Shown one piece after another: positions 1 through 64,000 of a stretch of DNA of 64,000 bases. Location of the stretch: positions 1,142,001-1,206,000 of the forward strand of contig NC_013159.1 of assembly GCF_000023865.1 (NCBI RefSeq), read 5' to 3'. Under the pieces are notes generated by a model. That model was given only the letters and a program-made list of their open reading frames with translations. It was not told where the DNA came from and ran no database searches. Position 1 is the stretch's first letter. The number at the start of each line of letters is the position of its first letter. The DNA comes from Saccharomonospora viridis DSM 43017 (GTDB lineage Bacteria; Actinomycetota; Actinomycetes; Mycobacteriales; Pseudonocardiaceae). The position numbers and the translations under genes are program-made.

Positions 1-2
1 CG

Positions 3-2240
3 ACCGAGGCCGGTCCGGTGACCCACACCTACACCGAGAACGGCCAGTACCACGCGAAACTGTCGGTGACCGACCCCGGTGGGCTGTCCGGCAGCGCGAG
101 CGTGGTGATCACCGTGGGCAACACCGAGCCGACGGTGAAGCTGGAGACGCCGGTCAACGGTGGGTTCTTCGGTTTCGGTGACCTCGTGCCGTTCACGGTC
201 ACGGTGACCGACCCGGAGGACGGGGAGATCGACTGCTCCAAGGTCACGGTGGAGTACATCCTCGGCCACGACAACCACGGCCACCCGTTGTCGCGGGCGT
301 CCGGTTGTGAGGGGGTCATCGAGACCCCGGCCGACGAGGGCCACGGACTCGACGCCCACATCTTCGGTGTCATCGACGCGCGTTACACCGACAACGGTGG
401 GGCCGAGGGCGTGCCCGCGTTGACCGGTTCGGACCAGAACATCCTCCAGCCGAAGATCAAGCAGGCTGAGTTCTTCACCGAACTGGAAGGCGTCGAGGTC
501 GTCACGGCCTCCGGTGCCAGCGGTGGCAAGCGGGTTGGCTACATCGACGACGGTGACTGGATCAAGCTCGACCCGGTCAACCTGGTGGGGGTCGACAGCA
601 TCACCTACCGCGTGTCCTCCGGTGGCCCGGGCGGCACGATCGAGGCCCGTGCGGGCGCGTTGGACGGTCCCGTGGTGCACACGGTGGAGGTACCGAACAC
701 GGGTGGTTGGGACTCCTACACCGAGGTCGGCCCCGTGGAGGTCACCGATCCGGGTGGTACCCAGCCGTTGTATCTGGTGTTCCACGGTGAGGGTGATGGA
801 GGATTGTTCGACGTGGACGTCCTCCACGTCAACGGCGCCGGTGTTGCCCAGCCCGGCACTTCTCCGGCCGAATGTGAGCCGGCGGAGCCCGAGGAGGGTT
901 ACCGGATGCTGTTCGACGGCACCGCGGCCAGCCTGGAGAACTGGAATCAAGCCGGTCCCGGTTCCTTCGAGCTCGGTGACGACTGCACCATCAAGTCGGT
1001 CGGTGGCATGGGGCTGCTGTGGTACGACGAGCAGTTCGGTGCCTACAGCCTCAAGCTCGACTGGAAGATGGCCGGCGACGACAACTCCGGCGTGTTCGTC
1101 GGATTCCCGGACCCGGGCGACGATCCGTGGGTGGCGGTGAACGAGGGGTACGAGATCCAGATCGACCCCACCGACGATCCCGACAAGACCACGGGTGCCA
1201 TCTACGGCTTCCAGTCGGCGGACCTGGAGGCCCGGGACGCGGCGCTCAACCCGCCGGGGGAGTGGAACTCCTACGAGATCGTGGTCCGCGACCAGACGAT
1301 CCAGGTGTACCTCAACGACACCCTGATCAACGATTTCGTCAGCACCGACCCGAACCGGGATCTGACGCAGGGATTCGTGGGGCTGCAGAACCACGGTGAC
1401 GAGGACGAGGTCTGGTTCCGCAACGTCCAGATCCGCGACCTCGACACCACGGCCCCGGCCACCGAGGCGTCGTTCGCCGAACCCGGCGCGAACGGCTGGC
1501 ACAACGGCGAGGTCGGGGTCACCCTGACGGCCACGGACGAGGGTTCCGGGGTCGAACGCATCGAGTACAGCCTCGACGGTGGGGACTGGACCACCTACAC
1601 CGAGCCGGTCGTGATCAGTGGTGACGGCGAGCACACGATGCTGTACCGGGCGGTGGACAAGGCGGGCAACGTCGAGAACGACAAGGCCGTCACGATCAGG
1701 ATCGACGGCACCGCCCCGACGGTGATGATCGCCGGTGTCGCCGACGGCTTCGTCTACGGCGACGCCGAGGAGCTCACCATCAGCTGGGAAGCGCGGGACG
1801 GGACGTCCGGTGTGGAATCCGCGGCCGCGGAACTCGACGGTGAGGCCCTCGAGTCGGGCACCACGGTGCCGTTGTATCCGCTCGACCTCGGCGAGCACTC
1901 ACTCACCGTGAGCGCCACCGACAAGGCGGGCAACACCGCGGAGCACACGCTGACGTTCACCTCCACGACGTCGTTCGACGACGTGGCGTCCCTGATTCGG
2001 AGGTTCGCGGCGGAGGACAAACTCACCACGGCGGAGAAGGTGGTCCTGTCGGCGGAGTTGGCCCTGGCCAAACGCGCGAGCGAGGGTGGTCGGACGACAC
2101 CGGCTGTCGTGCTGATGCGGTTGTTCATCGGTATGGCCCAGCACGTGTCCGACGACGATGCCCGAGACACGCTCGTGCGAGACGGACGGGCGCTGCTCGG
2201 CCACATCGACGGAAGCGCACCGATACCCGTCGTTTCGTGA
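3..2240 (+). CDS. Secreted multidomain protein (PKD, CBM6-like, DUF1080, Ig-like, FIMAH-like), 5' partial
   Basis: The frame is open from the window edge, so the N-terminus lies upstream. In order the visible part shows the end of a PKD repeat (VTDPGGLSGSASVVITVG), a second Ig-like module, a CBM6-like beta-sandwich (about nt 450-850), and a DUF1080 / 3-keto-disaccharide-hydrolase-type LamG-like domain that begins MLFDGTAASLENW. Two Ig-like repeats of the VERIEYSLDGG...YRAVDKAGNVE type follow, then a helical C-terminus resembling the FIMAH domain. In actinomycetes this architecture is usual at the C-terminus of large exported ThuA or sugar-dehydrogenase-like proteins that bind or process carbohydrate. 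No sorting signal is visible at the C-terminus. A strong hairpin follows the stop, so it is probably transcribed separately from the operon downstream. Domain families are assigned by eye; the catalytic part, if any, is outside the window. Confidence 0.8.
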   Translation, partial: TEAGPVTHTYTENGQYHAKLSVTDPGGLSGSASVVITVGNTEPTVKLETPVNGGFFGFGDLVPFTVTVTDPEDGEIDCSKVTVEYILGHDNHGHPLSRASGCEGVIETPADEGHGLDAHIFGVIDARYTDNGGAEGVPALTGSDQNILQPKIKQAEFFTELEGVEVVTASGASGGKRVGYIDDGDWIKLDPVNLVGVDSITYRVSSGGPGGTIEARAGALDGPVVHTVEVPNTGGWDSYTEVGPVEVTDPGGTQPLYLVFHGEGDGGLFDVDVLHVNGAGVAQPGTSPAECEPAEPEEGYRMLFDGTAASLENWNQAGPGSFELGDDCTIKSVGGMGLLWYDEQFGAYSLKLDWKMAGDDNSGVFVGFPDPGDDPWVAVNEGYEIQIDPTDDPDKTTGAIYGFQSADLEARDAALNPPGEWNSYEIVVRDQTIQVYLNDTLINDFVSTDPNRDLTQGFVGLQNHGDEDEVWFRNVQIRDLDTTAPATEASFAEPGANGWHNGEVGVTLTATDEGSGVERIEYSLDGGDWTTYTEPVVISGDGEHTMLYRAVDKAGNVENDKAVTIRIDGTAPTVMIAGVADGFVYGDAEELTISWEARDGTSGVESAAAELDGEALESGTTVPLYPLDLGEHSLTVSATDKAGNTAEHTLTFTSTTSFDDVASLIRRFAAEDKLTTAEKVVLSAELALAKRASEGGRTTPAVVLMRLFIGMAQHVSDDDARDTLVRDGRALLGHIDGSAPIPVVS

Positions 2241-2244
2241 TCCC

Positions 2245-2287
2245 CTCCCGGGCGGGCGTCCGCGGCGCGGCGGCGCCCGCCCGGGAG
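2245..2287 (+). terminator. Strong hairpin, terminator-like
   Basis: A perfect 14-bp inverted repeat (2245-2258 with 2274-2287, arms CTCCCGGGCGGGCG and its complement) encloses a 15-nt loop. It starts five bases after the stop codon of the PKD/DUF1080 gene. No U-tract follows, which is common for actinobacterial terminators. It separates that gene from the operon starting at 2397. Confidence 0.7.
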
Positions 2288-2396
2288 TTCCCCATGTCCA
2301 GCGCGGAATCGACGAAGTGTCACCGAAAGCGGCGGGAACTTGGCGGTACGGGCCGCGCCGTGAAGGAAAACGAGTGAACCAAAGGGTTGATGGATC

Positions 2397-3545
2397 ATGG
2401 CGCCCACAGGGTTGTGGTTGATCGGTGCGCGGGGGTCGGTCGCCACCACGGCGATCACGGGACTGCTCGCGTTGCGGTCCGGGATCGTTCCCGGCGTCGG
2501 CTGTGTCAGTGCTCAACAGCAGTTCCGGAAGGTCCCGCTGCCCGAGTGGGACGAGATCCACGTCGGTGGCCATGACATCGTCGACACCCCGCTGGAGAAG
2601 AGGGCCGAACTGCTCGCCGAGTCCGGTGTGATCCCGCACCGGATCTTCGAAGCGGTGCGGCCCTCTCTGTCCGAAGTGGAGGACAACATCCGGCCGGGAT
2701 ACCATCCGGCCACCCATGCGGGCACCCAGTCCGACGCGGCCCGCACCCTCACCGACGACATCACCGCGTTCGCCCGCCGCAACGGACTGGCCAGAGTCGT
2801 GGTGATCAACGTGTCGTCCACCGAGCCCGTGTTCCCCGCTCTGCCCGAACACGGCAGCCTCGACACGTTAGAAGCGGCCATGGCGGTACCGGGGCGCACC
2901 GTGTTGCCGCCGAGTTCCGTCGCGGTCTACGCGGCGTTGCGGGCCGGATGTCCGTTCGTCGACTTCACCCCATCCACCGGGATCCGTCTCGCCGCGCTGC
3001 AGGAACTCGCGAAGAAACAGCGATTGCCGTACGCGGGTTCGGACGGCAAGACCGGGGAGACGCTCATGCGCAGCGCACTCGCGCCGATGTTCACCACGCG
3101 GGCGCTCGCGGTGCGGTCGTGGACGGGCACGAACCTGCTCGGCGGCGGTGACGGGAGGACCTTGGCCGACGCCGAGCACGCGAGCAGCAAGCTCCAGTCC
3201 AAGGGCCGGGGGCTGTCCACCCTGCTGGGCAGGGAGGTCACCGCACCCCTGCACATCGACAACGTGCCCGACCTCGGTGAACAGAAGATCGCTTGGGACC
3301 ACGTGTCGTTCGAGGGCTTCCTCGGCGTGCGGATGAGCCTGCAGTTCACGTGGACCGGCTACGACTCCTCGCTCGCCGCGCCGCTGGTGCTCGACCTGGC
3401 GCGGTTCACCGCGGCCGCGCACGCCGCGGGACACACCGGTCCGCTGGGCTCGTTGGCGTTCTTCTTCAAGGACCCGATGGGAACTGACGAACATCGGCTC
3501 GGCGAACAGTTCGCCAACCTCGTGTCGTGGGCGGAAACGCTATGA
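2397..3545 (+). CDS. Inositol-3-phosphate synthase-like protein, first gene of the ebo-type operon
   Basis: This 382-residue protein has an N-terminal Rossmann motif GARGSVA (residues 10-16) and the inositol-phosphate-synthase core around GSDGKTGET (214-222) and WTGTNLLGGGDG (242-253). Known family members isomerise glucose 6-phosphate to inositol 3-phosphate with NAD. Whether this one keeps that substrate is not shown. The ATG at 2397 follows AAAGGG at 2381-2386. The next gene starts inside its stop codon (ATGA at 3542), so the two are translationally coupled. In other ebo clusters a 3-dehydroquinate-synthase-like cyclase (EboD) sits here. I infer that this cyclase supplies the cyclitol or sugar-phosphate chemistry instead. 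Housekeeping inositol synthesis is an alternative, but the operon context argues against it. Confidence 0.82.
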   Translation: MAPTGLWLIGARGSVATTAITGLLALRSGIVPGVGCVSAQQQFRKVPLPEWDEIHVGGHDIVDTPLEKRAELLAESGVIPHRIFEAVRPSLSEVEDNIRPGYHPATHAGTQSDAARTLTDDITAFARRNGLARVVVINVSSTEPVFPALPEHGSLDTLEAAMAVPGRTVLPPSSVAVYAALRAGCPFVDFTPSTGIRLAALQELAKKQRLPYAGSDGKTGETLMRSALAPMFTTRALAVRSWTGTNLLGGGDGRTLADAEHASSKLQSKGRGLSTLLGREVTAPLHIDNVPDLGEQKIAWDHVSFEGFLGVRMSLQFTWTGYDSSLAAPLVLDLARFTAAAHAAGHTGPLGSLAFFFKDPMGTDEHRLGEQFANLVSWAETL

Positions 3546-4405
3546 AGGCCTACGTCGAACTCGTGCGAGCGCCCGCCGCCCTGACGGCCGTGGGGGACAC
3601 CGTGGCCGGTGGCGCGGCGGCCGGGACACCGCTGCGGGGCAGGCGGTTGTTGCTCCCCGCCGCGTCGGCGGCGTTCTACTGGGCGGGGATGGCGCTCAAC
3701 GACTGGGCCGACCGGGAACTGGATGCCGTGGAACGGCCGGAACGGCCCATCCCCTCGGGCCGGGTGAGCGCGGGCGCGGCGTTGGCCACCGGGAGCGCGC
3801 TCACCGCGGCCGGACTCGTACTCGCCCGACTCGGCGGAGGCAAGCGGGCATGGCGCACGGCCGTACCGTTGGCCGCCTGCGTGTGGGCCTACGACACGAC
3901 GTTGAAGGGCACCGCGTTCGGCCCGGTCGGCATGGCCGCGTGTCGGGCGCTGGACGTGCTGCTCGGCGCGGGTGGCCGGGAACGCGCCGCCTTGACCGCG
4001 GCGGGCGTGCTCGGCGTGCACACCCTCGGGGTCACCGCGTTGTCGGCGGGCGAGGTCCACGGCACCTCTCGTGGCACCGCGGGCGGTGCCCTCGCGGCGA
4101 CGGCGGTGTCGACCACGTTGGCGGCCCGGGGAACCGGTGGGACCCGCCGCGGTGGTCGATGGCGTCGTGCGTTCACGGCGGCGCTGGCCGGTGCCTATGC
4201 GAGCTCCGTGGGCGGCGCCCAGTACGCGGCGCTGCGGGAGCCGTCGGCTCGGCACGCACGCCAGGCCACGAAGGCCGGTATCCACGGCATGGTCCCACTG
4301 CAGGCCACCGTCGCGGCACGACACGGCGCCGTGCGTTCCGCGGCGTTTCTGGTGACGGTCCTCCCATTGGCCCGGCGACTGGCAAGGAAGGTGAGCCCGA
4401 CGTGA
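3542..4405 (+). CDS. eboC: UbiA-like prenyltransferase-family membrane protein EboC
   Basis: A 287-residue hydrophobic protein with the UbiA first Asp-rich motif, N53-D54-x2-D57-x3-D61, followed by ERPIPSG (67-73). A second conserved region lies around the AYDTTLKGT stretch. UbiA enzymes transfer prenyl groups from prenyl diphosphates inside the membrane, using Mg bound to two Asp motifs. EboC proteins form a separate branch found in ebo clusters, where the cluster has been tied to moving a metabolite precursor to the periplasm in cyanobacteria. The second Asp motif looks weaker than in classical UbiA, so catalysis is not certain. The start ATG overlaps the upstream stop and the downstream GTG overlaps this stop (GTGA). 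The high Ala/Gly/Val content agrees with several membrane helices. Confidence 0.83.
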   Translation: MKAYVELVRAPAALTAVGDTVAGGAAAGTPLRGRRLLLPAASAAFYWAGMALNDWADRELDAVERPERPIPSGRVSAGAALATGSALTAAGLVLARLGGGKRAWRTAVPLAACVWAYDTTLKGTAFGPVGMAACRALDVLLGAGGRERAALTAAGVLGVHTLGVTALSAGEVHGTSRGTAGGALAATAVSTTLAARGTGGTRRGGRWRRAFTAALAGAYASSVGGAQYAALREPSARHARQATKAGIHGMVPLQATVAARHGAVRSAAFLVTVLPLARRLARKVSPT

Positions 4406-5844
4406 GCGCTTTGCGATTCGGTTACGGCACCAACGGTTTCGCCAACCACCGGCTCGACGACGCCCTGGCCGTCATCGCCGATCTCGGTTACTCGGGAGTG
4501 GCGTTGACGTTGGATCACGCGCATCTGGACCCGTTCGCCGACGACGTGGCGGCACAGACCCGTCGTGTCGCGGCGCGACTGTCCGAATTGGGGCTCGGCG
4601 TCGTGGTGGAGACCGGCGCGCGTTTCCTGCTCGACCCGTGGCGCAAGCATCAGCCGACCCTGTTGTCCGACGAGTCCGGACCCCGGGTGGACTTCCTGCG
4701 TCGGGCCGCTGAGATCGCCGCGGACCTGGGGGCGGAGTGCGTGTCGTTCTGGTCGGGTGTGGCGCCGTCGCAGCTCGACGACGGGACCGCGTGGCGACGT
4801 CTGCTCGACGGGGTGGCCGCCGTGCTGGACGGGACGGAGGGCACCCGGATGCGCTTCGCGTTGGAGCCCGAACCCGGCCACTACGTGCAGCACCTCGATC
4901 AGGCGCTGCGCCTGCGGAAGGAACTGGGCAACCCGGAACGGCTGGGGATCACGCTCGACGTCGGCCATTGTGTCGCCGTGGAACCGGTCAGCGCGGCCGA
5001 ATGCGTACGCAAGGCCGGGGACCTGCTGTTCAACGTGCAATTGGACGACATGCGGCCCGGCGTGCACGAGCATCTGGAGTTCGGCGAGGGGGAGTTGGAC
5101 CTCGCCGAGACGTTGGGAGCGCTGGCGGAGGTCGGCTACACGGGGTTGGCCTCGGTGGAGCTGCCCCGGCACAGCCACGCCGCACCCGATGTCGCCCGAC
5201 GTGCCAAGGCGGCCCTGACCGCGGCCGAGTGGGTGGTCGATGCGGAAGCGGCCGTTCGGACGGACCCCACCCGGATCCGGACGTTGTTCCCGGCCGTGGG
5301 TCGCAAGGTCGGTCGGGGACCCGTGCGGCCAAAGGTCGATGCCGACGGATTCGTGTACGGCACCGTGGACGACCGTGCCCGGGGCAGGCTGCTGGCGGCG
5401 CTGGCGTCGGCGTTGGACGTCGATCCGTTGGTCGAGGAGGTCGAGCAGCTGTACCGCTACGGCGACGGCGCGGAGCGGCGCGGTGTCCTGCGCAACCTGC
5501 ACCTGCTGCCGACCGACGACGCACGAGTGGTCGAACTCGGGGTGCGGTTGGTGACCGATGCCCTCCGCGCCAACGACACCGGACTCGTGGCGGCCGCACT
5601 CGGGCCGTTCGCGGCCGATGAGCTCGACGACCACAACTGGCGACACGGTGTGCTCAAGTGCCTGTTCACCGGGGTTCCGACGGCGGCGGTGGCCGGTTTG
5701 GCCCGCCGCTGTGACGCCGAACTGCAACGCATGGTCGGTGACTACGTCGCCGAGAGGAAGGCCGCGGGCCGCACCGTGCCCGCCGACGCCGAGGCGATTC
5801 TCGCGCTCGGCCCCGTCACACGCGAGGAGGAGGCCGCCCGATGA
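4402..5844 (+). CDS. Xylose-isomerase-like TIM barrel fused to an EboA domain
   Basis: This is a 480-residue two-domain protein. Residues 1 to about 275 are a xylose-isomerase-like TIM barrel with the expected divalent-metal ligands E155 (LEPEPGH), D186 (LDVGHC) and E253 (SVELPRH). After a linker, residues of about 320-455 match the helical EboA family, including NWRHGVLKCLFTG (412-424). EboA is normally a separate small protein of unknown chemistry encoded in ebo clusters. Here it is joined to the isomerase-like barrel, which suggests the two act in one complex. The GTG start at 4402 overlaps the stop of eboC, and a longer upstream extension in this frame would run through eboC and is rejected. 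The stop overlaps the next start (ATGA). I am confident of both domains, less so of substrate. Confidence 0.85.
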   Translation: MSALRFGYGTNGFANHRLDDALAVIADLGYSGVALTLDHAHLDPFADDVAAQTRRVAARLSELGLGVVVETGARFLLDPWRKHQPTLLSDESGPRVDFLRRAAEIAADLGAECVSFWSGVAPSQLDDGTAWRRLLDGVAAVLDGTEGTRMRFALEPEPGHYVQHLDQALRLRKELGNPERLGITLDVGHCVAVEPVSAAECVRKAGDLLFNVQLDDMRPGVHEHLEFGEGELDLAETLGALAEVGYTGLASVELPRHSHAAPDVARRAKAALTAAEWVVDAEAAVRTDPTRIRTLFPAVGRKVGRGPVRPKVDADGFVYGTVDDRARGRLLAALASALDVDPLVEEVEQLYRYGDGAERRGVLRNLHLLPTDDARVVELGVRLVTDALRANDTGLVAAALGPFAADELDDHNWRHGVLKCLFTGVPTAAVAGLARRCDAELQRMVGDYVAERKAAGRTVPADAEAILALGPVTREEEAAR

Positions 5845-6704
5845 GGATTTTCGACCCGCACATCCACATGACGTCGCGCACCACCATCGACTATGAGGAG
5901 ATGTACGCCGTCGGCGTCCGCGCCGTCGTGGAACCGGCGTTCTGGCTCGGACAGCCCCGCACGAACGTCGGCTCGTTCACCGACTACTTCGACGGACTCA
6001 TCGGTTGGGAGCGGTTCCGTGCGTCGCAGTTCGGCATCCGCCACCACTGCACGATCGCGTTGAACCCGAAGGAGGCCAACGACCCGCGCTGTGTCGACGT
6101 GCTCGACGTCCTGCCCCGTTACCTCGCCAAGGACGGTGTCGTGGCCGTCGGGGAGGTGGGTTACGACTCGATGACCGAGGCCGAGGAGAAGGCGTTCACC
6201 CACCAACTGGGGCTCGCGATCGAGCACGAGCTCCCCGTGCTGGTGCACACACCGCATCGCGACAAGCTGGAGGGCACCAAACGCACGCTCGACGTCGTGC
6301 GCGAGTCCGGTATCGACCCGTCCCTGGTGGTGGTGGACCACCTCAACGAGGTCACCGTCGGGCTCGTGGCCGAATCCGGTTGCTGGATGGGCTTTTCCAT
6401 CTACCCCGACACGAAGATGGACGAGCACCGCATGGTGGCGATCCTCAAGGAGTACGGCACCGAACGGATGCTGGTGAACTCCGCCGCCGACTGGGGTCGT
6501 TCGGACCCGCTCAAGACCTACCGCACGGGCAAGGCGATGCTGGAGGCGGGTTTCTCCGAATCCGATGTGGACAAGGTTTTGTGGGAGAACCCCGTGGAGT
6601 TCTACGGGCAGAGCGGCAAATTGATACTCGACCCGCTGCCGGAATCCACGCCGAACGCGGAGACCTTCGAGGGCAATTCGGTGCTACGCGGCGCGAGGAA
6701 GTGA
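5841..6704 (+). CDS. eboB: TatD-like metal-dependent hydrolase EboB
   Basis: A 287-residue amidohydrolase-fold protein of the TatD type. The metal site is visible as D5-P-H7-I-H9, E105 (VGEVGYD), H136 (VLVHTPH), H167 (VDHLNE) and D217 (NSAADWG). It corresponds to EboB, the predicted hydrolase that accompanies EboA and EboC in ebo clusters. Classical TatD enzymes are 3'-5' exonucleases, whereas cluster context here argues for hydrolysis of a small molecule. It is translationally coupled to the gene before (ATGA) and three bases separate it from eboE. It is probably cytoplasmic, as no signal peptide is seen. Confidence 0.85.
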   Translation: MRIFDPHIHMTSRTTIDYEEMYAVGVRAVVEPAFWLGQPRTNVGSFTDYFDGLIGWERFRASQFGIRHHCTIALNPKEANDPRCVDVLDVLPRYLAKDGVVAVGEVGYDSMTEAEEKAFTHQLGLAIEHELPVLVHTPHRDKLEGTKRTLDVVRESGIDPSLVVVDHLNEVTVGLVAESGCWMGFSIYPDTKMDEHRMVAILKEYGTERMLVNSAADWGRSDPLKTYRTGKAMLEAGFSESDVDKVLWENPVEFYGQSGKLILDPLPESTPNAETFEGNSVLRGARK

Positions 6705-6707
6705 ATC

Positions 6708-7805
6708 GTGCTCTCGTACTGTACGAACGTCCACCCCGCCGAGGACCTCGACGGCATCGTCGAGCAACTCGACACCTACGCGACCCCCGTTCGGGAGGCA
6801 CTCGGCGTCGACGTCCTGGGAGTGGGCCTGTGGCTGGCCGCCGAGGTGGCCTCCGCGCTCGCCTCCGATCCCGCGGCCCGGGCCCGACTGGCCGGTGAGT
6901 TGAAGGCCAGGGGCTTGGGGGTGCAGACGTTGAACGCCTTCCCCTACGGCGGTTTCCACGACACCGTGGTCAAACACTCGGTGTACCTGCCGACGTGGAC
7001 CGATCCGCGTCGGGCGCGCTACACCCGCGACTGCCTGACGGTGCTGGCCGACCTGCTGCACGAGGACGCCGACTACGGCAGCATCTCGACCTTGCCGTTG
7101 GCGTGGCGAAAGCCGTGGGACGCGGCCGAGGACGATCGCGCCACGGCGATGTTCGCCGAGGTGACCGAGCATGCCCGCGCAGTGTCGCGGCGGCTGGGTA
7201 AACCCCTGCGGCTGGCGGTGGAACCGGAACCCGGATGCGTGCTCGACACCGTCGCCGACGCCGTGTCGTGGCTGTCCGGCCGGGTCGACCCCGAATACGT
7301 GGGCCTCTGCCTGGACACCTGCCATCTGGCCGTGTCGTTCGCGGAGCCGGCTGAGGAGGTCCGGCGGATCCACGAGGCCGGACTCGAGGTGGTGAAGGTG
7401 CAGGCGTCGGCGGCGCTTCATGTCGACGACCCCGCCGACCCCACGGCCCGGGCGGCGCTCGCCGAATTCGTCGAACCACGCTACCTGCACCAGGTGCGGG
7501 AGCGTTCGGCCTCCGGTGAGGTGCTCGCCGCCGACGATCTCGACCTGGCTTTGGAGGAGCTGCCGGCGGAAGGACCGTGGCGCGTGCATTTCCACGTGCC
7601 CCTGCACGCGCAACCCACGCCACCGTTGCGGTCCACCACCGACGTGCTGACGGACGCGATCACCGCGTTGACCGCCGAGCGTCAGGCGCCGCACATCGAG
7701 GTCGAGACCTACACCTGGTCGGTCCTCCCACACGCCTCCCAGGTCGATCTGGCCGCCGGGATCGCCGACGAACTGCGCTGGGCACGTATGGAGGTAGCCG
7801 CATGA
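6708..7805 (+). CDS. eboE: Metabolite traffic protein EboE, xylose-isomerase-like TIM barrel
   Basis: The 365-residue protein opens MLSYCTNVHPAEDL, typical of EboE, and includes the family stretch NAFPYGGFH (77-84). Metal ligands of the xylose-isomerase-like barrel are seen at E172 (VEPEPG) and D203 (CLDTCHL). EboE is a conserved ebo protein of unknown substrate. Start GTG is chosen three bases after the eboB stop, which preserves operon spacing and matches the family N-terminus. The downstream ATG of the phosphodiesterase overlaps its stop (ATGA). The C-terminal part around residues 270-340 is the EboE-specific extension rather than a general isomerase feature. Confidence 0.85.
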   Translation: MLSYCTNVHPAEDLDGIVEQLDTYATPVREALGVDVLGVGLWLAAEVASALASDPAARARLAGELKARGLGVQTLNAFPYGGFHDTVVKHSVYLPTWTDPRRARYTRDCLTVLADLLHEDADYGSISTLPLAWRKPWDAAEDDRATAMFAEVTEHARAVSRRLGKPLRLAVEPEPGCVLDTVADAVSWLSGRVDPEYVGLCLDTCHLAVSFAEPAEEVRRIHEAGLEVVKVQASAALHVDDPADPTARAALAEFVEPRYLHQVRERSASGEVLAADDLDLALEELPAEGPWRVHFHVPLHAQPTPPLRSTTDVLTDAITALTAERQAPHIEVETYTWSVLPHASQVDLAAGIADELRWARMEVAA

Positions 7806-9202
7806 GGAAACTGCTGGTGCTCGACGTCGTGGGCCTGACCCCCGCGCTGCTTCGGTACATGCCGAACCTGTCGCGGATCGCCGGCCGGGGGTGGAAGGCC
7901 GAACTCGGCACGGTGTTGCCCGCCGTCACCTGTAGCGCGCAGTCGACGTTCCTCACCGGGACGCTGCCCGCCGAGCACGGCATCGTCGGCAACGGCTGGT
8001 ACTTCCGCGATCTCGGGGAGATCTACCTGTGGCGGCAGCACAACAAACTCGTGCAACGGCCGAAGGTCTGGGAGATCGCTCGCGCGGCGCGTCCCGACTA
8101 CACCGCCGCGAACGTGTGCTGGTGGTACGCGATGGGGATGACCACCGACATCACGGTCACCCCTCGCCCCATCTATCACGCCGACGGCCGTAAGTCGCCG
8201 GACTGCTACGTGCGCCCGCCGCATCTGCACGACGCGCTCACCGCAGAGCTCGGGGAGTTCCCACTGTTCCAGTACTGGGGTCCCACGGCGTCCATCGTGT
8301 CGTCGAAGTGGATCGTGGGTGCCGTGCGGCGGATCCTGCGCACCGACAACCCCGACCTGTTGCTGGCGTACGTGCCGCATCTCGACTACGACCTGCAACG
8401 GTACGGCCCCGATTCGCCGCAGGCGGCCAAGGCTGCCAGGGAGGTCGACGCCGCGTTGGCGCCGTTGTTGCACGACGCCGAGAGCGCGGGCTCCACGGTG
8501 GTGGTCCTGTCGGAGTACGGCATCACACCCGTGGACACACCGGTGGACATCAACCGCGCGTTGCGTCGAGAGGGACTGTTGGAGGTCTACACCCAGGACG
8601 GGATGGAGTACCTGGACCCGTGGACCTCACGGGCGTTCGCCGTGGCCGATCACCAGGTCGCCCACGTCTACGTCGCCGACGAGAAGGACCTGGCGAGAGT
8701 CCGCAAGATCGTCGAGAACCTCACCGGGGTGGACGAGGTCCTGGACCGCGAGGCCCAGGCCCGCTACGGGCTCGACCACGAGCGGGCGGGGGAGTTCGTG
8801 GCGGTGGCCGAACCCCGCGCCTGGTTCACCTACTACTACTGGCTGGACGACGATTACGCGCCGGATTACGCGCGAGGGGTGGAGATCCATCGCAAACCCG
8901 GCTATGACCCGGCGGAATTGTTCTTCGACCCCACCGACTCGCTGGCCAAGGTGAAAGCGGGGCTGAACCTGGTGCGTAAGAAGGTCGGGCTGCGCTACGC
9001 CATGAACGTGGTGCCCACCGATCCGAGGTGGGTGCGCGGCTCGCACGGCCGATTGCCCGATTCCCCGGAACACGGTCCCGTTCTGCTCTGCTCCGACCCG
9101 GCTGTTCCCTCCACTGTGGAGTCAAGGGGACGTATCGAGGCCACCGAGGTTCGTGATCTTCTACTGAAACTGCAAGGAATCGACGAAGGAGCTCGACGAT
9201 GA
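7802..9202 (+). CDS. Alkaline-phosphatase-superfamily nucleotide pyrophosphatase/phosphodiesterase, EboF-like
   Basis: A 466-residue enzyme of the type I nucleotide pyrophosphatase/phosphodiesterase group. D8 (LVLDVVGL) and T43 ([15 protein letters not shown]) are the expected first metal ligand and nucleophile. [10 protein letters not shown] follows at 58-67, and a second metal set lies around [13 protein letters not shown] and LSEYGI. Members cleave phosphodiester or pyrophosphate bonds of nucleotides or activated alcohols. In ebo clusters an enzyme of this kind could release a phosphoryl group from a transported precursor. The ATG at 7802 overlaps the eboE stop, and a longer reading upstream would overlap eboE and is rejected. 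No signal peptide is visible, so it appears cytoplasmic. EboF assignment rests on position and family. Confidence 0.82.
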
Positions 9203-10206
9203 GCCGTCCGGTAACACTGTTCACCGGCCAGTGGGCCGACATGCCGTTCGAGGAAGTGTGCCGACTCGCGTCGGAGTGGGGATACGACGGGCTGGAGATC
9301 GCCTGCTCGGGAGACCACTTCGAGGTCGACCGTGCTCTGTCCGAAGAGGACTATGTGGCGAACAAGTTGAAGCTGCTCGAATCCTACGGCCTCAAGGTGT
9401 GGGCGATCTCCAACCACCTCGTGGGGCAAGCGGTGTGCGACGATCCGATCGACGAACGCCACCGCAACATCCTGCCCGCCCGGATCTGGGGTGACGGCGA
9501 CCCCGAGGGGGTGCGACAGCGGGCCGCGGCCGAGATGGCCGACACCGCCAGGGCCGCCGCGAAGCTCGGTGTGGACACCGTCATCGGTTTCACCGGCTCC
9601 AAGATCTGGAAGTACGTGGCGATGTTCCCGCCCGTGACCGCCGAGATGATCGACGACGGGTACGCCGACTTCGCACGCCGTTGGAACCCGATCCTCGACG
9701 TCTTCGACGAGGTGGGTGTGCGCTTCGCCCACGAGGTGCACCCGAGCGAGATCGCCTACGACTACTGGACCACCAAACGGACGCTGGAGGCGATCGACCA
9801 CCGGCCCGCGTTCGGGTTGAACTGGGACCCGTCGCACTTCGTGTGGCAGGACCTCGACCCCGTCGGGTTCATCCTGGACTTCGCCGACCGCATCTACCAC
9901 GTGGACTGCAAGGACACGAAGAAGCGGTTCGACGGCCGCAACGGCAGGCTCGGCTCGCACCTGCCGTGGGCCGATCCGCGCCGTGGCTGGGACTTCGTGT
10001 CCACCGGGCACGGCGACGTGGACTGGGAGAGCGCGTTCAGGGCCCTGAACGCCATCGGCTACACCGGGCCGATCTCGGTGGAGTGGGAGGACGCGGGCAT
10101 GGACCGCTTGCGGGGAGCCGCCGAAGCCGTCACCTACATCCGCAGTCTGTTGTTCGACAAGCCCGAAGCAGCCTTCGACGCCGCGTTCAGCACGGAGAGG
10201 AACTGA
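9199..10206 (+). CDS. Sugar phosphate isomerase/epimerase-like TIM barrel
   Basis: A 335-residue xylose-isomerase-like barrel with a well preserved metal site: E179 (FAHEVHPSE), D210 and H213 (NWDPSH), H234 (YHVDCKD) and E295 (SVEWEDAG). It resembles sugar phosphate isomerases/epimerases acting on polyols or keto-sugars, and differs from EboE and the EboA-fused barrel. The ATG overlaps the stop of the phosphodiesterase gene (ATGA), placing it in the ebo-type operon. It would be cytoplasmic. It is the third of four TIM barrels of this superfamily in the operon, so the pathway probably contains several isomerisation or epimerisation steps on one carbon skeleton. Confidence 0.85.
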
Positions 10207-10212
10207 CCCGCG

Positions 10213-11070
10213 ATGAGAGACGGAATGCTGTCCCGTAGAGCGATGTTCCGCACCGCGGTCGGGGCTGCGGCGGCCGTGGGGCTCGCCGGAGCCATGAGCG
10301 GCACGGCGCACGCCGACTGGGGTCGGGGCGGTAGGCGCATCCCCAAACAGATGATCAGCATCCAGCTCTACACCCTCCGGAACCTGTTGCAGGACGATCT
10401 GGAGGGCACACTGGAGGCACTGGCCGACATCGGTTACCGCACCGTGGAACTCGCGGGCACCTACGGCCGCTCGGCGGCGGAGTTCCGTCGGCTGCTCGAC
10501 CGATACCACCTCAAGGCCACGTCGGCGCACGTCGGATTCGACGGTGAGGACGTCGATCAGCTCATCGCGGACGCCAAGACGATCGGCTACCGCAAAGCGG
10601 CCTGCGCCTATGCGAACTATTCGACGCTGGAGGAATGGCGGGCGTTCGCGAGGCGACTCGACAAGGCCGCCGCGGCCTTCCGCAAGGCCGGGATCTCGTA
10701 CGGCTACCACAACCACGCGCACGAGTACCAGCCCATCGACGGCATCCGGCCGATCGACGTGATCGCCGAGTGCACCAGTCCCCGCAACGTGCACCTGGAG
10801 TACGACCTGTACTGGTTGGTGGACGCCGGGGCCGATCCGGTGGTGGAGTACTACCGCCGATTCGGCCGGGTCCAGCAGTTCCACGTCAAGGATCGTGCGG
10901 AGGACGGTGGTTGGGCCGACGTCGGCACGGGCACCATCGACTGGCCGACCCTGTTCCGTCGCACCTGGATCGGACCGATGAAGCAGTACATCGTCGAGCA
11001 CGACGACCCGGCCGATCCGTTGAACACCGCCAAGGTGGGATACGAGTACCTGGCGAACGTGCGTTTCTAA
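10213..11070 (+). CDS. Tat-exported sugar phosphate isomerase/epimerase-like protein
   Basis: A 285-residue protein with a twin-arginine signal: S7-R8-R9-A-M-F, then a hydrophobic Ala/Gly/Val segment and a probable cleavage after AHA (32-34). The mature part is a xylose-isomerase-like TIM barrel starting QMISIQLYTLRNLL, with YGYHNHAHE, LEYDLYW and FHVKD as the metal-binding strands. This superfamily is usually cytoplasmic, and Tat export implies that the metal is loaded before translocation. Exported members in actinomycetes are often near DUF1080 and sugar dehydrogenase genes. It lies six bases after the previous gene, and a terminator-like hairpin follows its stop. As last gene of the ebo-type operon it places part of the pathway outside the membrane. 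Confidence 0.85.
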   Translation: MRDGMLSRRAMFRTAVGAAAAVGLAGAMSGTAHADWGRGGRRIPKQMISIQLYTLRNLLQDDLEGTLEALADIGYRTVELAGTYGRSAAEFRRLLDRYHLKATSAHVGFDGEDVDQLIADAKTIGYRKAACAYANYSTLEEWRAFARRLDKAAAAFRKAGISYGYHNHAHEYQPIDGIRPIDVIAECTSPRNVHLEYDLYWLVDAGADPVVEYYRRFGRVQQFHVKDRAEDGGWADVGTGTIDWPTLFRRTWIGPMKQYIVEHDDPADPLNTAKVGYEYLANVRF

Positions 11071-11087
11071 TTCCTGCGGTGATCCCT

Positions 11088-11123
11088 CCGGCCGTGAGTG
11101 GCGGGCGCGCTACCCACGGCCGG
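11088..11123 (+). terminator. Terminator-like hairpin after the ebo-type operon
   Basis: A 9-bp perfect stem CCGGCCGTG (11088-11096) pairs with CACGGCCGG (11115-11123) across an 18-nt loop. It lies 18 bases after the last stop of the operon and before the convergent gene ending at 11179, so it may serve both strands. Confidence 0.55.
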
Positions 11124-11178
11124 GGAACCGGTTGCGCAGGGTTCCGGGACGTGCGGTGTCGGGCTTTCCGAGCCGCTC

Positions 11179-12078
11179 TCAGCCGTCGTACGCCCGCAGT
11201 GTCCGCAGGGCGTTGACCGTCGTGTAACCGCGCCATTCGAGGGCCGCCGCGGGGGAGTGGCTGACGAAGTCGACGGTCCAGCCGCCGTCGTCCGCCTGAT
11301 CGGACCGCAGTCGTCGCAGGTCGGCCTCGATCGCGGACTCGGCGAGTAACTCACTGGCGAGGCCGGGTGCGGGTGCGAAGTCGAGCGGCCGCATGTACTC
11401 GTTCTTAGCGCCGCCTTGGACGTGCACCCTCCCGTCGGAGGGCACGAAGACACGCAGCACCTCGAGCAGTTCCCTCGCGGTCTTAGGCTGTCGGGCGCTC
11501 AGTGCGTCGGCGAACCGCACGGCGAAGGCCAGTTCGATGGCGTGGGGGACCCGGTCCTCCTCCTGAAGCCGGCGGATGGCCGCCACGCAGAACTCGGTGG
11601 CACGCGACAACCACGGGTGGTCGGCCACGGTCCGATCATGCTGTGCGACGCGGTGCGCGTGCAGGGCCACGACGGACGTGATCTGCAACGACGACGTCGA
11701 CGGATCCGCCCGGACCCAAAACGGTGCGCAGTTTTCCGGTTCGGTGACCGGCAGGGCGAACGGCAGCCCACCGTCCGGCAGGGTGACGGTCAGCAACCAG
11801 TCGCAAAGCTGCTCGGCCTGGGGGCTGGTGACCGGGTCGATCTCGGCCAGCACTTCGAAGGCGTGGAGCGCGGCGGCCGGTTGGCTCTCGGGCGAACGCA
11901 GATCGGGTTCGAGACCATGGCCGTAGCCGCCGTCGGTGTTGCGGTAGGCGGCGAGCGCGGCCAGCGTCGCTCGTGGGTCGCCACGACCCACGAGGAATCC
12001 GTAGCGGTGCCGGTCGAGCAGGCGTGCATGGCCGGTGAGGAATGTGGCCGCCGCCGACAGGGGCGTGGTGCGGGTCAT
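11179..12078 (-). CDS. Terpenoid-cyclase-fold (prenyltransferase/squalene-oxidase repeat-like) protein of unknown function
   Basis: A 299-residue soluble protein with repeated motifs typical of the alpha/alpha-barrel terpenoid cyclase / protein prenyltransferase fold: YRNTDGGYGHGLEPDLRS near the N-terminus and DQADDGGWTVDF near the C-terminus (QxxDGGW-type repeats). It lacks the DxDD motif of true squalene-hopene cyclases, so it is probably not a cyclase. Proteins like this are common single genes in actinomycetes and are often annotated only as prenyltransferase. Start ATG 12078 gives MTRTTPLSAAATFL; a longer reading from 12180 would run through the neighbouring terminator and is rejected. 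It is transcribed towards the ebo-type operon. Confidence 0.65.
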   Translation of the reverse strand: MTRTTPLSAAATFLTGHARLLDRHRYGFLVGRGDPRATLAALAAYRNTDGGYGHGLEPDLRSPESQPAAALHAFEVLAEIDPVTSPQAEQLCDWLLTVTLPDGGLPFALPVTEPENCAPFWVRADPSTSSLQITSVVALHAHRVAQHDRTVADHPWLSRATEFCVAAIRRLQEEDRVPHAIELAFAVRFADALSARQPKTARELLEVLRVFVPSDGRVHVQGGAKNEYMRPLDFAPAPGLASELLAESAIEADLRRLRSDQADDGGWTVDFVSHSPAAALEWRGYTTVNALRTLRAYDG

Positions 12079-12140
12079 GTCCACACAGTAGTGACGTGCT
12101 CCGGTGCGAGCACGGTGGTGAGGAGAGGTTGAGAAAAGCC

Positions 12141-12169
12141 GCCTTCGCCGCGCCTGCCGCGGCGAAGGC
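12141..12169 (-). terminator. Intrinsic terminator of the STAS gene
   Basis: A perfect 12-bp stem (12141-12152 with 12158-12169) has a 5-nt loop. Read on the minus strand it is followed by GGCTTTTCTC, a T-rich tail. It lies 12 bases past the stop of the STAS-domain gene, as expected for a rho-independent terminator. Confidence 0.8.
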
Positions 12170-12181
12170 AACCCTTTCAAC

Positions 12182-12616
12182 TCAGTGAATCACCGGGTTC
12201 GCCTGAAGCGGCAGACCGATCAATTCCTCTCCACGTCGGGGCACCGGCACATCGGCCAACGCCTCCTGAACCGTCGTGTGCAACGGCAGCATGTCGGACA
12301 GGCCCACGGCCTCGATCGGCCTCCGGACCGCGCGCTGGGTGCCGACCACGCGGAGGGGGACCCCCCGTCGTACGGCGGCGTCCTGTGTGTCCAGCAGCAG
12401 AGCCAATCCCGCTGATCCCAGGAACGTGACCTCGCTGAGGTCCACGATCAGCGACTGAGGGGGCGACACGGTCTCGAGCGCCCTGTTCAGGTATTCGGCG
12501 AGTTCGTCCCTCGTGCTGAGGTCGATCTCGCCGCTCACTGTGACAACAACACCTGTTTCTCCATAACACTCGGTGGTTAGTCCCAATAATGAATTGGGTA
12601 TTGCTAGTTCGGACAC
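12182..12616 (-). CDS. STAS-domain anti-sigma factor antagonist
   Basis: A 144-residue protein whose middle is a STAS domain. GVVVTVSGEIDLSTRDEL is followed by IVDLSEVTFLGSAGLALLLD, where the Ser of LGSAGL is the site phosphorylated by partner kinases. Such RsbV/SpoIIAA-like proteins bind RsbW-type anti-sigma kinases when dephosphorylated and release a SigB/SigF-like sigma factor. The GTG start at 12616 is preceded by GGAGGT at 12621-12626 in good spacing. An ATG start at 12697 would add 27 residues but has no comparable site. A possible partner kinase lies at 31989-32432, but is not adjacent, so that pairing is only a suggestion. It is monocistronic with its own terminator. Confidence 0.85.
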   Translation of the reverse strand: MSELAIPNSLLGLTTECYGETGVVVTVSGEIDLSTRDELAEYLNRALETVSPPQSLIVDLSEVTFLGSAGLALLLDTQDAAVRRGVPLRVVGTQRAVRRPIEAVGLSDMLPLHTTVQEALADVPVPRRGEELIGLPLQANPVIH

Positions 12617-12787
12617 GGCACCTCCAGCGGTGTCCACGTCAACCGATTGGTCGAAACTATGTCTGGCCGTTGCCTGCTCAACCGCCCGACTGCTCAAAGA
12701 CTAGCCCGGACGGCGCAACGTGCAAAGGCCAAATAGCGCGGGGATTCCCTGAACGAAGGATTCTCGCAACGCAAGGAGTGAGCTTCG

Positions 12788-13204
12788 GTGACACGAGTTC
12801 GGGACATCATGACCAGGGATCCGGCCATCGTCGAAACCAGTGAGACGGTGTCGCGAGCGGCTCGCAGGATGGCTTCCGAAGGGGTCGGCGCGCTCCCCAT
12901 CAAGGGTGAGGACCACAAGCTCAAAGGCATGCTCACCGACCGCGACATCGTGGTGAAAGTGCTGGCAGAGGGCAAGGATCCGGTGGCCCTGCACGCCGGT
13001 GAGCTGGCACAGGGCGACGTCGTGTCGGTGGGGCCGGACGAGGACGTCTCCGTGGCGCTGGAGAAGATGGCCCGACACCAGCTGCGTCGCCTCCCCGTGG
13101 TGCAGGAGGAGGAATTGGTCGGCATCGTGGCCCAGGCCGACGCCGCACGGGAACTGTCGGACGCTGATGTGGGGAACACGGTCGAGAACATCTCCCGTGA
13201 CTGA
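12788..13204 (+). CDS. Two-CBS-domain protein
   Basis: A 138-residue protein made almost only of two CBS motifs: VRDIMTRDPAIVETSETVSRA...GMLTDRDIV and DVVSVGPDEDVSVAL...LVGIVAQADAA. Stand-alone CBS pairs bind adenine nucleotides or S-adenosyl ligands and regulate partner proteins; the hypoxia-response proteins of mycobacteria are similar. The GTG start follows AAGGAG by about eight bases. It is divergent from the STAS gene, with which it shares a 171-bp upstream region. The partner is unknown. Confidence 0.85.
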   Translation: MTRVRDIMTRDPAIVETSETVSRAARRMASEGVGALPIKGEDHKLKGMLTDRDIVVKVLAEGKDPVALHAGELAQGDVVSVGPDEDVSVALEKMARHQLRRLPVVQEEELVGIVAQADAARELSDADVGNTVENISRD

Positions 13205-13540
13205 TCGAGTGAATTTTTCCGGAGGATTCCCGGCTTCTTCGAAATAGTCAGTGTCTAGTTCGGCTTCTGGTTCGACGTCTGGTTCCGTCGGCCGGTCCGA
13301 GATCGATTTCACTCGGAATCCGATCGAAGGGAAAATCGCGTGGAAAGATCTTTCCCGGAGTCCGTCGTGAAACCGTCCGGGAGAGAAGGGCAGAGAAGGA
13401 CGCCGCCTCATCGCGGGATTTCGTGAAACCTGTTCGTTTTCGCTGTGAATACCGCGGCCGTCCTCGTCCGTCTTCGTCCGTTCTCGTCCGTCCTCGTCCG
13501 TTCTCGTCCGTGCTCGTCTGTCCTCACCGCCTGGCCGATG
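13205..13540. other. Intergenic region, 336 bp
   Basis: This region lies between the CBS-pair gene and the convergent end of the UDP-glucose dehydrogenase gene. No convincing gene was found. Its first part is less GC-rich than the surroundings, and its last part holds the 10-bp tandem repeat described separately. No clear terminator hairpin is visible. Confidence 0.6.
13461..13520. repeat. 10-bp tandem repeat, six units
   Basis: Six consecutive 10-bp units of the form TNNTCGTCCG (for example TCCTCGTCCG, TTCTCGTCCG) run in exact register from 13461 to 13520; a decayed seventh unit follows. The third base-pair columns vary (TC, TT, TG), while TCGTCYG is almost invariant. One strand is pyrimidine rich. 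It lies 20 bases beyond the 3' end of the UDP-glucose dehydrogenase gene. Function unknown; it may be a slippage-prone locus. Confidence 0.85.
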
Positions 13541-14872
13541 TCAGCGGCCCAGGCGGTGATACGCGAATCCGGCTCGGGTCACGGCCTCGGCCTCGAGCAG
13601 GTTCCGGGCGTCCACGACCGTGGGGCGGTCGGCCAGTTCGGCCAGTTGGGCCCAGTCCAGCGCCCGGAACTGCGGCCACTCCGTCAGCAGGACGAGACCG
13701 GCGGAGTCCTTCGCGACGAGTGTCGGATCGTCCACCACATGGACGGGCCGGACGTCCGCCGTGCGGTCCACCCCCGGGTCGTAACCGGTCAACACGGCAC
13801 CCGCCTCGGCCAGCAGCGCGGCGACGGCCAACGCCGGTGACTCCCGGACGTCGTCCGTGCCCGCTTTGAAGGTCAACCCGAGTAGACCCAACCGCAGTCC
13901 GGCCAACGAACCGTCGGGGGAGCCCGTGACCGCCTCACGCACCTTCTCCACCACCCGCTCGTGCTGACGTCGGTTGGCGGCCATCGCGTCGGCCAGCACG
14001 GCGAAGTCCACCCCGGCCTGTTTCGCCGCGTGCAGCAACGCGCGGGTGTCCTTCGGCAGACAGGAGCCTCCCCAGCCGGGACCGGGGGACAGAAACGCCG
14101 TCCCGATGCGGGGGTCGAGGCGCATGGTCTCGGCCACGTCGATGACCTCGGCCCCCAGTCGTTCGGAGAGTTCGGTGAGCACGTTCACGTAGGACACCTT
14201 CAGCGCGAGGAAGGCGTTGCTGGCGTACTTCCCGAGTTCCGAACTGGCCGGCTCAGTGCGCAGCACGGGAGCGGAGACGCCCTCGTAGAGGGCGGCCACC
14301 CGGTCGGCGGCGGTCGCCTCGGTCGCACCGATCACGATGCGGTCGGGGTTCAGGAAGTCGTGAACGGCGTGGCCCTCCCTGAGGAACTCGGGGTTGCTCA
14401 CCGTGGCGCGGCCCAGTGCGCGGGCCGTGCGTTCCGTGGTGCCGACCGGAACGGTCGACTTGATCACCACGACGCAGTCGCGGTCGAGTACGTCGGACAA
14501 CGTCTCGACGGCGGCGTCGAAAGCCCGCAGGTCGGTGGTGCCGTCGGAATGCACCGGGGTCGGCACGCAGAGCAGGACGACCTCGGCGGTGGCCAGCCCG
14601 GCGAGGTCGGTGGTGAACGACAGGGAGCCGTCGGCGAGGCGGGCGTTCACCAGTTCACCGAGCCCCGGCTCGGCGATCGGCACCTCGCCGCGGCGAAGGA
14701 GGGCCACCTTGTCGGCGTCGATGTCCACGCCCGTCACCCGATGCCCCAGGTGGGCAAGGCAGGCTGCGCTGGTCAGTCCGACATAGCCCGTGCCGACGAC
14801 ACCGACCGTGAGCCGGTCTTCCCGGTGGGACCTCCCTGGTCGGGCGGCAGGCCTGCTGTGTTGGTCCGACAT
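13541..14872 (-). CDS. UDP-glucose 6-dehydrogenase
   Basis: A 443-residue nucleotide-sugar dehydrogenase. The NAD-binding GTGYVGL motif lies at residues 27-33, and the catalytic cysteine sits in the GGSCLPKDT motif of the central domain. The C-terminal domain has the usual GLTFKAGTDDVRESPA stretch. The enzyme should oxidise UDP-glucose to UDP-glucuronate with two NAD. A UDP-glucuronate decarboxylase-like gene lies at 22904, so the pair can make UDP-xylose for the glycan locus. ATG 14872 has GGAGGT six bases upstream. Its first 100 bases overlap the 3' end of the preceding glycosyltransferase gene, which is unusual but each frame has good coding features. It is the last gene of the minus-strand operon. 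Confidence 0.9.
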   Translation of the reverse strand: MSDQHSRPAARPGRSHREDRLTVGVVGTGYVGLTSAACLAHLGHRVTGVDIDADKVALLRRGEVPIAEPGLGELVNARLADGSLSFTTDLAGLATAEVVLLCVPTPVHSDGTTDLRAFDAAVETLSDVLDRDCVVVIKSTVPVGTTERTARALGRATVSNPEFLREGHAVHDFLNPDRIVIGATEATAADRVAALYEGVSAPVLRTEPASSELGKYASNAFLALKVSYVNVLTELSERLGAEVIDVAETMRLDPRIGTAFLSPGPGWGGSCLPKDTRALLHAAKQAGVDFAVLADAMAANRRQHERVVEKVREAVTGSPDGSLAGLRLGLLGLTFKAGTDDVRESPALAVAALLAEAGAVLTGYDPGVDRTADVRPVHVVDDPTLVAKDSAGLVLLTEWPQFRALDWAQLAELADRPTVVDARNLLEAEAVTRAGFAYHRLGR

Positions 14873-15849
14873 GGAACACCTCCGACGAGCAGCGTCCGCG
14901 CCGCCTCGAGCACGGCGGGCACGGTGAGCCGCAGCAGTCCCGGGTCCGGGGTCGGTGCGTGAGGATCACCGACGGTGCCCGACCACAACACCACGTGCTG
15001 CGGCCGGGTGGTGGGTGGGCCCCACAGGTCCGGTGGCGTCGGCCCGAACAACAGGACCGACGGGGTTCCGAAGGCGGTGGCGAGGTGGCCGACACCCGTG
15101 TCCCCGCAGACGACCAGGGCGGCGTCGGCCACGAGCGCCGCCAAGCCCGCGAGGTCCTGACCCACGAACACGGCCTCGCGACCGAGCCCCGCGCGCTCGG
15201 CGACCTCGGTGGCCAACGGACGTTCCGCCTCGTCACCGGTGACGATCACGGGCCTGGCCCCGGCCTCCCGGCCATCCGTCTCAACCGTGCGGGTGACGTC
15301 GTGGGTGAGGGCGCGCGCGACGGCGGCGAACCGTTCCGGGGGCCATCGGCGGGCCGGGAAGGCCGCACCGGGGTGGATCACCACCGCGCCCGGTGCGGGA
15401 CTCGGTTCGGAAGGCGGCGGCAACCACAGCTCCTCCGGATCGACGGGGATGCCGTGACAGGCCAGCAACACACCCCACCGCTCCACCTCGTGCAGATCGC
15501 CTTTCCAGGCGGGACCGTCGAGCCGGGGGAAGTCCGGATGCCGGTGGGTGATGAGCCTTTCCGGGCGGGTGGTGAGCAGGTCGGCGATGCTCTGCGGTCC
15601 GCTGCCGTGGAGGTTCACGGCGAGATCGGGACGGAACGGCGCCCCGACGCCGTGCCGCAACGCTCCCAGGCCCGGTGTGGGGAGCAGGACGTCCACGGCG
15701 TCGAGCAGCGACACCAGCGGTTCCAACGGCGCGGGCGCGGCCAGCACCAGCTCGTCGTCCGGCCGCGCCCGACGCAGGGCACGGAGCGCGGGCACGGCGG
15801 TCAACAGATCGCCGAGCCCGAGCGCGCGCAACACGAGCGTTACGGCCAT
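14773..15849 (-). CDS. GT9-family (heptosyltransferase-like) glycosyltransferase
   Basis: A 358-residue GT-B enzyme of family GT9. It starts LVLRALGLGDLLTAVPALRAL, the N-terminal signature of ADP-heptose:LPS heptosyltransferases. The donor site is marked by VIHPGAAFPARRWP and VVCGDTGVGHLATAFGTPSVLLFGP. With a full heptose-activation pathway in the same operon it is the likely transferase of that heptose. The C-terminal tail of about 33 residues overlaps the start of the dehydrogenase gene and reads as low-complexity. The ATG at 15849 overlaps the end of the SDR gene by 10 bases. The acceptor is unknown. Confidence 0.85.
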   Translation of the reverse strand: MAVTLVLRALGLGDLLTAVPALRALRRARPDDELVLAAPAPLEPLVSLLDAVDVLLPTPGLGALRHGVGAPFRPDLAVNLHGSGPQSIADLLTTRPERLITHRHPDFPRLDGPAWKGDLHEVERWGVLLACHGIPVDPEELWLPPPSEPSPAPGAVVIHPGAAFPARRWPPERFAAVARALTHDVTRTVETDGREAGARPVIVTGDEAERPLATEVAERAGLGREAVFVGQDLAGLAALVADAALVVCGDTGVGHLATAFGTPSVLLFGPTPPDLWGPPTTRPQHVVLWSGTVGDPHAPTPDPGLLRLTVPAVLEAARTLLVGGVPCRTNTAGLPPDQGGPTGKTGSRSVSSARAMSD

Positions 15850-16526
15850 GACCCCTCTTCGGAGTGGCAGACGACCATCTCCCGCACCTCGCAACCCGCC
15901 GGCTGCCGCAGTGCGTGGAGGACGGCCTTGGCCACGTGCTCGGGCCGGTTGAGCTTCGCGTCCGGCGGAGGTTTGTACTGGTCGTCCCTGCCGTCGAAGA
16001 ACGCGGTGTCCATGCCGCCGGGCACCAGCAGCGTGACGCCGATCCGGCCCGCGGTCTCGGCGGCGAGCGCACGGGTGAACCCGACGACACCGGCCTTGGA
16101 CGCGCAGTACGCCGTGGCGTCGGACACCGAGCGCAGGCCCAATGTGGACGAACACGTCACCACGGTGCCGCGCGACCGTTCGAGGTAGGGCAGGGCGGCC
16201 CGCACGACGGCGGCGGTGCCCAGGAGGTTGACCTGGACGACCCGTTCCCACTCCTTGGTGGAGATCGTGCTCAGACTGCCCGGGATGTCGATCCCCGCCG
16301 CGGTGAACACGGCGTCGAGCCCACCCGCACGTTCGGCCAGTTCACGTACGGCGCTCTCGGCGGCGGGGGTGTCGGCCAGGTCGGCGCACACGTAATCCAC
16401 CCGACCGTCCACACCGGATGCCGGAGGTTCGCGGTCGAGGACGAGCGGCGTGCCGCCCGCGGCGAGGACCTCCCGGACGGTCGCGGCGCCCAATCCCGAC
16501 GATCCGCCGCTGATCAGAACTTTCAT
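15840..16526 (-). CDS. Short-chain dehydrogenase/reductase in the heptose operon
   Basis: A 228-residue classical SDR. The N-terminal NAD(P)-binding motif is SGGSSGLGAATV, and the catalytic site is YCASK with an upstream Ser in VTCSSTLGL. The start at 16526 lies inside the stop of the hldE gene (ATGA), whereas a longer reading to 16562 would overlap hldE more deeply. SDRs of this length reduce or oxidise a carbonyl on sugars and many other substrates. In this position it may modify the heptose, for example by an oxidation/reduction that changes stereochemistry, but no family-specific motif proves it. Confidence 0.8.
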   Translation of the reverse strand: MKVLISGGSSGLGAATVREVLAAGGTPLVLDREPPASGVDGRVDYVCADLADTPAAESAVRELAERAGGLDAVFTAAGIDIPGSLSTISTKEWERVVQVNLLGTAAVVRAALPYLERSRGTVVTCSSTLGLRSVSDATAYCASKAGVVGFTRALAAETAGRIGVTLLVPGGMDTAFFDGRDDQYKPPPDAKLNRPEHVAKAVLHALRQPAGCEVREMVVCHSEEGSWP

Positions 16527-17977
16527 CGTGCCTCCTTGCTCCCGATCGTTCCCGGTGCCCACCCTCGTCCGTCGTGCACCGTCGCCCTCGGTCGGCGAAG
16601 CGCCTCCTGCAACAACCGGGTGGTGGAGTAGCCGTCGAGGGTCGGTACCAGCACCACCTCACCGCCGTGACGGCGCACCACCTCGGCCTCGGGCAGCTCG
16701 TCGTCCGCGTAGTCGCCCCCTTTGACCCACACGTCGGGTCGCAGCCGTTCCAACACCGCCGACGGTGTCGACTCCTCGAACACCACCACCGAATCCACAC
16801 AGGACAGTTCGGCCAGCAGTCGGGCACGGTCGGCGGCGGGGACCACCGGACGTCCGGGGCCTTTCAGTCGACGCACGGACTCGTCGGAGTTGACACACAC
16901 CACGAGCGCGTCACCGAGTGCCCTCGCTTGTTTCAGCAGACTCACGTGCCCGGCGTGCAACAGGTCGAAACAGCCACCCGTGGCGACGAGGCGGTCCCCG
17001 CGTCTGCGTACGTGCTCGCCGAACTCGAACGCCGACCTTCCGGGAAAGTGCGTCCCCTCGGGGCCGTCCCGGCGGTCGGCGTAGTGCACGGACAGCGCCG
17101 AGGCACCGCCCGCGGCGACGAATCGGGAGGCCGTGTCCACCGCCGTGACGACGGCGTCGGTGACATCGGCGCCCTCGGCCAACGCGGCCACGGCGGCGCT
17201 GGCGAACCGGTCGCCCGCACCGCAGGTGTCGAGCTGCTGGGCGCCGAGGAACGCGCCGTCCGGCACCGGCACCGGGATGGGTTCGGCCGAGTCGGGAGTG
17301 GCCAGCACGGCGCCTTCCGCCCCCAGCGTCACCGCCGTGGCACGGCACCCCCAGCCGCGTCGTACGGCCTCGGCGGCGTCGGCGACGTCCACGCACCCCT
17401 CGGCCACGGCCAGTGCCTCGCGTTCGTTCGGCGTCACCAAGGTCGCTCCCGGAACCGGGGGTGGGCCGAGTGGATGCGGGTCCCAGACCACCGGGACGTG
17501 GGTGGTCAGCTCCGTCAACAGCCGTCGCAGCTCGGGGTGCGCGGTCACGCCACGGCCGTAGTCGGACACCAGCACCGCCCCGGCGCCGTCGACCGCGTGC
17601 CGTACCCGTGCGGGTAGTGGGGCCTCGGCCGCGCGGCCCCGCCCGGTGTCCAACCGTGTGAGGGACTGTCCCGAGGCCCGCACCCGGGTCTTGCGCGGCG
17701 TCTCGCCGTCCAACGGCAGCCGCAACACCTCCACGTCGCGTGCCAGCAGCGACGCGAGGCGACGTCCGGTGGTGTCGGCGCCCAGCGCCGTCACGAGCAC
17801 CACGTCCGGGGTGGTTCGGGTGGCCAGCAACATCGCCGCGAGTCCCGCCCCGCCGGGGCGCACCCATTCCCCCTCGACGTCCACCACGGGCACGGGCGCC
17901 TCCGGGCACAGGCGCGTGGCACTGCCCTCGACGTCCACGTCGAGCAGGGCATCGCCGAGCACCACGAGGGGCCTCAC
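16523..17977 (-). CDS. hldE: Bifunctional heptose 7-phosphate kinase / heptose 1-phosphate nucleotidyltransferase
   Basis: A 484-residue HldE (RfaE) homologue. Residues 1 to about 310 form a ribokinase-fold kinase, with GGAGLAAMLLAT near the N-terminus and the catalytic anion-hole motif DTCGAGDRFASAAVA. Residues of about 340-484 form a cytidylyltransferase-like domain with GGCFDLLHAGHVSLLKQA and VKGGDYADDELPE. The protein should phosphorylate D-glycero-D-manno-heptose 7-phosphate and later attach a nucleotide to the 1-phosphate. Whether the product is ADP- or another NDP-heptose cannot be read from sequence. The GTG start at 17977 overlaps the gmhA stop, while the longer frame to 18133 lies inside gmhA and is rejected. 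Finding the full bifunctional form in a Gram-positive lineage is notable. Confidence 0.92.
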   Translation of the reverse strand: MRPLVVLGDALLDVDVEGSATRLCPEAPVPVVDVEGEWVRPGGAGLAAMLLATRTTPDVVLVTALGADTTGRRLASLLARDVEVLRLPLDGETPRKTRVRASGQSLTRLDTGRGRAAEAPLPARVRHAVDGAGAVLVSDYGRGVTAHPELRRLLTELTTHVPVVWDPHPLGPPPVPGATLVTPNEREALAVAEGCVDVADAAEAVRRGWGCRATAVTLGAEGAVLATPDSAEPIPVPVPDGAFLGAQQLDTCGAGDRFASAAVAALAEGADVTDAVVTAVDTASRFVAAGGASALSVHYADRRDGPEGTHFPGRSAFEFGEHVRRRGDRLVATGGCFDLLHAGHVSLLKQARALGDALVVCVNSDESVRRLKGPGRPVVPAADRARLLAELSCVDSVVVFEESTPSAVLERLRPDVWVKGGDYADDELPEAEVVRRHGGEVVLVPTLDGYSTTRLLQEALRRPRATVHDGRGWAPGTIGSKEAR

Positions 17978-18537
17978 GCGGGCACTCCCAGAATGCGGTC
18001 GAGTTGTGCGCACAACGCGTGCACGACGACCAGATGCACCTCCTGCACGGTGGCCACGTGGTCGGCGTCCACGGCGATGGCGTCGGTGCACAACGACGTC
18101 AGCGGATTGGGTTCGGGGCCGGTCAACGCCCATGTCACCATTCCCTGTTCGTGGGCCACCTTCGCGGCGGTCACCACGTTCTGACTCCGACCGCTCGTGG
18201 ACAACGCCACGAGTACGTCACCGGGACGGCCGTGCGCCCGTACCTGCCGCGCGTACAGCTCGTGCTCGCCGTAGTCGTTGGCGATCGCCGTGGTCGTCGA
18301 GGTGTCGGCGTGCAGGGCGATGGCCGACAGCGGCTGCCGATCGTGGCGGAACTTGCCCACCAGCTCGCCGGTGAGATGTTGCGCCTCGGCCGCGCTCCCG
18401 CCGTTGCCGCAGGCCAGTAACCGGCCGCCACCGGTGAGCACACCGGCGAGGTGTTCAGCCCACGATTCGATCGTCGGCGCCGCGGTGCGCATTCGACGCA
18501 GGGCCTCGCTCAGTGCTCGGAAATGCTCTTCGATCAC
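17974..18537 (-). CDS. gmhA: Sedoheptulose-7-phosphate isomerase
   Basis: A 187-residue single SIS-domain protein, the usual length of GmhA. The sugar-phosphate pocket is seen as ACGNGGSAAEAQHLTGELVG and ALSTSGRSQNV. GmhA converts sedoheptulose 7-phosphate to D-glycero-D-manno-heptose 7-phosphate, the first committed step of activated-heptose synthesis. The start at 18537 overlaps the preceding GT9 stop (ATGA), and its stop overlaps the hldE start. It therefore sits in the centre of a fully overlapping operon with the kinase, phosphatase and transferase activities of the same pathway. Confidence 0.92.
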   Translation of the reverse strand: MIEEHFRALSEALRRMRTAAPTIESWAEHLAGVLTGGGRLLACGNGGSAAEAQHLTGELVGKFRHDRQPLSAIALHADTSTTTAIANDYGEHELYARQVRAHGRPGDVLVALSTSGRSQNVVTAAKVAHEQGMVTWALTGPEPNPLTSLCTDAIAVDADHVATVQEVHLVVVHALCAQLDRILGVPA

Positions 18538-19616
18538 GACACACCTCCAGTAGTCGTCGCGCCGACGAGGTCGTCACCACGCTCCGGGGCGAGCGTGTCG
18601 ACGGCCGTCACCACCTCCGCCGCGTCGATCTGCAGGCACGGATGTCCCGGGACGGGGCAATGCCGTGCCCGGGTGTCCTTGCACCGTGCGTCCTGGTCCC
18701 CCAGCACGACACGGGGGACGCCGTAGGGAGCCCAACGGGAGCTGGGCACCACGGGGGCGAACAAGGACACCACGGGGGTGCCCACGGCCGCGGCGAGATG
18801 GGCCGGGCCGGTGTTGGGGGCGACCACCACGTCGGCGGCGGCCAACACGGAGGCGAGTTCGGGCAGGGACGTGGCACCACCCAGGTCGACGACCCCGGCC
18901 GCACGGTGACGCAGCAGGGCCGCGGCCTCGGCGGTGACCCGGGCGGTCAGGTCCCGCTCGGCCGGGGCGCCCGTGACGATCACGCGATGACCCGCGTCGA
19001 CGAGCGCGGCCACGATCCCGGCGGTGCGTTCCTCCGTCGGTTGTCGGGCGGGGACCGACGCGGCCGGGTGGACGACCACGAAGGGGTCCGGGCCGGTCAG
19101 TGCGCGGGTGTCGGGCAGGGGGTGGCGTACGGCGAGCGCGCCGTCGTCGCCTTCCGGCAGGGGGAATCCGGCGGCGTGGGCGAGTGACAGCGCCCGTTCG
19201 GCCTCGGGGAGGTCGTCGTCGACCCGGTGCCGCAGATCGAGCAGCGAACCGGGGTAGTCGTCGCTGATCGCGCCGATCCACGGCACCCCCGCCAGCCGCA
19301 GCAGCAGCGCCAGCGGCAACGGCGACTGGTGGAACGAGGTGAGGACGAGTGCCGCGTCGAGCCGTAGCCTGCGGATCCGTGTGACGAGCGCGTCGACGGA
19401 CTCGCCGGTGACCTCGGGGGGTTCCGGGTCGATCCAGGGCGCACACCACTCCACGACCTCGTCCACCCCGGGCAGCAGCTCCGCGCCGGCGCGCCCCCTC
19501 GGCCCCGCGAGCAGGGCGACGTGGTCGGCGTGTGCCGCCACGGCGCGCACCGCCGGACCCGCCAACAGCACGTCGCCGATGTTGTCCAACCGTGCGACGA
19601 GGACCCGGCCCGTCAT
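18534..19616 (-). CDS. GT9-family (heptosyltransferase-like) glycosyltransferase
   Basis: A 360-residue GT9 enzyme with VLVARLDNIGDVLLAGPAVRAV at the N-terminus and VVAPNTGPAHLAAAVGTPVVSLFAP in the donor domain. It is clearly diverged from the second GT9 of this operon (14773-15849), so the two probably add sugars to different acceptors. Cys residues cluster near the C-terminus (CKDTRARHC...HPC), a feature often seen in this family. The ATG at 19616 overlaps the stop of the GT2-GmhB fusion, and its own stop overlaps gmhA. Confidence 0.87.
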   Translation of the reverse strand: MTGRVLVARLDNIGDVLLAGPAVRAVAAHADHVALLAGPRGRAGAELLPGVDEVVEWCAPWIDPEPPEVTGESVDALVTRIRRLRLDAALVLTSFHQSPLPLALLLRLAGVPWIGAISDDYPGSLLDLRHRVDDDLPEAERALSLAHAAGFPLPEGDDGALAVRHPLPDTRALTGPDPFVVVHPAASVPARQPTEERTAGIVAALVDAGHRVIVTGAPAERDLTARVTAEAAALLRHRAAGVVDLGGATSLPELASVLAAADVVVAPNTGPAHLAAAVGTPVVSLFAPVVPSSRWAPYGVPRVVLGDQDARCKDTRARHCPVPGHPCLQIDAAEVVTAVDTLAPERGDDLVGATTTGGVS

Positions 19617-21112
19617 GTCGACCCCAACGCGATCCGCGCCGCCGTCGGCAGATCCGGTGCCACGACGGCGTACCTGCGCGCCAGTTCGATCTCGTGGGGC
19701 AGGGTGCGTGGGGTCGGCACGAGGATGGCCTTGGCACCCGCCGTGAGCGCGGCCTCCACATCGGACCCGATGTCGCCGATGACGACGCAGCGCCGGATGT
19801 CCACGCCCAGTTCCTCGGCGGCCCGCAACACCATGGTGGGGCGCGGCTTGCGACACGGGCACCCGTCGTCGGGACCGTGCGGGCACAGCTGCCACGTCTG
19901 GAAGGGACCCAGCAGTTCGTCCACTCGATGGGTGACTGCGCGGAGCTGTTCCGGTGTGATGTAACCCCGGGCGATGCCGGACTGGTTGCTCACCACACCG
20001 ACGGGTACCCCCGCTTCCCGCAGCAGTGCCACGGCCTCGGCCGCTTTCGGCATCGGCCGCACCTTCTCCGGATCGGACAGGTACGGGACGTCCTCGATCA
20101 ACGTGTCGTCCCGGTCGAACAGCACCGCCCGACCACGCCGCACCCGCCACTCGCCCATCAGCCGGTGGGCGCACGCGGTGGGCGGGATCATGGCGCTGGT
20201 GACCAGCATCCGCGCCATCTCGCCGAGGGTACGCGGTCCGGGGACGATGCGACGCACGGCGAATTCGGTCGTCAGTCCGACCCACAGGCCGCCCGCCAAC
20301 GTCGCCGCCTTCGAGGCTCGCGCGGCGAGGGCGACCAGCGCCGACACGCCCGCCACCGTGGCGAGCGCGTGCCTGCCGAGCCTCCCGGGGCCCTCACCGG
20401 CCTCCGCTCGCCAGCCGGCACCGTGTTTGGCCCGCATCAACGCGTTGTCGGCGTTGCCCCGTTGCCGGCGCACGCTGGCGAGGAAACCACCGGACTTGGG
20501 CGGATGGGTGGTGACGCGCTCGCCCTGCACGATCCGTCGGCCCGCGCGGCGCACGCGCAACGCCAGGTCGGCGTCCTCCCGGTAGGCGCGGGGGAAACGC
20601 TCGTCGAAGCCGCCCACCTCGATCAGCGTGTGGCGTCGGTAGGCCATGTCGGCGGTGATCCATCGTGCCTCGGTCAGGGCGAGCGTGTCCCGTTCGTCGT
20701 CCGTGGGTCTGCGGTCCCCGGGCAGCGGTACGACCAGTCGGGCCACCGACGCCGCGACATCGGCGTCGAGCCCGACGAGGTCGTCGACGAGCCGGGCGGG
20801 CCAATCCTGGCTCGGGAGCACGTCGTCGTCGAGGAAGGCGACCCAGTCGGTGGTCGCCGCGCGCCAGCCGACGTTGCGGGCCGCTGCCGGACCCCGTCCG
20901 CCCGAGACCAGTCGCCGCACGGGCAATCCGAGCTCGGGCAGGGGCAGGGGTTCGGGGGCGTGTGATGTGGGCCGGTCGTCCACGACGAGCACCTCGGTGG
21001 GCGCGGGCCCCCGGCCGTGCGCGAGCGTGTGCAACAACGTGAACAGGTTGTCGCGCCCCGTCGTCGGGACGACGACGGTGTAGGAGACGGCGTTGTCGAC
21101 GGCGTCGCTCAT
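19613..21112 (-). CDS. GT2 glycosyltransferase fused to a GmhB-type heptose bisphosphate phosphatase
   Basis: This 499-residue protein carries two activities. Residues of about 8-330 are a GT2 transferase: VVVPTTGRDN, VDDRP, a FLDDDV metal motif and a REDADLALRVRRAG acceptor motif. Residues of about 335-499 are a HAD phosphatase, with nucleophile motif LFDRDDTLIED, SNQSGIARGYI and the zinc loop CPHGPDDGCPC that is characteristic of GmhB. GmhB removes the 7-phosphate from heptose 1,7-bisphosphate, the step between the two HldE reactions. The fusion joins precursor synthesis to glycan transfer in one polypeptide. I chose ATG 21112 because it overlaps the carbamoyltransferase stop; an ATG nine bases upstream is possible. 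HAD motif I reads DRDDT instead of the more usual DRDGT. Confidence 0.88.
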   Translation of the reverse strand: MSDAVDNAVSYTVVVPTTGRDNLFTLLHTLAHGRGPAPTEVLVVDDRPTSHAPEPLPLPELGLPVRRLVSGGRGPAAARNVGWRAATTDWVAFLDDDVLPSQDWPARLVDDLVGLDADVAASVARLVVPLPGDRRPTDDERDTLALTEARWITADMAYRRHTLIEVGGFDERFPRAYREDADLALRVRRAGRRIVQGERVTTHPPKSGGFLASVRRQRGNADNALMRAKHGAGWRAEAGEGPGRLGRHALATVAGVSALVALAARASKAATLAGGLWVGLTTEFAVRRIVPGPRTLGEMARMLVTSAMIPPTACAHRLMGEWRVRRGRAVLFDRDDTLIEDVPYLSDPEKVRPMPKAAEAVALLREAGVPVGVVSNQSGIARGYITPEQLRAVTHRVDELLGPFQTWQLCPHGPDDGCPCRKPRPTMVLRAAEELGVDIRRCVVIGDIGSDVEAALTAGAKAILVPTPRTLPHEIELARRYAVVAPDLPTAARIALGST

Positions 21113-22749
21113 GGCGCCCATCCTTTTCGACGGACGGCGAACGGTCCTATGGCGAGCAGGTCCACGGGGGCGGAACCGAAGCACTCCAACGCGTCCCGCG
21201 GGTCGTCCACCATCGGGCGTCCGGCGGTGTTGAGGCTCGTGTTCACCACGGTGGGTAGTCCCGTCCTGCGTTCGAACGCCGTGAGCATGTCCGCCAGCAG
21301 TGGATCGTCGTGACGGTCGACGGTCTGAATCCGCGCTGTACCGTCCACATGCGTCACAGCGGGTATCCTGTCTCTCCACTGTGGTTTGACGTCGTGGACG
21401 AACAGCATGTAGGGACTGGGGATCGGGCCACGATCGAACAGTTCCGCGGCGCGCTCCGCGAGCACCATCGGCGCCACGGGACGGAACTGCTCCCGCCCCT
21501 TCACCTCGTTGAGCCGCTCCAGGTTCTCCGCCCTGCCCGGATGGGCGAGCAACGAACGCCGACCGAGCGCCCGCGGACCGAACTCCGAACGGCCTTGGAA
21601 CCACGCCACGATCGCGTCGTCGGCCAACGCCTCGGCCACGGTCTCGGCGATGTCGGCGCAGCGTTCGTAGGGGACCCGGGCGCGGTCGAGCCAGGTCCTC
21701 AGTTCGTCCTCGTGCCACTCGCGGCCGAGGTCGGCGCCGGGCATGGGTTCGATCGCCTCGCCGAAGTCCGCGGCCAATTGCAACGCGGCGCCCAGGGCCG
21801 TACCCGCGTCACCGGAGGCCGGTTGCACCCAGATCCGTTCGAACGGCCCTTCGGCGTACAGGCGGGTGTTCGCCACACAGTTGAGTGCCGTGCCGCCCGC
21901 CATGGCGAGGTCGGTGTGCCCGGTACGGTCGTGCAGCCAACGGGCGAGGTCGAGCAGTACCTCCTCGGTGACCCGTTGGACACTCGCGGCCAGATCGGCG
22001 TGTTCCGGCAACAGCTCCCCGTCCGGACGGCGGGCCGGGGCGAAACGGTCCCAGGGCACGGGAGCGGTCCGGAAACCGCCGTCACCGGAGGCGAAGACCA
22101 GCTCCCGTAACTCGTCCAGGAACCGGGGAGTGCCGTAGGAGGCGAGCGCCATCACCTTGTACTCGTCACTGGAACGTTGGAAGCCCAGGTGCGCCGTCGC
22201 GGCCTCGTAGGTCAGACCGAGTGAATGGGGCAGCTTCTGGTGCGCCAACTCCACGAACTTGCCGTCGCGATACTCGCCGAGCAAGGCCGATTCGGCTTCA
22301 CCCCGACCGTCGGAGGTGAGCACCGCACAGTCGTCGAACGGTGAGGCCAGCGCCGCCGACGCCGCGTGCGCGACATGGTGTCGAACGAAACGGACGACGT
22401 CCGGGGCAAGGCCGGGGAAGAGCGTCCTCAGAAACGCGGGGACCCGCCGGGCGTACAGGGTGCGCAGTTTCTCCCAGCCGCCGGCGTCGACCCCTTCGAG
22501 TGTGTCGTCCACCAACGTCGGGTCGTAGGAGTAGGCCACCGCGTCGAGTTCACTCGGGTCCAATCCGGCCGCGTCCAGACACCAGGCCGCCGATCTCTCG
22601 GGCAGTTCCCACGTCGAGAATGGAACGGGTGACTTGCCGTGTTTGCGGCGGGTGAAACGTTCTTCCTCGGCGGCGGCCACGATCCGCCCGTCCACGACGA
22701 TCGCGGCCGCCGGATCGTGGAAGACGGCGTTGATTCCGAGTATCCGCAC
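21109..22749 (-). CDS. NodU/CmcH-type carbamoyltransferase
   Basis: A 546-residue carbamoyltransferase. It begins RILGINAVFHDPAAAIV (ASKHA fold) and has the metal motif RHHVAHAASA, AMAGGTALNCVAN, and a C-terminal YrdC-like region with QGRSEFGPRALGRRSLLA. Such enzymes transfer a carbamoyl group from carbamoyl phosphate, through carbamoyl adenylate, to a sugar hydroxyl. Start GTG 22749 is preceded by GGGAGGTGGG. The frame continues upstream without strong coding character, so the long alternative is rejected. It is the first gene of the overlapping minus-strand run and should decorate the heptose-containing glycan or a precursor. Confidence 0.9.
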   Translation of the reverse strand: MRILGINAVFHDPAAAIVVDGRIVAAAEEERFTRRKHGKSPVPFSTWELPERSAAWCLDAAGLDPSELDAVAYSYDPTLVDDTLEGVDAGGWEKLRTLYARRVPAFLRTLFPGLAPDVVRFVRHHVAHAASAALASPFDDCAVLTSDGRGEAESALLGEYRDGKFVELAHQKLPHSLGLTYEAATAHLGFQRSSDEYKVMALASYGTPRFLDELRELVFASGDGGFRTAPVPWDRFAPARRPDGELLPEHADLAASVQRVTEEVLLDLARWLHDRTGHTDLAMAGGTALNCVANTRLYAEGPFERIWVQPASGDAGTALGAALQLAADFGEAIEPMPGADLGREWHEDELRTWLDRARVPYERCADIAETVAEALADDAIVAWFQGRSEFGPRALGRRSLLAHPGRAENLERLNEVKGREQFRPVAPMVLAERAAELFDRGPIPSPYMLFVHDVKPQWRDRIPAVTHVDGTARIQTVDRHDDPLLADMLTAFERRTGLPTVVNTSLNTAGRPMVDDPRDALECFGSAPVDLLAIGPFAVRRKGWAP

Positions 22750-22903
22750 TCGTGCCCACCTCCCGCTCGGGGCGTGGATCGCTGTCGCGACCCGCACTAC
22801 ACCGCTACCCCTCGAAGCGACGCCTAAACGGATCCATCGAATCCCCCAGGTATCGCTACGAAGCGTGAGTACCGTCGATCGAGGAACGCGGTGCGACCGT
22901 CCC

Positions 22904-23893
22904 CTACGAAGTCCGGGACGTGTGCGACACCGGCTCGGTGGACGCGGCGAACCAGGCGATGGTGCGTCGCAGTCCTTCGTGGAGACCGACCTCGGGGCTC
23001 CAGCCCAGCTGGGTGCGGGCGACGGTGATGTCGGGGCAACGCCGTCGAGGGTCGTCGACCGCACCGGGGATCGAGATCACCGGCGAGGTCGTCCGCGTGA
23101 TCCTCCGGATCTCCTCGGCCACCTGTCCCACCGTCAGCTCGTGGGGGTTGCCGATGTTCACGGGTCCGGTGAGCCCACTGCGCCACAACGCGAGCAGCCC
23201 GGTCACCGTGTCGTCGACGTAGCACACCGAACGGGTCTGCGTCCCGGAACCCGCCACGGTGAGCGGTGCCCCCGACAGCGCCTGGGTGATGAAGTTCGGG
23301 ATCATGCGCCCGTCGTCGGTGCGCATGCGCGGACCGTAGGTGTTGAACACGCGCGCGATGGCCACGTCCGCGCCGAGTTCCCGGTGGTAGGCCATGGTGA
23401 GTGCTTCGGCGTAACGCTTGGCCTCGTCGTACACGCTGCGTGGTCCGATCGGGTTGACGTTGCCCCAGTACGTCTCCCGTTGCGGATGTTCCAGCGGATC
23501 GCCGTACACCTCGCTCGTCGACGTCAACACGAATCGCGCCCCGTGCCGGACGGCCAGTTCCAATGTGTGCTCCGTCCCCCGCGAGCCCGTGCGCAGGGTC
23601 TCGATCGGCAGCCGTTGGTAGTCCTTCGGTGAGGCGGGCGAGGCCAGGTTCAGCACGGAATCGGGTGTTCCCAGATCGGGCCATCGTGGAAGCGGAAGGG
23701 TGACGTCGAGTTCGACGAATCGGAATCGTGCGTCGTCCAGCAGGGATGCCACGTTGGTGACGCTCCCGGTCACCAGACTGTCCACACAGGTCACTCGGTG
23801 TCCGGAACGCAGAAGACGTTGGCAGACATGGGATCCGATGAATCCCGCGCCGCCGACCACCAATACGTGTTCGCGTTCACCCCGAGCGACCAT
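22904..23893 (-). CDS. UDP-glucuronate decarboxylase (UDP-xylose synthase)-like epimerase/dehydratase
   Basis: A 329-residue extended SDR with VVGGAGFIGSHVCQRLL at the N-terminus. LASPASPKDY, TSTSEVYGDP and the catalytic SVYDEAKRYAE motif (YxxxK) are closest in wording to UDP-xylose synthases, which also show the ARVFNTYGPRM stretch. With the UDP-glucose dehydrogenase at 13541 it completes UDP-glucose to UDP-glucuronate to UDP-xylose. It lies 154 bp upstream of the carbamoyltransferase on the same strand and is divergent from the pyruvyl transferase at 23956, with only 62 bp between starts. A related dehydratase or epimerase activity cannot be excluded. Confidence 0.83.
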   Translation of the reverse strand: MVARGEREHVLVVGGAGFIGSHVCQRLLRSGHRVTCVDSLVTGSVTNVASLLDDARFRFVELDVTLPLPRWPDLGTPDSVLNLASPASPKDYQRLPIETLRTGSRGTEHTLELAVRHGARFVLTSTSEVYGDPLEHPQRETYWGNVNPIGPRSVYDEAKRYAEALTMAYHRELGADVAIARVFNTYGPRMRTDDGRMIPNFITQALSGAPLTVAGSGTQTRSVCYVDDTVTGLLALWRSGLTGPVNIGNPHELTVGQVAEEIRRITRTTSPVISIPGAVDDPRRRCPDITVARTQLGWSPEVGLHEGLRRTIAWFAASTEPVSHTSRTS

Positions 23894-23955
23894 GCGGGCT
23901 CGATTACCCTGCCGGTTCGGTGTGAAACGCTCCGGCGACGGGTACTAGGGCCGAC

Positions 23956-24825
23956 ATGCGCGTGCTGGTGACCGGATGGCCGAGTTTCCTCCATGGGGAG
24001 GCGACCGCCGGTGACGTGTTGAGCATGCGCCGCGTCAGCGACGCGCTCGACAGCGCCGGGATCGCCGTGGACATCGCATGGAGTCCGGTGCTGTATCCCG
24101 ATGCGCTCCATCTCGACAGCGCCGACCCGGCGCACTACACCCATGTGGTCTTCACGTGCGGGCCCGTGTACGGCGAGCAGGTGGAGTGGCTGCATCGGCG
24201 TTACGCCGCCTGTCGTCGGATCGCGGTCGGCGTGTCGGTACTCGATCCGCACAACGCCGCAGCCGCGGGATTCCACCGCATCCTCGCCCGGGACGGGTTG
24301 GGCGAACCGCAACCCGATCTGTCGTACGGCGCGCACACCGACTCGGTCCCGGTCGCCGCGATCATGCTCGCGCCCGGACAACACGAGTACGGCGGTCGCC
24401 GCAGACACGAGCAGGTGCACAAGACCCTGCTGAACTGGATCACGGACGTCGACTGCGCCCGGGTCGGACTGGACACCCGGCTCGACTCGGCGGATTGGCG
24501 ACACTGTGCCTCGCCCGACCAGTTCTCCTCCCTGGTGGCTCGCTTCGACATCGTGGTGACCACCCGCATGCACGGACTGGTGCTTGCCTTACGGGCCGGG
24601 GTGCCCGCGTTGGCGGTGGACCCGGTCGCGGGAGGCGGCAAGGTGACGGCACAGGCGCGGGCTTTGGGGTGGCCCGCCGTGATCCCCGCAGAGGAGGTCT
24701 GTCCGGAAACACTCGACCGCTGGTGGAGTTGGTGCCTACCCGAGCCGTCCCGGCAGTGCGTGCGGACGTCCTCGGGAGGTCGGGGAACGCTCGTCGCCGA
24801 GCTTGTGGGTGAGGTGTTGCGATGA
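23956..24825 (+). CDS. Polysaccharide pyruvyl transferase-family protein
   Basis: A 289-residue GT-B-like protein. The best landmark is TTRMHGLVLALRAGVPALAV in the C-terminal half, the signature of the polysaccharide pyruvyl transferase family. Characterised members add pyruvate ketals to sugars of exopolysaccharides or to cell-wall polymers, which serve for example as anchors for S-layer proteins. The N-terminus, MRVLVTGWPSFLHGE, is typical for actinomycete members of the family. Its stop overlaps the start of the next gene (ATGA). It is the first of three plus-strand glycan genes. Confidence 0.8.
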   Translation: MRVLVTGWPSFLHGEATAGDVLSMRRVSDALDSAGIAVDIAWSPVLYPDALHLDSADPAHYTHVVFTCGPVYGEQVEWLHRRYAACRRIAVGVSVLDPHNAAAAGFHRILARDGLGEPQPDLSYGAHTDSVPVAAIMLAPGQHEYGGRRRHEQVHKTLLNWITDVDCARVGLDTRLDSADWRHCASPDQFSSLVARFDIVVTTRMHGLVLALRAGVPALAVDPVAGGGKVTAQARALGWPAVIPAEEVCPETLDRWWSWCLPEPSRQCVRTSSGGRGTLVAELVGEVLR

Positions 24826-25652
24826 GGACGACGGTCGTGATCGCTACGAGGAACCGGGTGGACGATCTCGCTCGCACGCTGACCCGACTACGGGGACTGC
24901 GACCGCTGCCCCGCATCATCGTGGCGGACAACGGTTCCCACGACGGCACGGCGGAGCGCGTGCGGGACGAGTTCCCCGGGGTGCGGGTGATCCGCCTGCC
25001 CGAGAACGTGGGGATGGCCGCGCGCAACCTCGGGGTGGAGGCCGCCGACACGCCGTACGTGGCGTTCTGCGATGACGATTCGTGGTGGGAGCAGGGGGCG
25101 CTGTCCCAGGCCGAGACGTTGTTCGACGCCTACCCCCGGCTGGGGCTCATCGCCGGGACCACGCTCGTCGGTCCGGAGGCACGGCGGGATCCCGTCTGCG
25201 ACCTGATGGCCGAAAGCCCGTTGGGCACGGCCCCGGATCTGCCGGGGCCGCTGATCCTGGGCTTCCTCGCGTGTTCGGCGATAGTGCGCCGCAGCGCCTT
25301 CCTCGACGCGGGTGGGTTCAACCCGCTGCTGCACTTCGGCGCCGAGGAGAAACTGCTCGCCTACGACCTCGCCGCCAGGGGTTGGGGGCTGTGCTACGTC
25401 GAGCGGCTGCGGGCCTACCACCACCCCTCGACGAATCGGCCCTCCGCGGCGTGGCGGCGGAGGATCGAACGCCGTAACAACGCGCTCATCACGTGGATGC
25501 GTCGGCCGGTGGGGGACTGTGTGCGGGCCGCCGGTGGGCTGCTGCGGGACCCCGTCGCCGCGGCGGGGGCGCTTCGTCGACTGCCACACGCGTTGAGCGC
25601 GCGTCACACGCTGCCGCAACACGTCGAGCGGCAGATCCGGGAGCTGGCATGA
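24822..25652 (+). CDS. GT2-family glycosyltransferase
   Basis: A 276-residue GT-A enzyme: TTVVIATRNRVDDLARTL at the N-terminus, VADNGSHDGTAE for nucleotide binding and AFCDDDSWW as the DxD metal motif. The C-terminal half contains a W-rich acceptor region. It overlaps its upstream and downstream neighbours by four bases each. The following gene encodes a close relative, so the two probably arose by duplication and may act in sequence on the same polymer. The sugar transferred is unknown. Confidence 0.88.
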   Translation: MRTTVVIATRNRVDDLARTLTRLRGLRPLPRIIVADNGSHDGTAERVRDEFPGVRVIRLPENVGMAARNLGVEAADTPYVAFCDDDSWWEQGALSQAETLFDAYPRLGLIAGTTLVGPEARRDPVCDLMAESPLGTAPDLPGPLILGFLACSAIVRRSAFLDAGGFNPLLHFGAEEKLLAYDLAARGWGLCYVERLRAYHHPSTNRPSAAWRRRIERRNNALITWMRRPVGDCVRAAGGLLRDPVAAAGALRRLPHALSARHTLPQHVERQIRELA

Positions 25653-26539
25653 ACCGTGTCACGGTCGTGGTGATCACCCGCAACCGCCGGGACGAGGTGT
25701 TGCGGACGCTCGACGCGATGACCTCGTTGCCCGACGGCGCACCGATCGTGGTCGCCGACAACGCGTCGACCGACGGCACCGCCGACGCGATCGCCACCCT
25801 GTTCCCGCGCGTGTCGCTGTTGCGCTGTGATAGCAACCTCGGCGCACTCGCCCGTAATCTCGCGGTGCGTCAGGTCCTGACCCCGTACGTGGCCTTCTGC
25901 GACGACGACACCCGGTGGCAACCGGGTGCGCTCACCCGCGCCGCTGACGTGCTGGACGCCTATCCCGGTCTCGCGTCGGTGACCGGCCGCTGTCTGGTGG
26001 AGCCCGATCTCGTCGAGGACCCGATCACCCCGGAGCTGCGTGACTCGCCTGTTGCCGGACCGGACTGGTTGCCGGGGCCCGCGCTGCTCGGCGTCATGGC
26101 GGGGCTCACGACGTTCCGGGTGGAGGCGTTCCGCCAGGTCGGCGGGTTCTCCCCGCGCCTGTGGTTCGGCGGTGAGGAGGAGCTGCTCGCCATCGACCTC
26201 GCCGCACACGGTTGGTGGATGTGCTGGGACCCCGACATCGTGATCCATCACGCACCATCCACCTCACGCGACCCACGGCGACGTCGTCAGCTGGGCATCC
26301 GCAACACGTTGTGGACGCTGTGGTTACGCCGTCCCGTCCGCTCGGCCGCGCGCCGCACCCTCGACATCCTCGGTTCGGCGCCGAAGGACGCCGCCACGTT
26401 CGGCGCGGTGCTGGAGGCGCTGCGGGGACTGCCGTGGGTGTTGTCGGAACGACGGGTGGTGCCCGCGGCGGTGGAAAGGGGGCTGCGGTCGTTGGAGGAG
26501 TCGCAGCGACATTCTCCTGCCCGTCGGTACGTCTCTTGA
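25649..26539 (+). CDS. GT2-family glycosyltransferase, paralogue of the preceding gene
   Basis: A 296-residue GT-A enzyme with VTVVVITRNRRDEVLRTLD, VADNASTDGTADAI and AFCDDDTRW, the same order of motifs as the gene before it. The middle part WFGGEEELLAIDLAAHGW matches the partner's LHFGAEEKLLAYDLAARGW, which supports a tandem duplication. The ATG at 25649 overlaps the upstream stop. A longer in-frame reading from 25493 lies wholly within the preceding gene and is rejected. It is the last glycan gene before the ClpC-like gene. Confidence 0.88.
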   Translation: MNRVTVVVITRNRRDEVLRTLDAMTSLPDGAPIVVADNASTDGTADAIATLFPRVSLLRCDSNLGALARNLAVRQVLTPYVAFCDDDTRWQPGALTRAADVLDAYPGLASVTGRCLVEPDLVEDPITPELRDSPVAGPDWLPGPALLGVMAGLTTFRVEAFRQVGGFSPRLWFGGEEELLAIDLAAHGWWMCWDPDIVIHHAPSTSRDPRRRRQLGIRNTLWTLWLRRPVRSAARRTLDILGSAPKDAATFGAVLEALRGLPWVLSERRVVPAAVERGLRSLEESQRHSPARRYVS

Positions 26540-26541
26540 AC

Positions 26542-26567
26542 GATTGACGACGCGATTGACCGGGTAG
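26542..26567 (+). promoter_or_regulatory. SigB/SigF-type promoter candidate for the ClpC-like gene
   Basis: GATT (26542-26545), 16 nt, then GGGTAG (26562-26567) matches the actinobacterial SigB/SigF consensus GNNT-N14-16-GGGTA. The predicted transcript start near 26574 leaves about 35 nt before the ATG at 26609, with AAAGGAG inside. One of several such sites in the window. Confidence 0.45.
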
Positions 26568-26608
26568 GCCCGCAAGCAGGACGAATGTCGTCGCAAAGGA
26601 GTGTGTCG

Positions 26609-29149
26609 ATGACCGGCTTCTTCGGGGCCGACCCCGGCCCGAGCCCGTTCGATTCGCTGCTCGCCCAATTCTTCGGCAACGCCTTCCCGGGGCGGCGGCC
26701 GCACGCGGTCGGGATCACGCGTCTGATGAGTGAGCAAGCGCTGGCTTTGGTGTCGGCGGCCGTACGTCAGGTCGCGGAGTGGGGGAATCGGGAACTGGAC
26801 TCCACCCACCTGCTGTGGGCGGCGACCAGAGTTCCCGGAAGCCGGGAGCTGATTCAGCGAGCGGGGGCCGATCCGGACGCGTTGGCCGAGCGGATGGAGC
26901 GGGAGGCCACCGAACGTCGGCAGGAGGTGAGGGGCACGCCCGTGCTCACCCCGGGCGCGAAGCGCACCCTGTTGGACGCCCACCAGATCTCCCGTGGGTT
27001 GCGGTCGTCCTACATCGGGCCCGAACACATACTGCTGGCGTTGGTGGCCAACCCCGACTCCCGAGCGGGGTTGATGTTGAACGAGGCGGGGGTGACGCCC
27101 GAGACGATGCAGCGTGCGCTCTCGGGGACGACGAGCCCGGCCAACGGCGTCCACGACGGGGGTCGACGGGCCGCCACCCAGACCCCGACCCTGGACGAGT
27201 ACGGACGCGATCTCACCGAGATGGCCCACAACGGTGAGATCGACCCCGTGGTGGGACGGGACAACGAGATCGAACAGACCATCGAGGTGCTGTCCCGGCG
27301 CACCAAGAACAACCCGGTGTTGATCGGGGAGGCGGGTGTCGGGAAGACCGCCATCGTGGAAGGGCTGGCGCAGCGGATCGTGGACGGGCAGGTGCCCGAG
27401 TCGATGATCGATCGTCGGGTGGTGCAGCTCGACCTCACCGCGATGGTCGCGGGGACGCGGTACCGCGGCGATTTCGAGGAGCGTATGACGAAGTTGCTCG
27501 ACGAGCTGCGCAAGAACCAGGGCAAACTCATCGTGTTCATCGACGAGTTGCACACGGTGGTCGGCGCGGGGTCCTCGGAGGGCTCGATGGGCGCGGGCAA
27601 CATGCTCAAGCCCGCGTTGGCGAGGGGGGAGTTGCACATCGTCGGCGCGACGACGTTGGACGAGTACCGCGAGAACATCGAGAACGACCCCGCGTTCGAA
27701 CGGCGGTTCCAGCCCATTCTGGTGCCCGAGCCCAGCGTGGAGGACACGGTCGCGATCCTGCGCGGACTGCGTGACCAGTACGAGGCCCACCACCAGGTGC
27801 GCTTCACGGATGAGGCGCTGGACGCGGCGGCCACCCTGTCCGACCGCTACATCAGCGACCGGTACCTCCCCGACAAGGCCATCGACCTCATCGACCAGGC
27901 CGGTGCGCGTGTACGGATGCGCACGGGCCGGTGGTCGGAACGGGTGCGGGAGATGGAGGCGCGCCTGGAACAGCTGTACCGCGACAGGGACCAGGCCGTG
28001 AGCGAGGAGCACTACGAACGCGCCTCGGCGTTGCGGGACGAGATCCAGGACCTGCGCAACCGACTCGAGGAGGAACGCAAGGAGGATCACCCGACCCGAG
28101 CGCCCGAGGTCACCTCCACCCACATCGCCGAGGTGGTGTCCCGCAGCACCGGTATCCCGGTGACGCAGTTGACCCAGGAGGAACGGGAACGGTTGCTGCG
28201 GTTGGAGGAACACCTGCACGGTCGGGTGGTCGGACAGGACGAGGCGGTGTCCGCCGTGGCCGAGGCCGTGCGCAGGGCCCGCACCGGACTCGCGGAGCCG
28301 GACCGGCCGTCGGGGAGTTTCCTGTTCCTCGGACCGACCGGTGTCGGCAAGACCGAACTGGCGAGGGCGTTGGCCGAGGCGCTGTTCGGTAGCGAGGACC
28401 ACATGGTCCGGCTCGACATGTCCGAGTACGGCGAGCGGCACACGGCCAGCAGGCTCGTCGGCGCGCCTCCCGGATACGTCGGCTACGAGGAGGCCGGGCA
28501 GTTGACCGAGGCCGTGCGCAGGAAGCCGTACTCGGTGATCCTGCTCGACGAGATCGAGAAGGCCCATCCGGACGTGTTCAACCTGCTGTTGCAGGTGATG
28601 GACGACGGGCGGCTCACCGACGGGCGGGGCCGTACGGTGAACTTCACCAACACGGTGCTCATCATGACCAGCAACGTCGGTTCCGAACTTGTGCTGAGCG
28701 GGACGCAGGGTGCCCTCGGCTTCGCCCCGGAGGACGAGAGCGACACGGAACGTCCGTTGCGGGAACGGCTCATGCGCAGGTTGCGGGAGACCTTCCGACC
28801 CGAGTTCCTCAACCGCATCGACGAGATCATCGTGTTCCACAAGCTTTCGGAAGAGCAGCTGGAGCAGATCACGACGTTGCTGCTGGAGGACACCAAGCGC
28901 AAGGCCCATGCGCAGGGCGTGAACGTGGAGTTCGCGCCGGAGGCGGTGCGGTGGCTGTCGGAGGCGGGCTATCAACCCGAGTACGGCGCCCGCCCGTTGC
29001 GTCGGACCATTCAGCGCGAGGTCGACAACGTGTTGTCGAGGATGCTGCTCGAGGGTGAGGTCGGCACGGGTGCGGATGTCAACGTGACGGTGCGGGACGG
29101 TCGGCTCGCCTTCGACGTCGCGGCGCCGGCCGCTCCGATCGGCCACTGA
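26609..29149 (+). CDS. ClpC-like AAA+ ATPase (Clp protease ATP-binding subunit)
   Basis: An 846-residue Hsp100 unfoldase. A two-repeat Clp N domain (about 35-180) is followed by AAA-1 with Walker [14 protein letters not shown] and a coiled middle domain containing the UVR-like [24 protein letters not shown]-2 has [20 protein letters not shown]. The short middle domain marks it as ClpC-type rather than ClpB, and QGALGF in AAA-2 resembles the LGF loop that docks ClpP. A distinctive N-terminus ([21 protein letters not shown]) suggests a second, specialised ClpC rather than the housekeeping one. ATG 26609 is chosen for AAAGGAG eight bases upstream; an ATG at 26585 lacks such a site. It sits between glycan genes but has its own promoter candidate, so the linkage may be stress-related. 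Confidence 0.88.
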
Positions 29150-29170
29150 CCGGCTGCCGGAGGGAACACA

Positions 29171-29202
29171 CGAAGACCGTGGGGTTCCTCCCGCGGTCTT
29201 CG
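29171..29202. terminator. Bidirectional terminator-like hairpin
   Basis: CGAAGACCG (29171-29179) pairs with CGGTCTTCG (29194-29202) across a 14-nt loop. It lies between the convergent ends of the ClpC-like gene and the GT4 gene, 22 bases after the ClpC-like stop, and could terminate both. Confidence 0.65.
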
Positions 29203-29231
29203 TCCTCTGTGGGTGTGTCTTTCTTCGGTGA

Positions 29232-30443
29232 TCAGCCCGTTTCCTCGCCGCTGACGACAGCCGTCGGGACCGCGCGTTCGTAGACGCGGGAGGCGTCGGC
29301 GGCGATGCGGTCCCATGAGTACCGACAGCGGGCCCGGTCGGCGCCCGCGATGCCGTAGGCGTCGCGCAAAGCGGCGTCGGACAGCAGTCGGCGTACGGCC
29401 GCGGCCACGGCGTCGGCACGCCGTGGCGGTACGTGCGTGCCCGTCACCCCGTCCACGATCGTGTCGGTCAGTCCTCCGACCGCGGACGCCACGACGGGGA
29501 TGCCGCAGGCCATCGCCTCCAGCGGCACGATCCCGAACGGCTCGTACCACGGAGTGCACACCACGACATCGGCGGAGCGCAGCAGGGACGGCATGTCCGT
29601 CCGCGTGATCCGCCCCGTCAGCCGCACCCGGTCGTCCACCCCGAGTTCGGCCGCGAACCGCAGGAGCCGCCGGGCCTCCGGGTCCTCGGCGAGTTCGCCC
29701 TCCCTGGGGCCGCCCACGATGACCAGTTCCGTCTCCGGCAGGGACCGCAGCGCCGCGATGGCGACGTCGAAACCCTTACGGGGGACCAATCTGCCGACCG
29801 AGACGATGCGGTACCGGTTGCCCCGCGGCTGTTTGGGACCCGACGGCGTGAACATCGTCAGATCGACCCCGCAGGGCACCACCGACATCCGGGAACGCGG
29901 AAGTCCCATCCGGACGAGTTCGAAGACCTCGTCCGAGCAGGTGGCCGCGATGCGGGCCGCGTGTCGTCCGATGAGGCGTTCCAGGCCGATCCGCTCGGAG
30001 GGACTCGTGTCGTGGGCCCCCTGGTAACGACGCTTCACCACCCCGAGGGCGTGGAACGTCTGTACCACCGGGATCCCGGCCGGGCGCGCCGCCATCAACG
30101 AGGCCAAGCCGGACATCCAAAAGTGCGCGTGCACCACGTCCGGGCGGTCGAGCTCCCATCGTTCGCGCAGGAAGCGGGTGAACTCGCCCATGAACGGCAG
30201 CAATTCGTCCTTCGGCACGTGGCGTGGAGGACCGGCGGGTACGTGTATCACTCGATAGCCGCCGGGCATGGTGAGTTCGTCGGGTTGGTCGGGATCGTCG
30301 CGCCGGGTGTAGACGGTCACCTCGTGCCCCGCCCTGGCCAGCCCCGCGGACAGCTCGGCCACGTGCACGTTCTGGCCGCCCGCATCGACCTCGCCCAGCG
30401 CCGCCAACGGGCTGGCGTGCTCGGACACCATCGAGATCTTCAT
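29232..30443 (-). CDS. GT4-family glycosyltransferase
   Basis: A 403-residue GT-B enzyme. The acceptor-side domain begins ISMVSEHASPLAALGEVDAGGQNVHVAELS, typical of GT4 enzymes near sucrose synthases and MshA. The donor domain has VSVGRLVPRKGFDVAIAALR and the retaining EPFGIVPLEAM (Ex7E) motif. Such enzymes transfer glucose, mannose or GlcNAc from nucleotide sugars to lipids, cyclitols or polysaccharides. The next gene upstream on this strand encodes another GT4-like enzyme 19 bp away. The two form a small minus-strand operon convergent with the ClpC-like gene. Confidence 0.88.
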   Translation of the reverse strand: MKISMVSEHASPLAALGEVDAGGQNVHVAELSAGLARAGHEVTVYTRRDDPDQPDELTMPGGYRVIHVPAGPPRHVPKDELLPFMGEFTRFLRERWELDRPDVVHAHFWMSGLASLMAARPAGIPVVQTFHALGVVKRRYQGAHDTSPSERIGLERLIGRHAARIAATCSDEVFELVRMGLPRSRMSVVPCGVDLTMFTPSGPKQPRGNRYRIVSVGRLVPRKGFDVAIAALRSLPETELVIVGGPREGELAEDPEARRLLRFAAELGVDDRVRLTGRITRTDMPSLLRSADVVVCTPWYEPFGIVPLEAMACGIPVVASAVGGLTDTIVDGVTGTHVPPRRADAVAAAVRRLLSDAALRDAYGIAGADRARCRYSWDRIAADASRVYERAVPTAVVSGEETG

Positions 30444-30462
30444 CGTGCCTCCCGGAAAAGGT

Positions 30463-31407
30463 TCAGGGCAAAAGCGCAGCGAGCAGGGTGTCCCAGCGGT
30501 GTAGGAACGTTTCGAGCCCGAACCGCGTCAGCGCGTACTCGCGGGCCGATTTGCCCACACGGGTGGCCAGCTCGGGGTCGGAGCAGAAGGTACGCACTGC
30601 CGAGGCGAGCTCGACGACGTCGGTGGACACCACACCGGCCTCCCGGGGAACCGCGGTGGCGGCCTCCGCGGAGGCCACCGCCACGACGGGCATCCCCAGG
30701 TGCATGGCCTCCACCAGGGACAGCCCCAGTGAAGTCCATCTGGCCGTGTGTACGTACACGCGCCTGCGAGCCATCTCCGTGTGTAGCGCGTCCTGGGACA
30801 GATCGCCGATCGGTGTCACGCCGTCGATGGTGACGCCGTCGACATCGATCCCGTAGAGATCGATCGGCGCGGCCCGAGCGAACGTGGGCAGTAGGTCGGT
30901 CCCCACGATCCGGCCCCGTCGCACGGGTTCGTTGATGAGCACCGCCGCGCGGGCCAATTCGCCGGTGTAGCGGTGTCCGGGGTCGAGGACGCCGTGTTCG
31001 ATGACCACGGTGGGAGCGATTCCGTTGTCCCACATCAACTCGTTGTAGTGAGTGACGTGCACGATCGCGATGTCGTCCTGGTCTGCCAGGGGATGGCGGG
31101 AGTTCGCCGCATGACCCCGGGGCGTGTTGTGCTCGACGTAGACGGCGGGCAGGTCCGTGCCGGGCCGGCTGCCGAGCCATTCCACCGTCAGGTCGATCTC
31201 CTCGGGCCGTTGGAGCACCACGGCGTCGATGTCCGCCTCGCGTAGCTCGTCCGGTGGGACCTCCACGGCCGAGTCGGGCCACGGGCGGCCACACCTACCT
31301 CGGCCCCACGGTCCACGATCATCCACAGTGGGCAGAAGATAAGTGTGCTCTCCTTGGACGAAAGCGGTCGTCCAAGAACCGTGGACGTGCCACACGAGCA
31401 GCTTCAT
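30463..31407 (-). CDS. GT4-like glycosyltransferase
   Basis: About 314 residues of a GT-B transferase. The N-terminus KLLVWHVHGSWTTAFVQGEHTYLLP and the middle VYVEHNTPRGHAANSRHPLAD are characteristic of an actinomycete GT4 branch. The donor domain reads TARWTSLGLSLVEAMHLGMPVVAVAS, an Ex7E-like variant. I place the start at ATG 31407, where family members begin; an ATG at 31431 would add eight residues and has GGAG only one base upstream. It is paired with the GT4 gene at 29232. With that gene it lies downstream of the GT2 pair, so it may contribute to the same envelope polymer. Confidence 0.8.
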   Translation of the reverse strand: MKLLVWHVHGSWTTAFVQGEHTYLLPTVDDRGPWGRGRCGRPWPDSAVEVPPDELREADIDAVVLQRPEEIDLTVEWLGSRPGTDLPAVYVEHNTPRGHAANSRHPLADQDDIAIVHVTHYNELMWDNGIAPTVVIEHGVLDPGHRYTGELARAAVLINEPVRRGRIVGTDLLPTFARAAPIDLYGIDVDGVTIDGVTPIGDLSQDALHTEMARRRVYVHTARWTSLGLSLVEAMHLGMPVVAVASAEAATAVPREAGVVSTDVVELASAVRTFCSDPELATRVGKSAREYALTRFGLETFLHRWDTLLAALLP

Positions 31408-31504
31408 AACCACGAAATTGCCCGTAGGCATGCTCCACTAAACCGACGGCCGACGCCGTTGGTCGTGAGTCAGTGACGGCTCGTGGAGTAAGGGATCGGT
31501 ACCG

Positions 31505-31930
31505 TCACGGTGCGCGTCTGTCCTCGCTGTAGGGCATGAGCATGAGGAACAGGCCCACCGCCGCCGTCACCCCGTACATCACCACGTTCGCGATCCTCAC
31601 GTTGGCGACGTTGCCCAAGGAGGACACCGTGGCCGCGAAGATGCCGTAGACGAAGAAACCGAGGAAAGCCAGGAAACTGAGCCACCCGAACGCGTGCAGG
31701 GTCCGGTTGCTGCGGGTCGCCGTCAACGCGACCACGCCCATCAGGAGATAGCCGAGGTTGAGCATGGTGCTCGTGCCGAACACCCAGAATCCCCGTGAGG
31801 TGTCCGCTCCCATCCCCTGGCTGCTGACGACGAATCCGGCGACGCCGAGCGCCAGATACCACAGTCCCACCACCCCTACCACGATGCGGGCTGTATTCGT
31901 CTTCAGACGCGGTTCTCGGAGGAGTCTCAT
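31505..31930 (-). CDS. DUF4383-family small membrane protein
   Basis: A 141-residue protein with four predicted membrane helices (about 15-34, 50-70, 80-100, 110-132) and the small-residue pattern of DUF4383 proteins (IVVGVVGLWYLALGVAGFV near the N-terminus). Function is unknown. Members are common in actinomycete genomes near stress genes, as here, where an RsbW-like kinase follows upstream on the same strand 58 bp away. The ending EDRRAP is hydrophilic and presumably cytoplasmic. Confidence 0.75.
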   Translation of the reverse strand: MRLLREPRLKTNTARIVVGVVGLWYLALGVAGFVVSSQGMGADTSRGFWVFGTSTMLNLGYLLMGVVALTATRSNRTLHAFGWLSFLAFLGFFVYGIFAATVSSLGNVANVRIANVVMYGVTAAVGLFLMLMPYSEDRRAP

Positions 31931-31988
31931 GTTTCACCGCCTCTACACGCCGCGGCTGATCGTTGTCGCCGCGTGGTGTGACCGTCGT

Positions 31989-32432
31989 TCATCTGGCCAT
32001 TCGACGTGCTGCCTGTTTGGCGAAATCGATGTGGACGACGCGGTCGACGCCACGCTGTGGATCGAACTCGTATCGCCACGCCGAGAGTGAGTCGGTGACC
32101 GTGCCCAGCATTCGCCACCCGAACGACTGCTGGCTGGGGATCCCGTCCGTGACCGTCGTGGTGGACGCTTCCGCCCGAAGGGCTCCGAACGCGATGGACA
32201 ATCGGCAGGTCAACAGCGCTCCCGGAACGGACGCGCGGATCAGGCTCGCACACGCCTCGTCGACGGCGAGGACGAGGTCGGTCACCTCGTCGGGATCGAA
32301 ACCCTCGTTCTCGGCGACGTTTTGGGTGATCATGCGAACCGTGACCAGGTGTCGGGCGACGGCGGGAACGCGTAGTTCCACCGGCCCGTGACATCGAGGG
32401 CCCAGCCAGTCCACCAATTCACATCTCCTCAT
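31989..32432 (-). CDS. RsbW-like anti-sigma ATPase (HATPase_c fold)
   Basis: A protein of up to 147 residues with the GHKL kinase motifs of anti-sigma regulatory factors. ELRVPAVARHLVTVRMITQNVAE forms the first helix, DLVLAVDEACASLIRAS is the N box, and GWRMLGTVTDSLSAWRY replaces the G box. Such proteins bind a sigma factor and phosphorylate a STAS antagonist. ATG 32432 is listed, but that codon begins ATGAGGAG, where AGGAG is itself a good ribosome site for TTG 32417 or GTG 32414. A SigB/SigF-like promoter predicts transcription from near 32438, which favours one of the internal starts. A long open frame upstream of 32432 is antisense to other genes and is rejected. Confidence 0.78.
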   Translation of the reverse strand: MRRCELVDWLGPRCHGPVELRVPAVARHLVTVRMITQNVAENEGFDPDEVTDLVLAVDEACASLIRASVPGALLTCRLSIAFGALRAEASTTTVTDGIPSQQSFGWRMLGTVTDSLSAWRYEFDPQRGVDRVVHIDFAKQAARRMAR

Positions 32433-32444
32433 GATGTGGCGGGA

Positions 32445-32469
32445 ATACCCAGCACGGGGGTGTCCACAC
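32445..32469 (-). promoter_or_regulatory. SigB/SigF-type promoter candidate for the RsbW-like gene
   Basis: On the minus strand GTGT (32466-32469), 15 nt, then GGGTAT (32445-32450) fits GNNT-N14-16-GGGTAY. Start of transcription would be near 32438. A SigB-type promoter on an anti-sigma gene would give negative feedback, as known for such regulators. Confidence 0.5.
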
Positions 32470-32640
32470 TCACCTGAGTGCAAGTACTGGTCCGGACGCG
32501 CCGTCCATTCGTTCGTTCCTCGCTCCGGCCGGGTGAGCCCGGGCGAGGTTTGTGCCGGTTCCCTGCGGGGCACACGGTGACCACGTCGAACGGCCACTGG
32601 CGCGGGAGTGCCGTGAGCGCACGACGAATGGGAGGAAGCC

Positions 32641-33054
32641 GTGGTGTACGACGACCGACGTGAGGCCTTGCGCCAGCGCTCCGTCGCGGAGCTCGTCAAC
32701 GACCTGTCCGCGCAGACGAGCAGGCTCGTCCGGAACGAGCTGTGGCTGGCGCGTGCCGAGATGCAGGCCAAGGGCAAGCGGTTCGGCCTCGGCGCGGGTA
32801 TGGCCGGAGCGGCCGGGGTCATCGCCTTGTTCGCCACGGGTGTGCTCATCGCGGCGGCCGTGCTGGCTTTGGCCCTCGTACTCCCGGCGTGGGCGGCGGC
32901 GCTCGTGGTCGGTGTGGCGCTGCTGTTGTTCGCCGGAGGGCTGGCCCTGCTGGGCAGGGGACAGGTGCGGAGGGGGTCACCACCTGTGCCGAGGGAGGCC
33001 ATCGAAAGCGTGCGCTCCGACATCGCCGCCGTGAGGGAGAAGATGCGCCAATGA
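32641..33054 (+). CDS. Phage-holin-superfamily (DUF1469-like) membrane protein
   Basis: A 137-residue protein. An amphipathic N-terminal helix (RSVAELVNDLSAQTSRLVRNELWLARAEM) precedes two hydrophobic helices at about 60-82 and 85-107, followed by a charged tail. This is the layout of the actinobacterial phage holin family / DUF1469 group, which is a cellular protein despite its name. GTG 32641 is used; the next codon is also GTG and could be the start. GGGAGGAAG lies upstream. It overlaps the next gene by four bases (ATGA) and starts a small cassette with DUF3618 and DUF4235 proteins. Confidence 0.83.
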   Translation: MVYDDRREALRQRSVAELVNDLSAQTSRLVRNELWLARAEMQAKGKRFGLGAGMAGAAGVIALFATGVLIAAAVLALALVLPAWAAALVVGVALLLFAGGLALLGRGQVRRGSPPVPREAIESVRSDIAAVREKMRQ

Positions 33055-33308
33055 GTACGTCCGATGACGACTTTCCGCAGACGATGGACCAGGTGCGCAC
33101 CGACATCGAGTTGACCAGGCAGGAGCTGGGGGAGACCGCGAGGGAACTGTTCTACCGGCTCAACGTGGGGGAACGGGCCAAGGAACGGTTCCAAGACCGG
33201 TCTCAGACCGTGCTGCGGGTCCTGCGGGCCAATCCGGTCGCGGTGGCCATCGGAGGCGGTGTCCTCACCGTTCTGCTCGGCGGTTTGCTCACGTGGAAGC
33301 TGAAGTGA
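33051..33308 (+). CDS. DUF3618-family membrane protein
   Basis: An 85-residue protein. Its N-terminal half has the DUF3618 helix (QVRTDIELTRQELGETARELFYRLN), and the C-terminus is one hydrophobic segment (about 62-82). Members accompany DUF1469 proteins in actinomycetes; function is unknown, possibly envelope maintenance. ATG 33051 overlaps the stop of the DUF1469-like gene. A longer reading upstream in this frame runs through that gene and is rejected. Confidence 0.85.
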   Translation: MSTSDDDFPQTMDQVRTDIELTRQELGETARELFYRLNVGERAKERFQDRSQTVLRVLRANPVAVAIGGGVLTVLLGGLLTWKLK

Positions 33309-33320
33309 GAAGGCTGTGCG

Positions 33321-33584
33321 ATGAAGACGCTGTATCGGCCGCTGAGCATAGTGATCAGTGTTGGAGGTGGCCTGTTGGCGCATGCCGTGTTCCAGCAGGT
33401 GTGGCGGCGGCTCACCGGCGCTAAGAAGGCCCCCAAGGCGACTGACCGCACGTTCAAGACCTGGCAGGTCGTGGCGGCCGCGGCGGCCCAGGGCGCGATC
33501 ATCGGTGCGGTGCGGGCGGCCGTGGACCGGGCCGGCGCCGCGGGCTACGAGAAGGTAACCGGTGCCTGGCCGGGAAACGAATAG
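33321..33584 (+). CDS. DUF4235-family protein
   Basis: An 87-residue protein with two hydrophobic segments (LSIVISVGGGLLAHAVFQQVW and VVAAAAAQGAIIGAVRAAV) separated by the charged KATDRTFKTW region, the DUF4235 pattern. It is 12 bp downstream of the DUF3618 gene and completes the three-gene membrane cassette that is widely co-encoded in actinomycetes. The function is not known. Confidence 0.83.
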   Translation: MKTLYRPLSIVISVGGGLLAHAVFQQVWRRLTGAKKAPKATDRTFKTWQVVAAAAAQGAIIGAVRAAVDRAGAAGYEKVTGAWPGNE

Positions 33585-33588
33585 GCGC

Positions 33589-34245
33589 ATGTTGCTGCTG
33601 CGCCCGCCCGGTGTGTACCGCCCACAGGACGACACCGACCTGTTGGTCGAGGCGCTGTCCGGGCTGACGTTACGGTCGGGGGACAGGGTGTTGGACGTCG
33701 GAACGGGGACGGGGGCGCTCGCCGTGGCCGCGGTGCGATCCGGCGCGACCGACGTCACCGCCGTGGACGTGTCCCTCCGCGCGCTCGCCGCGACGTGGCT
33801 CAACGCGCGGTTGCACAGGCTCCCCGTGCGGGTCCGCAGAGCCGACGTGACCGAAAGACCTCCCCACGGGCGGTTCGACCTCGTCCTCGCCAATCCGCCG
33901 TACGTGCCGTGTCCGGGCAAGGGGCGGGTATCCCGCCGTTGGGATGCGGGACCGGACGGCCGTGCGGTCATCGACCCGCTGTGTGTGGCCGTGCCACGGT
34001 TGCTGTCCGAACGGGGAAGCCTTCTACTCGTGCAGTCCTCGCTGTCGGACGTGGATCGCACACTGGCCGCCCTGGCCGAGGCCGGGTTGGAGACGTCGAT
34101 CGTGCTACGCAGGCCGGTGCCCTTCGGCCCGGTGCTGCGCAAACGTGCGCGTTACCTGGAACAGCGGGGACTGATCCCCGCAGGACAGCGCGAGGAAGAG
34201 TTGGTGGTCATCCGTGCCGACCGAACCGACCGGACCGACCCGTAG
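33589..34245 (+). CDS. HemK/PrmC-like N5-glutamine-type methyltransferase
   Basis: A 218-residue class I methyltransferase. Motif I is VLDVGTGTGALAVAA, and the catalytic NPPY motif appears in LVLANPPYVPC. It lacks the N-terminal helical domain of PrmC, so it resembles HemK2-like enzymes, whose substrates include release factors and other proteins. Start ATG 33589 gives LLLRPPGVYRPQDDT, the usual beginning for this group; a GTG at 33562 would overlap the DUF4235 gene. It overlaps the downstream CDGSH gene by 32 bp, and together with the iron enzyme at 34501 this neighbourhood is conserved in many actinomycetes. Confidence 0.82.
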   Translation: MLLLRPPGVYRPQDDTDLLVEALSGLTLRSGDRVLDVGTGTGALAVAAVRSGATDVTAVDVSLRALAATWLNARLHRLPVRVRRADVTERPPHGRFDLVLANPPYVPCPGKGRVSRRWDAGPDGRAVIDPLCVAVPRLLSERGSLLLVQSSLSDVDRTLAALAEAGLETSIVLRRPVPFGPVLRKRARYLEQRGLIPAGQREEELVVIRADRTDRTDP

Positions 34246-34429
34246 GGACCGGGAACCGCGCCGGGTCACCGTCGTGCCGGGCGGTCCCGTGCTCATCGAG
34301 GGGCCGGTGGAGCTGCATTGCGACGGGCGCATCGTCGTGTCCGACCGTTTCCTGGTCGCGGTGTGCGCCTGTCGGCGCAGTAAGAACTACCCCTTCTGCG
34401 ACGCCAGCCATCGTCGCAAGAAACGGTAG
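34214..34429 (+). CDS. CDGSH-type iron-sulfur protein
   Basis: A 71-residue protein whose C-terminal half carries the CDGSH cluster motif as CACRRSKNYPFCDASH, with three Cys and one His as expected for a [2Fe-2S] site. Such proteins are small redox or iron-sulfur transfer proteins. The GTG start is assigned from the frame and overlaps the methyltransferase gene by 32 bp, so the exact start is uncertain. The convergent neighbour encodes a haem-oxygenase-fold iron enzyme, and a functional electron-transfer partnership is plausible. Confidence 0.85.
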   Translation: MPTEPTGPTRRDREPRRVTVVPGGPVLIEGPVELHCDGRIVVSDRFLVAVCACRRSKNYPFCDASHRRKKR

Positions 34430-34466
34430 AGCGTCGGAAGCGGAGGTGCCGTCCGGGCGTCCGCCG

Positions 34467-34502
34467 GCCGCTTCCGGGCCTCCGCCTGCCGCTTCCGGGC
34501 CT
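34467..34502. repeat. Short 21-bp period direct repeat
   Basis: GCCGCTTCCGGGCCT occurs at 34467-34481 and again at 34488-34502, a 21-bp period; a degraded third copy precedes it. The second copy runs into the stop codon of the iron enzyme gene (34501-34503). It lies between convergent genes and has no visible hairpin. Confidence 0.6.
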
Positions 34503-35589
34503 ACGTCTCGTTCAGAGGACGGCGTAGGGCGCTTCTGCCCTTGCGCCAGTGCTTCAGGGCGTGTTCGGCGAGTCGGGACTCCAGCAGTTCGGTGGCCTGG
34601 ATGCCGAACACGACGTCGGCGGCGAGGCGGGGTTCCCGGGTCAGCAGGTCGCCGATCACCTCACGCCGCAACACCTGTTCGTGCACCGCGTCGGCCTCCA
34701 CGTGTTCGGTGTAGAAGAACCGGCACGCCTCCGGTGCGTTCATCCGGTCGAGCGCCTGCACCATGCGATGGGCGCTGGGGGCCGTGGTGATCTCGGCCGC
34801 GGCGAAGTGTCCCACCAACGCTCCCCGCAGATTCCGGTGCAGGCCGAACATCGACATCAGGTTCACGGTGGCGAACACCTGTGGCGGTACGTGTTCGATG
34901 TAGCCCAGGTAATCGGAGCTCAGTTCAGCGGCCTCCAGCAGGTCGGCGTAGAGACGCGAGTGCATCCGCTCGTAACGGCCCCCGCCGAACTCGTCGAACT
35001 CCACGGCCACCAGCGCCGCTTTGGCCTGCCCGCGAAGCCGGGGGATGGCCCACACGTGCGGGTCGGCCTCCTTCAGGTGGTAGATCGAACGCATCGCCAG
35101 GAATTCGCGCATCTGCAGCCACGTGCCCTTGTCCCGCAACCAGTGGGTCAGCCCTTCACCGTGTACCGGTTCGACGAGGAGGTCGTCGAGTGCGGATTCG
35201 ACGTCGGCGTCCCTGCCCCCACCGGGGACGTCCGCGCGAAGGGCCGCCAGGAACCGCTGTTCCAGAGCCGTGCGTAGGCGCAGCAGATCGGGATGCCATT
35301 CCCAGTCGGGATCGACGTCGGTGAACCCCTGATAGTGCAGCTCGTAGCAGATCTGCAGGGTCAACTGCAGGTCGTGGCCGTACGGATCGGCCCGTCCGGC
35401 ACCGGTGGGCAGGTAGGGCCGCGTGTCGGGCCTTTCCCGTAAGGCGGTCACGACGGTCGCCGACAGCGGCCCCCGGGGCAGTGGCAGTGGGGCCGTCTGC
35501 GCTGCCGAATCGGGCGACTGCGTCTTGGCCGGCTCGGACGTTCCGGCCGGCTCGGCTGTCTTGGTTCGTGGTGTGCTCAGGGTGGTCAC
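34501..35589 (-). CDS. Iron-containing redox enzyme, haem-oxygenase-like fold
   Basis: A 362-residue protein. The first 40 residues are Thr/Ser/Pro/Ala-rich and disordered. The rest is helical with conserved E/H motifs, e.g. ICYELHYQGF, VEFDEFGGGRYERMHSRLY and FFYTEHVEADAVHEQVLR, which fit the diiron site of haem-oxygenase-like domain oxidases. Characterised relatives perform N-oxygenation, desaturation or C-C cleavage; the substrate here is unknown. GTG 35589 has no Shine-Dalgarno sequence. A SigB/SigF-type promoter candidate would start transcription within a few bases, so translation may be leaderless. It is convergent with the CDGSH gene. Family pairing in actinomycetes suggests the CDGSH protein may reduce it. 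Confidence 0.8.
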   Translation of the reverse strand: MTTLSTPRTKTAEPAGTSEPAKTQSPDSAAQTAPLPLPRGPLSATVVTALRERPDTRPYLPTGAGRADPYGHDLQLTLQICYELHYQGFTDVDPDWEWHPDLLRLRTALEQRFLAALRADVPGGGRDADVESALDDLLVEPVHGEGLTHWLRDKGTWLQMREFLAMRSIYHLKEADPHVWAIPRLRGQAKAALVAVEFDEFGGGRYERMHSRLYADLLEAAELSSDYLGYIEHVPPQVFATVNLMSMFGLHRNLRGALVGHFAAAEITTAPSAHRMVQALDRMNAPEACRFFYTEHVEADAVHEQVLRREVIGDLLTREPRLAADVVFGIQATELLESRLAEHALKHWRKGRSALRRPLNET

Positions 35590-35598
35590 ACGGAGGGA

Positions 35599-35622
35599 TT
35601 ACCCGAGCCGCAGACCCGATAC
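35599..35622 (-). promoter_or_regulatory. SigB/SigF-type promoter candidate for the iron enzyme
   Basis: On the minus strand GTAT (35619-35622), 14 nt, then GGGTAA (35599-35604) resembles GNNT-N14-16-GGGTA. The start codon at 35589 would then lie close to the transcript 5' end. Confidence 0.35.
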
Positions 35623-35768
35623 ACCGAACGGGCTACCGCCGTTCTCCTGCGTCCGTGTGTTCGAGGACGTACCCGAAAGCGTGCGTCGGACCCAGAAGAG
35701 CCCCGTGCCGTGACGGACACCTATCCGCGCCGGTGCTTCCGCGGATTCCGGGGCACGTTCCGGGGCGC

Positions 35769-36368
35769 TCAGAACCAACAGCCGATCCACCACGCGGGAG
35801 TGCATTCCTCCTCCTCGTCCTCGTCCTCGTCCCCGTCATCGGGAGGCGGCGGTGTGGTGGTCGGTGGTGGCGGGGGTGGTGTCTCGGACGGGGTGGAGGG
35901 GTCGGAGGGCGTCGTCGGTGTGGAGGTGTCACCGGGGTCGTCGCCGCGTCCGGAGTCATCGTCGCCGGGGACGTCGCCACCGGGATCGGTGCCGCCGGGA
36001 TCGGTGGTCCCGGGGACGCCGGGAGCGGGTTCGGGAGCGTCTCCGGTGGGCAGCGTGTCGTCGACGGGAACGTCGGTGGCCACCACATCGCTGTCGGGCG
36101 TACCCGTGGTGGTCTCAACCACGCTGCTGGTTGGGGTGGGGTAAAGCGACGTCTGGTTGGGATCGATGACGACCACTGCGTCGTTGTAGTTGTCGGCGCG
36201 ATCGTCGTCGGCGTCCGGTGTGAGGTTCACCGCGACGGCCGCGACACCGCAGCCGACGACGACGGCGCCCATCATCGCGAGCACACGCACCCGAGACCGT
36301 GGCCCCGGCGGAACACGCTCGTTCCAGTCGTCGTCGGAGAGCCGTGTCACCGACACATCGTTGTCCAC
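35769..36368 (-). CDS. Membrane-anchored Thr/Pro/Asp-rich protein with a conserved-looking Trp/Cys tail
   Basis: A 199-residue protein I cannot assign to a family. An N-terminal cytoplasmic stretch of about 27 residues with Arg near the membrane precedes one hydrophobic helix (about 28-48, VLAMMGAVVVGCGVAAVAV). A long low-complexity external region rich in Thr, Pro, Gly and Asp follows, with PPPPPPTTTPPPP, an acidic run DEDEDEEEE, and the ending CTPAWWIGCWF. The two Cys within this tail could form a disulfide, and the three aromatics could bind membrane or glycan. The layout is that of a wall-spanning stalk. Codon bias on this strand is strong (third-position GC), supporting it as the real gene over the opposite frames. 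Confidence 0.72.
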   Translation of the reverse strand: MDNDVSVTRLSDDDWNERVPPGPRSRVRVLAMMGAVVVGCGVAAVAVNLTPDADDDRADNYNDAVVVIDPNQTSLYPTPTSSVVETTTGTPDSDVVATDVPVDDTLPTGDAPEPAPGVPGTTDPGGTDPGGDVPGDDDSGRGDDPGDTSTPTTPSDPSTPSETPPPPPPTTTPPPPDDGDEDEDEEEECTPAWWIGCWF

Positions 36369-36500
36369 GTGAAAGCCCCTTCGGACCGAGGGTCAGCAGA
36401 GCTGAGCTGTCTCACCGTAGATCATTACGCGGCGAGAACACCTCAAGGTATTGTGACGGACTCGGTGCGCGGTGTGGCAGAATTGCGCGATTAGCAGTGG

Positions 36501-36530
36501 TATGATCACGGTGCGCGATCACCGTGATCA
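36501..36530. promoter_or_regulatory. Inverted repeat overlapping an extended -10 element
   Basis: TGATCACGGTG (36503-36513) and CACCGTGATCA (36520-36530) form a perfect 11-bp inverted repeat with a 6-nt centre. The left arm starts inside TATGAT (36501-36506), which is preceded by TG with one base between, an extended -10 form. A repressor bound here would block such a promoter. No -35 at normal spacing is visible. Confidence 0.45.
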
Positions 36531-36798
36531 CGCACAGCATTCGGCCGAATTCGCTCAGTGTGTCCATTGTGTTCGCCGTGGCCGATCCCATCGGTTCGGT
36601 TCCGGTCGGGCGGGGTCGGGGTCATCGTGGCGCCCTCATTGTGAGAGCAGTCCGATTAGGACGAGATAGTGCTGTTTGTGCTTGCCGGAAAGCGTTCCCA
36701 TTCCTGGTTGATGAGAATCCATAAAGGACTATGAAGAGGCTGTGGGTGCGCTGCTCGGAAGTGGTGGTTCGGAGGGTGAGCGGTCGAGTGCCGAACTC

Positions 36799-36823
36799 GT
36801 TTTACCGGGCCGGGGGCGGGTAG
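36799..36823 (+). promoter_or_regulatory. SigB/SigF-type promoter candidate for the DUF2795 gene
   Basis: GTTT (36799-36802), 15 nt, GGGTAG (36818-36823): the full mycobacterial SigF-like form. Transcription would start near 36829, with GGAGGTGA following before ATG 36846. The best match of this type in the window. Confidence 0.6.
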
Positions 36824-36845
36824 TCCGGCCATGGAGGTGAGTGTG

Positions 36846-37160
36846 ATGCCCACGACCGTCAAACGGCTGCACGCGGCCCTGTCGGAGGCCGATTTCCCCG
36901 CCGAGAAGGACCAGCTTGTGCAATATGCCCAACGGGCCGGCGCGGACAACGACACCATGCACGAACTGAACGCCATCCCCGCCGAGACGTACGGCAGCCT
37001 CGCCGAGGTCGAGAGGGCGGTGTCGTTCGGTCCGCCGCAGAACGAGCGGGAGCGCGCGCAGCGGCGCCGCAGTCACGACAAGCCCGGACTGGCCGAACAG
37101 GCCAAGGACGTCACCGAACACCCGATCGTCTCCGAGCTTGGTGAGAACCGCGGGAGTTGA
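36846..37160 (+). CDS. DUF2795-family protein
   Basis: A 104-residue protein. The first 60 residues match the DUF2795 pattern: VKRLHAALSEADFPAEKDQLVQYA then GADNDTMHELNAIPAETYGSLAEVERAV. Such small proteins are frequent in actinomycetes in stress-related settings; function is unknown. The C-terminal extension is charged (ERERAQRRRSHDK) and may be disordered. ATG 36846 follows GGAGGTGA by six bases; a start at 36831 overlaps that site and is rejected. A good SigB/SigF-type promoter lies directly upstream, and a second one lies before the next gene. Confidence 0.8.
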   Translation: MPTTVKRLHAALSEADFPAEKDQLVQYAQRAGADNDTMHELNAIPAETYGSLAEVERAVSFGPPQNERERAQRRRSHDKPGLAEQAKDVTEHPIVSELGENRGS

Positions 37161-37181
37161 GTGTTCTTCCTTCCCCGTCCC

Positions 37182-37206
37182 GTTTGTCCGCTCAGGGGCG
37201 GGGTAG
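37182..37206 (+). promoter_or_regulatory. SigB/SigF-type promoter candidate
   Basis: GTTT (37182-37185), 15 nt, GGGTAG (37201-37206). The same elements and spacing as the site at 36799, 380 bp upstream. It would serve the gene at 37250, leaving a 5' leader of about 37 nt that carries AAGG. Confidence 0.6.
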
Positions 37207-37249
37207 CTGGTGTAGAGCGCGAGCAGCTCGACGAGAGAGTAAGGCGATC

Positions 37250-37642
37250 ATGGAGATTTCCGGCAGCGGCGACATGGACAACTCCCCGGCGCAATTGGCC
37301 GCTTTGGCCGAGGATGTCGTGCGGACCCTGTCGCTGCGAACCTCCGACCCGATGGACGGTGACATCCTCGCCAGCCCCGGCGAGATGTACGAGGTCCTGG
37401 GGTCGTTGAAGCTCCTTGTCGACCATCTTGCCCGCTGTCTGCCGGAACTGGCGACATGGCTGGAACAGTGTCTGTGGTGCGGTCGTATCGGCAGCCGCGA
37501 CCCCTGGGACTACGGTGAGATCGCCGAGTCGATCTTCGAGGTGACTTCGGCCCTGGCCCGCGCGCGCCGCATGAGTTGCACACTCGGGCGGGAACTCCAC
37601 GCGGCCCAGACCGCCAGCGGCGATCTCGTCGTGAGTGAGTAG
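37250..37642 (+). CDS. Small conserved-type protein of unknown function
   Basis: A 130-residue soluble protein I cannot place in a named family. It is mostly helical. LAALAEDVVRTLSLRTSDPMDGDI precedes EVLGSLKLLVDHLARCLPELATWLEQCLWCGRI and a C-terminal helix TSALARARRMSCTLGRELHAAQ. A CLWC pair (CxxC) and two other Cys are present but there is no obvious metal site. ATG 37250 has AAGG nine bases upstream; a longer reading from 37157 overlaps the DUF2795 stop and the promoter and is rejected. Its SigB/SigF-type promoter candidate points to a role under stress or in stationary phase. Confidence 0.65.
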   Translation: MEISGSGDMDNSPAQLAALAEDVVRTLSLRTSDPMDGDILASPGEMYEVLGSLKLLVDHLARCLPELATWLEQCLWCGRIGSRDPWDYGEIAESIFEVTSALARARRMSCTLGRELHAAQTASGDLVVSE

Positions 37643-37781
37643 GTCGTGGGTGAGTGGGACGATGTCGGTGTGGTGGACCGCGGCCCCGCCGACACGCTCC
37701 TGCGATCCGCTCGCGGCCGGGTTGGCCCGGTGTTCCAGACGTCATGTCCGACGGGCCTTCGAAAGCCGCGGGACCGATGCA

Positions 37782-38018
37782 TCATGCCCCCCGGCGGCCC
37801 ACGTGATCCGACGGCCGCTCGTCGGGTGCTTCCTCCTCGGCTTGGCGGGGGCGACGCGGTTCCGGCGCGTAGACGGCGTTCGTCTCCCGCTGCTGTTCGA
37901 TCGCCTCGATCAGCTCGCTGAAGCTCATGTGTTCCACGAACGGGATACCGACGTCGTGAGCTTCCTCGGCCAGCTCCGCCATCGTCTTGTTGTACCTGTC
38001 CGTGTCCTTGGCCGGCAT
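37782..38018 (-). CDS. Small acidic protein with a Rho-N-like helical segment
   Basis: A 78-residue protein. Residues of about 10-42 (KTMAELAEEAHDVGIPFVEHMSFSELIEAIEQQ) loosely resemble the SAP/Rho-N-terminal helix-turn-helix fold (cf. MSKSELIDAL in Rho-N domains). The remainder is charged and rich in Arg, Glu and Pro, probably disordered. GGAGG six bases before the ATG supports the start. It is divergent from the M50 protease gene. The resemblance is weak, so the role, perhaps nucleic-acid binding, is a guess. Confidence 0.6.
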   Translation of the reverse strand: MPAKDTDRYNKTMAELAEEAHDVGIPFVEHMSFSELIEAIEQQRETNAVYAPEPRRPRQAEEEAPDERPSDHVGRRGA

Positions 38019-38030
38019 GTCGTCCTCCGT

Positions 38031-38063
38031 GTCTGCGGGCTACTCCTTTCGGGTAGCCCGCAG
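38031..38063 (+). promoter_or_regulatory. Hairpin and SigB-type promoter candidate between divergent genes
   Basis: CTGCGGGCTAC (38033-38043) and GTAGCCCGCAG (38053-38063) form an 11-bp perfect inverted repeat with a 9-nt loop. Its right arm contains GGGTAG (38051-38056), preceded by GTCT (38031-38034) at 16 nt, which fits GNNT-N16-GGGTA. It lies 40 bp before the M50 protease start. It may be an operator, a promoter, or both. Confidence 0.4.
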
Positions 38064-38102
38064 TGAGGGGTCTTAATCCATTCGGTCCGGCGGGAGGAAC
38101 AC

Positions 38103-39269
38103 ATGTCCCCCACAATCACGCTCGGCACGATCTTCGGTGTCCGTATCGGCGTTCATTGGAGCGTGCTCGGTATCCTGGCGATTCTCCTCGTCGCCCTCGG
38201 TTTCCGCAGTTGGCCGGTCCTCGTCCCCGGATATCCGGCCGGCGCCTACGTCCTGGCGGCACTCGCCGCGGCCGTCCTTTTCCTCGCCTCTCTCCTCGCC
38301 CACGAACTCGCCCACGCCGTGGTCGCAAGACGGCAGGGCATCGAGGTGAAGGACATCACGCTGTGGCTGCTCGGGGGAGTGGCGTCCTTGCGGAGCGAAG
38401 CACGCACACCCGGGGCCGAACTGCGCATCGCCGCGGCCGGACCGCTGACCAGCGTGCTCGCCGCCGCGGTATTCGGCGCACTCGCCTGGTTGTTCGTCGC
38501 CGTGGACGCCCCCACGCTGGTGGTGTTGCTTTTCACCTATCTCGCCGTGTTCAACACGGTGATCGCCGTGTTCAACCTCATCCCGGCCTCGCCGTTGGAC
38601 GGTGGCCGCATCCTGCGGGCGGGACTGTGGGCGTGGAAGGGGGACCGAGCCCGGGCGGCGGTCTGGAGTGCCCGTGCCGGTCAAGGGTTCGGCATCTTCC
38701 TGATCCTGGCGGGAGCCTGGCAGCTGTTGTTCATCGGCACCGGCAACGGTCTGTGGTGGATTCTGATCGGACTGTTCATCGCCGCCGTGGCGAGTGCGGA
38801 GGAACAACAGGCGCGGCTGGGCAGCACCCTCGCGGACACGCGGGTCTTTGAGGTGATGACCCCCGATCCCGACACCACCGACGCCGACCTGTCGGTCAAC
38901 GACTTCCTGCACGACGTGGTGCTGACGCGAAGGCACGCGGCGTTCCCGGTCGTCGACGCCGACGGCCGGGTGGAGGGCCTGGTGACGCTCAACCGGATGC
39001 GCTCGGTGCCGTCCGAGAAACGCGAGCACCTCACGGTGCGGGAGATCGCCAGTCCGCTCACCGAGGTGCCGACCACGAAACCCGACACGCCGCTGACCGA
39101 CCTGCTGCCCCGGCTGAACGAGGCACCGGACGGCCGGGCGCTCGTGTTCGACGAGGACAGGCTCGTGGGCATCGTCACGCCCACCGACGTCAGTCGGGCC
39201 GTGACCCTGCGTGGTCTGCTGGCCGGAAACGGTCGCCGACCTCCGCACGCCCCCGGTTCGGCCGAGTGA
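38103..39269 (+). CDS. Site-2-protease-family (M50) membrane metalloprotease with two CBS domains
   Basis: A 388-residue intramembrane protease of the SpoIVFB-like group III. Six membrane segments fill residues 1 to about 225, with zinc ligands H67-E-L-A-H71 and the aspartate of SPLDGGRILRA. Residues of about 245-370 are a CBS pair (VFEVMTPDPDTTDADLSV and LVGIVTPTDVSRAV) that may sense nucleotide. Such proteases cleave membrane-bound anti-sigma factors or transporters. ATG 38103 has GGGAGGA directly upstream. The gene ends four bases before the convergent epimerase gene. A promoter/hairpin with SigB-like features lies in front. Confidence 0.9.
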   Translation: MSPTITLGTIFGVRIGVHWSVLGILAILLVALGFRSWPVLVPGYPAGAYVLAALAAAVLFLASLLAHELAHAVVARRQGIEVKDITLWLLGGVASLRSEARTPGAELRIAAAGPLTSVLAAAVFGALAWLFVAVDAPTLVVLLFTYLAVFNTVIAVFNLIPASPLDGGRILRAGLWAWKGDRARAAVWSARAGQGFGIFLILAGAWQLLFIGTGNGLWWILIGLFIAAVASAEEQQARLGSTLADTRVFEVMTPDPDTTDADLSVNDFLHDVVLTRRHAAFPVVDADGRVEGLVTLNRMRSVPSEKREHLTVREIASPLTEVPTTKPDTPLTDLLPRLNEAPDGRALVFDEDRLVGIVTPTDVSRAVTLRGLLAGNGRRPPHAPGSAE

Positions 39270-39272
39270 CGG

Positions 39273-40337
39273 TCACGGCCGTTGTCCGACCCCGGTGGCG
39301 AGCTCGCGGAGTCTGTCACCCGGCGTGGGTGGTGCCAGCGGGGGCGTGCGCTGACCCGCGTGTTCCCGTAAGCCCACGAGGAACTCGGTGAGGGCCTCGG
39401 CCGCCGAATAGCGGGGTTCCCACCCGAGTTCGGTACGTGCCCGGGTGGTGTCCATCAACGGCAGTCGCACCACGGCGTCGAACAGTCCCGGGGAGGAGGG
39501 GACGAGCCGCAGATGCCATGCCACCGACACCGCCGCGCGGAGCACGGACACCGGTACGGGGATCGGGCGCGCGTTCAACAGCTTGGCGAGGAGGGCACCG
39601 TCCACGGTCTCCTGGGCCGCCACGTTGAACGCCCCGCGCACCTCGCCGAGCGCCGCGAGCCGGAACGCCTGACCGACGTCGGCCGAGTGCACCACCTGCA
39701 TCCGCAACCTGGGCGAGTTCGGGATCACGGGGAGCAACCCCGGCCGGACGAGGCTGGTGGGCAGGAAGGGGCCACCGAACAACCTGCGCTGCTGAGAGGC
39801 CGCCTCCCGCTTGAAGACGAACCCCGGGCGCAGCCGCACCACCCGAACATCCCCGTGTTCGGCCTCGAAGGCGTCCAGCGCCCGTTCCAGGTACGCCTTT
39901 TCCCGGGTGTACGCCGCACCGGGCCAGCCGTGCGTGGGCCACTTCTCGGTCACGGTGCGGTCCTTGGGGCCCGGTGAGTACGCCCCCACCGACGAGGAGT
40001 ACACCAGGGCGGGCACGGAGCACCGTGCCACGGCGTCGAACACCCGCAGGCTGCCCAGGACGTTCGTCCGCCACGTCGTCACCGGGTCCCGGGTCGGTTG
40101 GAACAGCCAGGCCAGGTGCACGACCGCGTCGGCACCGTCGAACACGGAGTCCAACTCGGCTTCCTCGGCCTTGGCGAGGTCGAGTGTCGCGATACGCAGT
40201 TTGGGGTGCGACCACGTCGGGCTCCTGCGAGCCACGCCGACGATCGTCTCGACGTCCGGATCGGCCCCGAGCGCCTCCACCACACTCGTGCCGAGATTGC
40301 CGGTGGCTCCGGTGACGACGATGCGTCGACCGGTCAT
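39273..40337 (-). CDS. NAD-dependent epimerase/dehydratase-like protein
   Basis: A 354-residue extended SDR. The NAD motif is VVTGATGNLGTSVVEAL; the catalytic site reads YSSSVGAYS and YTREKAYLE (YxxxK spaced as usual). The C-terminal half reads like actinomycete proteins annotated only as NAD-dependent epimerase/dehydratase; no specific substrate motif is evident. It overlaps the SRPBCC gene by four bases (ATGA), so both are one operon. A role in lipid or sterol-like metabolism or in quinone oxidation is possible but not shown. Confidence 0.78.
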   Translation of the reverse strand: MTGRRIVVTGATGNLGTSVVEALGADPDVETIVGVARRSPTWSHPKLRIATLDLAKAEEAELDSVFDGADAVVHLAWLFQPTRDPVTTWRTNVLGSLRVFDAVARCSVPALVYSSSVGAYSPGPKDRTVTEKWPTHGWPGAAYTREKAYLERALDAFEAEHGDVRVVRLRPGFVFKREAASQQRRLFGGPFLPTSLVRPGLLPVIPNSPRLRMQVVHSADVGQAFRLAALGEVRGAFNVAAQETVDGALLAKLLNARPIPVPVSVLRAAVSVAWHLRLVPSSPGLFDAVVRLPLMDTTRARTELGWEPRYSAAEALTEFLVGLREHAGQRTPPLAPPTPGDRLRELATGVGQRP

Positions 40338-40762
40338 CGCGGTCCCCCCACCCGGTCGTTCACCAGTGCGGAGAGCCGGTCGAGCGCCTGCTCGATCTTG
40401 CTGTCGACGTCCGCGCTGTACTCGCCGCCCAACGCCTCCGGTTGGTCACCCGTGAACGACACGTGCAGGGTTGCCAGGGTGCTGTCGCCGGTGCCGTGCG
40501 GCTCGGCCTGCAGCCAACCTTCGTAACCGGTGTCCGTACCGCCCCACTGCAACAACAGCCGGTCGCGGTCGGTGTCGAAGTAGCCGTACTCGTCGCGGAC
40601 CTCGCTGCCGCTGGACACCCAGGCATGGAGGGTCCCCTCGCCCGTGGGCTCCACCTCGACGCCCTCCGGCGTCCAACTTTCCAGCGACGTCATGGAGGAC
40701 GCGACGTCGAAGACGAGTTCGGGCTCGGCGTCGATGACTCGGGTTTTCTCGAATTCGGTCAT
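40334..40762 (-). CDS. SRPBCC-superfamily (START-like) ligand-binding protein
   Basis: A 142-residue single-domain protein with the fold signature TEFEKTRVIDAEPELVFDVASSMTSLESW, followed by beta strands typical of polyketide-cyclase/START proteins. These hold hydrophobic ligands in a central cavity. No signal peptide or membrane segment is present. ATG 40762 would lie only a few bases from the transcript start predicted by a SigB-type promoter candidate at 40772-40795. The downstream gene overlaps its stop. Confidence 0.82.
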   Translation of the reverse strand: MTEFEKTRVIDAEPELVFDVASSMTSLESWTPEGVEVEPTGEGTLHAWVSSGSEVRDEYGYFDTDRDRLLLQWGGTDTGYEGWLQAEPHGTGDSTLATLHVSFTGDQPEALGGEYSADVDSKIEQALDRLSALVNDRVGGPR

Positions 40763-40771
40763 GCGGGTGGC

Positions 40772-40795
40772 ATACCCGCCTCCGTCCGCCTATAC
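40772..40795 (-). promoter_or_regulatory. SigB/SigF-type promoter candidate for the SRPBCC gene
   Basis: Minus strand GTAT (40792-40795), 14 nt, GGGTAT (40772-40777). It fits GNNT-N14-16-GGGTAY and would start a nearly leaderless message. Part of the 28-nt direct repeat overlaps it. Confidence 0.4.
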
Positions 40796-40873
40796 CGCCT
40801 TCAGGACCTACCTGTCATGAGCAGCACCACGATCGCCCGCCTCCGTCCGCCTATACCGCCTTCGGAGCGGTGA
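40775..40873. repeat. 28-nt direct repeat, two copies 71 bp apart
   Basis: An identical 28-nt sequence beginning CCCGCCTCCGTCCGCC and ending TATACCGCCTTC occurs at 40775-40802 and 40846-40873. The flanks are unrelated. It lies between the SRPBCC start and the 3' end of the FolP2-like gene. Between the copies is a short plus-strand frame that starts at 40817 and reads into the second copy; it is too short to call. Confidence 0.75.
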
Positions 40874-40918
40874 TACCGCTGATACCGCCGACGGAATCGA
40901 TGTCCTCGAGCTGCCCCG

Positions 40919-41785
40919 TCAGGTCAGGCCACGAAGACACAGCGTCGGGGGTCGGGTTCCCCTGATGCTCGCCACCATGTCCACGACCTGCCGAGTCCGG
41001 CGTACCTCGTGGGCTCGGAACACCGCCGCGCCCTCCCACGCCGCGACGGCCGTGGCCGCGAGCGTGCCGTCGACGCGGTCGTGCAATTCGGCGCCGAGTG
41101 TCTCCCCGACGAAATCCTTGTTGGACAGGGCGAGCAACACCGGCCACGGGGTGGTGGTGAGTTCTCGGATACGACGCAGCAGTTCCAGGCCATGCCAGGT
41201 GTTCTTGCCGAAATCGTGGGTGGGGTCGATGAGGATGCCGCCCCGGGGGACGCCCATCGCGGCGAGACGTTCGGCGCGCCCGGTGACCTCCTCGATGACC
41301 GCGGCCACCACGTCGGGGTAGGACACGCGGTGCGGCAACGTGCGTGGGGGCGCGCCGCCGGTGTGAGAGCACACGTATCCCGCCTCGAACTCGGCGGCGA
41401 CCTCGGCCAAGGCGGGATCGGCCGACTGCCACGTGTCGTTGAGGATGTCCGCGCCCACCTCGCACGCCGACCTGCCGACCTCCGACCGCCACGTGTCCAC
41501 GCTGATGAGCAGGTCGGGATGCCGTTCGCGGACGGCGGCCACGAGGGGGACGACTCGGCGGATCTCCTCGGCGACCGACACCTCCGAACCGGGACCCGCC
41601 TTCACTCCGCCGATGTCCACGATGTCCGCGCCGTCGGCGACGGCGGCGTCCACGGCCCGCAGTGCGGCATCGAGGTCGTAGGTGGAGCCACGGTCGTAGA
41701 ACGAATCCGGGGTCCGGTTGACGATCGCCATGACAAGCGCCCGGTTCCGCTCCACCACGCGCCCACGACAGTGCAGGGTGATCAC
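40919..41785 (-). CDS. folP2: Dihydropteroate synthase homologue of the FolP2 type
   Basis: A 288-residue TIM barrel. It has NRTPDSFYDRGSTYD, ADIVDIGGVKAGPG and LISVDTWRSEVG, and ILIDPTHDFGKNTWHG at the pterin-binding strands. The wording INRTPDSF becomes VNRTPDSF, and AHTGG and LALSNKDFVGETLG match mycobacterial FolP2 closely, a paralogue reported to lack dihydropteroate synthase activity. The true role of FolP2 is unsettled. The GTG start at 41785 overlaps the stop of a short Cys/His-rich frame (GTGA). Other FolP2 proteins also have repeat-bearing extensions at this position. The gene is not in a folate operon here. Confidence 0.83.
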   Translation of the reverse strand: MITLHCRGRVVERNRALVMAIVNRTPDSFYDRGSTYDLDAALRAVDAAVADGADIVDIGGVKAGPGSEVSVAEEIRRVVPLVAAVRERHPDLLISVDTWRSEVGRSACEVGADILNDTWQSADPALAEVAAEFEAGYVCSHTGGAPPRTLPHRVSYPDVVAAVIEEVTGRAERLAAMGVPRGGILIDPTHDFGKNTWHGLELLRRIRELTTTPWPVLLALSNKDFVGETLGAELHDRVDGTLAATAVAAWEGAAVFRAHEVRRTRQVVDMVASIRGTRPPTLCLRGLT

Positions 41786-41898
41786 GCTGTGACCTTAACC
41801 CCGCCGCCGTGTCCGCAGCCTATGCAGTCGTGTCCGCAGCCTATGCAGTCGTGTCCGCAGTCGGCGTAGTCGTGTCCGCAGCTCCCGTGCTTCGCCAT
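41782..41898 (-). CDS. Candidate 38-residue Cys/His heptad-repeat peptide ahead of folP2
   Basis: The frame encodes MAKHGSCGHDYAD followed by CGHDCIGCGHDCIGCGH and a short GGGVKVTA tail. Three full and one partial heptads of the type CGHDCxG carry two Cys and a His per unit, a possible metal-binding surface. Its stop overlaps the FolP2-like start (GTGA), as in coupled genes. No clear ribosome site precedes ATG 41898; a start at 41967 would be longer. The pattern may equally reflect a DNA repeat without a protein, so confidence is low. Confidence 0.35.
   Translation of the reverse strand: MAKHGSCGHDYADCGHDCIGCGHDCIGCGHGGGVKVTA
41810..41881. repeat. 21-bp tandem repeat upstream of folP2
   Basis: Three units of 21 bp (41810-41830, 41831-41851, 41852-41872) start TGTCCGCAG and end GCAGTCG or GTAGTCG, with a fourth partial unit. 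Units 1 and 2 are identical. On the minus strand they encode the heptads of the candidate peptide. The 21-bp length keeps the reading frame. Confidence 0.85.
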
Positions 41899-41992
41899 CG
41901 GACGCCACGCGGAAGGTCGGACCCCGAAAGCCAGGAAAGTGCAGCGGAAGAGAACACCGGGAGACACCGAAAGCCGTTCTCACGCGAAACCG

Positions 41993-42604
41993 TCAGATCC
42001 AGCCCTCCTCCCATGCGCGACGGGCGGCTTCGTAACGGGTGGACACCCCGAGTTTGCTCATCGCCGATGACAGATAGTTGCGCACGGTCCCCGGTGCGAG
42101 CCGTGCCCGCTCGGCGATCGCGCCGACGGTGCTACCCGTGTGGGCGTACCGCAGCAACTCCAATTCCCGTTCGGTGAGTGGGCAGCTCGTGGCCGTCAAC
42201 GCAGAGGCCGCGATCTCCGGGTCGACGTAACGCTTGCCGGCATGCACGTCCCGCAGGATCTCCGCCAGGCGGCTCGCGGCCGTGGTCTTGGGCACGAATC
42301 CGCGGACACCGGCGGCCAGGGCTCGCTTCAACACGCCCGGCCGCGCGTGTCGGGTGACGATCACGATGGGGATGTCCTGCTCGGCGCGGACCCGGCTCGT
42401 GGCGTCGAGGCCGTCGCAGTTCGGCATCTCCAGGTCGAACACGGCCAGGTCGGGCCGGGTGCGGCGCACGAGTTCCACGGCGGCGTCGCCGTCCCCGGCC
42501 TGGCCGACGACCTCGATGTCGTCCTCCAGGTCGAGCAGGGCCGCCAGTGCACCTCGGATCAGGTCCTCGTCGTCGGCCAGCACGATGCGGATCAGCTCGA
42601 TCAC
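41993..42604 (-). CDS. DesR/LiaR-type (NarL family) response regulator
   Basis: A 203-residue response regulator. Receiver domain (1-120): D11-D12 acidic pair, phosphoacceptor D57 in AVFDLEMPN and K106 region FVPKTT. Output domain (140-200): LuxR-type helix-turn-helix, LTERELELLRYAHTGSTVGAIAERARLAPGTVRNYLSSAMSKLG. The kinase gene upstream overlaps its start. An exporter gene pair is divergently placed, and a 10-bp palindrome in the shared control region is the most likely operator. Confidence 0.92.
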   Translation of the reverse strand: MIELIRIVLADDEDLIRGALAALLDLEDDIEVVGQAGDGDAAVELVRRTRPDLAVFDLEMPNCDGLDATSRVRAEQDIPIVIVTRHARPGVLKRALAAGVRGFVPKTTAASRLAEILRDVHAGKRYVDPEIAASALTATSCPLTERELELLRYAHTGSTVGAIAERARLAPGTVRNYLSSAMSKLGVSTRYEAARRAWEEGWI

Positions 42605-43786
42605 CTCCGTGTGGGGGCATGGCCGCCCAGTTCGAACGTGGTGTCGTCACCGGCACCGACCACACGGGCGTACACGTCCCCACCGAGCGCGGTGAATCGT
42701 TCGCGCAGGCTTTCGATGCCGCTTCCGGGCCGGCTGTCCTGAGGGGTGACGCCGTCGTTGACCAACCGTACGTGGACCGTGGTGCCGTCGGATTCCAGCG
42801 TCAGTCGGCAGCGAGTCGCCTGACTGTGCCGAAGGATGTTGGTGGTGCCCTCACGTACGAGCGCGCCGAACAACGACTGCAGCGGTGGGGGCACGGTGTG
42901 GGATTCCCCGTGCACCTCGGTGTCGATGCCCGCCGCGCTGAGGATCTCGACAGCGTTGGTGATCTCGTTGTGCAGGGTGGTGCCGCGGTATCCGTGCACG
43001 ACGCGGCGGGTGTCGGTGAGCGCCGTGCGTGCGAGTTCGGTGAGTTCGGCGGCCTGAGCCTTCGCCGCGTCGTCGTCCCGACCGATGAGCCGTTCGGTCA
43101 GTTCACCCTTGAGCATGATCGCTTGGAGATGGTGGCCCTGGATGTCGTGGAGGTCGGCGGCGAAGCGGAGGCGCTCCCGCGCCACGGCCAGCTCCTCGGC
43201 CATCGTCCGTGATCGGTCCAGTTCCACCACCATGTCCCAGAACCACACCTGTGCGACGTCCAGGAACACGAGGACCACCACGAACGTCGCCGAAAGACCC
43301 GCCAGGACCGCCGTGATGCGGGGTTCGAGTTCGGACTGCCGCCACTGTGCCGCCACCGGACACGCCACGCTCGTGCCGACGGCCAGCACCAGGGTGGTCC
43401 ATATCCGGCGGCCGGGCGCGGTGTTCAGCACCACGCCACCCGCCACGATGCCGGGCAGGAAACACCACCACAGCGGGTCGGCCTGTACGGTCACGCCGTA
43501 CCCCCACGTGGCGACCGCGACCGCGAACGTCGTCATGTGTTCGGCGGTCGGTCCGCGCGGAGGTTCCCGTTCGCGGAGGACGGTGTTGATGAACCGCACC
43601 CGCTGTACGACGGCGGCCGCCGCGGACGCGATCAGTGCCACTTTGGCGGCGGCGTCGAGGTCGTCGTCCAACGCCGCCTGGAGCGCGGGGATCACGGCGA
43701 GATAGCCCAGGGACCAGTGAGAACCACGTGTAGTTCCGCAGCCGCTTCATCCGGGTGTCGCCGGGGGTGGGCACTTCTTCGCTCAC
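42601..43786 (-). pseudogene. DesK-type sensor histidine kinase, interrupted by a +1 frameshift near its 5' end
   Basis: From 43695 to 42601 one frame encodes the body of a sensor kinase. It has several membrane helices, the HisKA_3 motif FAADLHDIQGHHLQAIMLKGE with the phosphorylated His, and a degenerate HATPase with VNDGVTPQDSRPGSGIESLRERF. The expected start, MKRLRNYTWFSLV, is in another frame (from 43750; a GTG at 43786 may be the full start). It joins the body only if one G is removed from the GGG run at 43710-43712, restoring WFSLVLGYLAVIPAL. The GTG at 43695 has no ribosome site. Either this is a true frameshift that removes the first membrane helix, or a sequencing error. The response regulator and exporter beside it appear intact. 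Confidence 0.75.
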
Positions 43787-43810
43787 GGCGGGAGGATATC
43801 CGGCGAATCG

Positions 43811-43832
43811 CGGCATGACAGATGTCATGCCG
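43811..43832. promoter_or_regulatory. 10-bp palindrome between the kinase and exporter genes
   Basis: CGGCATGACA (43811-43820) and TGTCATGCCG (43823-43832) form a perfect inverted repeat with two bases between. It lies 25 bp before the kinase start and 76 bp before the ABC gene. It is a good candidate operator for the NarL-type response regulator, which binds dyads. Confidence 0.6.
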
Positions 43833-43908
43833 TCCGGTGGTATCTCTCCTGTAGACCGTTGACGTCTGCTCCTACCGACGCCCCACGAGTCTCGGCAGGC
43901 TGGAAGGC

Positions 43909-44853
43909 ATGACGGATGCAGTGGTGGACGTGCGGGGACTCCGGTGCGCCTACGGCGATTTCGTGGCCGTGCGTGACGTGAGCTTCTCGGTGCGTCAGGG
44001 GGAGTTGTTCGCCCTGCTGGGCACCAACGGGGCGGGTAAGACGACGACCATGGAGACGGTGGAGGGGCATCGCCCTCCCACGGAGGGGACCGTTCGGGTT
44101 TTCGGTCGTGATCCTTTCCTCGACAGGGCCTCCGTCCACGGACGTTGCGGGATCATGTTGCAGTCGAGCGGGTTCGCCGGTGATCTCACGGTGTGGGAGA
44201 CCGCTCGGCTGTGGAGTCGGGTCATCGTCCGTCAGTCCGCAATAGACGATCAATTGGAACGGCTCGGGCTCGCGCACCGGAAACAGGTGAAGGTCAAGCA
44301 ACTGTCCGGAGGAGAGCGACGCAGGCTGGACCTCGTGCTGGCCACGCTCGGTGGCCCGGAGCTGTTGTTCCTCGACGAGCCCACCACCGGACTGGACCCC
44401 GAGTCACGACAGGCCACTTGGGACCTGGTACGGGAATTGCTCGCCGACGGCACTACCGTCGTCCTCACCACCCATTACCTGGAGGAGGCCGAGCGGCTCG
44501 CCCACGAGCTGGCGATCATGCATGAGGGGCGGATCGCCGTCACGGGCAGTTTGGGGGACGTCCTCAGCCGCTATCGGGCCCGCATCGACTTCTGCGTGAG
44601 CACAGTGGACGGAACGCGACCGGAGGTCCTACCGGGCCTGCCCGGTCTCGTCGGTGAGGTGGATGTCGACGGTTCCGCCGCGGGCCGCGTGCACATCACC
44701 ACCGACGACCTGCAAACGGATCTGGAGACTGTGCTGGGATGGGCCAGGACGCACCGGCTCAGGCTGAACGACCTCAGCGCCCGACACGCTTCGCTGGACG
44801 AGGTGTTCCGCGACGTGGTCGAGTCCACCCAGCCGGCAAAGGTGGCCGCATGA
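43909..44853 (+). CDS. ABC-2-type exporter ATPase
   Basis: A 314-residue ATP-binding protein of the drug/antibiotic-export DrrA type. Walker A GTNGAGKTTT, signature LSGGERRRLDL, Walker B LLFLDEPTTGLDP and the H-loop TTHYLEEAE are present. A C-terminal extension of about 80 residues is seen, as in DrrA-like ATPases. The permease gene starts inside its stop codon (ATGA). Divergent arrangement with the DesKR-type system suggests control by that system. Confidence 0.92.
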   Translation: MTDAVVDVRGLRCAYGDFVAVRDVSFSVRQGELFALLGTNGAGKTTTMETVEGHRPPTEGTVRVFGRDPFLDRASVHGRCGIMLQSSGFAGDLTVWETARLWSRVIVRQSAIDDQLERLGLAHRKQVKVKQLSGGERRRLDLVLATLGGPELLFLDEPTTGLDPESRQATWDLVRELLADGTTVVLTTHYLEEAERLAHELAIMHEGRIAVTGSLGDVLSRYRARIDFCVSTVDGTRPEVLPGLPGLVGEVDVDGSAAGRVHITTDDLQTDLETVLGWARTHRLRLNDLSARHASLDEVFRDVVESTQPAKVAA

Positions 44854-45599
44854 CTCTGCGTTTCTGGTCGGCGATCGCGTCGACGGAACTACGGCTGCTG
44901 TTGCGGAACACGACGGTCGCGGTGTCGGCCCTGCTGATGCCGCCGGTGGTCGCGGGACTGTTCCTGCTCTCGGGCCTGCAGGACACCCCCTCGGCGGGAT
45001 GGGGTTTCCCCGCCGCGCTGATGCTGTTGACGGTGTTCGGGATGTCCGGTTGCATCACGGCCGCCGGTACGCTCACGTACCGCCGTGACGAGCTCTACCT
45101 GAAGCGACTTCGTTGTTCGCAGGCGTCCGACGCGACGATCCTCGCGGGCGTGGTCACCCCCGTGGCGGTGGTGACCGTCGGGCAGAGCCTGTTGATGGTG
45201 GTCATCATCGCCGTGGGGGCGTCGTCCGTGCCCGCGAACCCCCTGCCGCTGCTGGCGGCGATCGTGTTCGGCACGGTGATGAGCGTCGGTCTGGGTATGG
45301 CCACCACCGGGTTCGCGTCGTCGGGGGAGCAGGCCCAGACCGTGGCCACACCGGTGTTCTTCGTGCTCATCGGAACCGCCGTCTGGGCGGGGATGAACCT
45401 GGCGGACGGTCTCGACCTGATGCACCAACTGACCCCGGGGGGAGCCGTGGTGCAGTTGGTGTGGTGGTCGTACACCTCCGAGGCGTCCTTTCCCACGGCG
45501 CTGACCGAAGCGCTGCCCGCACTCGGGGGGATGGTCGGGTGGGCGGCCATCGGCGCGGGCGCGGCCCGGCGGTACTTCCGTTGGGAGCCGCGGTCCTGA
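44850..45599 (+). CDS. ABC-2-type exporter permease
   Basis: A 249-residue membrane protein with six hydrophobic segments: about 24-44, 58-80, 100-123, 133-155, 163-183 and 222-240. It has the ABC-2 pattern FWSAIASTELRLLLRNTTVAV at the N-terminus. ATG 44850 overlaps the ATPase stop; a longer frame from 44739 runs through the ATPase gene and is rejected. The pair resembles exporters of antibiotics or lipids. The substrate is unknown. A terminator hairpin follows. Confidence 0.87.
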   Translation: MTLRFWSAIASTELRLLLRNTTVAVSALLMPPVVAGLFLLSGLQDTPSAGWGFPAALMLLTVFGMSGCITAAGTLTYRRDELYLKRLRCSQASDATILAGVVTPVAVVTVGQSLLMVVIIAVGASSVPANPLPLLAAIVFGTVMSVGLGMATTGFASSGEQAQTVATPVFFVLIGTAVWAGMNLADGLDLMHQLTPGGAVVQLVWWSYTSEASFPTALTEALPALGGMVGWAAIGAGAARRYFRWEPRS

Positions 45600-45629
45600 G
45601 CGTGGGATGCCACGACGCGATTCCGGTGA

Positions 45630-45666
45630 CGGCGGGGCAGACGTGGTCGAACGGCCTGCCCCGCCG
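45630..45666. terminator. Bidirectional terminator-like hairpin
   Basis: CGGCGGGGCAG (45630-45640) pairs perfectly with CTGCCCCGCCG (45656-45666). It sits between the convergent permease gene and the DUF574 methyltransferase gene. Confidence 0.65.
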
Positions 45667-45670
45667 AAGG

Positions 45671-46501
45671 TCACCGGCGTTTGTAACCCACTCCCGCGAG
45701 AGCGCGGGAACGTGCGGGATTGCCGGTGAACACGGAATCGGGACGCCATTGCGGCAGCCACACCAGACCCGGTTCGACCAGTTCGAAATCCCCGAAGAAC
45801 TCGGCGATCTCGGCCCGGCCCCGAAGACCGCCCTGGCCTTTCACCGCCGTTTTCGCGCGGTAGTCGTCGCTGATCTTGCCGAAGGCCTCCTGGACCCGTT
45901 CGTCCTCGGTCTCCAGGCACGCGTGGGAGAGCACGAGATAGCTGCCGGGTGGCAGTTGCTCGCGGTAGAACGCCAGCGGTTTCTCCGGCTCCTGCTCGGC
46001 GGGCATCAGATGCAGCAACGCCACTGTCAGCAGGCAGATCGGTTCGCGCGGGTCGATCCCCTCCGCCAACACCCGTTCCCACAGCCGTGGCCCGTCGAAG
46101 AAGTCACCGGCCAACGCCCGGTGACGTTCCGGGTCGGCCGTGTCCTTCAGCAGGATTTCGGAGTGGGCGTGCGCCACCGGCTCGTTGTCGATGTAGATGA
46201 CACGGGATTCGCCCGGCGCCACCTCGTCGGCGACTTCGTGCACGCTGCCCTGAGTGGGCAGACCACTGCCGATGTCGACGAACTGGCGGACGCCGTTCTC
46301 CACCGCGAACCGCACGGCCCGGCGCAGGAACGCCCGGTTCTCCCGCACGGCCTCCCGGATCTCGGGGGCCAGGGCCAACTGTCGCTCCGCGAACTCGCGG
46401 TCGATGGCGTAGTTGTTGGTGCCGCCGAGCCAGTAGTCGTAGACGCGCCCCGAACTCGGGCGGCTCAGATCGAGCTCGAAAGGTGTTTCGTCGTGTGACA
46501 C
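45671..46501 (-). CDS. DUF574 (SAV2177-type) SAM-dependent methyltransferase
   Basis: A 276-residue class I methyltransferase of the family common in actinomycetes. The family start SRPSSGRVYDYWLGGTNNYAID, VDIGSGLPTQGSVHEVAD for SAM binding and VIYIDNEPVAHAHSE after strand 2 are seen. Members are numerous paralogues with unknown acceptors. The upstream 255 bp, up to the deaminase gene, contain no other gene. It is transcribed alone. Confidence 0.88.
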   Translation of the reverse strand: MSHDETPFELDLSRPSSGRVYDYWLGGTNNYAIDREFAERQLALAPEIREAVRENRAFLRRAVRFAVENGVRQFVDIGSGLPTQGSVHEVADEVAPGESRVIYIDNEPVAHAHSEILLKDTADPERHRALAGDFFDGPRLWERVLAEGIDPREPICLLTVALLHLMPAEQEPEKPLAFYREQLPPGSYLVLSHACLETEDERVQEAFGKISDDYRAKTAVKGQGGLRGRAEIAEFFGDFELVEPGLVWLPQWRPDSVFTGNPARSRALAGVGYKRR

Positions 46502-46756
46502 GCGGCGAGCCTAGCGGAAGTCGAGCGTCTTTCGCGTTCACCCACGACTTCGGGGGACGGGCGAATCCGATTCCGGTGACCGACGGGAAGTGCCGTGGGG
46601 ACGGCGGCGGTCGCCGAGCCCGGTCACTCCCCGCACGGCCGAAAGGTGTCTACAAAGGAGGGAAAATCACCTGGGGAGGAAACGGGGCCGGTGGCGGGCC
46701 GTCCTCCGGCCGAGTCGGCCCGCCCGAGGCGAACCCGCAGTGGGGTCCGTGTCGGC

Positions 46757-47248
46757 CTATCCCTGCTCGGACCGTCCGCGGTGGTAGCGGACGTGAAGCT
46801 CACGCACCTGATCGACCAAGGACGGCACCGGACCCTCCACCACGACACCGGGCGTGATCTCCTCGGCCGGCAGCGGGCGCACCGGAGGCGCGGGGGCTCC
46901 CAACTCCTCCAGCCAGGACGACAACTGCGCGGAGGAGGCGACGTAGACGATGCGACCGAGTCCGACCCAACCGTGGGCGGCGGCGCACATGGGGCAGTGC
47001 TCACCCGAGGTGTAGACGGTGGCGCCTCGTCTCTCCTCGGGGGTCAAAGCGGTGGTCGACCAGCGGGCGAGTTCGAACTCGGGATGCCGGGTGCGGTCGC
47101 CGCCCGCGATCCGGTTGCGATCCTCGGCGCGTACGACACCCTCGGCGTCGACCAGTACCGAGCCGAACGGTTCATCGCCCGCTTCGAGGGCCTCGGAGGC
47201 CAGCTCGACACATCGCCGCAGGTAGGGAAGTTCTCGCTCTTCGATCAC
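46757..47248 (-). CDS. Cytidine/guanine-deaminase-family nucleoside deaminase
   Basis: A 163-residue zinc deaminase. TRHPEFELARWS takes the place of the HAE motif, and SGEHCPMCAAAHGW provides the two Cys of the zinc site. HPE instead of HAE is a known variant in this group of actinomycete proteins. Start GTG 47248 gives VIEERELPYLRRCVELA, the usual family start; an ATG nine bases upstream would add three residues. It faces the NUDIX gene divergently with a 64-bp gap. Confidence 0.82.
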   Translation of the reverse strand: MIEERELPYLRRCVELASEALEAGDEPFGSVLVDAEGVVRAEDRNRIAGGDRTRHPEFELARWSTTALTPEERRGATVYTSGEHCPMCAAAHGWVGLGRIVYVASSAQLSSWLEELGAPAPPVRPLPAEEITPGVVVEGPVPSLVDQVRELHVRYHRGRSEQG

Positions 47249-47312
47249 GCAGACCATCCTGCCAGGACGAAAACCGTTCGTCAGTGCCGACGAGCCCCGG
47301 TAGGGTCGGCTC

Positions 47313-47897
47313 ATGTCCGACGTGCGGCGACCCGATGACGGCGATCCGATCGGTCCACTGCTGCGGGCGCACCGGCCCGCGGAGTCCTTCGAGGCAGCGG
47401 ATCTTGTCCGGGTGCGGGAGCTGGTGGAGACCGAGGCCGATCCCTGGGCACGGTCGCTGCCGTTGCACCTCACCGCGTCGGCGTTGGTCGTGCACCCGCC
47501 GACCCGGCGCGTGCTGTTGCGGTGGCACACGCGCCACAAGGCCTGGATGCACGTCGGAGGACACGGTGATCCAGGGGAGACCGAACCACTCGACGTGGCG
47601 CTGCGGGAGGCGCGTGAGGAGACCTCGCTCGACGATCTGCGTCCGTGGCCGGACCGGTCGTTGTTGCAGGTGGCCGTGGTCCCCGTACCGGCGACACCGA
47701 AAGAGGACGCGCATGAGCACGCCGACCTCCGGTTCGTGTTCGCCACGGACGAACCGGACGCGGCGAAGCCGGAGAGACCCGACGCGCCGGTGCGATGGAT
47801 GAGCGTGGCGCACGCGCGTGAGCTCACGGCCGAGCCGAACGTACGACGCGCACTGACCCTGCTCGAGGCCGTGTTGCACGACGTGGCGGGAACCTGA
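47313..47897 (+). CDS. NUDIX hydrolase
   Basis: A 194-residue protein. The Nudix box reads GGHGDPGETEPLDVALREAREETSLDD, with the REAREET core present. Family members hydrolyse a nucleoside diphosphate linked to another moiety. The substrate is unknown. The N-terminal 50 residues are a variable extension. It may act with the adjacent deaminase in nucleotide salvage or sanitation, but only proximity supports that. Confidence 0.85.
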   Translation: MSDVRRPDDGDPIGPLLRAHRPAESFEAADLVRVRELVETEADPWARSLPLHLTASALVVHPPTRRVLLRWHTRHKAWMHVGGHGDPGETEPLDVALREAREETSLDDLRPWPDRSLLQVAVVPVPATPKEDAHEHADLRFVFATDEPDAAKPERPDAPVRWMSVAHARELTAEPNVRRALTLLEAVLHDVAGT

Positions 47898-47986
47898 CCG
47901 GGCCGGCCAGGTTCCCGGGAACCTCCGGTCGATGCGACATCGTGTCCCGACCGCGGCGCGGAGCTTGTGCCGGAAAGGTGTCGGCT

Positions 47987-49024
47987 CTACGTCCGGTCGG
48001 GGCAGGCGGCGGTCGACCCGCGTACCACCAGCTCCGGTTGGAACAGGTACTCCTCGGCTGGGGGTTCGACCCCCGCGATCTCGTCCAGCAGCGTGCGCAC
48101 CGCCGCCGTGGCCATCGCGCTCACCTGCTGTTGGATCGTGGTCAACGGCGGATCGGTGAAGGCGATGAGCGGTGAGTCGTCGTAGCCGACCACGGAGAAG
48201 TCCCTCGGCACCTCCAGACCGCGCCTGCGCGCCACCCGGATCGCGCCGAGCGCCATCAGGTCACTACCGCACACCGCCGCCGTGCACCCTCGTTCCAGCA
48301 ACGTCCACGCGGCCGAATGCCCACCCTCCACGGAGAACAGGGTGTGCACGATCAACTCGTCGACCGCCGCCGCGCTGCCGAGCACGGGGGCCATGAGCCG
48401 GCGGAACTGCTCGGCCTTGCGCTGTACGGGCACGAACCGTTTCGGCCCCACGGCCAGTCCGATGCGTTCGTGGCCGAGTTCCCGCAGGTGCGTGATCGCC
48501 AGTTCCACGGCGGCGCGGTCGTCGTCGGAGAAGAACGGGGCCTTCACGTCCGGCGCGTAACCGTTGAGGAACACCACCGGCACACCACTGTCGATGAGTC
48601 GTCGGTACCGGTCGTGGTCGGCGGTGGTGTCGGCGTGCAAACCGGACACGAACACGATGCCCGACACACCTCGAGCGGTGAGTGTCTCGATGAACTCGTC
48701 CTCCGTGGCCCCGCCCGGTGCCTGGGTGCACAGCACCGACCGGTACCCGCGCATCACCAATGTCCGGTCGATCACCTGCGCGAACGCGGGGAAGATCGGG
48801 TTGTCGAGCTCGGGGATGATGAGGCCGATGAGCCCCGCGTTGTGCTGCCGTGCGCGCGGAGGCCGTTCGTAGCCGAGCTGGTCCATCGCCGCGAGCACGG
48901 ACTGCCGGGTGGCCGCCGCGACCCCCGGCTTACCGTTCAGCACGCGGCTCACGGTCGCCTCGCTGACCTTCGCCAATTCGGCGATGTCAGCCAGACGAAT
49001 GCCGTCGAGGGCGTGTTTACCCAT
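47987..49024 (-). CDS. LacI-family transcriptional regulator of the glucoside uptake operon
   Basis: A 345-residue regulator. Residues 8-60 form the LacI helix-turn-helix (RLADIAELAKVSEATVSRVLNGKPGV), and the periplasmic-binding-like core follows, with DFSVVGYDDSPLIAFTDPPLTTI near the C-terminus. It overlaps the GH13 gene by eight bases and is the last gene of the operon, an arrangement like MalR in Streptomyces. A 15-bp palindrome with CTTGCA half-sites lies before the binding-protein gene and is a candidate operator. Confidence 0.9.
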   Translation of the reverse strand: MGKHALDGIRLADIAELAKVSEATVSRVLNGKPGVAAATRQSVLAAMDQLGYERPPRARQHNAGLIGLIIPELDNPIFPAFAQVIDRTLVMRGYRSVLCTQAPGGATEDEFIETLTARGVSGIVFVSGLHADTTADHDRYRRLIDSGVPVVFLNGYAPDVKAPFFSDDDRAAVELAITHLRELGHERIGLAVGPKRFVPVQRKAEQFRRLMAPVLGSAAAVDELIVHTLFSVEGGHSAAWTLLERGCTAAVCGSDLMALGAIRVARRRGLEVPRDFSVVGYDDSPLIAFTDPPLTTIQQQVSAMATAAVRTLLDEIAGVEPPAEEYLFQPELVVRGSTAACPDRT

Positions 49025-50585
49025 TCCCGTCTCCGCTCCACCACACAGCGCTGTTCGGCGGCAGGGTCACCGCGTCCCCGGCGAGGTCGAGCTCCTCGGC
49101 CGGGCAGCTGGTCAGCCGCACGGAACCGGGACGTCGCATCGTCACCGGCGACGACGAGAAGTTCACCGTGCAGACGAACGCCTCCCCTCGGCGGAACGCC
49201 AACACCTCGTCCGGGGCGTCGCACCACGCGAACTCCTCCGCCGGAAGCTCGCGTCGCTGCCGCAATGCCTCACGGTACAACGACAGAGTGGATCCCGGAT
49301 CGGATTGCTGGGCCTCGACGGTGAGCGCGGCCCAGTCCCGTGGTTGCGGCAGCCACGCCGGACCACCGAAACCGAACGGCGGTTCCGTACCCGACCACGG
49401 CAGCGGCACCCGACACCCGTCGCGCCCCCGTTCGGTGTACCCCGAACGTTTCCACGTCGGGTCGGCCAACACCTCCTCGGGCAGGTCCGTGACCTCGGGC
49501 AGGCCGAGTTCCTCACCCTGGTACACATAGACCGAACCGGGCAGGGACAGCGTGAGCAGTGCCGCCGCACGTGCCCGCCGCAGGCCGAGCTCACCGCCGC
49601 CGTAGCGGGTGACGTGCCGTTGCACGTCGTGATTGGACAACACCCACGTCGAAGGCGCGTTCACCCCGGCCACCGCTTCGAGCGATTCGTCGATCACCCC
49701 GCGGAAGATCGACGCGGACCAGTCCGCCTCCAGGAAGTGGAAGTTGAACGCCTGGTGCAACTCGTCCGGGCGCAGGTACCGCGCGAGTCGTTCGGCGCTG
49801 GGCACCCACGCCTCGGCCACGCCGATGCGTTCACCGGGGTAGGAGTCCAGGATCTTGCGCCATTCGCGGTAGATCTCGTGCACGCCGTCCTGGTCGAAGT
49901 ACGGCAGTTGCCGGGTGGTGAGCAGCTTGGACTGGCCGGTGCAGGCGGCGTCCGGCAGGCCGTCGGCCTTCACCATGCCGTGCGCGACGTCGATGCGGAA
50001 GCCGTCGACCCCACGGTCGAGCCAGAACCGCAGGATGCCGTCGAACTCCTCCCGCACCTCGGGGTTCTGCCAGTTCAGATCTGGCTGGGCGGAGTCGAAC
50101 AGGTGAAGGTACCACTGTCCGTCGGGTACCTGTGTCCACGCGGGACCGCCGAAGATCGATTCCCAGTCGTTGGGCGGTCCGCCGTCACGGCCGTCCCGGA
50201 AGATGTACCTCTCGCGGGCGGGGGAGCCCGGTTCCGCGGCCAATGCCTCGATGAACCACGGATGTTGCGACGACGTGTGGTTGGGCACGACGTCGACGAT
50301 CACCCGCAGCCCGCGCTCGTGGGCCTCGGCGATCAGGGCCTCGGCATCGGAGAGCTTGCCGAAGATCGGGTCGACGTCGCGGTAGTCGGCCACGTCATAG
50401 CCGCCGTCGGCCATGGGGGAGGTGTAAAACGGCGTCAACCACACCGCGTCCACGCCGAGGTCGACGAGATAGTCCAGTTTCGCGCGCACGCCCGGCAGGT
50501 CGCCGATGCCGTCCCCGTTCGCGTCGGCGAAGCTGCGCACGTACACCTGGTAGATGGCCGCTGTCCGCCACCAGTCGTTGCTCAT
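49017..50585 (-). CDS. GH13-family alpha-glucosidase
   Basis: A 522-residue intracellular hydrolase of glycoside hydrolase family 13. The catalytic triad fits: D199 (GFRIDVAHG), E258 (GVAEAWV) and D320 (LSNHD). VVPNHTSSQHPWF and ADYRDVDPIFG are the expected supporting motifs. It likely splits imported maltose, isomaltose or related oligosaccharides. No signal peptide is present, consistent with acting after uptake through the adjacent ABC transporter. It is 10 bp after the MalG-like gene and overlaps the LacI gene. Linkage preference cannot be read. Confidence 0.9.
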   Translation of the reverse strand: MSNDWWRTAAIYQVYVRSFADANGDGIGDLPGVRAKLDYLVDLGVDAVWLTPFYTSPMADGGYDVADYRDVDPIFGKLSDAEALIAEAHERGLRVIVDVVPNHTSSQHPWFIEALAAEPGSPARERYIFRDGRDGGPPNDWESIFGGPAWTQVPDGQWYLHLFDSAQPDLNWQNPEVREEFDGILRFWLDRGVDGFRIDVAHGMVKADGLPDAACTGQSKLLTTRQLPYFDQDGVHEIYREWRKILDSYPGERIGVAEAWVPSAERLARYLRPDELHQAFNFHFLEADWSASIFRGVIDESLEAVAGVNAPSTWVLSNHDVQRHVTRYGGGELGLRRARAAALLTLSLPGSVYVYQGEELGLPEVTDLPEEVLADPTWKRSGYTERGRDGCRVPLPWSGTEPPFGFGGPAWLPQPRDWAALTVEAQQSDPGSTLSLYREALRQRRELPAEEFAWCDAPDEVLAFRRGEAFVCTVNFSSSPVTMRRPGSVRLTSCPAEELDLAGDAVTLPPNSAVWWSGDGNG

Positions 50586-50594
50586 AGTTTCCTT

Positions 50595-51446
50595 TCAGCT
50601 TTTGACGCCGCCCGCCGTGAGGCCGGCGACGAGATGGCGTTGGACGAGGAAGAACACGACCGCCGAGGGGACCATGACCAGCACGGAACCCGCGGTGAGC
50701 AGCCCCCACTCCGCCTTGAAGTCACTGACGAACGTCGCCATCCCCACCGGCAGCGTGTAGTTGCCCTGGCTCTGCATGAACACACCGGCGAAGGCCACTT
50801 CGCCCCACGCGGTGATGAACGAGTAGAAGACCGTCACGGCGATACCGGGTTTGGCCAGGGGCACGATGAGGCGCCAGAACGTGCCGAACGGGGTCAGTCC
50901 GTCGACCCGGCCCGCCTCGTCGATCGAGATCGGGATGGTGTCGAAGTAGCCCTTGAGCATCCACGCGCAATAGGGCACCGCCACCGTGGAGCAGGCCAGG
51001 ACCAGACCGCCGTACGAGTCGAGCAGTCCGAGGTCGGACAGCACGTTGTACAACGGCACGATCAGCACGGCCGCCGGGAACATCTGGGTGATGAGGAACG
51101 ACCACATCAGCGGTCGCTTGCCCGGGAAGCGCATGCGGGAGGCCGCGTAGCCGGCGGTGGCCGCGATGAGGACGGCGAACACCGTGGTGGCCCCGGCGAC
51201 GATGAGCGAGTTGGCGAACCAGGTCAGAAACTCCGTCTCACCGAGCACCTGGGTGTAGTTGTCGAAGCCGAGGGAACCCAGCTCGCCGGGTTGGGTCCAG
51301 GTGTTGCGGTCGGTCTTCAGTGAGGTCAGCGTCACCCACGCCACCGGGAACACGGCCACCACGCTCGCCAGGACGAGGGTGGTGTGCAGGGCCGTGGACG
51401 ACAGTGGACTGCGCTGTCCCCTTCCGTTGCGCGCCTGTCGGGTCAT
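50595..51446 (-). CDS. Carbohydrate ABC transporter permease, MalG-like
   Basis: A 283-residue inner membrane component with six helices. The EAA loop is recognisable: EAGRVDGLTPFGTFWRLIVPLAKPGIAV. A first helix TLVLASVVAVFPVAWVTLTSL starts the usual MalG order. ATG overlaps with the stop of the MalF-like gene (51443-51446), giving translational coupling. It forms the pore with the MalF-like partner. Confidence 0.9.
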   Translation of the reverse strand: MTRQARNGRGQRSPLSSTALHTTLVLASVVAVFPVAWVTLTSLKTDRNTWTQPGELGSLGFDNYTQVLGETEFLTWFANSLIVAGATTVFAVLIAATAGYAASRMRFPGKRPLMWSFLITQMFPAAVLIVPLYNVLSDLGLLDSYGGLVLACSTVAVPYCAWMLKGYFDTIPISIDEAGRVDGLTPFGTFWRLIVPLAKPGIAVTVFYSFITAWGEVAFAGVFMQSQGNYTLPVGMATFVSDFKAEWGLLTAGSVLVMVPSAVVFFLVQRHLVAGLTAGGVKS

Positions 51447-52435
51447 GACGGCACCTCACTCGCTTGCCGATCCAGCCATTGCCGGTAGCAGAAGGCGAAC
51501 ACGACGAGCATCGACGCGATGATGGCGCCGTAGGTCGCCGCGCCCGCGTAGTCCCTGATGCCTTGGAACGCCCGCTCGTACGCTTCGGTGACGAGGATGT
51601 TCGTCGCGCCACCGGGGCCGCCGCCCGTGAGCATCGCGATGACGGGGAACTGGTTGAACGTCCAGATGGTGCCGAGCAGGATCACGGTTCCGGAAACGGG
51701 ACGCAGACCGGGCAGGGTCACGGCACGGAACCGCTGCCACGGTGAAGCACCGTCCATTTCGGCCGCTTCGTACAACTCCTTCGGCACGGTCTGCAGGCCG
51801 CCGAGCAGCGCCACCATCATGAACGGGACGCCGAGCCAGACGTTGACCATGATCACCGAGATCTTGGCGGCCAGCGGGTCGCCCAGCCAGTCCACGCTGC
51901 CGAAGCCGAATGCGTTCAGTATGGAGTTGAGCACGCCGCCTTCGCTGTTGAGGATCAGGCGCCACGCGAACGCGGCGACGAACGGCGGCACCGCCCACGG
52001 CAGGATCAGCAGCATGCGATAGGCGGATCGGCCCCGTAGCGCGCGGTTGAGCAGTAACGCCAGGCCGAGGCCGAGGGAGTAGTGCAGGACCACGCAGGTG
52101 ACCGTCCACACCAGAGTCCACAGCAGCCGTGGATAGAACGCTCCCTCTTCGCCCGACAGGACGGCGAAGTAGTTGTCGAGGCCGACGAATTCGTAGGTCG
52201 CCTCGATCCTGTTGGCGCCGATGGTGCGTGCGCTGTTCATCTCGTTCGCGTTGGTCAGGGACAGGTAGACGCCCTGGACCAGCGGATAGAAGACCAACAC
52301 CGCCAGAACGAGCACCACCGGCGTCACCATCGCCCAGGCATACCAGTGCTTGCTCGCGGCATCACGCAACCGCCCGCGGGGCGGCGCCTCAACCGGCGCC
52401 GCCCCGACGGGGGGACGAACCGTGGTAGTCGTCAT
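51443..52435 (-). CDS. Carbohydrate ABC transporter permease, MalF-like
   Basis: A 330-residue membrane component. The EAA loop is EAAEMDGASPWQRFRAVTLPGLRPV. The N-terminal helix AMVTPVVLVLAVLVFYPLVQGVYLSL is followed by a long external loop with the NANEMNSARTIG stretch, as in MalF-type proteins of Gram-positives. It overlaps the binding-protein gene by four bases. The ATPase (MsiK-like) is not encoded here and is presumably supplied in trans, as is normal in actinomycetes. Confidence 0.9.
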   Translation of the reverse strand: MTTTTVRPPVGAAPVEAPPRGRLRDAASKHWYAWAMVTPVVLVLAVLVFYPLVQGVYLSLTNANEMNSARTIGANRIEATYEFVGLDNYFAVLSGEEGAFYPRLLWTLVWTVTCVVLHYSLGLGLALLLNRALRGRSAYRMLLILPWAVPPFVAAFAWRLILNSEGGVLNSILNAFGFGSVDWLGDPLAAKISVIMVNVWLGVPFMMVALLGGLQTVPKELYEAAEMDGASPWQRFRAVTLPGLRPVSGTVILLGTIWTFNQFPVIAMLTGGGPGGATNILVTEAYERAFQGIRDYAGAATYGAIIASMLVVFAFCYRQWLDRQASEVPS

Positions 52436-53730
52436 GACTCGTAGCCCGGCACCGCGTCCTTCGCCTTACGCTGCGCCTGCGCCAAGCCGTCCTCGAGTGA
52501 GGTCTGGCCGCCGAGGATCTGCTCGTAGAACGGCGTGAACAGGTCGTACAGCGTTCCGGCGCCGGGTGCGGGCGGCCGTGGTACAGCCTGTTCGATCGGC
52601 TCGGCGAAGGCCTCGATCACCTCGTTGTCCGCCACCTCGGGAACCTCGTAGACGGATTCCCGGGTCGGCAGCGTGTTGTTCTGTGCCGCCACGTAGGCCT
52701 GGCTTTCGGGCGAGTTCATGAACTGCACGAACAGGTAGGAGGCGGCGAGGTTGTCCGAGCCCGCGTAGATGGTGTAGTTGTGGCCGCCCACCGGGCCGCC
52801 TTGGCCCTTGGGTCCGGCGGGAACCGGTGCGACGCCGAGGTTGTCGGGGTCGGAGAAGGCCTTACCGGTGAGGGTGTCGGACATCGACCACGGGCCGTTG
52901 ATGATCATGCTGATGGACCCGTTCTTGAAGCCGTCCACCATGTTGGTGTACTTGTTCGCGCTCGTGTCGGTGGTGCCCACACCGTCGGCGGTCAGCTCGC
53001 GCACGGTCTCGATGGCGGCCTTCACCTCGGGGCTGTCGATGGTGATGCGCTCGCCCTCGGTGTCGACGTAGTCGGCGCCCTCGCCGTAGACGAACGGCAG
53101 CAGGTAGTAGGAGTCGGCGTTGATGAAGATGCCCGTGGTGCCCGGGATCTTCTCCTCCAGGGTCTCCGCCGCCTTGCGCAGTTCCTCCCATGTGGAGGGT
53201 GGCTCGTCGATGCCGGCCTTGTCGAAGTGCTCCTTGTTGTACAGCAGGGCGAGCGTGTCGGTCACCTGCGGAACACCGTAGGTCTTGTCCTCGTAGACGT
53301 TGCTGGCCATCGGCACCGGAAGGTAGTCGTCGGAGCCCTCCAGCGCGGGTGTGCCGTCGAGCGGCTGGAGGTAGCCGAGCGCGGCGAAGGTGGGGGTCCA
53401 GCCCACGTCCGACCGCATGACGTCGGGTGCGCCGTCACCGCTGGCCGCGGCGGTCTTGAACTTGTCGTCCGCCCCGTCGAACGGGACGTTGACGTAGTCG
53501 ACGGTGATCTTCGGGTACTTCTCCTCGAACCGCTTGACCAGCTCTTTGTAGGCGGGCGATTCGCTGGTGGCGTCCGAGGTGTCCCAGAACGTGACGGTGC
53601 CCGTCACGGACTGGGGGTCGTTGGCCGCCCGCTCCGCCGCGTCGCTTTGGTCCGTGGCCGACTCGCTGCACGCGGTCACCGTCAAGGCGGTGGCCGCGGC
53701 GAGTGCCAGCACTCTTCTGCCTCGTGTCAT
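52432..53730 (-). CDS. Sugar-binding lipoprotein of the ABC transporter, MalE-like
   Basis: A 432-residue extracellular solute-binding protein of family 1. The signal peptide RRVLALAAATALTVTACSES ends in a lipobox LTVTAC, with the lipid-modified Cys at position 21. GTVTFWDTSDATSES, PDVMRSDVGWTPTFAALGYL and SISMIINGPWS are the usual maltose-type motifs. It delivers an alpha-glucoside or maltodextrin to the permeases. It is the first gene of the operon and lies downstream of a CTTGCA palindrome. GAGGAG lies 12 bases before the ATG. Confidence 0.92.
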   Translation of the reverse strand: MTRGRRVLALAAATALTVTACSESATDQSDAAERAANDPQSVTGTVTFWDTSDATSESPAYKELVKRFEEKYPKITVDYVNVPFDGADDKFKTAAASGDGAPDVMRSDVGWTPTFAALGYLQPLDGTPALEGSDDYLPVPMASNVYEDKTYGVPQVTDTLALLYNKEHFDKAGIDEPPSTWEELRKAAETLEEKIPGTTGIFINADSYYLLPFVYGEGADYVDTEGERITIDSPEVKAAIETVRELTADGVGTTDTSANKYTNMVDGFKNGSISMIINGPWSMSDTLTGKAFSDPDNLGVAPVPAGPKGQGGPVGGHNYTIYAGSDNLAASYLFVQFMNSPESQAYVAAQNNTLPTRESVYEVPEVADNEVIEAFAEPIEQAVPRPPAPGAGTLYDLFTPFYEQILGGQTSLEDGLAQAQRKAKDAVPGYES

Positions 53731-53792
53731 GACTTCGTGGTTCTCCTCGCTGAGACCGGGGTGGCAAGACAGTAACCGCGGTGCCCCAGCGA

Positions 53793-53807
53793 TGCAAGGG
53801 CCTTGCA
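53793..53807. promoter_or_regulatory. LacI/MalR-type operator
   Basis: TGCAAGG (53793-53799), one G, and CCTTGCA (53801-53807) form a perfect 15-bp palindrome. A further half-site, TTGCAAG, lies at about 53827-53833. MalR-type operators of Streptomyces use the same CTTGCA core. It is 63 bp upstream of the binding-protein gene. Confidence 0.65.
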
Positions 53808-53990
53808 GAAATTTTCAATGATTTTGTTGCAAGAACGGTGTGCTCGGTTTCTCCGTCGATCGCCGGTGTGGGAGTCGTCGGGGGAGGGGGCTCGTTCCCG
53901 TTCGTGGGGCGTGGACGAAACGACGGTCGTCGCGGGAGCTCTCCTGCCCGCGACGGCCGTGGTCGAGTCGCACCGTGGACGTGCTGTGGA

Positions 53991-54962
53991 TCAGCCCACG
54001 AGGGCCCGCCAGGTGTACGGTCCGGCAAGCCCGTCGACGACGAGTCGGTTCACGCTCTGGAAGGTGCGCACGGCGGAGTTGGTGGCCGGGCCGAAGTCAC
54101 CGTCCACCAGGATTCCGGCACTGCGCTTGTTCAACGCCGTCTGCAACGCCCGCACGTGATTGCCCCGTGCCCCCTGCCGAAGTTCGTAGATCAGCTTGGG
54201 CCAGGTGGCGGCACCGACCTGGCCGTCGACGACGAGTCCGTTCGAGCGCTGGAAACTCTTCACCGCGGCGGTGGACACCGGTCCGAGCCAGCCGTCGACC
54301 TCGAGGTTGTGGCCGCGCTGATTGAGCAGGAACTGGATGACCCTCGCCCGCTGCCCCCGGGCGTCGGGGTCGAGGTAGGACCAACCGCCGCCCAGCTTCA
54401 CCCCGCGAGCAGACATGAAGCTCACCGGGTTGACCACCGCGCCCAGACCGCCGCTGTGGGTCTCGAAATGCAGGTGTGGACCGGTGACGTTGCCCGTCGT
54501 GCCCATGTCGCCGATGCGCTGCCCCGCCGAGACCTTGGCGTTGAGTGAGACCCGGTAGGCGTTGAGGTGACCGTAGTAGGTGTACAGACCACCACCGTGG
54601 GAGATGACGATGCCGTTCCCGGTCCGGTAGGGCAGTCCGCCTCCCCACTGCCGTCGGATCACGGTGCCCGCCGCGGCCGCGTACACCGCGGTCCCCGAGG
54701 AGTTCGTGACGTCCTGACCGGTGTGGGAACCGCCGTTTCGCGGTGCTCCGAAATGGCCGCCGTTGGGGAAGTAACCCAGCGCCGGATTGCACCAAGCCCC
54801 GTTTTGCAACGTCGCCCCGTGAGCCGGTGACTGGTTCCCCGCCCCCAGCAGGGTCGCTCCCACGAGACCGACGCCGGCACCCGCCAGCAGCAGACGTCGG
54901 GACAGCGTCCGTCCACCGATGTCGAATCCGTCCTTCTCCGCCACGCCACAGGACTCACACAT
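53991..54962 (-). CDS. Tat-exported M23 peptidase with two peptidoglycan-binding domains
   Basis: A 323-residue cell-wall enzyme. The Tat signal is TLSRRLLLAGAGVGLVGATLLGAG (RR at 22-23), probable cleavage after AHG (48-50). The LytM domain holds H80, D84, H122, H132, H163 and H165 (SHTGQD, HLHFE). Two PG_binding_1 repeats, LEVDGWLGPVSTAAVKSFQ and ILVDGDFGPATNSAVRTFQ, occupy about 215-320. It should cleave peptide cross-bridges in peptidoglycan. GGGAGGG five bases before the ATG supports the start, although the MCESCG leader ahead of the signal is odd for Tat proteins. It is monocistronic and convergent with nothing nearby. Confidence 0.9.
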   Translation of the reverse strand: MCESCGVAEKDGFDIGGRTLSRRLLLAGAGVGLVGATLLGAGNQSPAHGATLQNGAWCNPALGYFPNGGHFGAPRNGGSHTGQDVTNSSGTAVYAAAAGTVIRRQWGGGLPYRTGNGIVISHGGGLYTYYGHLNAYRVSLNAKVSAGQRIGDMGTTGNVTGPHLHFETHSGGLGAVVNPVSFMSARGVKLGGGWSYLDPDARGQRARVIQFLLNQRGHNLEVDGWLGPVSTAAVKSFQRSNGLVVDGQVGAATWPKLIYELRQGARGNHVRALQTALNKRSAGILVDGDFGPATNSAVRTFQSVNRLVVDGLAGPYTWRALVG

Positions 54963-55361
54963 GTCGCCCTCCCAGTGATTGATGCGAAGACACGCGAGTG
55001 ACGGGAGAGTGTAGGTCGGCCGCGGCGTCCGGTCAGGCTCCGAAAAATTCGGGCGAATCGTCTTGACGTGGATTCATCGGACCTGGTAATCCCCGATTCG
55101 TCCACGGGATGTACCAGGGGAATTCGCGATAGTGAAAGCCCTGGTCGCCGTTGTTTTCCCAATGCGAACCGGATTGGGCGCGTGACATTGCGGAAGACGG
55201 CTCCAGTCGAAAGTCGGATGTTTGCGACACTTGCCCCGGCCCGAAAACCATGTTTCGCCGGTCTCGAGCGGTGATCCGGCTGGGTTTTCGCGCAGCCCAG
55301 AACTGGTCGGCGCGCACCCAGCGGCGCCACCCGCGTACTCGAAGTCGAGGAAATCGCCGCG

Positions 55362-55499
55362 ATGCGTGCCGCCTGCGCCAGCCACGAAGACCTCCTGGTG
55401 TTTGACCTGCGGGAAGTACAGGAGTGGGCCGGACACCGCCGTACTCGGCCTTCGCTTCGTCCGAGGACTAGCTGCTTGCTGTGCTCTTCATCCGGCTGA
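55362..55499 (+). CDS. Candidate 45-residue peptide upstream of the FxLD-type methyltransferase
   Basis: The frame begins MRAACASHEDLLVFDLREVQ and ends RTSCLLCSSSG. An F-D-L segment followed by a Ser/Thr/Cys cluster at the end recalls the FxLD leader and lanthipeptide core, but the motif is FDLR instead of FxLD and there are only two Cys in the tail. GAGGAA lies 10 bases before the ATG. The frame stays open upstream as far as 55275 without a start, so it may be a remnant of a larger gene. A low-confidence candidate only. Confidence 0.2.
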   Translation: MRAACASHEDLLVFDLREVQEWAGHRRTRPSLRPRTSCLLCSSSG

Positions 55500-55546
55500 G
55501 CGTGGCCTTCAGTGGGGGATGGCCTCCATCGGGTGATCTTTGCGTT

Positions 55547-55567
55547 GTGTGTCCCTCTGGGACACAC
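55547..55567. promoter_or_regulatory. Tight inverted repeat GTGTGTCCC
   Basis: GTGTGTCCC (55547-55555) and GGGACACAC (55559-55567) form a perfect 9-bp stem with a 3-nt loop. No T-run follows. It might be an operator or an RNA hairpin in the long region ahead of the methyltransferase gene. Confidence 0.35.
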
Positions 55568-55685
55568 GTGTGTGAGGGCGGGGCTTGCTGTCCGTCGGCG
55601 TGAGTCGAGCTGACTGTGAATTGCTGCTCAGGCCTGCCCGTTTCAATCGGGAGTTAGGGCTCGTGGCTGTAGAGGTACTGCCTCG

Positions 55686-55715
55686 CCCCGTGGCAGGCGA
55701 CTGCCTGCTACGGGG
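55686..55715 (+). promoter_or_regulatory. Long hairpin 95 nt ahead of the methyltransferase gene
   Basis: CCCCGTGGCAGGC (55686-55698) pairs with GCCTGCTACGGGG (55703-55715) over a 4-nt loop; the only exception is one G-U pair. A stem of this length in the probable 5' leader could act as an attenuator or as a terminator of transcription from upstream. Confidence 0.45.
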
Positions 55716-55809
55716 CCGCCGCTGCTGAGCCTTGTCATGGGACCGGGACTGAACAGTTCACTACTGGGCTGCGCGAGCCATCTGATCACTCCGACTGAAG
55801 GGCCTCCTA

Positions 55810-57093
55810 ATGACGACAACATGCAGCACCAGCACCGCTGACGCAGCGAGCGTTCTCCGCGAGGCCATGGTGCGCGAACTGCGCGAGTGGGGCGCGATCC
55901 GCAGCGAACCGGTCGAACAGGCGGCATTGACGGTGCCGCGGCACTTGTTCGCGCCGGGCGAGCCGATAGAGGCCGCCTACGAGCCGAACAAACCTCTGGT
56001 AGTCAAGCGGGACGAACAGGGGCTGGCGCTCAGCTCGCTGAGTGCAACGCACATCCAGGTGGTCATGCTGGAGCAGGCCCGGCCGGAACCGGGGATGCGT
56101 GTGCCGGAGGTGGGCAGCGGCGGTTACAACGCCGTCCTGATCGCCGAGATGGTGGGCGAGTCCGGCACGGTCGTCTCCCTGGATATCGACGCCGAGATCG
56201 TCGAGCGGGCCCGCGACTGTCTGAAGGCGGCCGGATACGAGCGGGTCATCGTGGCGCGGGGCGATGCCGAGTACGGATACGCCGACGGGGCACCGTGGGA
56301 CCGGATCATCGTCACGGCCGGGGCCTGGGACATCCCGCCGGCCTGGATCGAGCAGCTGGCACCGGGTGGACGCATCGTCGTGCCGTTGCGGATGCGCGGA
56401 TTGACGCGCTCCGTCGTGCTCGAACCCGACGGAGACCACCTCGTGAGCACGGACTACCACCTGTGCGGGTTCGTGCCGATGCAAGGTGCCGGAAGGCATG
56501 ACCAGCGCCTGATCCCTCTCGCCGGCGGGCCCGAGGGGCCGGAGGTCGGGTTGCGAGTGGAGGAGGAGCAGCGACTCGACGTCGCCGGGATGCGGAAAGC
56601 GCTTTGCGCCCCTGCTGTGCAGCGTTGGTCCGGCGTCGATTTCGATCACGTCGACGAACTCGACTTCTTCATCGGAATGTCAGCGCCGGTGTTCGGGGTA
56701 CTGGCCGCCCGGGTCTCGGCCGTCGACAGCGGCCTGGTGGATCCGGCGGCTAAGCGAGGAGCGCCCACGTTGATCCGCGGCGCGTCCTTCGCCTATCGCA
56801 CGGCGCGGCCCGTTGAGGGCACCGAGCGATACGAGACCGGGGTGATCGCACACGGCCCGGAGGCTGTGGCGGTCGCCGACGAGTACGTCGAGCTGCTGCG
56901 GCGATGGGATCGCGACTTCCGACACCGGCGGCCTGCCGCGCGGATCGAGGTGTTCCCGGCGGCGACGCCGACCAGTGATCTCCCCAAGGGGCGACTCATC
57001 GAGAAGGCGCACAGCCGGGTCGTCGTCTCCTGGCCGGGAACGCGGGAGGGCCTCTTGCGGCACACAGGGATCACTCATCGGGAAGGTACGTGA
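55810..57093 (+). CDS. FxLD-system-type protein methyltransferase (PIMT-like)
   Basis: A 427-residue protein. Residues 1 to about 215 resemble protein-L-isoaspartate O-methyltransferase, with SAM-binding VPEVGSGGYNAVLIAEMVG and DAEYGYADGAPWDRIIVTAGAWDIP. The C-terminal half is the extra domain of the FxLD-system methyltransferase family. Relatives methylate Asp side chains in lanthipeptides or graspetides, setting up isoaspartate or an imide. No lanthionine synthetase or clear precursor is in this window, so it is an orphan here. ATG 55810 follows AAGGGCCTCCTA with a weak ribosome site. Motif I has VPEVGSGG where VLEIGTGTG is usual; this may lower SAM affinity or be normal for the branch. Confidence 0.8.
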   Translation: MTTTCSTSTADAASVLREAMVRELREWGAIRSEPVEQAALTVPRHLFAPGEPIEAAYEPNKPLVVKRDEQGLALSSLSATHIQVVMLEQARPEPGMRVPEVGSGGYNAVLIAEMVGESGTVVSLDIDAEIVERARDCLKAAGYERVIVARGDAEYGYADGAPWDRIIVTAGAWDIPPAWIEQLAPGGRIVVPLRMRGLTRSVVLEPDGDHLVSTDYHLCGFVPMQGAGRHDQRLIPLAGGPEGPEVGLRVEEEQRLDVAGMRKALCAPAVQRWSGVDFDHVDELDFFIGMSAPVFGVLAARVSAVDSGLVDPAAKRGAPTLIRGASFAYRTARPVEGTERYETGVIAHGPEAVAVADEYVELLRRWDRDFRHRRPAARIEVFPAATPTSDLPKGRLIEKAHSRVVVSWPGTREGLLRHTGITHREGT

Positions 57094-57214
57094 CGGTTCC
57101 TCCCGCCGCACCGTCAGCGCGCGACATCGGCGCCGAGACGGCCGTGATCCCCACGGAATCCGTGGGAGGACGACGGTGGCGGCAGGAGCCCCACGGTGAA
57201 TGACCTCCCACGGC

Positions 57215-57250
57215 GACACGGCCGCTCGCGTTGTCACGAGCGGCCGTGTC
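57215..57250. terminator. Strong bidirectional hairpin
   Basis: A perfect 14-bp stem, GACACGGCCGCTCG (57215-57228) with its complement at 57237-57250, has an 8-nt loop. It lies between the convergent methyltransferase and GcvT-like genes. A smaller 7-bp hairpin (57150-57166) precedes it. Confidence 0.8.
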
Positions 57251-57335
57251 CTCTGGCGTGTCGGAATGAGATTCGAAGAAGTGGAACGAGGAGTCATCGC
57301 CCGGGGGACGACTCGGACGATGACCCCTCAAGCCG

Positions 57336-59100
<1,765 letters not shown>

Positions 59101-59975
59101 ATGACCACCAAATCGGAGGTTGCCGATTCGCGGCGTCCCCGCGGCCTCGCCGACCTCGTGGGCAACATCAGCTACGAGGTGATGCCGTTCAAGAGCGTCG
59201 AGCGGGCCGTGCTCGCCGATGTGCCGACGAGCATCCCGTTGACCGTCACGGTCACCGAAGCCAAGGGGATCGACACGACCCTGGACTTCACCGAACGCCT
59301 GATGCGGCACGGATACACCGTCACGCCGCACCTGGCCGCGCGGCAGTTCGTCGACGACAACCACGTCCGTGAGGTCATCGACAGGCTGCAGACGGCCGGG
59401 GTGAACTCGGTGTTCATCGTCGGGGGAGACGCACCCAAGCCGGCGGGGCGGTTCCACAGCGCTTACATGCTGCTGCAGGCCATGCAGGAGCTGGGACACC
59501 CGTTCTCCGAGGTGGGCATCGGTGGTTACCCGGAGGGGCACGCCAACATCCCGCAGTCGGACATCGAGCTGGCGCTGAAGCAGAAGGCACCGCTGGCCAC
59601 GCGCATCCTGACCCAGATCTGCTTCGACGCCAACACGACGGCCAACTGGGCCGCGGGTGTCGCCAAATCCGGCATCGACCTGCCGATCTACGTCGGCATG
59701 CCGGGCCCGGTGAACCGGCAGAAGCTCGTGCGCATCTCCGCGGGCATCGGCCTCGGGCAGTCCGCACGCTTCCTGCAGAAGCAGCAGAACCTGCTGTGGC
59801 GGTTCCTCCTGCCCGGCGGCTACAACCCCACCAAGCTCGCCCGACGGCTCGGCTCCGCGGTGCCCAAGGTGCGGAGCAACATCCGTGGGCTGCACATCTT
59901 CACCTTCAACGAGATCCAGAAAACCGAACAGTGGCGACGGAAACTGCTGGCCTCGGTATCCGAAAAGGACAAGCG

Positions 59976-59979
<4 letters not shown>
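59101..59979 (+). CDS. Methylenetetrahydrofolate reductase-like protein
   Basis: A 292-residue TIM-barrel flavoprotein of the MetF family: NISYEVMPFKSVERAV, HLAARQFVD, FIVGGDAPKP and GIGGYPEGHANIPQSD. It would oxidise 5-methyl-THF to 5,10-methylene-THF in this context. ATG 59101 is preceded by GAGGAT at 59088-59093; an ATG at 59086 overlaps that site. It is translationally coupled to purU (ATGA at 59976). LigM-associated MetF paralogues have this start. I am confident of the family, moderately so of direction. Confidence 0.85.
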
Positions 59980-60851
<872 letters not shown>

Positions 60852-60860
60852 GAGGGCGCA

Positions 60861-61721
60861 GTGACCGCACAGATCTTGGACGGTCGCGCGGTGTCGGCGA
60901 AGATCCTCGACCGGGTGAGCCGCGAGGTCGAGGAGTTCGTGGACGCGACGGGCCGGGTGCCGTGTCTGGCGACGGTGCTCGTCGGCGACGACCCCGCGTC
61001 CCACACCTACGTCCGGATGAAGGCCAACCGCTGCGCGAAGGTCGGCATGCGTTCGCGCCGGATCGAACTCGACGCCGGGATCACCACCGAGACGTTGGTG
61101 GACCACATCCGGGAACTGTCGGACGATCCGGAGATCGACGGCATCCTGCTCCAACACCCCGTGCCGTCCCATATCGACGAACGTGCCGCCTTCGAGGCCA
61201 TCGCCCCCTCCAAGGACGTCGACGGCGTCACCCGCACGTCGTTCGCGCGGATGGCGTTCGACGAGGGTGGCTTCGCCTCGGCGACCCCGGGCGGAATCAT
61301 GGCGCTGCTCGACGCCTACGACATTCCGCTGTCCGGAAAACACGCCGTCGTCATCGGTCGGAGCGCCATCCTCGGCAGGCCCGTCGGGATGTTGCTGCTC
61401 GCCAGGGACGCGACCGTCACCTACTGCCATTCGCGCACGGTGGACCTGGCGAAGCACGTGGCCGAGGCCGATGTGGTGGTCGCCGCGGTCGGTCGACCCG
61501 GACTCGTACGCGGCGAGTGGATCAAGCCGGGGGCCGTGGTCGTCGACGCGGGTTACGCCGACAACACCGGGGACGTCGAATACGAGGCGGCGGCCGAGCG
61601 GGCCTCGTACATCACCCCGGTGCCCGGCGGCGTCGGTCCCATGACCATCGCCACCCTGCTGGCACAGACCATCAAGGCGGCACGTGATCACGAAGCCTTC
61701 CGTACGGGTGGCCCCGCGTGA
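60861..61721 (+). CDS. folD: Bifunctional methylene-THF dehydrogenase / methenyl-THF cyclohydrolase
   Basis: A 286-residue FolD. YVRMKANRCAKVGM contains the catalytic Lys of the cyclohydrolase. VIGRSAILGRPVGMLLLAR binds NADP, and ITPVPGGVGPMTIATLL ends the protein. It converts 5,10-methylene-THF to 10-formyl-THF. GTG 60861 follows AGGAGGG closely. It lies between purU and the molybdoenzyme. As the pathway does not need the operon for normal folate metabolism, this is probably a second, catabolic copy. Confidence 0.93.
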   Translation: MTAQILDGRAVSAKILDRVSREVEEFVDATGRVPCLATVLVGDDPASHTYVRMKANRCAKVGMRSRRIELDAGITTETLVDHIRELSDDPEIDGILLQHPVPSHIDERAAFEAIAPSKDVDGVTRTSFARMAFDEGGFASATPGGIMALLDAYDIPLSGKHAVVIGRSAILGRPVGMLLLARDATVTYCHSRTVDLAKHVAEADVVVAAVGRPGLVRGEWIKPGAVVVDAGYADNTGDVEYEAAAERASYITPVPGGVGPMTIATLLAQTIKAARDHEAFRTGGPA

Positions 61722-61765
61722 CACAGTCGATGTTCGTCGGACATCTTTGAGGGGAGGAGCCACAG

Positions 61766-64000
<2,235 letters not shown>

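Follow-up and report, generated by a model that had tools for sequence, protein, structure and literature searches.

The ebo operon (eboA-F) was described by Yurchenko et al. 2016 (PMC5133447) and Klicki et al. 2018 (PMC6282210). The accessible part of the former already reported a xylose-isomerase-like domain fused to EboA in Actinobacteria. For a marine-bacterial EboC, farnesylation of quinolines in vitro is described in the accessible text of PMC9235831; the legend to Figure 3 of that paper mentions Saccharomonospora viridis DSM 43017. A literature search, largely confined to papers free of subscription, returned no statement of a myo-inositol phosphate synthase (MIPS) within an ebo operon.

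We analyzed a stretch of 64,000 nucleotides from the genome of this strain (the window). Its forward strand carries an ebo operon at positions 2397-11070, consisting of eight ORFs (Table 1) rather than the nine genes counted in a preliminary description, as EboA has no ORF of its own and makes up the C-terminal domain of the third. Five junctions are four-base overlaps (3542-3545, 4402-4405, 5841-5844, 7802-7805 and 9199-9202), EboB and EboE are separated by 3 bases (6704/6708), and the final intergenic gap measures 6 bases (10206/10213) instead of nine. The locus is a real and widespread version of the ebo operon, in which a relative of MIPS replaces the usual ring-forming enzyme. Family profile scores bore out the proposal that this is an ebo-type operon whose EboD slot is held by a MIPS-like enzyme. 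The operon had also been called full, which did not hold: profile searches detected no EboD sugar phosphate cyclase among the eight ORFs, and EboC stayed under its equivalog cut-off. The genome of the strain contains a single PF01761 gene, about 440 kb from the operon.

Table 1. Features of the ebo locus and its upstream neighbor (positions within the window)
Feature	Coordinates	Strand	Profile or relative
3′ part of the 1529-aa multidomain GSDH gene	1..2240	+	Pfam on whole gene
MIPS-type cyclase in the EboD slot, 382 aa	2397..3545	+	PF07994, PF01658
EboC-like UbiA prenyltransferase, SCO3242 family, 287 aa	3542..4405	+	NF045897
TIM_A + EboA domain fusion, 480 aa	4402..5844	+	PF01261, NF035938
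EboB-like TatD-family metal hydrolase, 287 aa	5841..6704	+	PF01026
EboE, TIM barrel of the ketose-epimerase/IolI class, 365 aa	6708..7805	+	NF035939
EboF-like type I phosphodiesterase / nucleotide pyrophosphatase, 466 aa	7802..9202	+	PF01663
TIM7 barrel, non-core neighbor	9199..10206	+	2zds-like
TIM8 barrel, non-core neighbor	10213..11070	+	PF01261

The cyclase matched both MIPS domains (PF07994, 167.7 bits with a cut-off of 25; PF01658, 102.8 bits with a cut-off of 27). Its top solved relative was the MIPS of Archaeoglobus fulgidus (1u1i, 219 bits). The two are 38% identical across 368 aligned columns and agree at each of the eight active-site positions examined (K274, K278, K306, K367, N255, D332, D225 and D261 in A. 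fulgidus numbering). Roles of K274, K306, K367, N255, and D332 in MIPS are described in the accessible part of PMC5614600. Judged by these residues, the active site of the window's cyclase is intact. All 73 rows from the window's class retain the eight positions, as do all three haloarchaeal rows and the Gemmatirosa row, but so do 11 housekeeping and 10 other MIPS rows, so that the substrate cannot be read from them. PDB entry 6k96, a MIPS homologue, is named five-membered-cyclitol-phosphate synthase. The residue count used 98 of the 101 rows of the MIPS tree, excluding L210 and L212 (apparent wrong reading frame) and L240 (very long branch); before tree construction, 12 of 113 extracted rows were dropped as ebo-locus duplicates, partial or doubtful, with rows shorter than 300 residues excluded.

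The EboC-like protein exceeded the cut-off of the 'SCO3242 family prenyltransferase' model (NF045897, 367 bits; cut-off 260) but not that of the EboC equivalog (NF035940, 149 bits; threshold 250). It displays the motifs NDWADRELD (NDxxDxxxD) at residue 53 and RALD at residue 135, and its closest solved relative is the DGGGP synthase 6m31 (E 3e-5). The third ORF joins a sugar-isomerase-like TIM barrel, TIM_A (residues 23-270, approximately), to an EboA domain (residues 323-466; NF035938, 159 bits, cut-off 50); in Streptomyces camelliae, EboA is a gene of its own. The predicted structure of the EboA part is all-helical (mean pLDDT 95.4), and a Foldseek search with this model returned nothing below E 0.1, the matches being mostly helical repeats. 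EboB, with AF_1765 (3guw) as structural relative, shares 79% identity with its best match in loci of the window's class and 61% (370 bits) with its best match in EboD-type loci (from the best 80 of at least 583 relatives); for EboF, the best match in the same EboD-type sample showed 55% identity (504 bits). EboF scored 221 bits against PF01663, and its structural relatives are phosphonoacetate hydrolase and NPP. EboE was recognized by its equivalog (NF035939, 444 bits; cut-off 250). Its sequence retrieved nothing below E 0.4 from the PDB, and its model (pLDDT 92.4) matched ketose epimerases, SCO6571, UlaE, and IolI in Foldseek at E 7e-10 to 2e-7, with query TM-scores of merely about 0.5.

To describe the distribution of the two cyclases, EboE loci were collected in two samples. 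For the window's class, 80 of 92 EboE matches were fetched, leaving out the window's own locus and 11 matches below the cut-off. For other groups, the best 80 of at least 583 relatives were taken, ranked to an Azospirillum EboE, and these loci therefore lean to Proteobacteria. MIPS was found nearby in 69 of the 80 loci of the window's class and EboD in none; in the other groups, EboD was nearby in 66 of 80 loci and MIPS in none. TIM_A, adjoining or fused to EboA, followed MIPS (67 of 80 loci in the window's class vs 0 of 80 in the other groups). Since both enzymes change together, MIPS and TIM_A jointly seem to replace EboD. In 65 of the 80 loci of the window's class, MIPS and the TIM barrel recurred along with three or more of EboA, B, C, and F, which makes the association more than chance. 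The preliminary description had named ebo genes without the cyclase in related genomes as evidence against its reading. Of 73 loci with other ebo genes, 69 have MIPS. Among the remaining four, L087 and L088 are truncated by contig ends, and L040 is the second of two ebo copies in its genome, the other of which includes MIPS. The fourth, L082 (genome G028), is truly exceptional in having ebo genes but neither an ebo-type MIPS nor TIM_A.

The same module was detected beyond the window's class. At the Gemmatirosa locus L122, EboC, MIPS, and TIM_A are adjacent, and the EboB, EboF, EboE, and EboG of this cluster found their best matches in queries from EboD-type operons. On three haloarchaeal plasmids, TatD, TIM, UbiA, TIM, MIPS, and NPP genes form a cluster of the MIPS type. 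Genes of locus L124 were assigned by annotation and by queries from L123. An inositol monophosphatase was rejected as a standard partner, since a search with a single query found it in just one of 80 loci (L040). Inositol lipid synthesis was rejected as a function, because profile searches gave no CDP-alcohol phosphotransferase hit among the eight ORFs; a Bacteroides MIPS locus with such a phosphotransferase had no ebo genes in its 7-kb stretch.

The neighbor with most information turned out to be one of which the preliminary description had made no use, the giant gene upstream of the operon. It begins 2349 bases before the window (whole gene L033:14651-19237) and encodes ThuA, GSDH (glucose/sorbosone dehydrogenase), PKD, CBM6, 3-keto-disaccharide hydrolase, and FIMAH domains according to Pfam, behind an N-terminus that by eye resembles a signal peptide. 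We regard it as a candidate functional partner, not as an ebo gene. Across 296 genomes, 66 had both the ebo operon and a giant GSDH gene, five only ebo, two only the giant, and 223 neither, with at most three giant candidates scored per genome in the rows inspected. Within nine genera varying for ebo (genus membership came from tables that omit some matchless genomes), 35 co-occurrences were seen vs 22.8 after shuffling, and none of 200000 shuffles reached 35. A replicate in one genus (78 genomes, 72 of them new) gave 17 genomes with both, one with ebo only, three with the giant only, and 57 with neither.

Among the places listed, the giant lay within 25 kb of EboE in 43 of the 66 genomes, 105-338 kb away on the same contig in three, and on other contigs in 20; most of these 23 unlinked cases involve different contigs of draft assemblies, which give no distance between giant and ebo. 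The corresponding numbers in the replicate were nine of 17 within 25 kb, four at 142-216 kb, and four on other contigs. The association of ebo with the giant is thus not only linkage. GSDH ORFs in general were counted near loci that have two or more additional ebo genes, and were found at 35 of 73 such loci in the window's class and at 26 of 70 of the EboD type (from the best 80 of at least 583). None occurred near 17 loci lacking two further ebo genes, a weak control because several of these are short contigs. The background in 45 chosen genomes, all of the window's class, was 0.42 GSDH matches per Mb. Some observations count against a GSDH link: 44 of the 70 EboD-type loci (from the same best 80 of at least 583) had no GSDH in their fetched flanks, one genome (G172) has the operon and zero GSDH matches, and four (G082, G143, G293, and G007) lack the giant and show a single GSDH match apiece.

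Host-made PQQ as cofactor of the giants was rejected, since PqqC (TIGR02111 over cut-off) is rare, occurring in six of 296 genomes, five of them among the 68 giant carriers; the window's genome lacks it. PQQ may come by uptake from outside. Co-occurrence alone gives neither direction nor chemistry, and a shared habit could produce it. The new observation is that the ebo operon tracks secreted GSDH-fold proteins, which suggests a job for the cluster.

The last two ORFs of the operon were treated as non-core, because both are patchy among relatives (within the fetched stretch, TIM7 in 34 and TIM8 in 33 of the 80 loci of the window's class) and TIM7 is also present in 42 genomes without ebo. TIM7 matched 2zds (SCO6571 of S. 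coelicolor) with 593 bits and the 2-hydroxy-3-keto-glucal hydratase 8ro4 with 145 bits, and TIM8 carries an N-terminal Tat-like motif (SRRAMF, by eye). An upstream Gfo/Idh gene resembles levoglucosan dehydrogenase (371 bits, under the cut-off of 650). Together, this gene and the solved relatives of TIM7 point to a putative 3-keto-sugar pathway, and TIM7 and TIM8 were rejected as core ebo genes on this ground as well.

For the MIPS-type ebo variant, we put at about even chances a role in making a cyclitol-derived, prenylated product that is used with extracytoplasmic beta-propeller oxidoreductases. The MIPS-family enzyme would form a cyclitol phosphate, probably from glucose 6-phosphate. By their fold class, TIM_A and the EboE barrel could act on the cyclitol, or on the keto form of it, by isomerisation or dehydration. 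EboC, considering its family and motifs, would couple the cyclitol to a prenyl chain at the membrane, EboF may take off a phosphate or phosphodiester, and EboA might serve as a helical scaffold, as its model suggests. In EboD-type operons, an equivalent ring would be supplied by the sugar-phosphate cyclase. Beta-propeller oxidoreductases of the GSDH/ScyE kind, either secreted or periplasmic, may depend on the product as a cofactor, electron carrier or membrane partner; in the window strain, the presumed partner is the adjoining ThuA-GSDH-3-keto-disaccharide-hydrolase protein. With an unrelated cyclase in the same slot and a second swapped enzyme, the entry compound is probably a cyclitol, and one that a MIPS-type reaction could yield. 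The link with secreted GSDH-type proteins adds a genome-wide hint at the product's purpose. A wider proposal, which we consider speculative and rather unlikely, is that ebo with either cyclase yields a new prenylated cyclitol-derived redox cofactor or electron carrier, possibly polyhydroxy-aromatic or quinone-like. Its clients would be beta-propeller oxidoreductases of the GSDH kind in many bacteria and at least one haloarchaeon and ScyE in cyanobacteria, many of these enzymes belonging to hosts without PqqC. If so, the scytonemin phenotype of ebo mutants would reflect lost ScyE function and not a transporter.

Other explanations have to be weighed against this role. The operon might produce a secondary metabolite of isoprenoid-cyclitol type that has a protective or antimicrobial role and is unconnected with the dehydrogenases, the GSDH neighbors being co-inherited or owed to a saprophytic habit. 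Such a product was proposed for EboD-type operons in the accessible part of PMC5133447, that of PMC3610822 lists a transferase and a MIPS (SCO3242 and SCO3243) with the S. coelicolor cluster for the antibiotic CDA, and on one Streptomyces plasmid the operon adjoins phosphopantetheinyl transferase and ABC transporter genes. We consider this possible but doubtful, as the co-occurrence of ebo and giant persists within genera and GSDH genes lie near EboD-type operons of other groups too. The importer, Gfo/Idh, giant, and ebo genes all run in one direction in the window strain, which, with the 43 of 66 listed distances within 25 kb, would also fit a sugar-utilisation island (including TIM7/8) that travels with ebo by transfer or habit and shares no biochemistry with it. 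This appears unlikely given seven measured cases 105-338 kb apart in six genomes (G136 counted twice) and 24 more with the listed giants on other contigs (20, plus four in the replicate).

Metabolite export is a less probable reading still. In this view, an EboA-B-C complex would bring a precursor into the periplasm on a lipid carrier, whose head group would here be a cyclitol. The UbiA-type prenyltransferase EboC and the all-helical EboA model agree with it, and in cyanobacteria the monomer stays cytoplasmic in ebo mutants but not in a scyE mutant (Klicki et al., PMC6282210), a contrast that favors transport over a cofactor for ScyE. However, family profile searches found no transporter-family protein among the eight ORFs, most of the operon's proteins resemble sugar or cyclitol enzymes, and the exchange of both cyclase and TIM_A together implies that a specific molecule is made. 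Lastly, its MIPS domains and catalytic residues would allow the cyclase to be an ordinary extra inositol synthase for mycothiol or phosphatidylinositol, which we regard as highly improbable. The preliminary description had seen a risk in the operon copy being the strain's sole, housekeeping enzyme; the genome has another MIPS, only 22% identical, that groups in a separate cluster of housekeeping rows in the MIPS tree. Moreover, the mycothiol INO1 equivalog (TIGR03450) gave the operon cyclase only 23.7 bits against a cut-off of 638, four genomes of family f38 (G117, G204, G239, and G289) have the ebo copy as their sole MIPS match, and seven listed genomes of this family are without any MIPS match.

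Compared with the described ebo operon (PMC6282210 and the accessible part of PMC5133447), the window's locus likewise unites an EboA domain and a UbiA prenyltransferase with proteins resembling EboB, EboE, and EboF in a single operon. It differs in having MIPS and a TIM barrel in place of EboD, and a UbiA protein that belongs to the SCO3242 family and falls under the EboC equivalog cut-off. The pair SCO3242/SCO3243 of S. coelicolor shares this UbiA family name and combines it with an annotated myo-inositol phosphate synthase, but bears no ebo label in the description accessible in PMC3610822. The accessible text of PMC9235831 places an EboC-type prenyltransferase (Ubi-297 / EboC) in ebo clusters of marine Flavobacteria and Saccharomonospora, as here; it counts EboD (3-dehydroquinate synthase) as an ebo gene and leaves MIPS unmentioned, whereas the operon in the window has MIPS.

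Eight ORFs in the same direction form an ebo-type operon in the window, in which neighbouring ORFs overlap by 4 bases or are separated by 3 or 6. They encode, in order, (i) a homologue of myo-inositol-phosphate synthase (MIPS); (ii) a SCO3242-family UbiA prenyltransferase resembling EboC; (iii) a TIM barrel-EboA fusion; (iv) an EboB-like TatD hydrolase; (v) EboE; (vi) an EboF-like phosphodiesterase; and (vii, viii) two more TIM barrels, the final one with a Tat-like motif. Thus, a MIPS-like enzyme holds the slot of EboD, the usual 3-dehydroquinate-synthase-like cyclase. The preliminary description was right on this main point, and the arrangement proved more general than it had claimed.

Coordinates of the operon, its surroundings and features at other loci
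Sequence	Position	Strand	Feature
Window	end at 2240		Giant GSDH gene, start outside the window
Window	2397-11070	all in one direction	Eight-ORF ebo-type operon
Window	9199-10206		TIM7, TIM barrel
Window	10213-11070		TIM8, TIM barrel
Window	13541-14872	-	ORF resembling UDP-sugar dehydrogenase by eye
L033, locus including bases before the window	9729-14603	as giant gene	ABC importer genes (periplasmic binding protein, permease, ATPase) and levoglucosan-dehydrogenase-like Gfo/Idh gene, before window base 1 and upstream of the giant gene
G000:C1, own genome	1272747-1275008		Second large GSDH protein of the giant's class, ~120 kb downstream of the operon
L040	16266-17108		Inositol-monophosphatase-family gene
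L070	9396-10658		EboE homologue
L110	9394-10872		EboE homologue
L116	3185-4387		ScyD/ScyE-family gene
L126	6971-8176		MIPS gene

EboE was matched in 80 of 296 genomes of the class Actinomycetes (above cut-off in 76), and 80 stretches, mostly ~20 kb and some ended by contig ends, were fetched out of 92 places listed. A second sample comprised 80 EboE loci from other groups, the best 80 of 583 relatives; EboD queries were taken from Ketogulonicigenium, Deinococcus, and Azospirillum. Class loci contained MIPS in 69/80 and EboD in 0/80 cases, whereas these best 80 of 583 relatives contained EboD in 66/80 and MIPS in 0/80. TIM_A, the TIM barrel fused to or beside EboA, was present in 67/80 class loci and in none of the 80 others, so the TIM barrel adjoining EboC goes with MIPS. 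Together, MIPS and TIM_A seem to fill the role that EboD fills by itself.

The expectation that ebo genes would not occur without the cyclase mostly stood. Only four of the 73 class loci with other ebo genes lacked MIPS. Two of these lie at contig ends and L040 is a second copy; the one real exception is L082 (genome G028), in which a Gfo/Idh gene lies directly upstream of EboC and both MIPS genes of the genome belong to other types than the ebo type. TIM_A was not in the fetched stretch of three MIPS-containing loci (L039, L043, and L052), and a fourth (L063) lacked TIM_A, EboC, and EboF there. Seven class loci had an EboE match (two partial) and no other ebo gene. We also noted an inositol-monophosphatase-family gene ~3 kb from the MIPS-less ebo copy of G057 (1/80 loci with one query). 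The EboE homologues of L070 and L110, which are without other ebo genes, lie near 2-oxoacid dehydrogenase E1/E2 genes, in L070 also near an aldehyde dehydrogenase gene; these surroundings suggest that EboE may be used outside ebo.

The window MIPS scored above cut-off for both MIPS domains, and its closest solved structure is that of Archaeoglobus fulgidus MIPS (38% identity). The class's other ebo copies are 48-60% identical to the window enzyme, and L123, a homologue from haloarchaea, is 44% identical. That the cyclase might be a housekeeping enzyme, a point raised in the preliminary description, is answered by the strain's second MIPS, which is 22% identical and groups with housekeeping-type rows in the MIPS tree; the ebo copy is distinct. 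Its mycothiol-type score was 23.7 (cut-off 638). Four genomes from a single family (G117, G204, G239, and G289) have just one MIPS match each, the ebo copy. Eight active-site positions, five of them named as important in PMC5614600, are identical in 73/73 class rows (window included), 3/3 haloarchaeal rows, and Gemmatirosa. Because the 11 housekeeping and 10 other MIPS rows share all eight, these positions speak for MIPS-type chemistry without pointing to any one substrate. Position 259 (A. fulgidus numbering), which lies in the NxxG..DG motif, is glycine in 95% or more of the ebo rows from the class and asparagine in three single comparison rows (haloarchaeal L123, Gemmatirosa L122, and the strain's own housekeeping copy, L034).

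Outside the class, Gemmatirosa carries an EboC-MIPS-TIM_A block among EboB, EboF, EboE, and EboG genes whose best-matching queries are those of EboD-type operons; judged by its sequence, this one record is a module swap across phyla. Three haloarchaeal plasmids combine TatD, TIM, UbiA, TIM, MIPS, and phosphodiesterase genes with no clear EboE (one weak match, 47 bits), and a fourth MIPS plasmid (Halomarina) showed none of the ebo genes. On two alphaproteobacterial plasmids (L126 and L127), MIPS is accompanied by a TIM_A homologue (44 and 49% identity) but not by ebo genes; Gfo/Idh, YcaO, metallo-hydrolase, and methyltransferase genes are among the annotated neighbours in L126. Hymenobacter (L242) has a related MIPS, likewise together with Gfo/Idh and YcaO genes.

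Upstream of the operon lies the gene of a 1529-aa protein with ThuA, glucose/sorbosone dehydrogenase (GSDH), PKD, CBM6, and 3-keto-disaccharide-hydrolase domains and an N-terminus that looks signal-peptide-like by eye. The genome is a single contig of 4,308,349 bases, in which the window occupies 1142001-1206000. With the central part of this giant as query (E up to 1e-60), 68/296 genomes were matched. Defining ebo-positive genomes by EboE above cut-off plus other ebo genes (71 genomes), we counted 66 with both, five with ebo only (G007, G082, G143, G172, and G293), two with the giant only (G183 and G226), and 223 with neither (Fisher p = 3e-57, a statistic that ignores relatedness). With labels shuffled inside the nine ebo-variable genera, the overlap of 35 (22.8 expected) was reached by 0/200000 shuffles. 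Single genera g24, g44, and g39 were significant, g65, g71, and g52 showed the same trend without significance, and g69, g23, and g3 gave no support. Among 78 genomes of g44 (72 new), 17 had both, one ebo only, three the giant only, and 57 neither. TIM7 followed ebo less well than the giant did (63 both, eight ebo only, 42 TIM7 only). Hitch-hiking of neighbouring genes would be favoured by the 43 of 66 genomes with listed places at most 25 kb apart, and by 9/17 in the second sample. Distances were, however, 105-338 kb on one contig in three and 142-216 kb in four genomes, respectively; in the remaining 20 and four, the giants among the listed places lay on other contigs. Hitch-hiking thus explains part but not all of the co-occurrence.

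A profile built from giant-type GSDH proteins also detected GSDH ORFs in 35/73 class loci and 26/70 EboD-type loci with at least two further ebo genes, the latter from the best 80 of 583 relatives and including one weak match (L148, 50 bits). Loci without two further ebo genes had none (0/7 class, 0/10 other-group, some of them short contigs). PF07995 was found in 10/10 checked proteins. Background was 112 matches in 265 Mb, ~0.8% per 19 kb, in 45 hand-picked genomes, all from the class; at a density of 5 per Mb, assumed for the other groups, the EboD-type count would still be unlikely (p = 4e-10). Among the haloarchaeal clusters, L123 includes a GSDH gene that also encodes a cupredoxin domain; L124 and L125 had no match. 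Against the link count G172, with ebo and no GSDH match in its genome, and the GSDH-free stretches of three named EboD-type plasmids, three named Streptomyces plasmids, and Nonomuraea. The ScyD/ScyE query matched 2/80 class loci and 0/80 loci of other groups (best 80 of 583 relatives); on a Streptomyces camelliae plasmid (L116), such a gene (NF033206, 243 bits) directly precedes MIPS. PqqC was above cut-off in 6/296 genomes, five of them among the 68 giant-bearing ones.

MIPS-family enzymes form a ring from a sugar phosphate, and we infer such chemistry here: MIPS would cyclize a sugar phosphate. TIM_A weakly matches xylose isomerases and epimerases in sequence, the model of EboE resembles the ketose-epimerase and IolI class, the UbiA prenyltransferase EboC carries an NDxxDxxxD motif, and EboF is a phosphodiesterase-type hydrolase by its relatives.

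The accessible parts of earlier work already report an actinobacterial fusion between EboA and a xylose-isomerase-like domain (PMC5133447), a listing of SCO3242 (transferase) and SCO3243 (MIPS) alongside the CDA cluster (PMC3610822), and an ebo cluster in Saccharomonospora (PMC9235831); these parts of the ebo literature contain no statement that MIPS replaces EboD and no ebo-GSDH link. For operons of the EboD type, PMC5133447 proposed an isoprenoid-cyclitol product. We add that the ebo product would act outside the cytoplasm, probably with GSDH or ScyE type proteins. The only role given to sorbosone dehydrogenase in the accessible text of PMC6282210 is that of a marker for the periplasm, and the authors of that paper consider a cofactor conceivable, with localisation data favouring transport. 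A product acting with GSDH or ScyE type proteins would fit the common chemical phenotype reported there for Nostoc ebo and scyE mutants.
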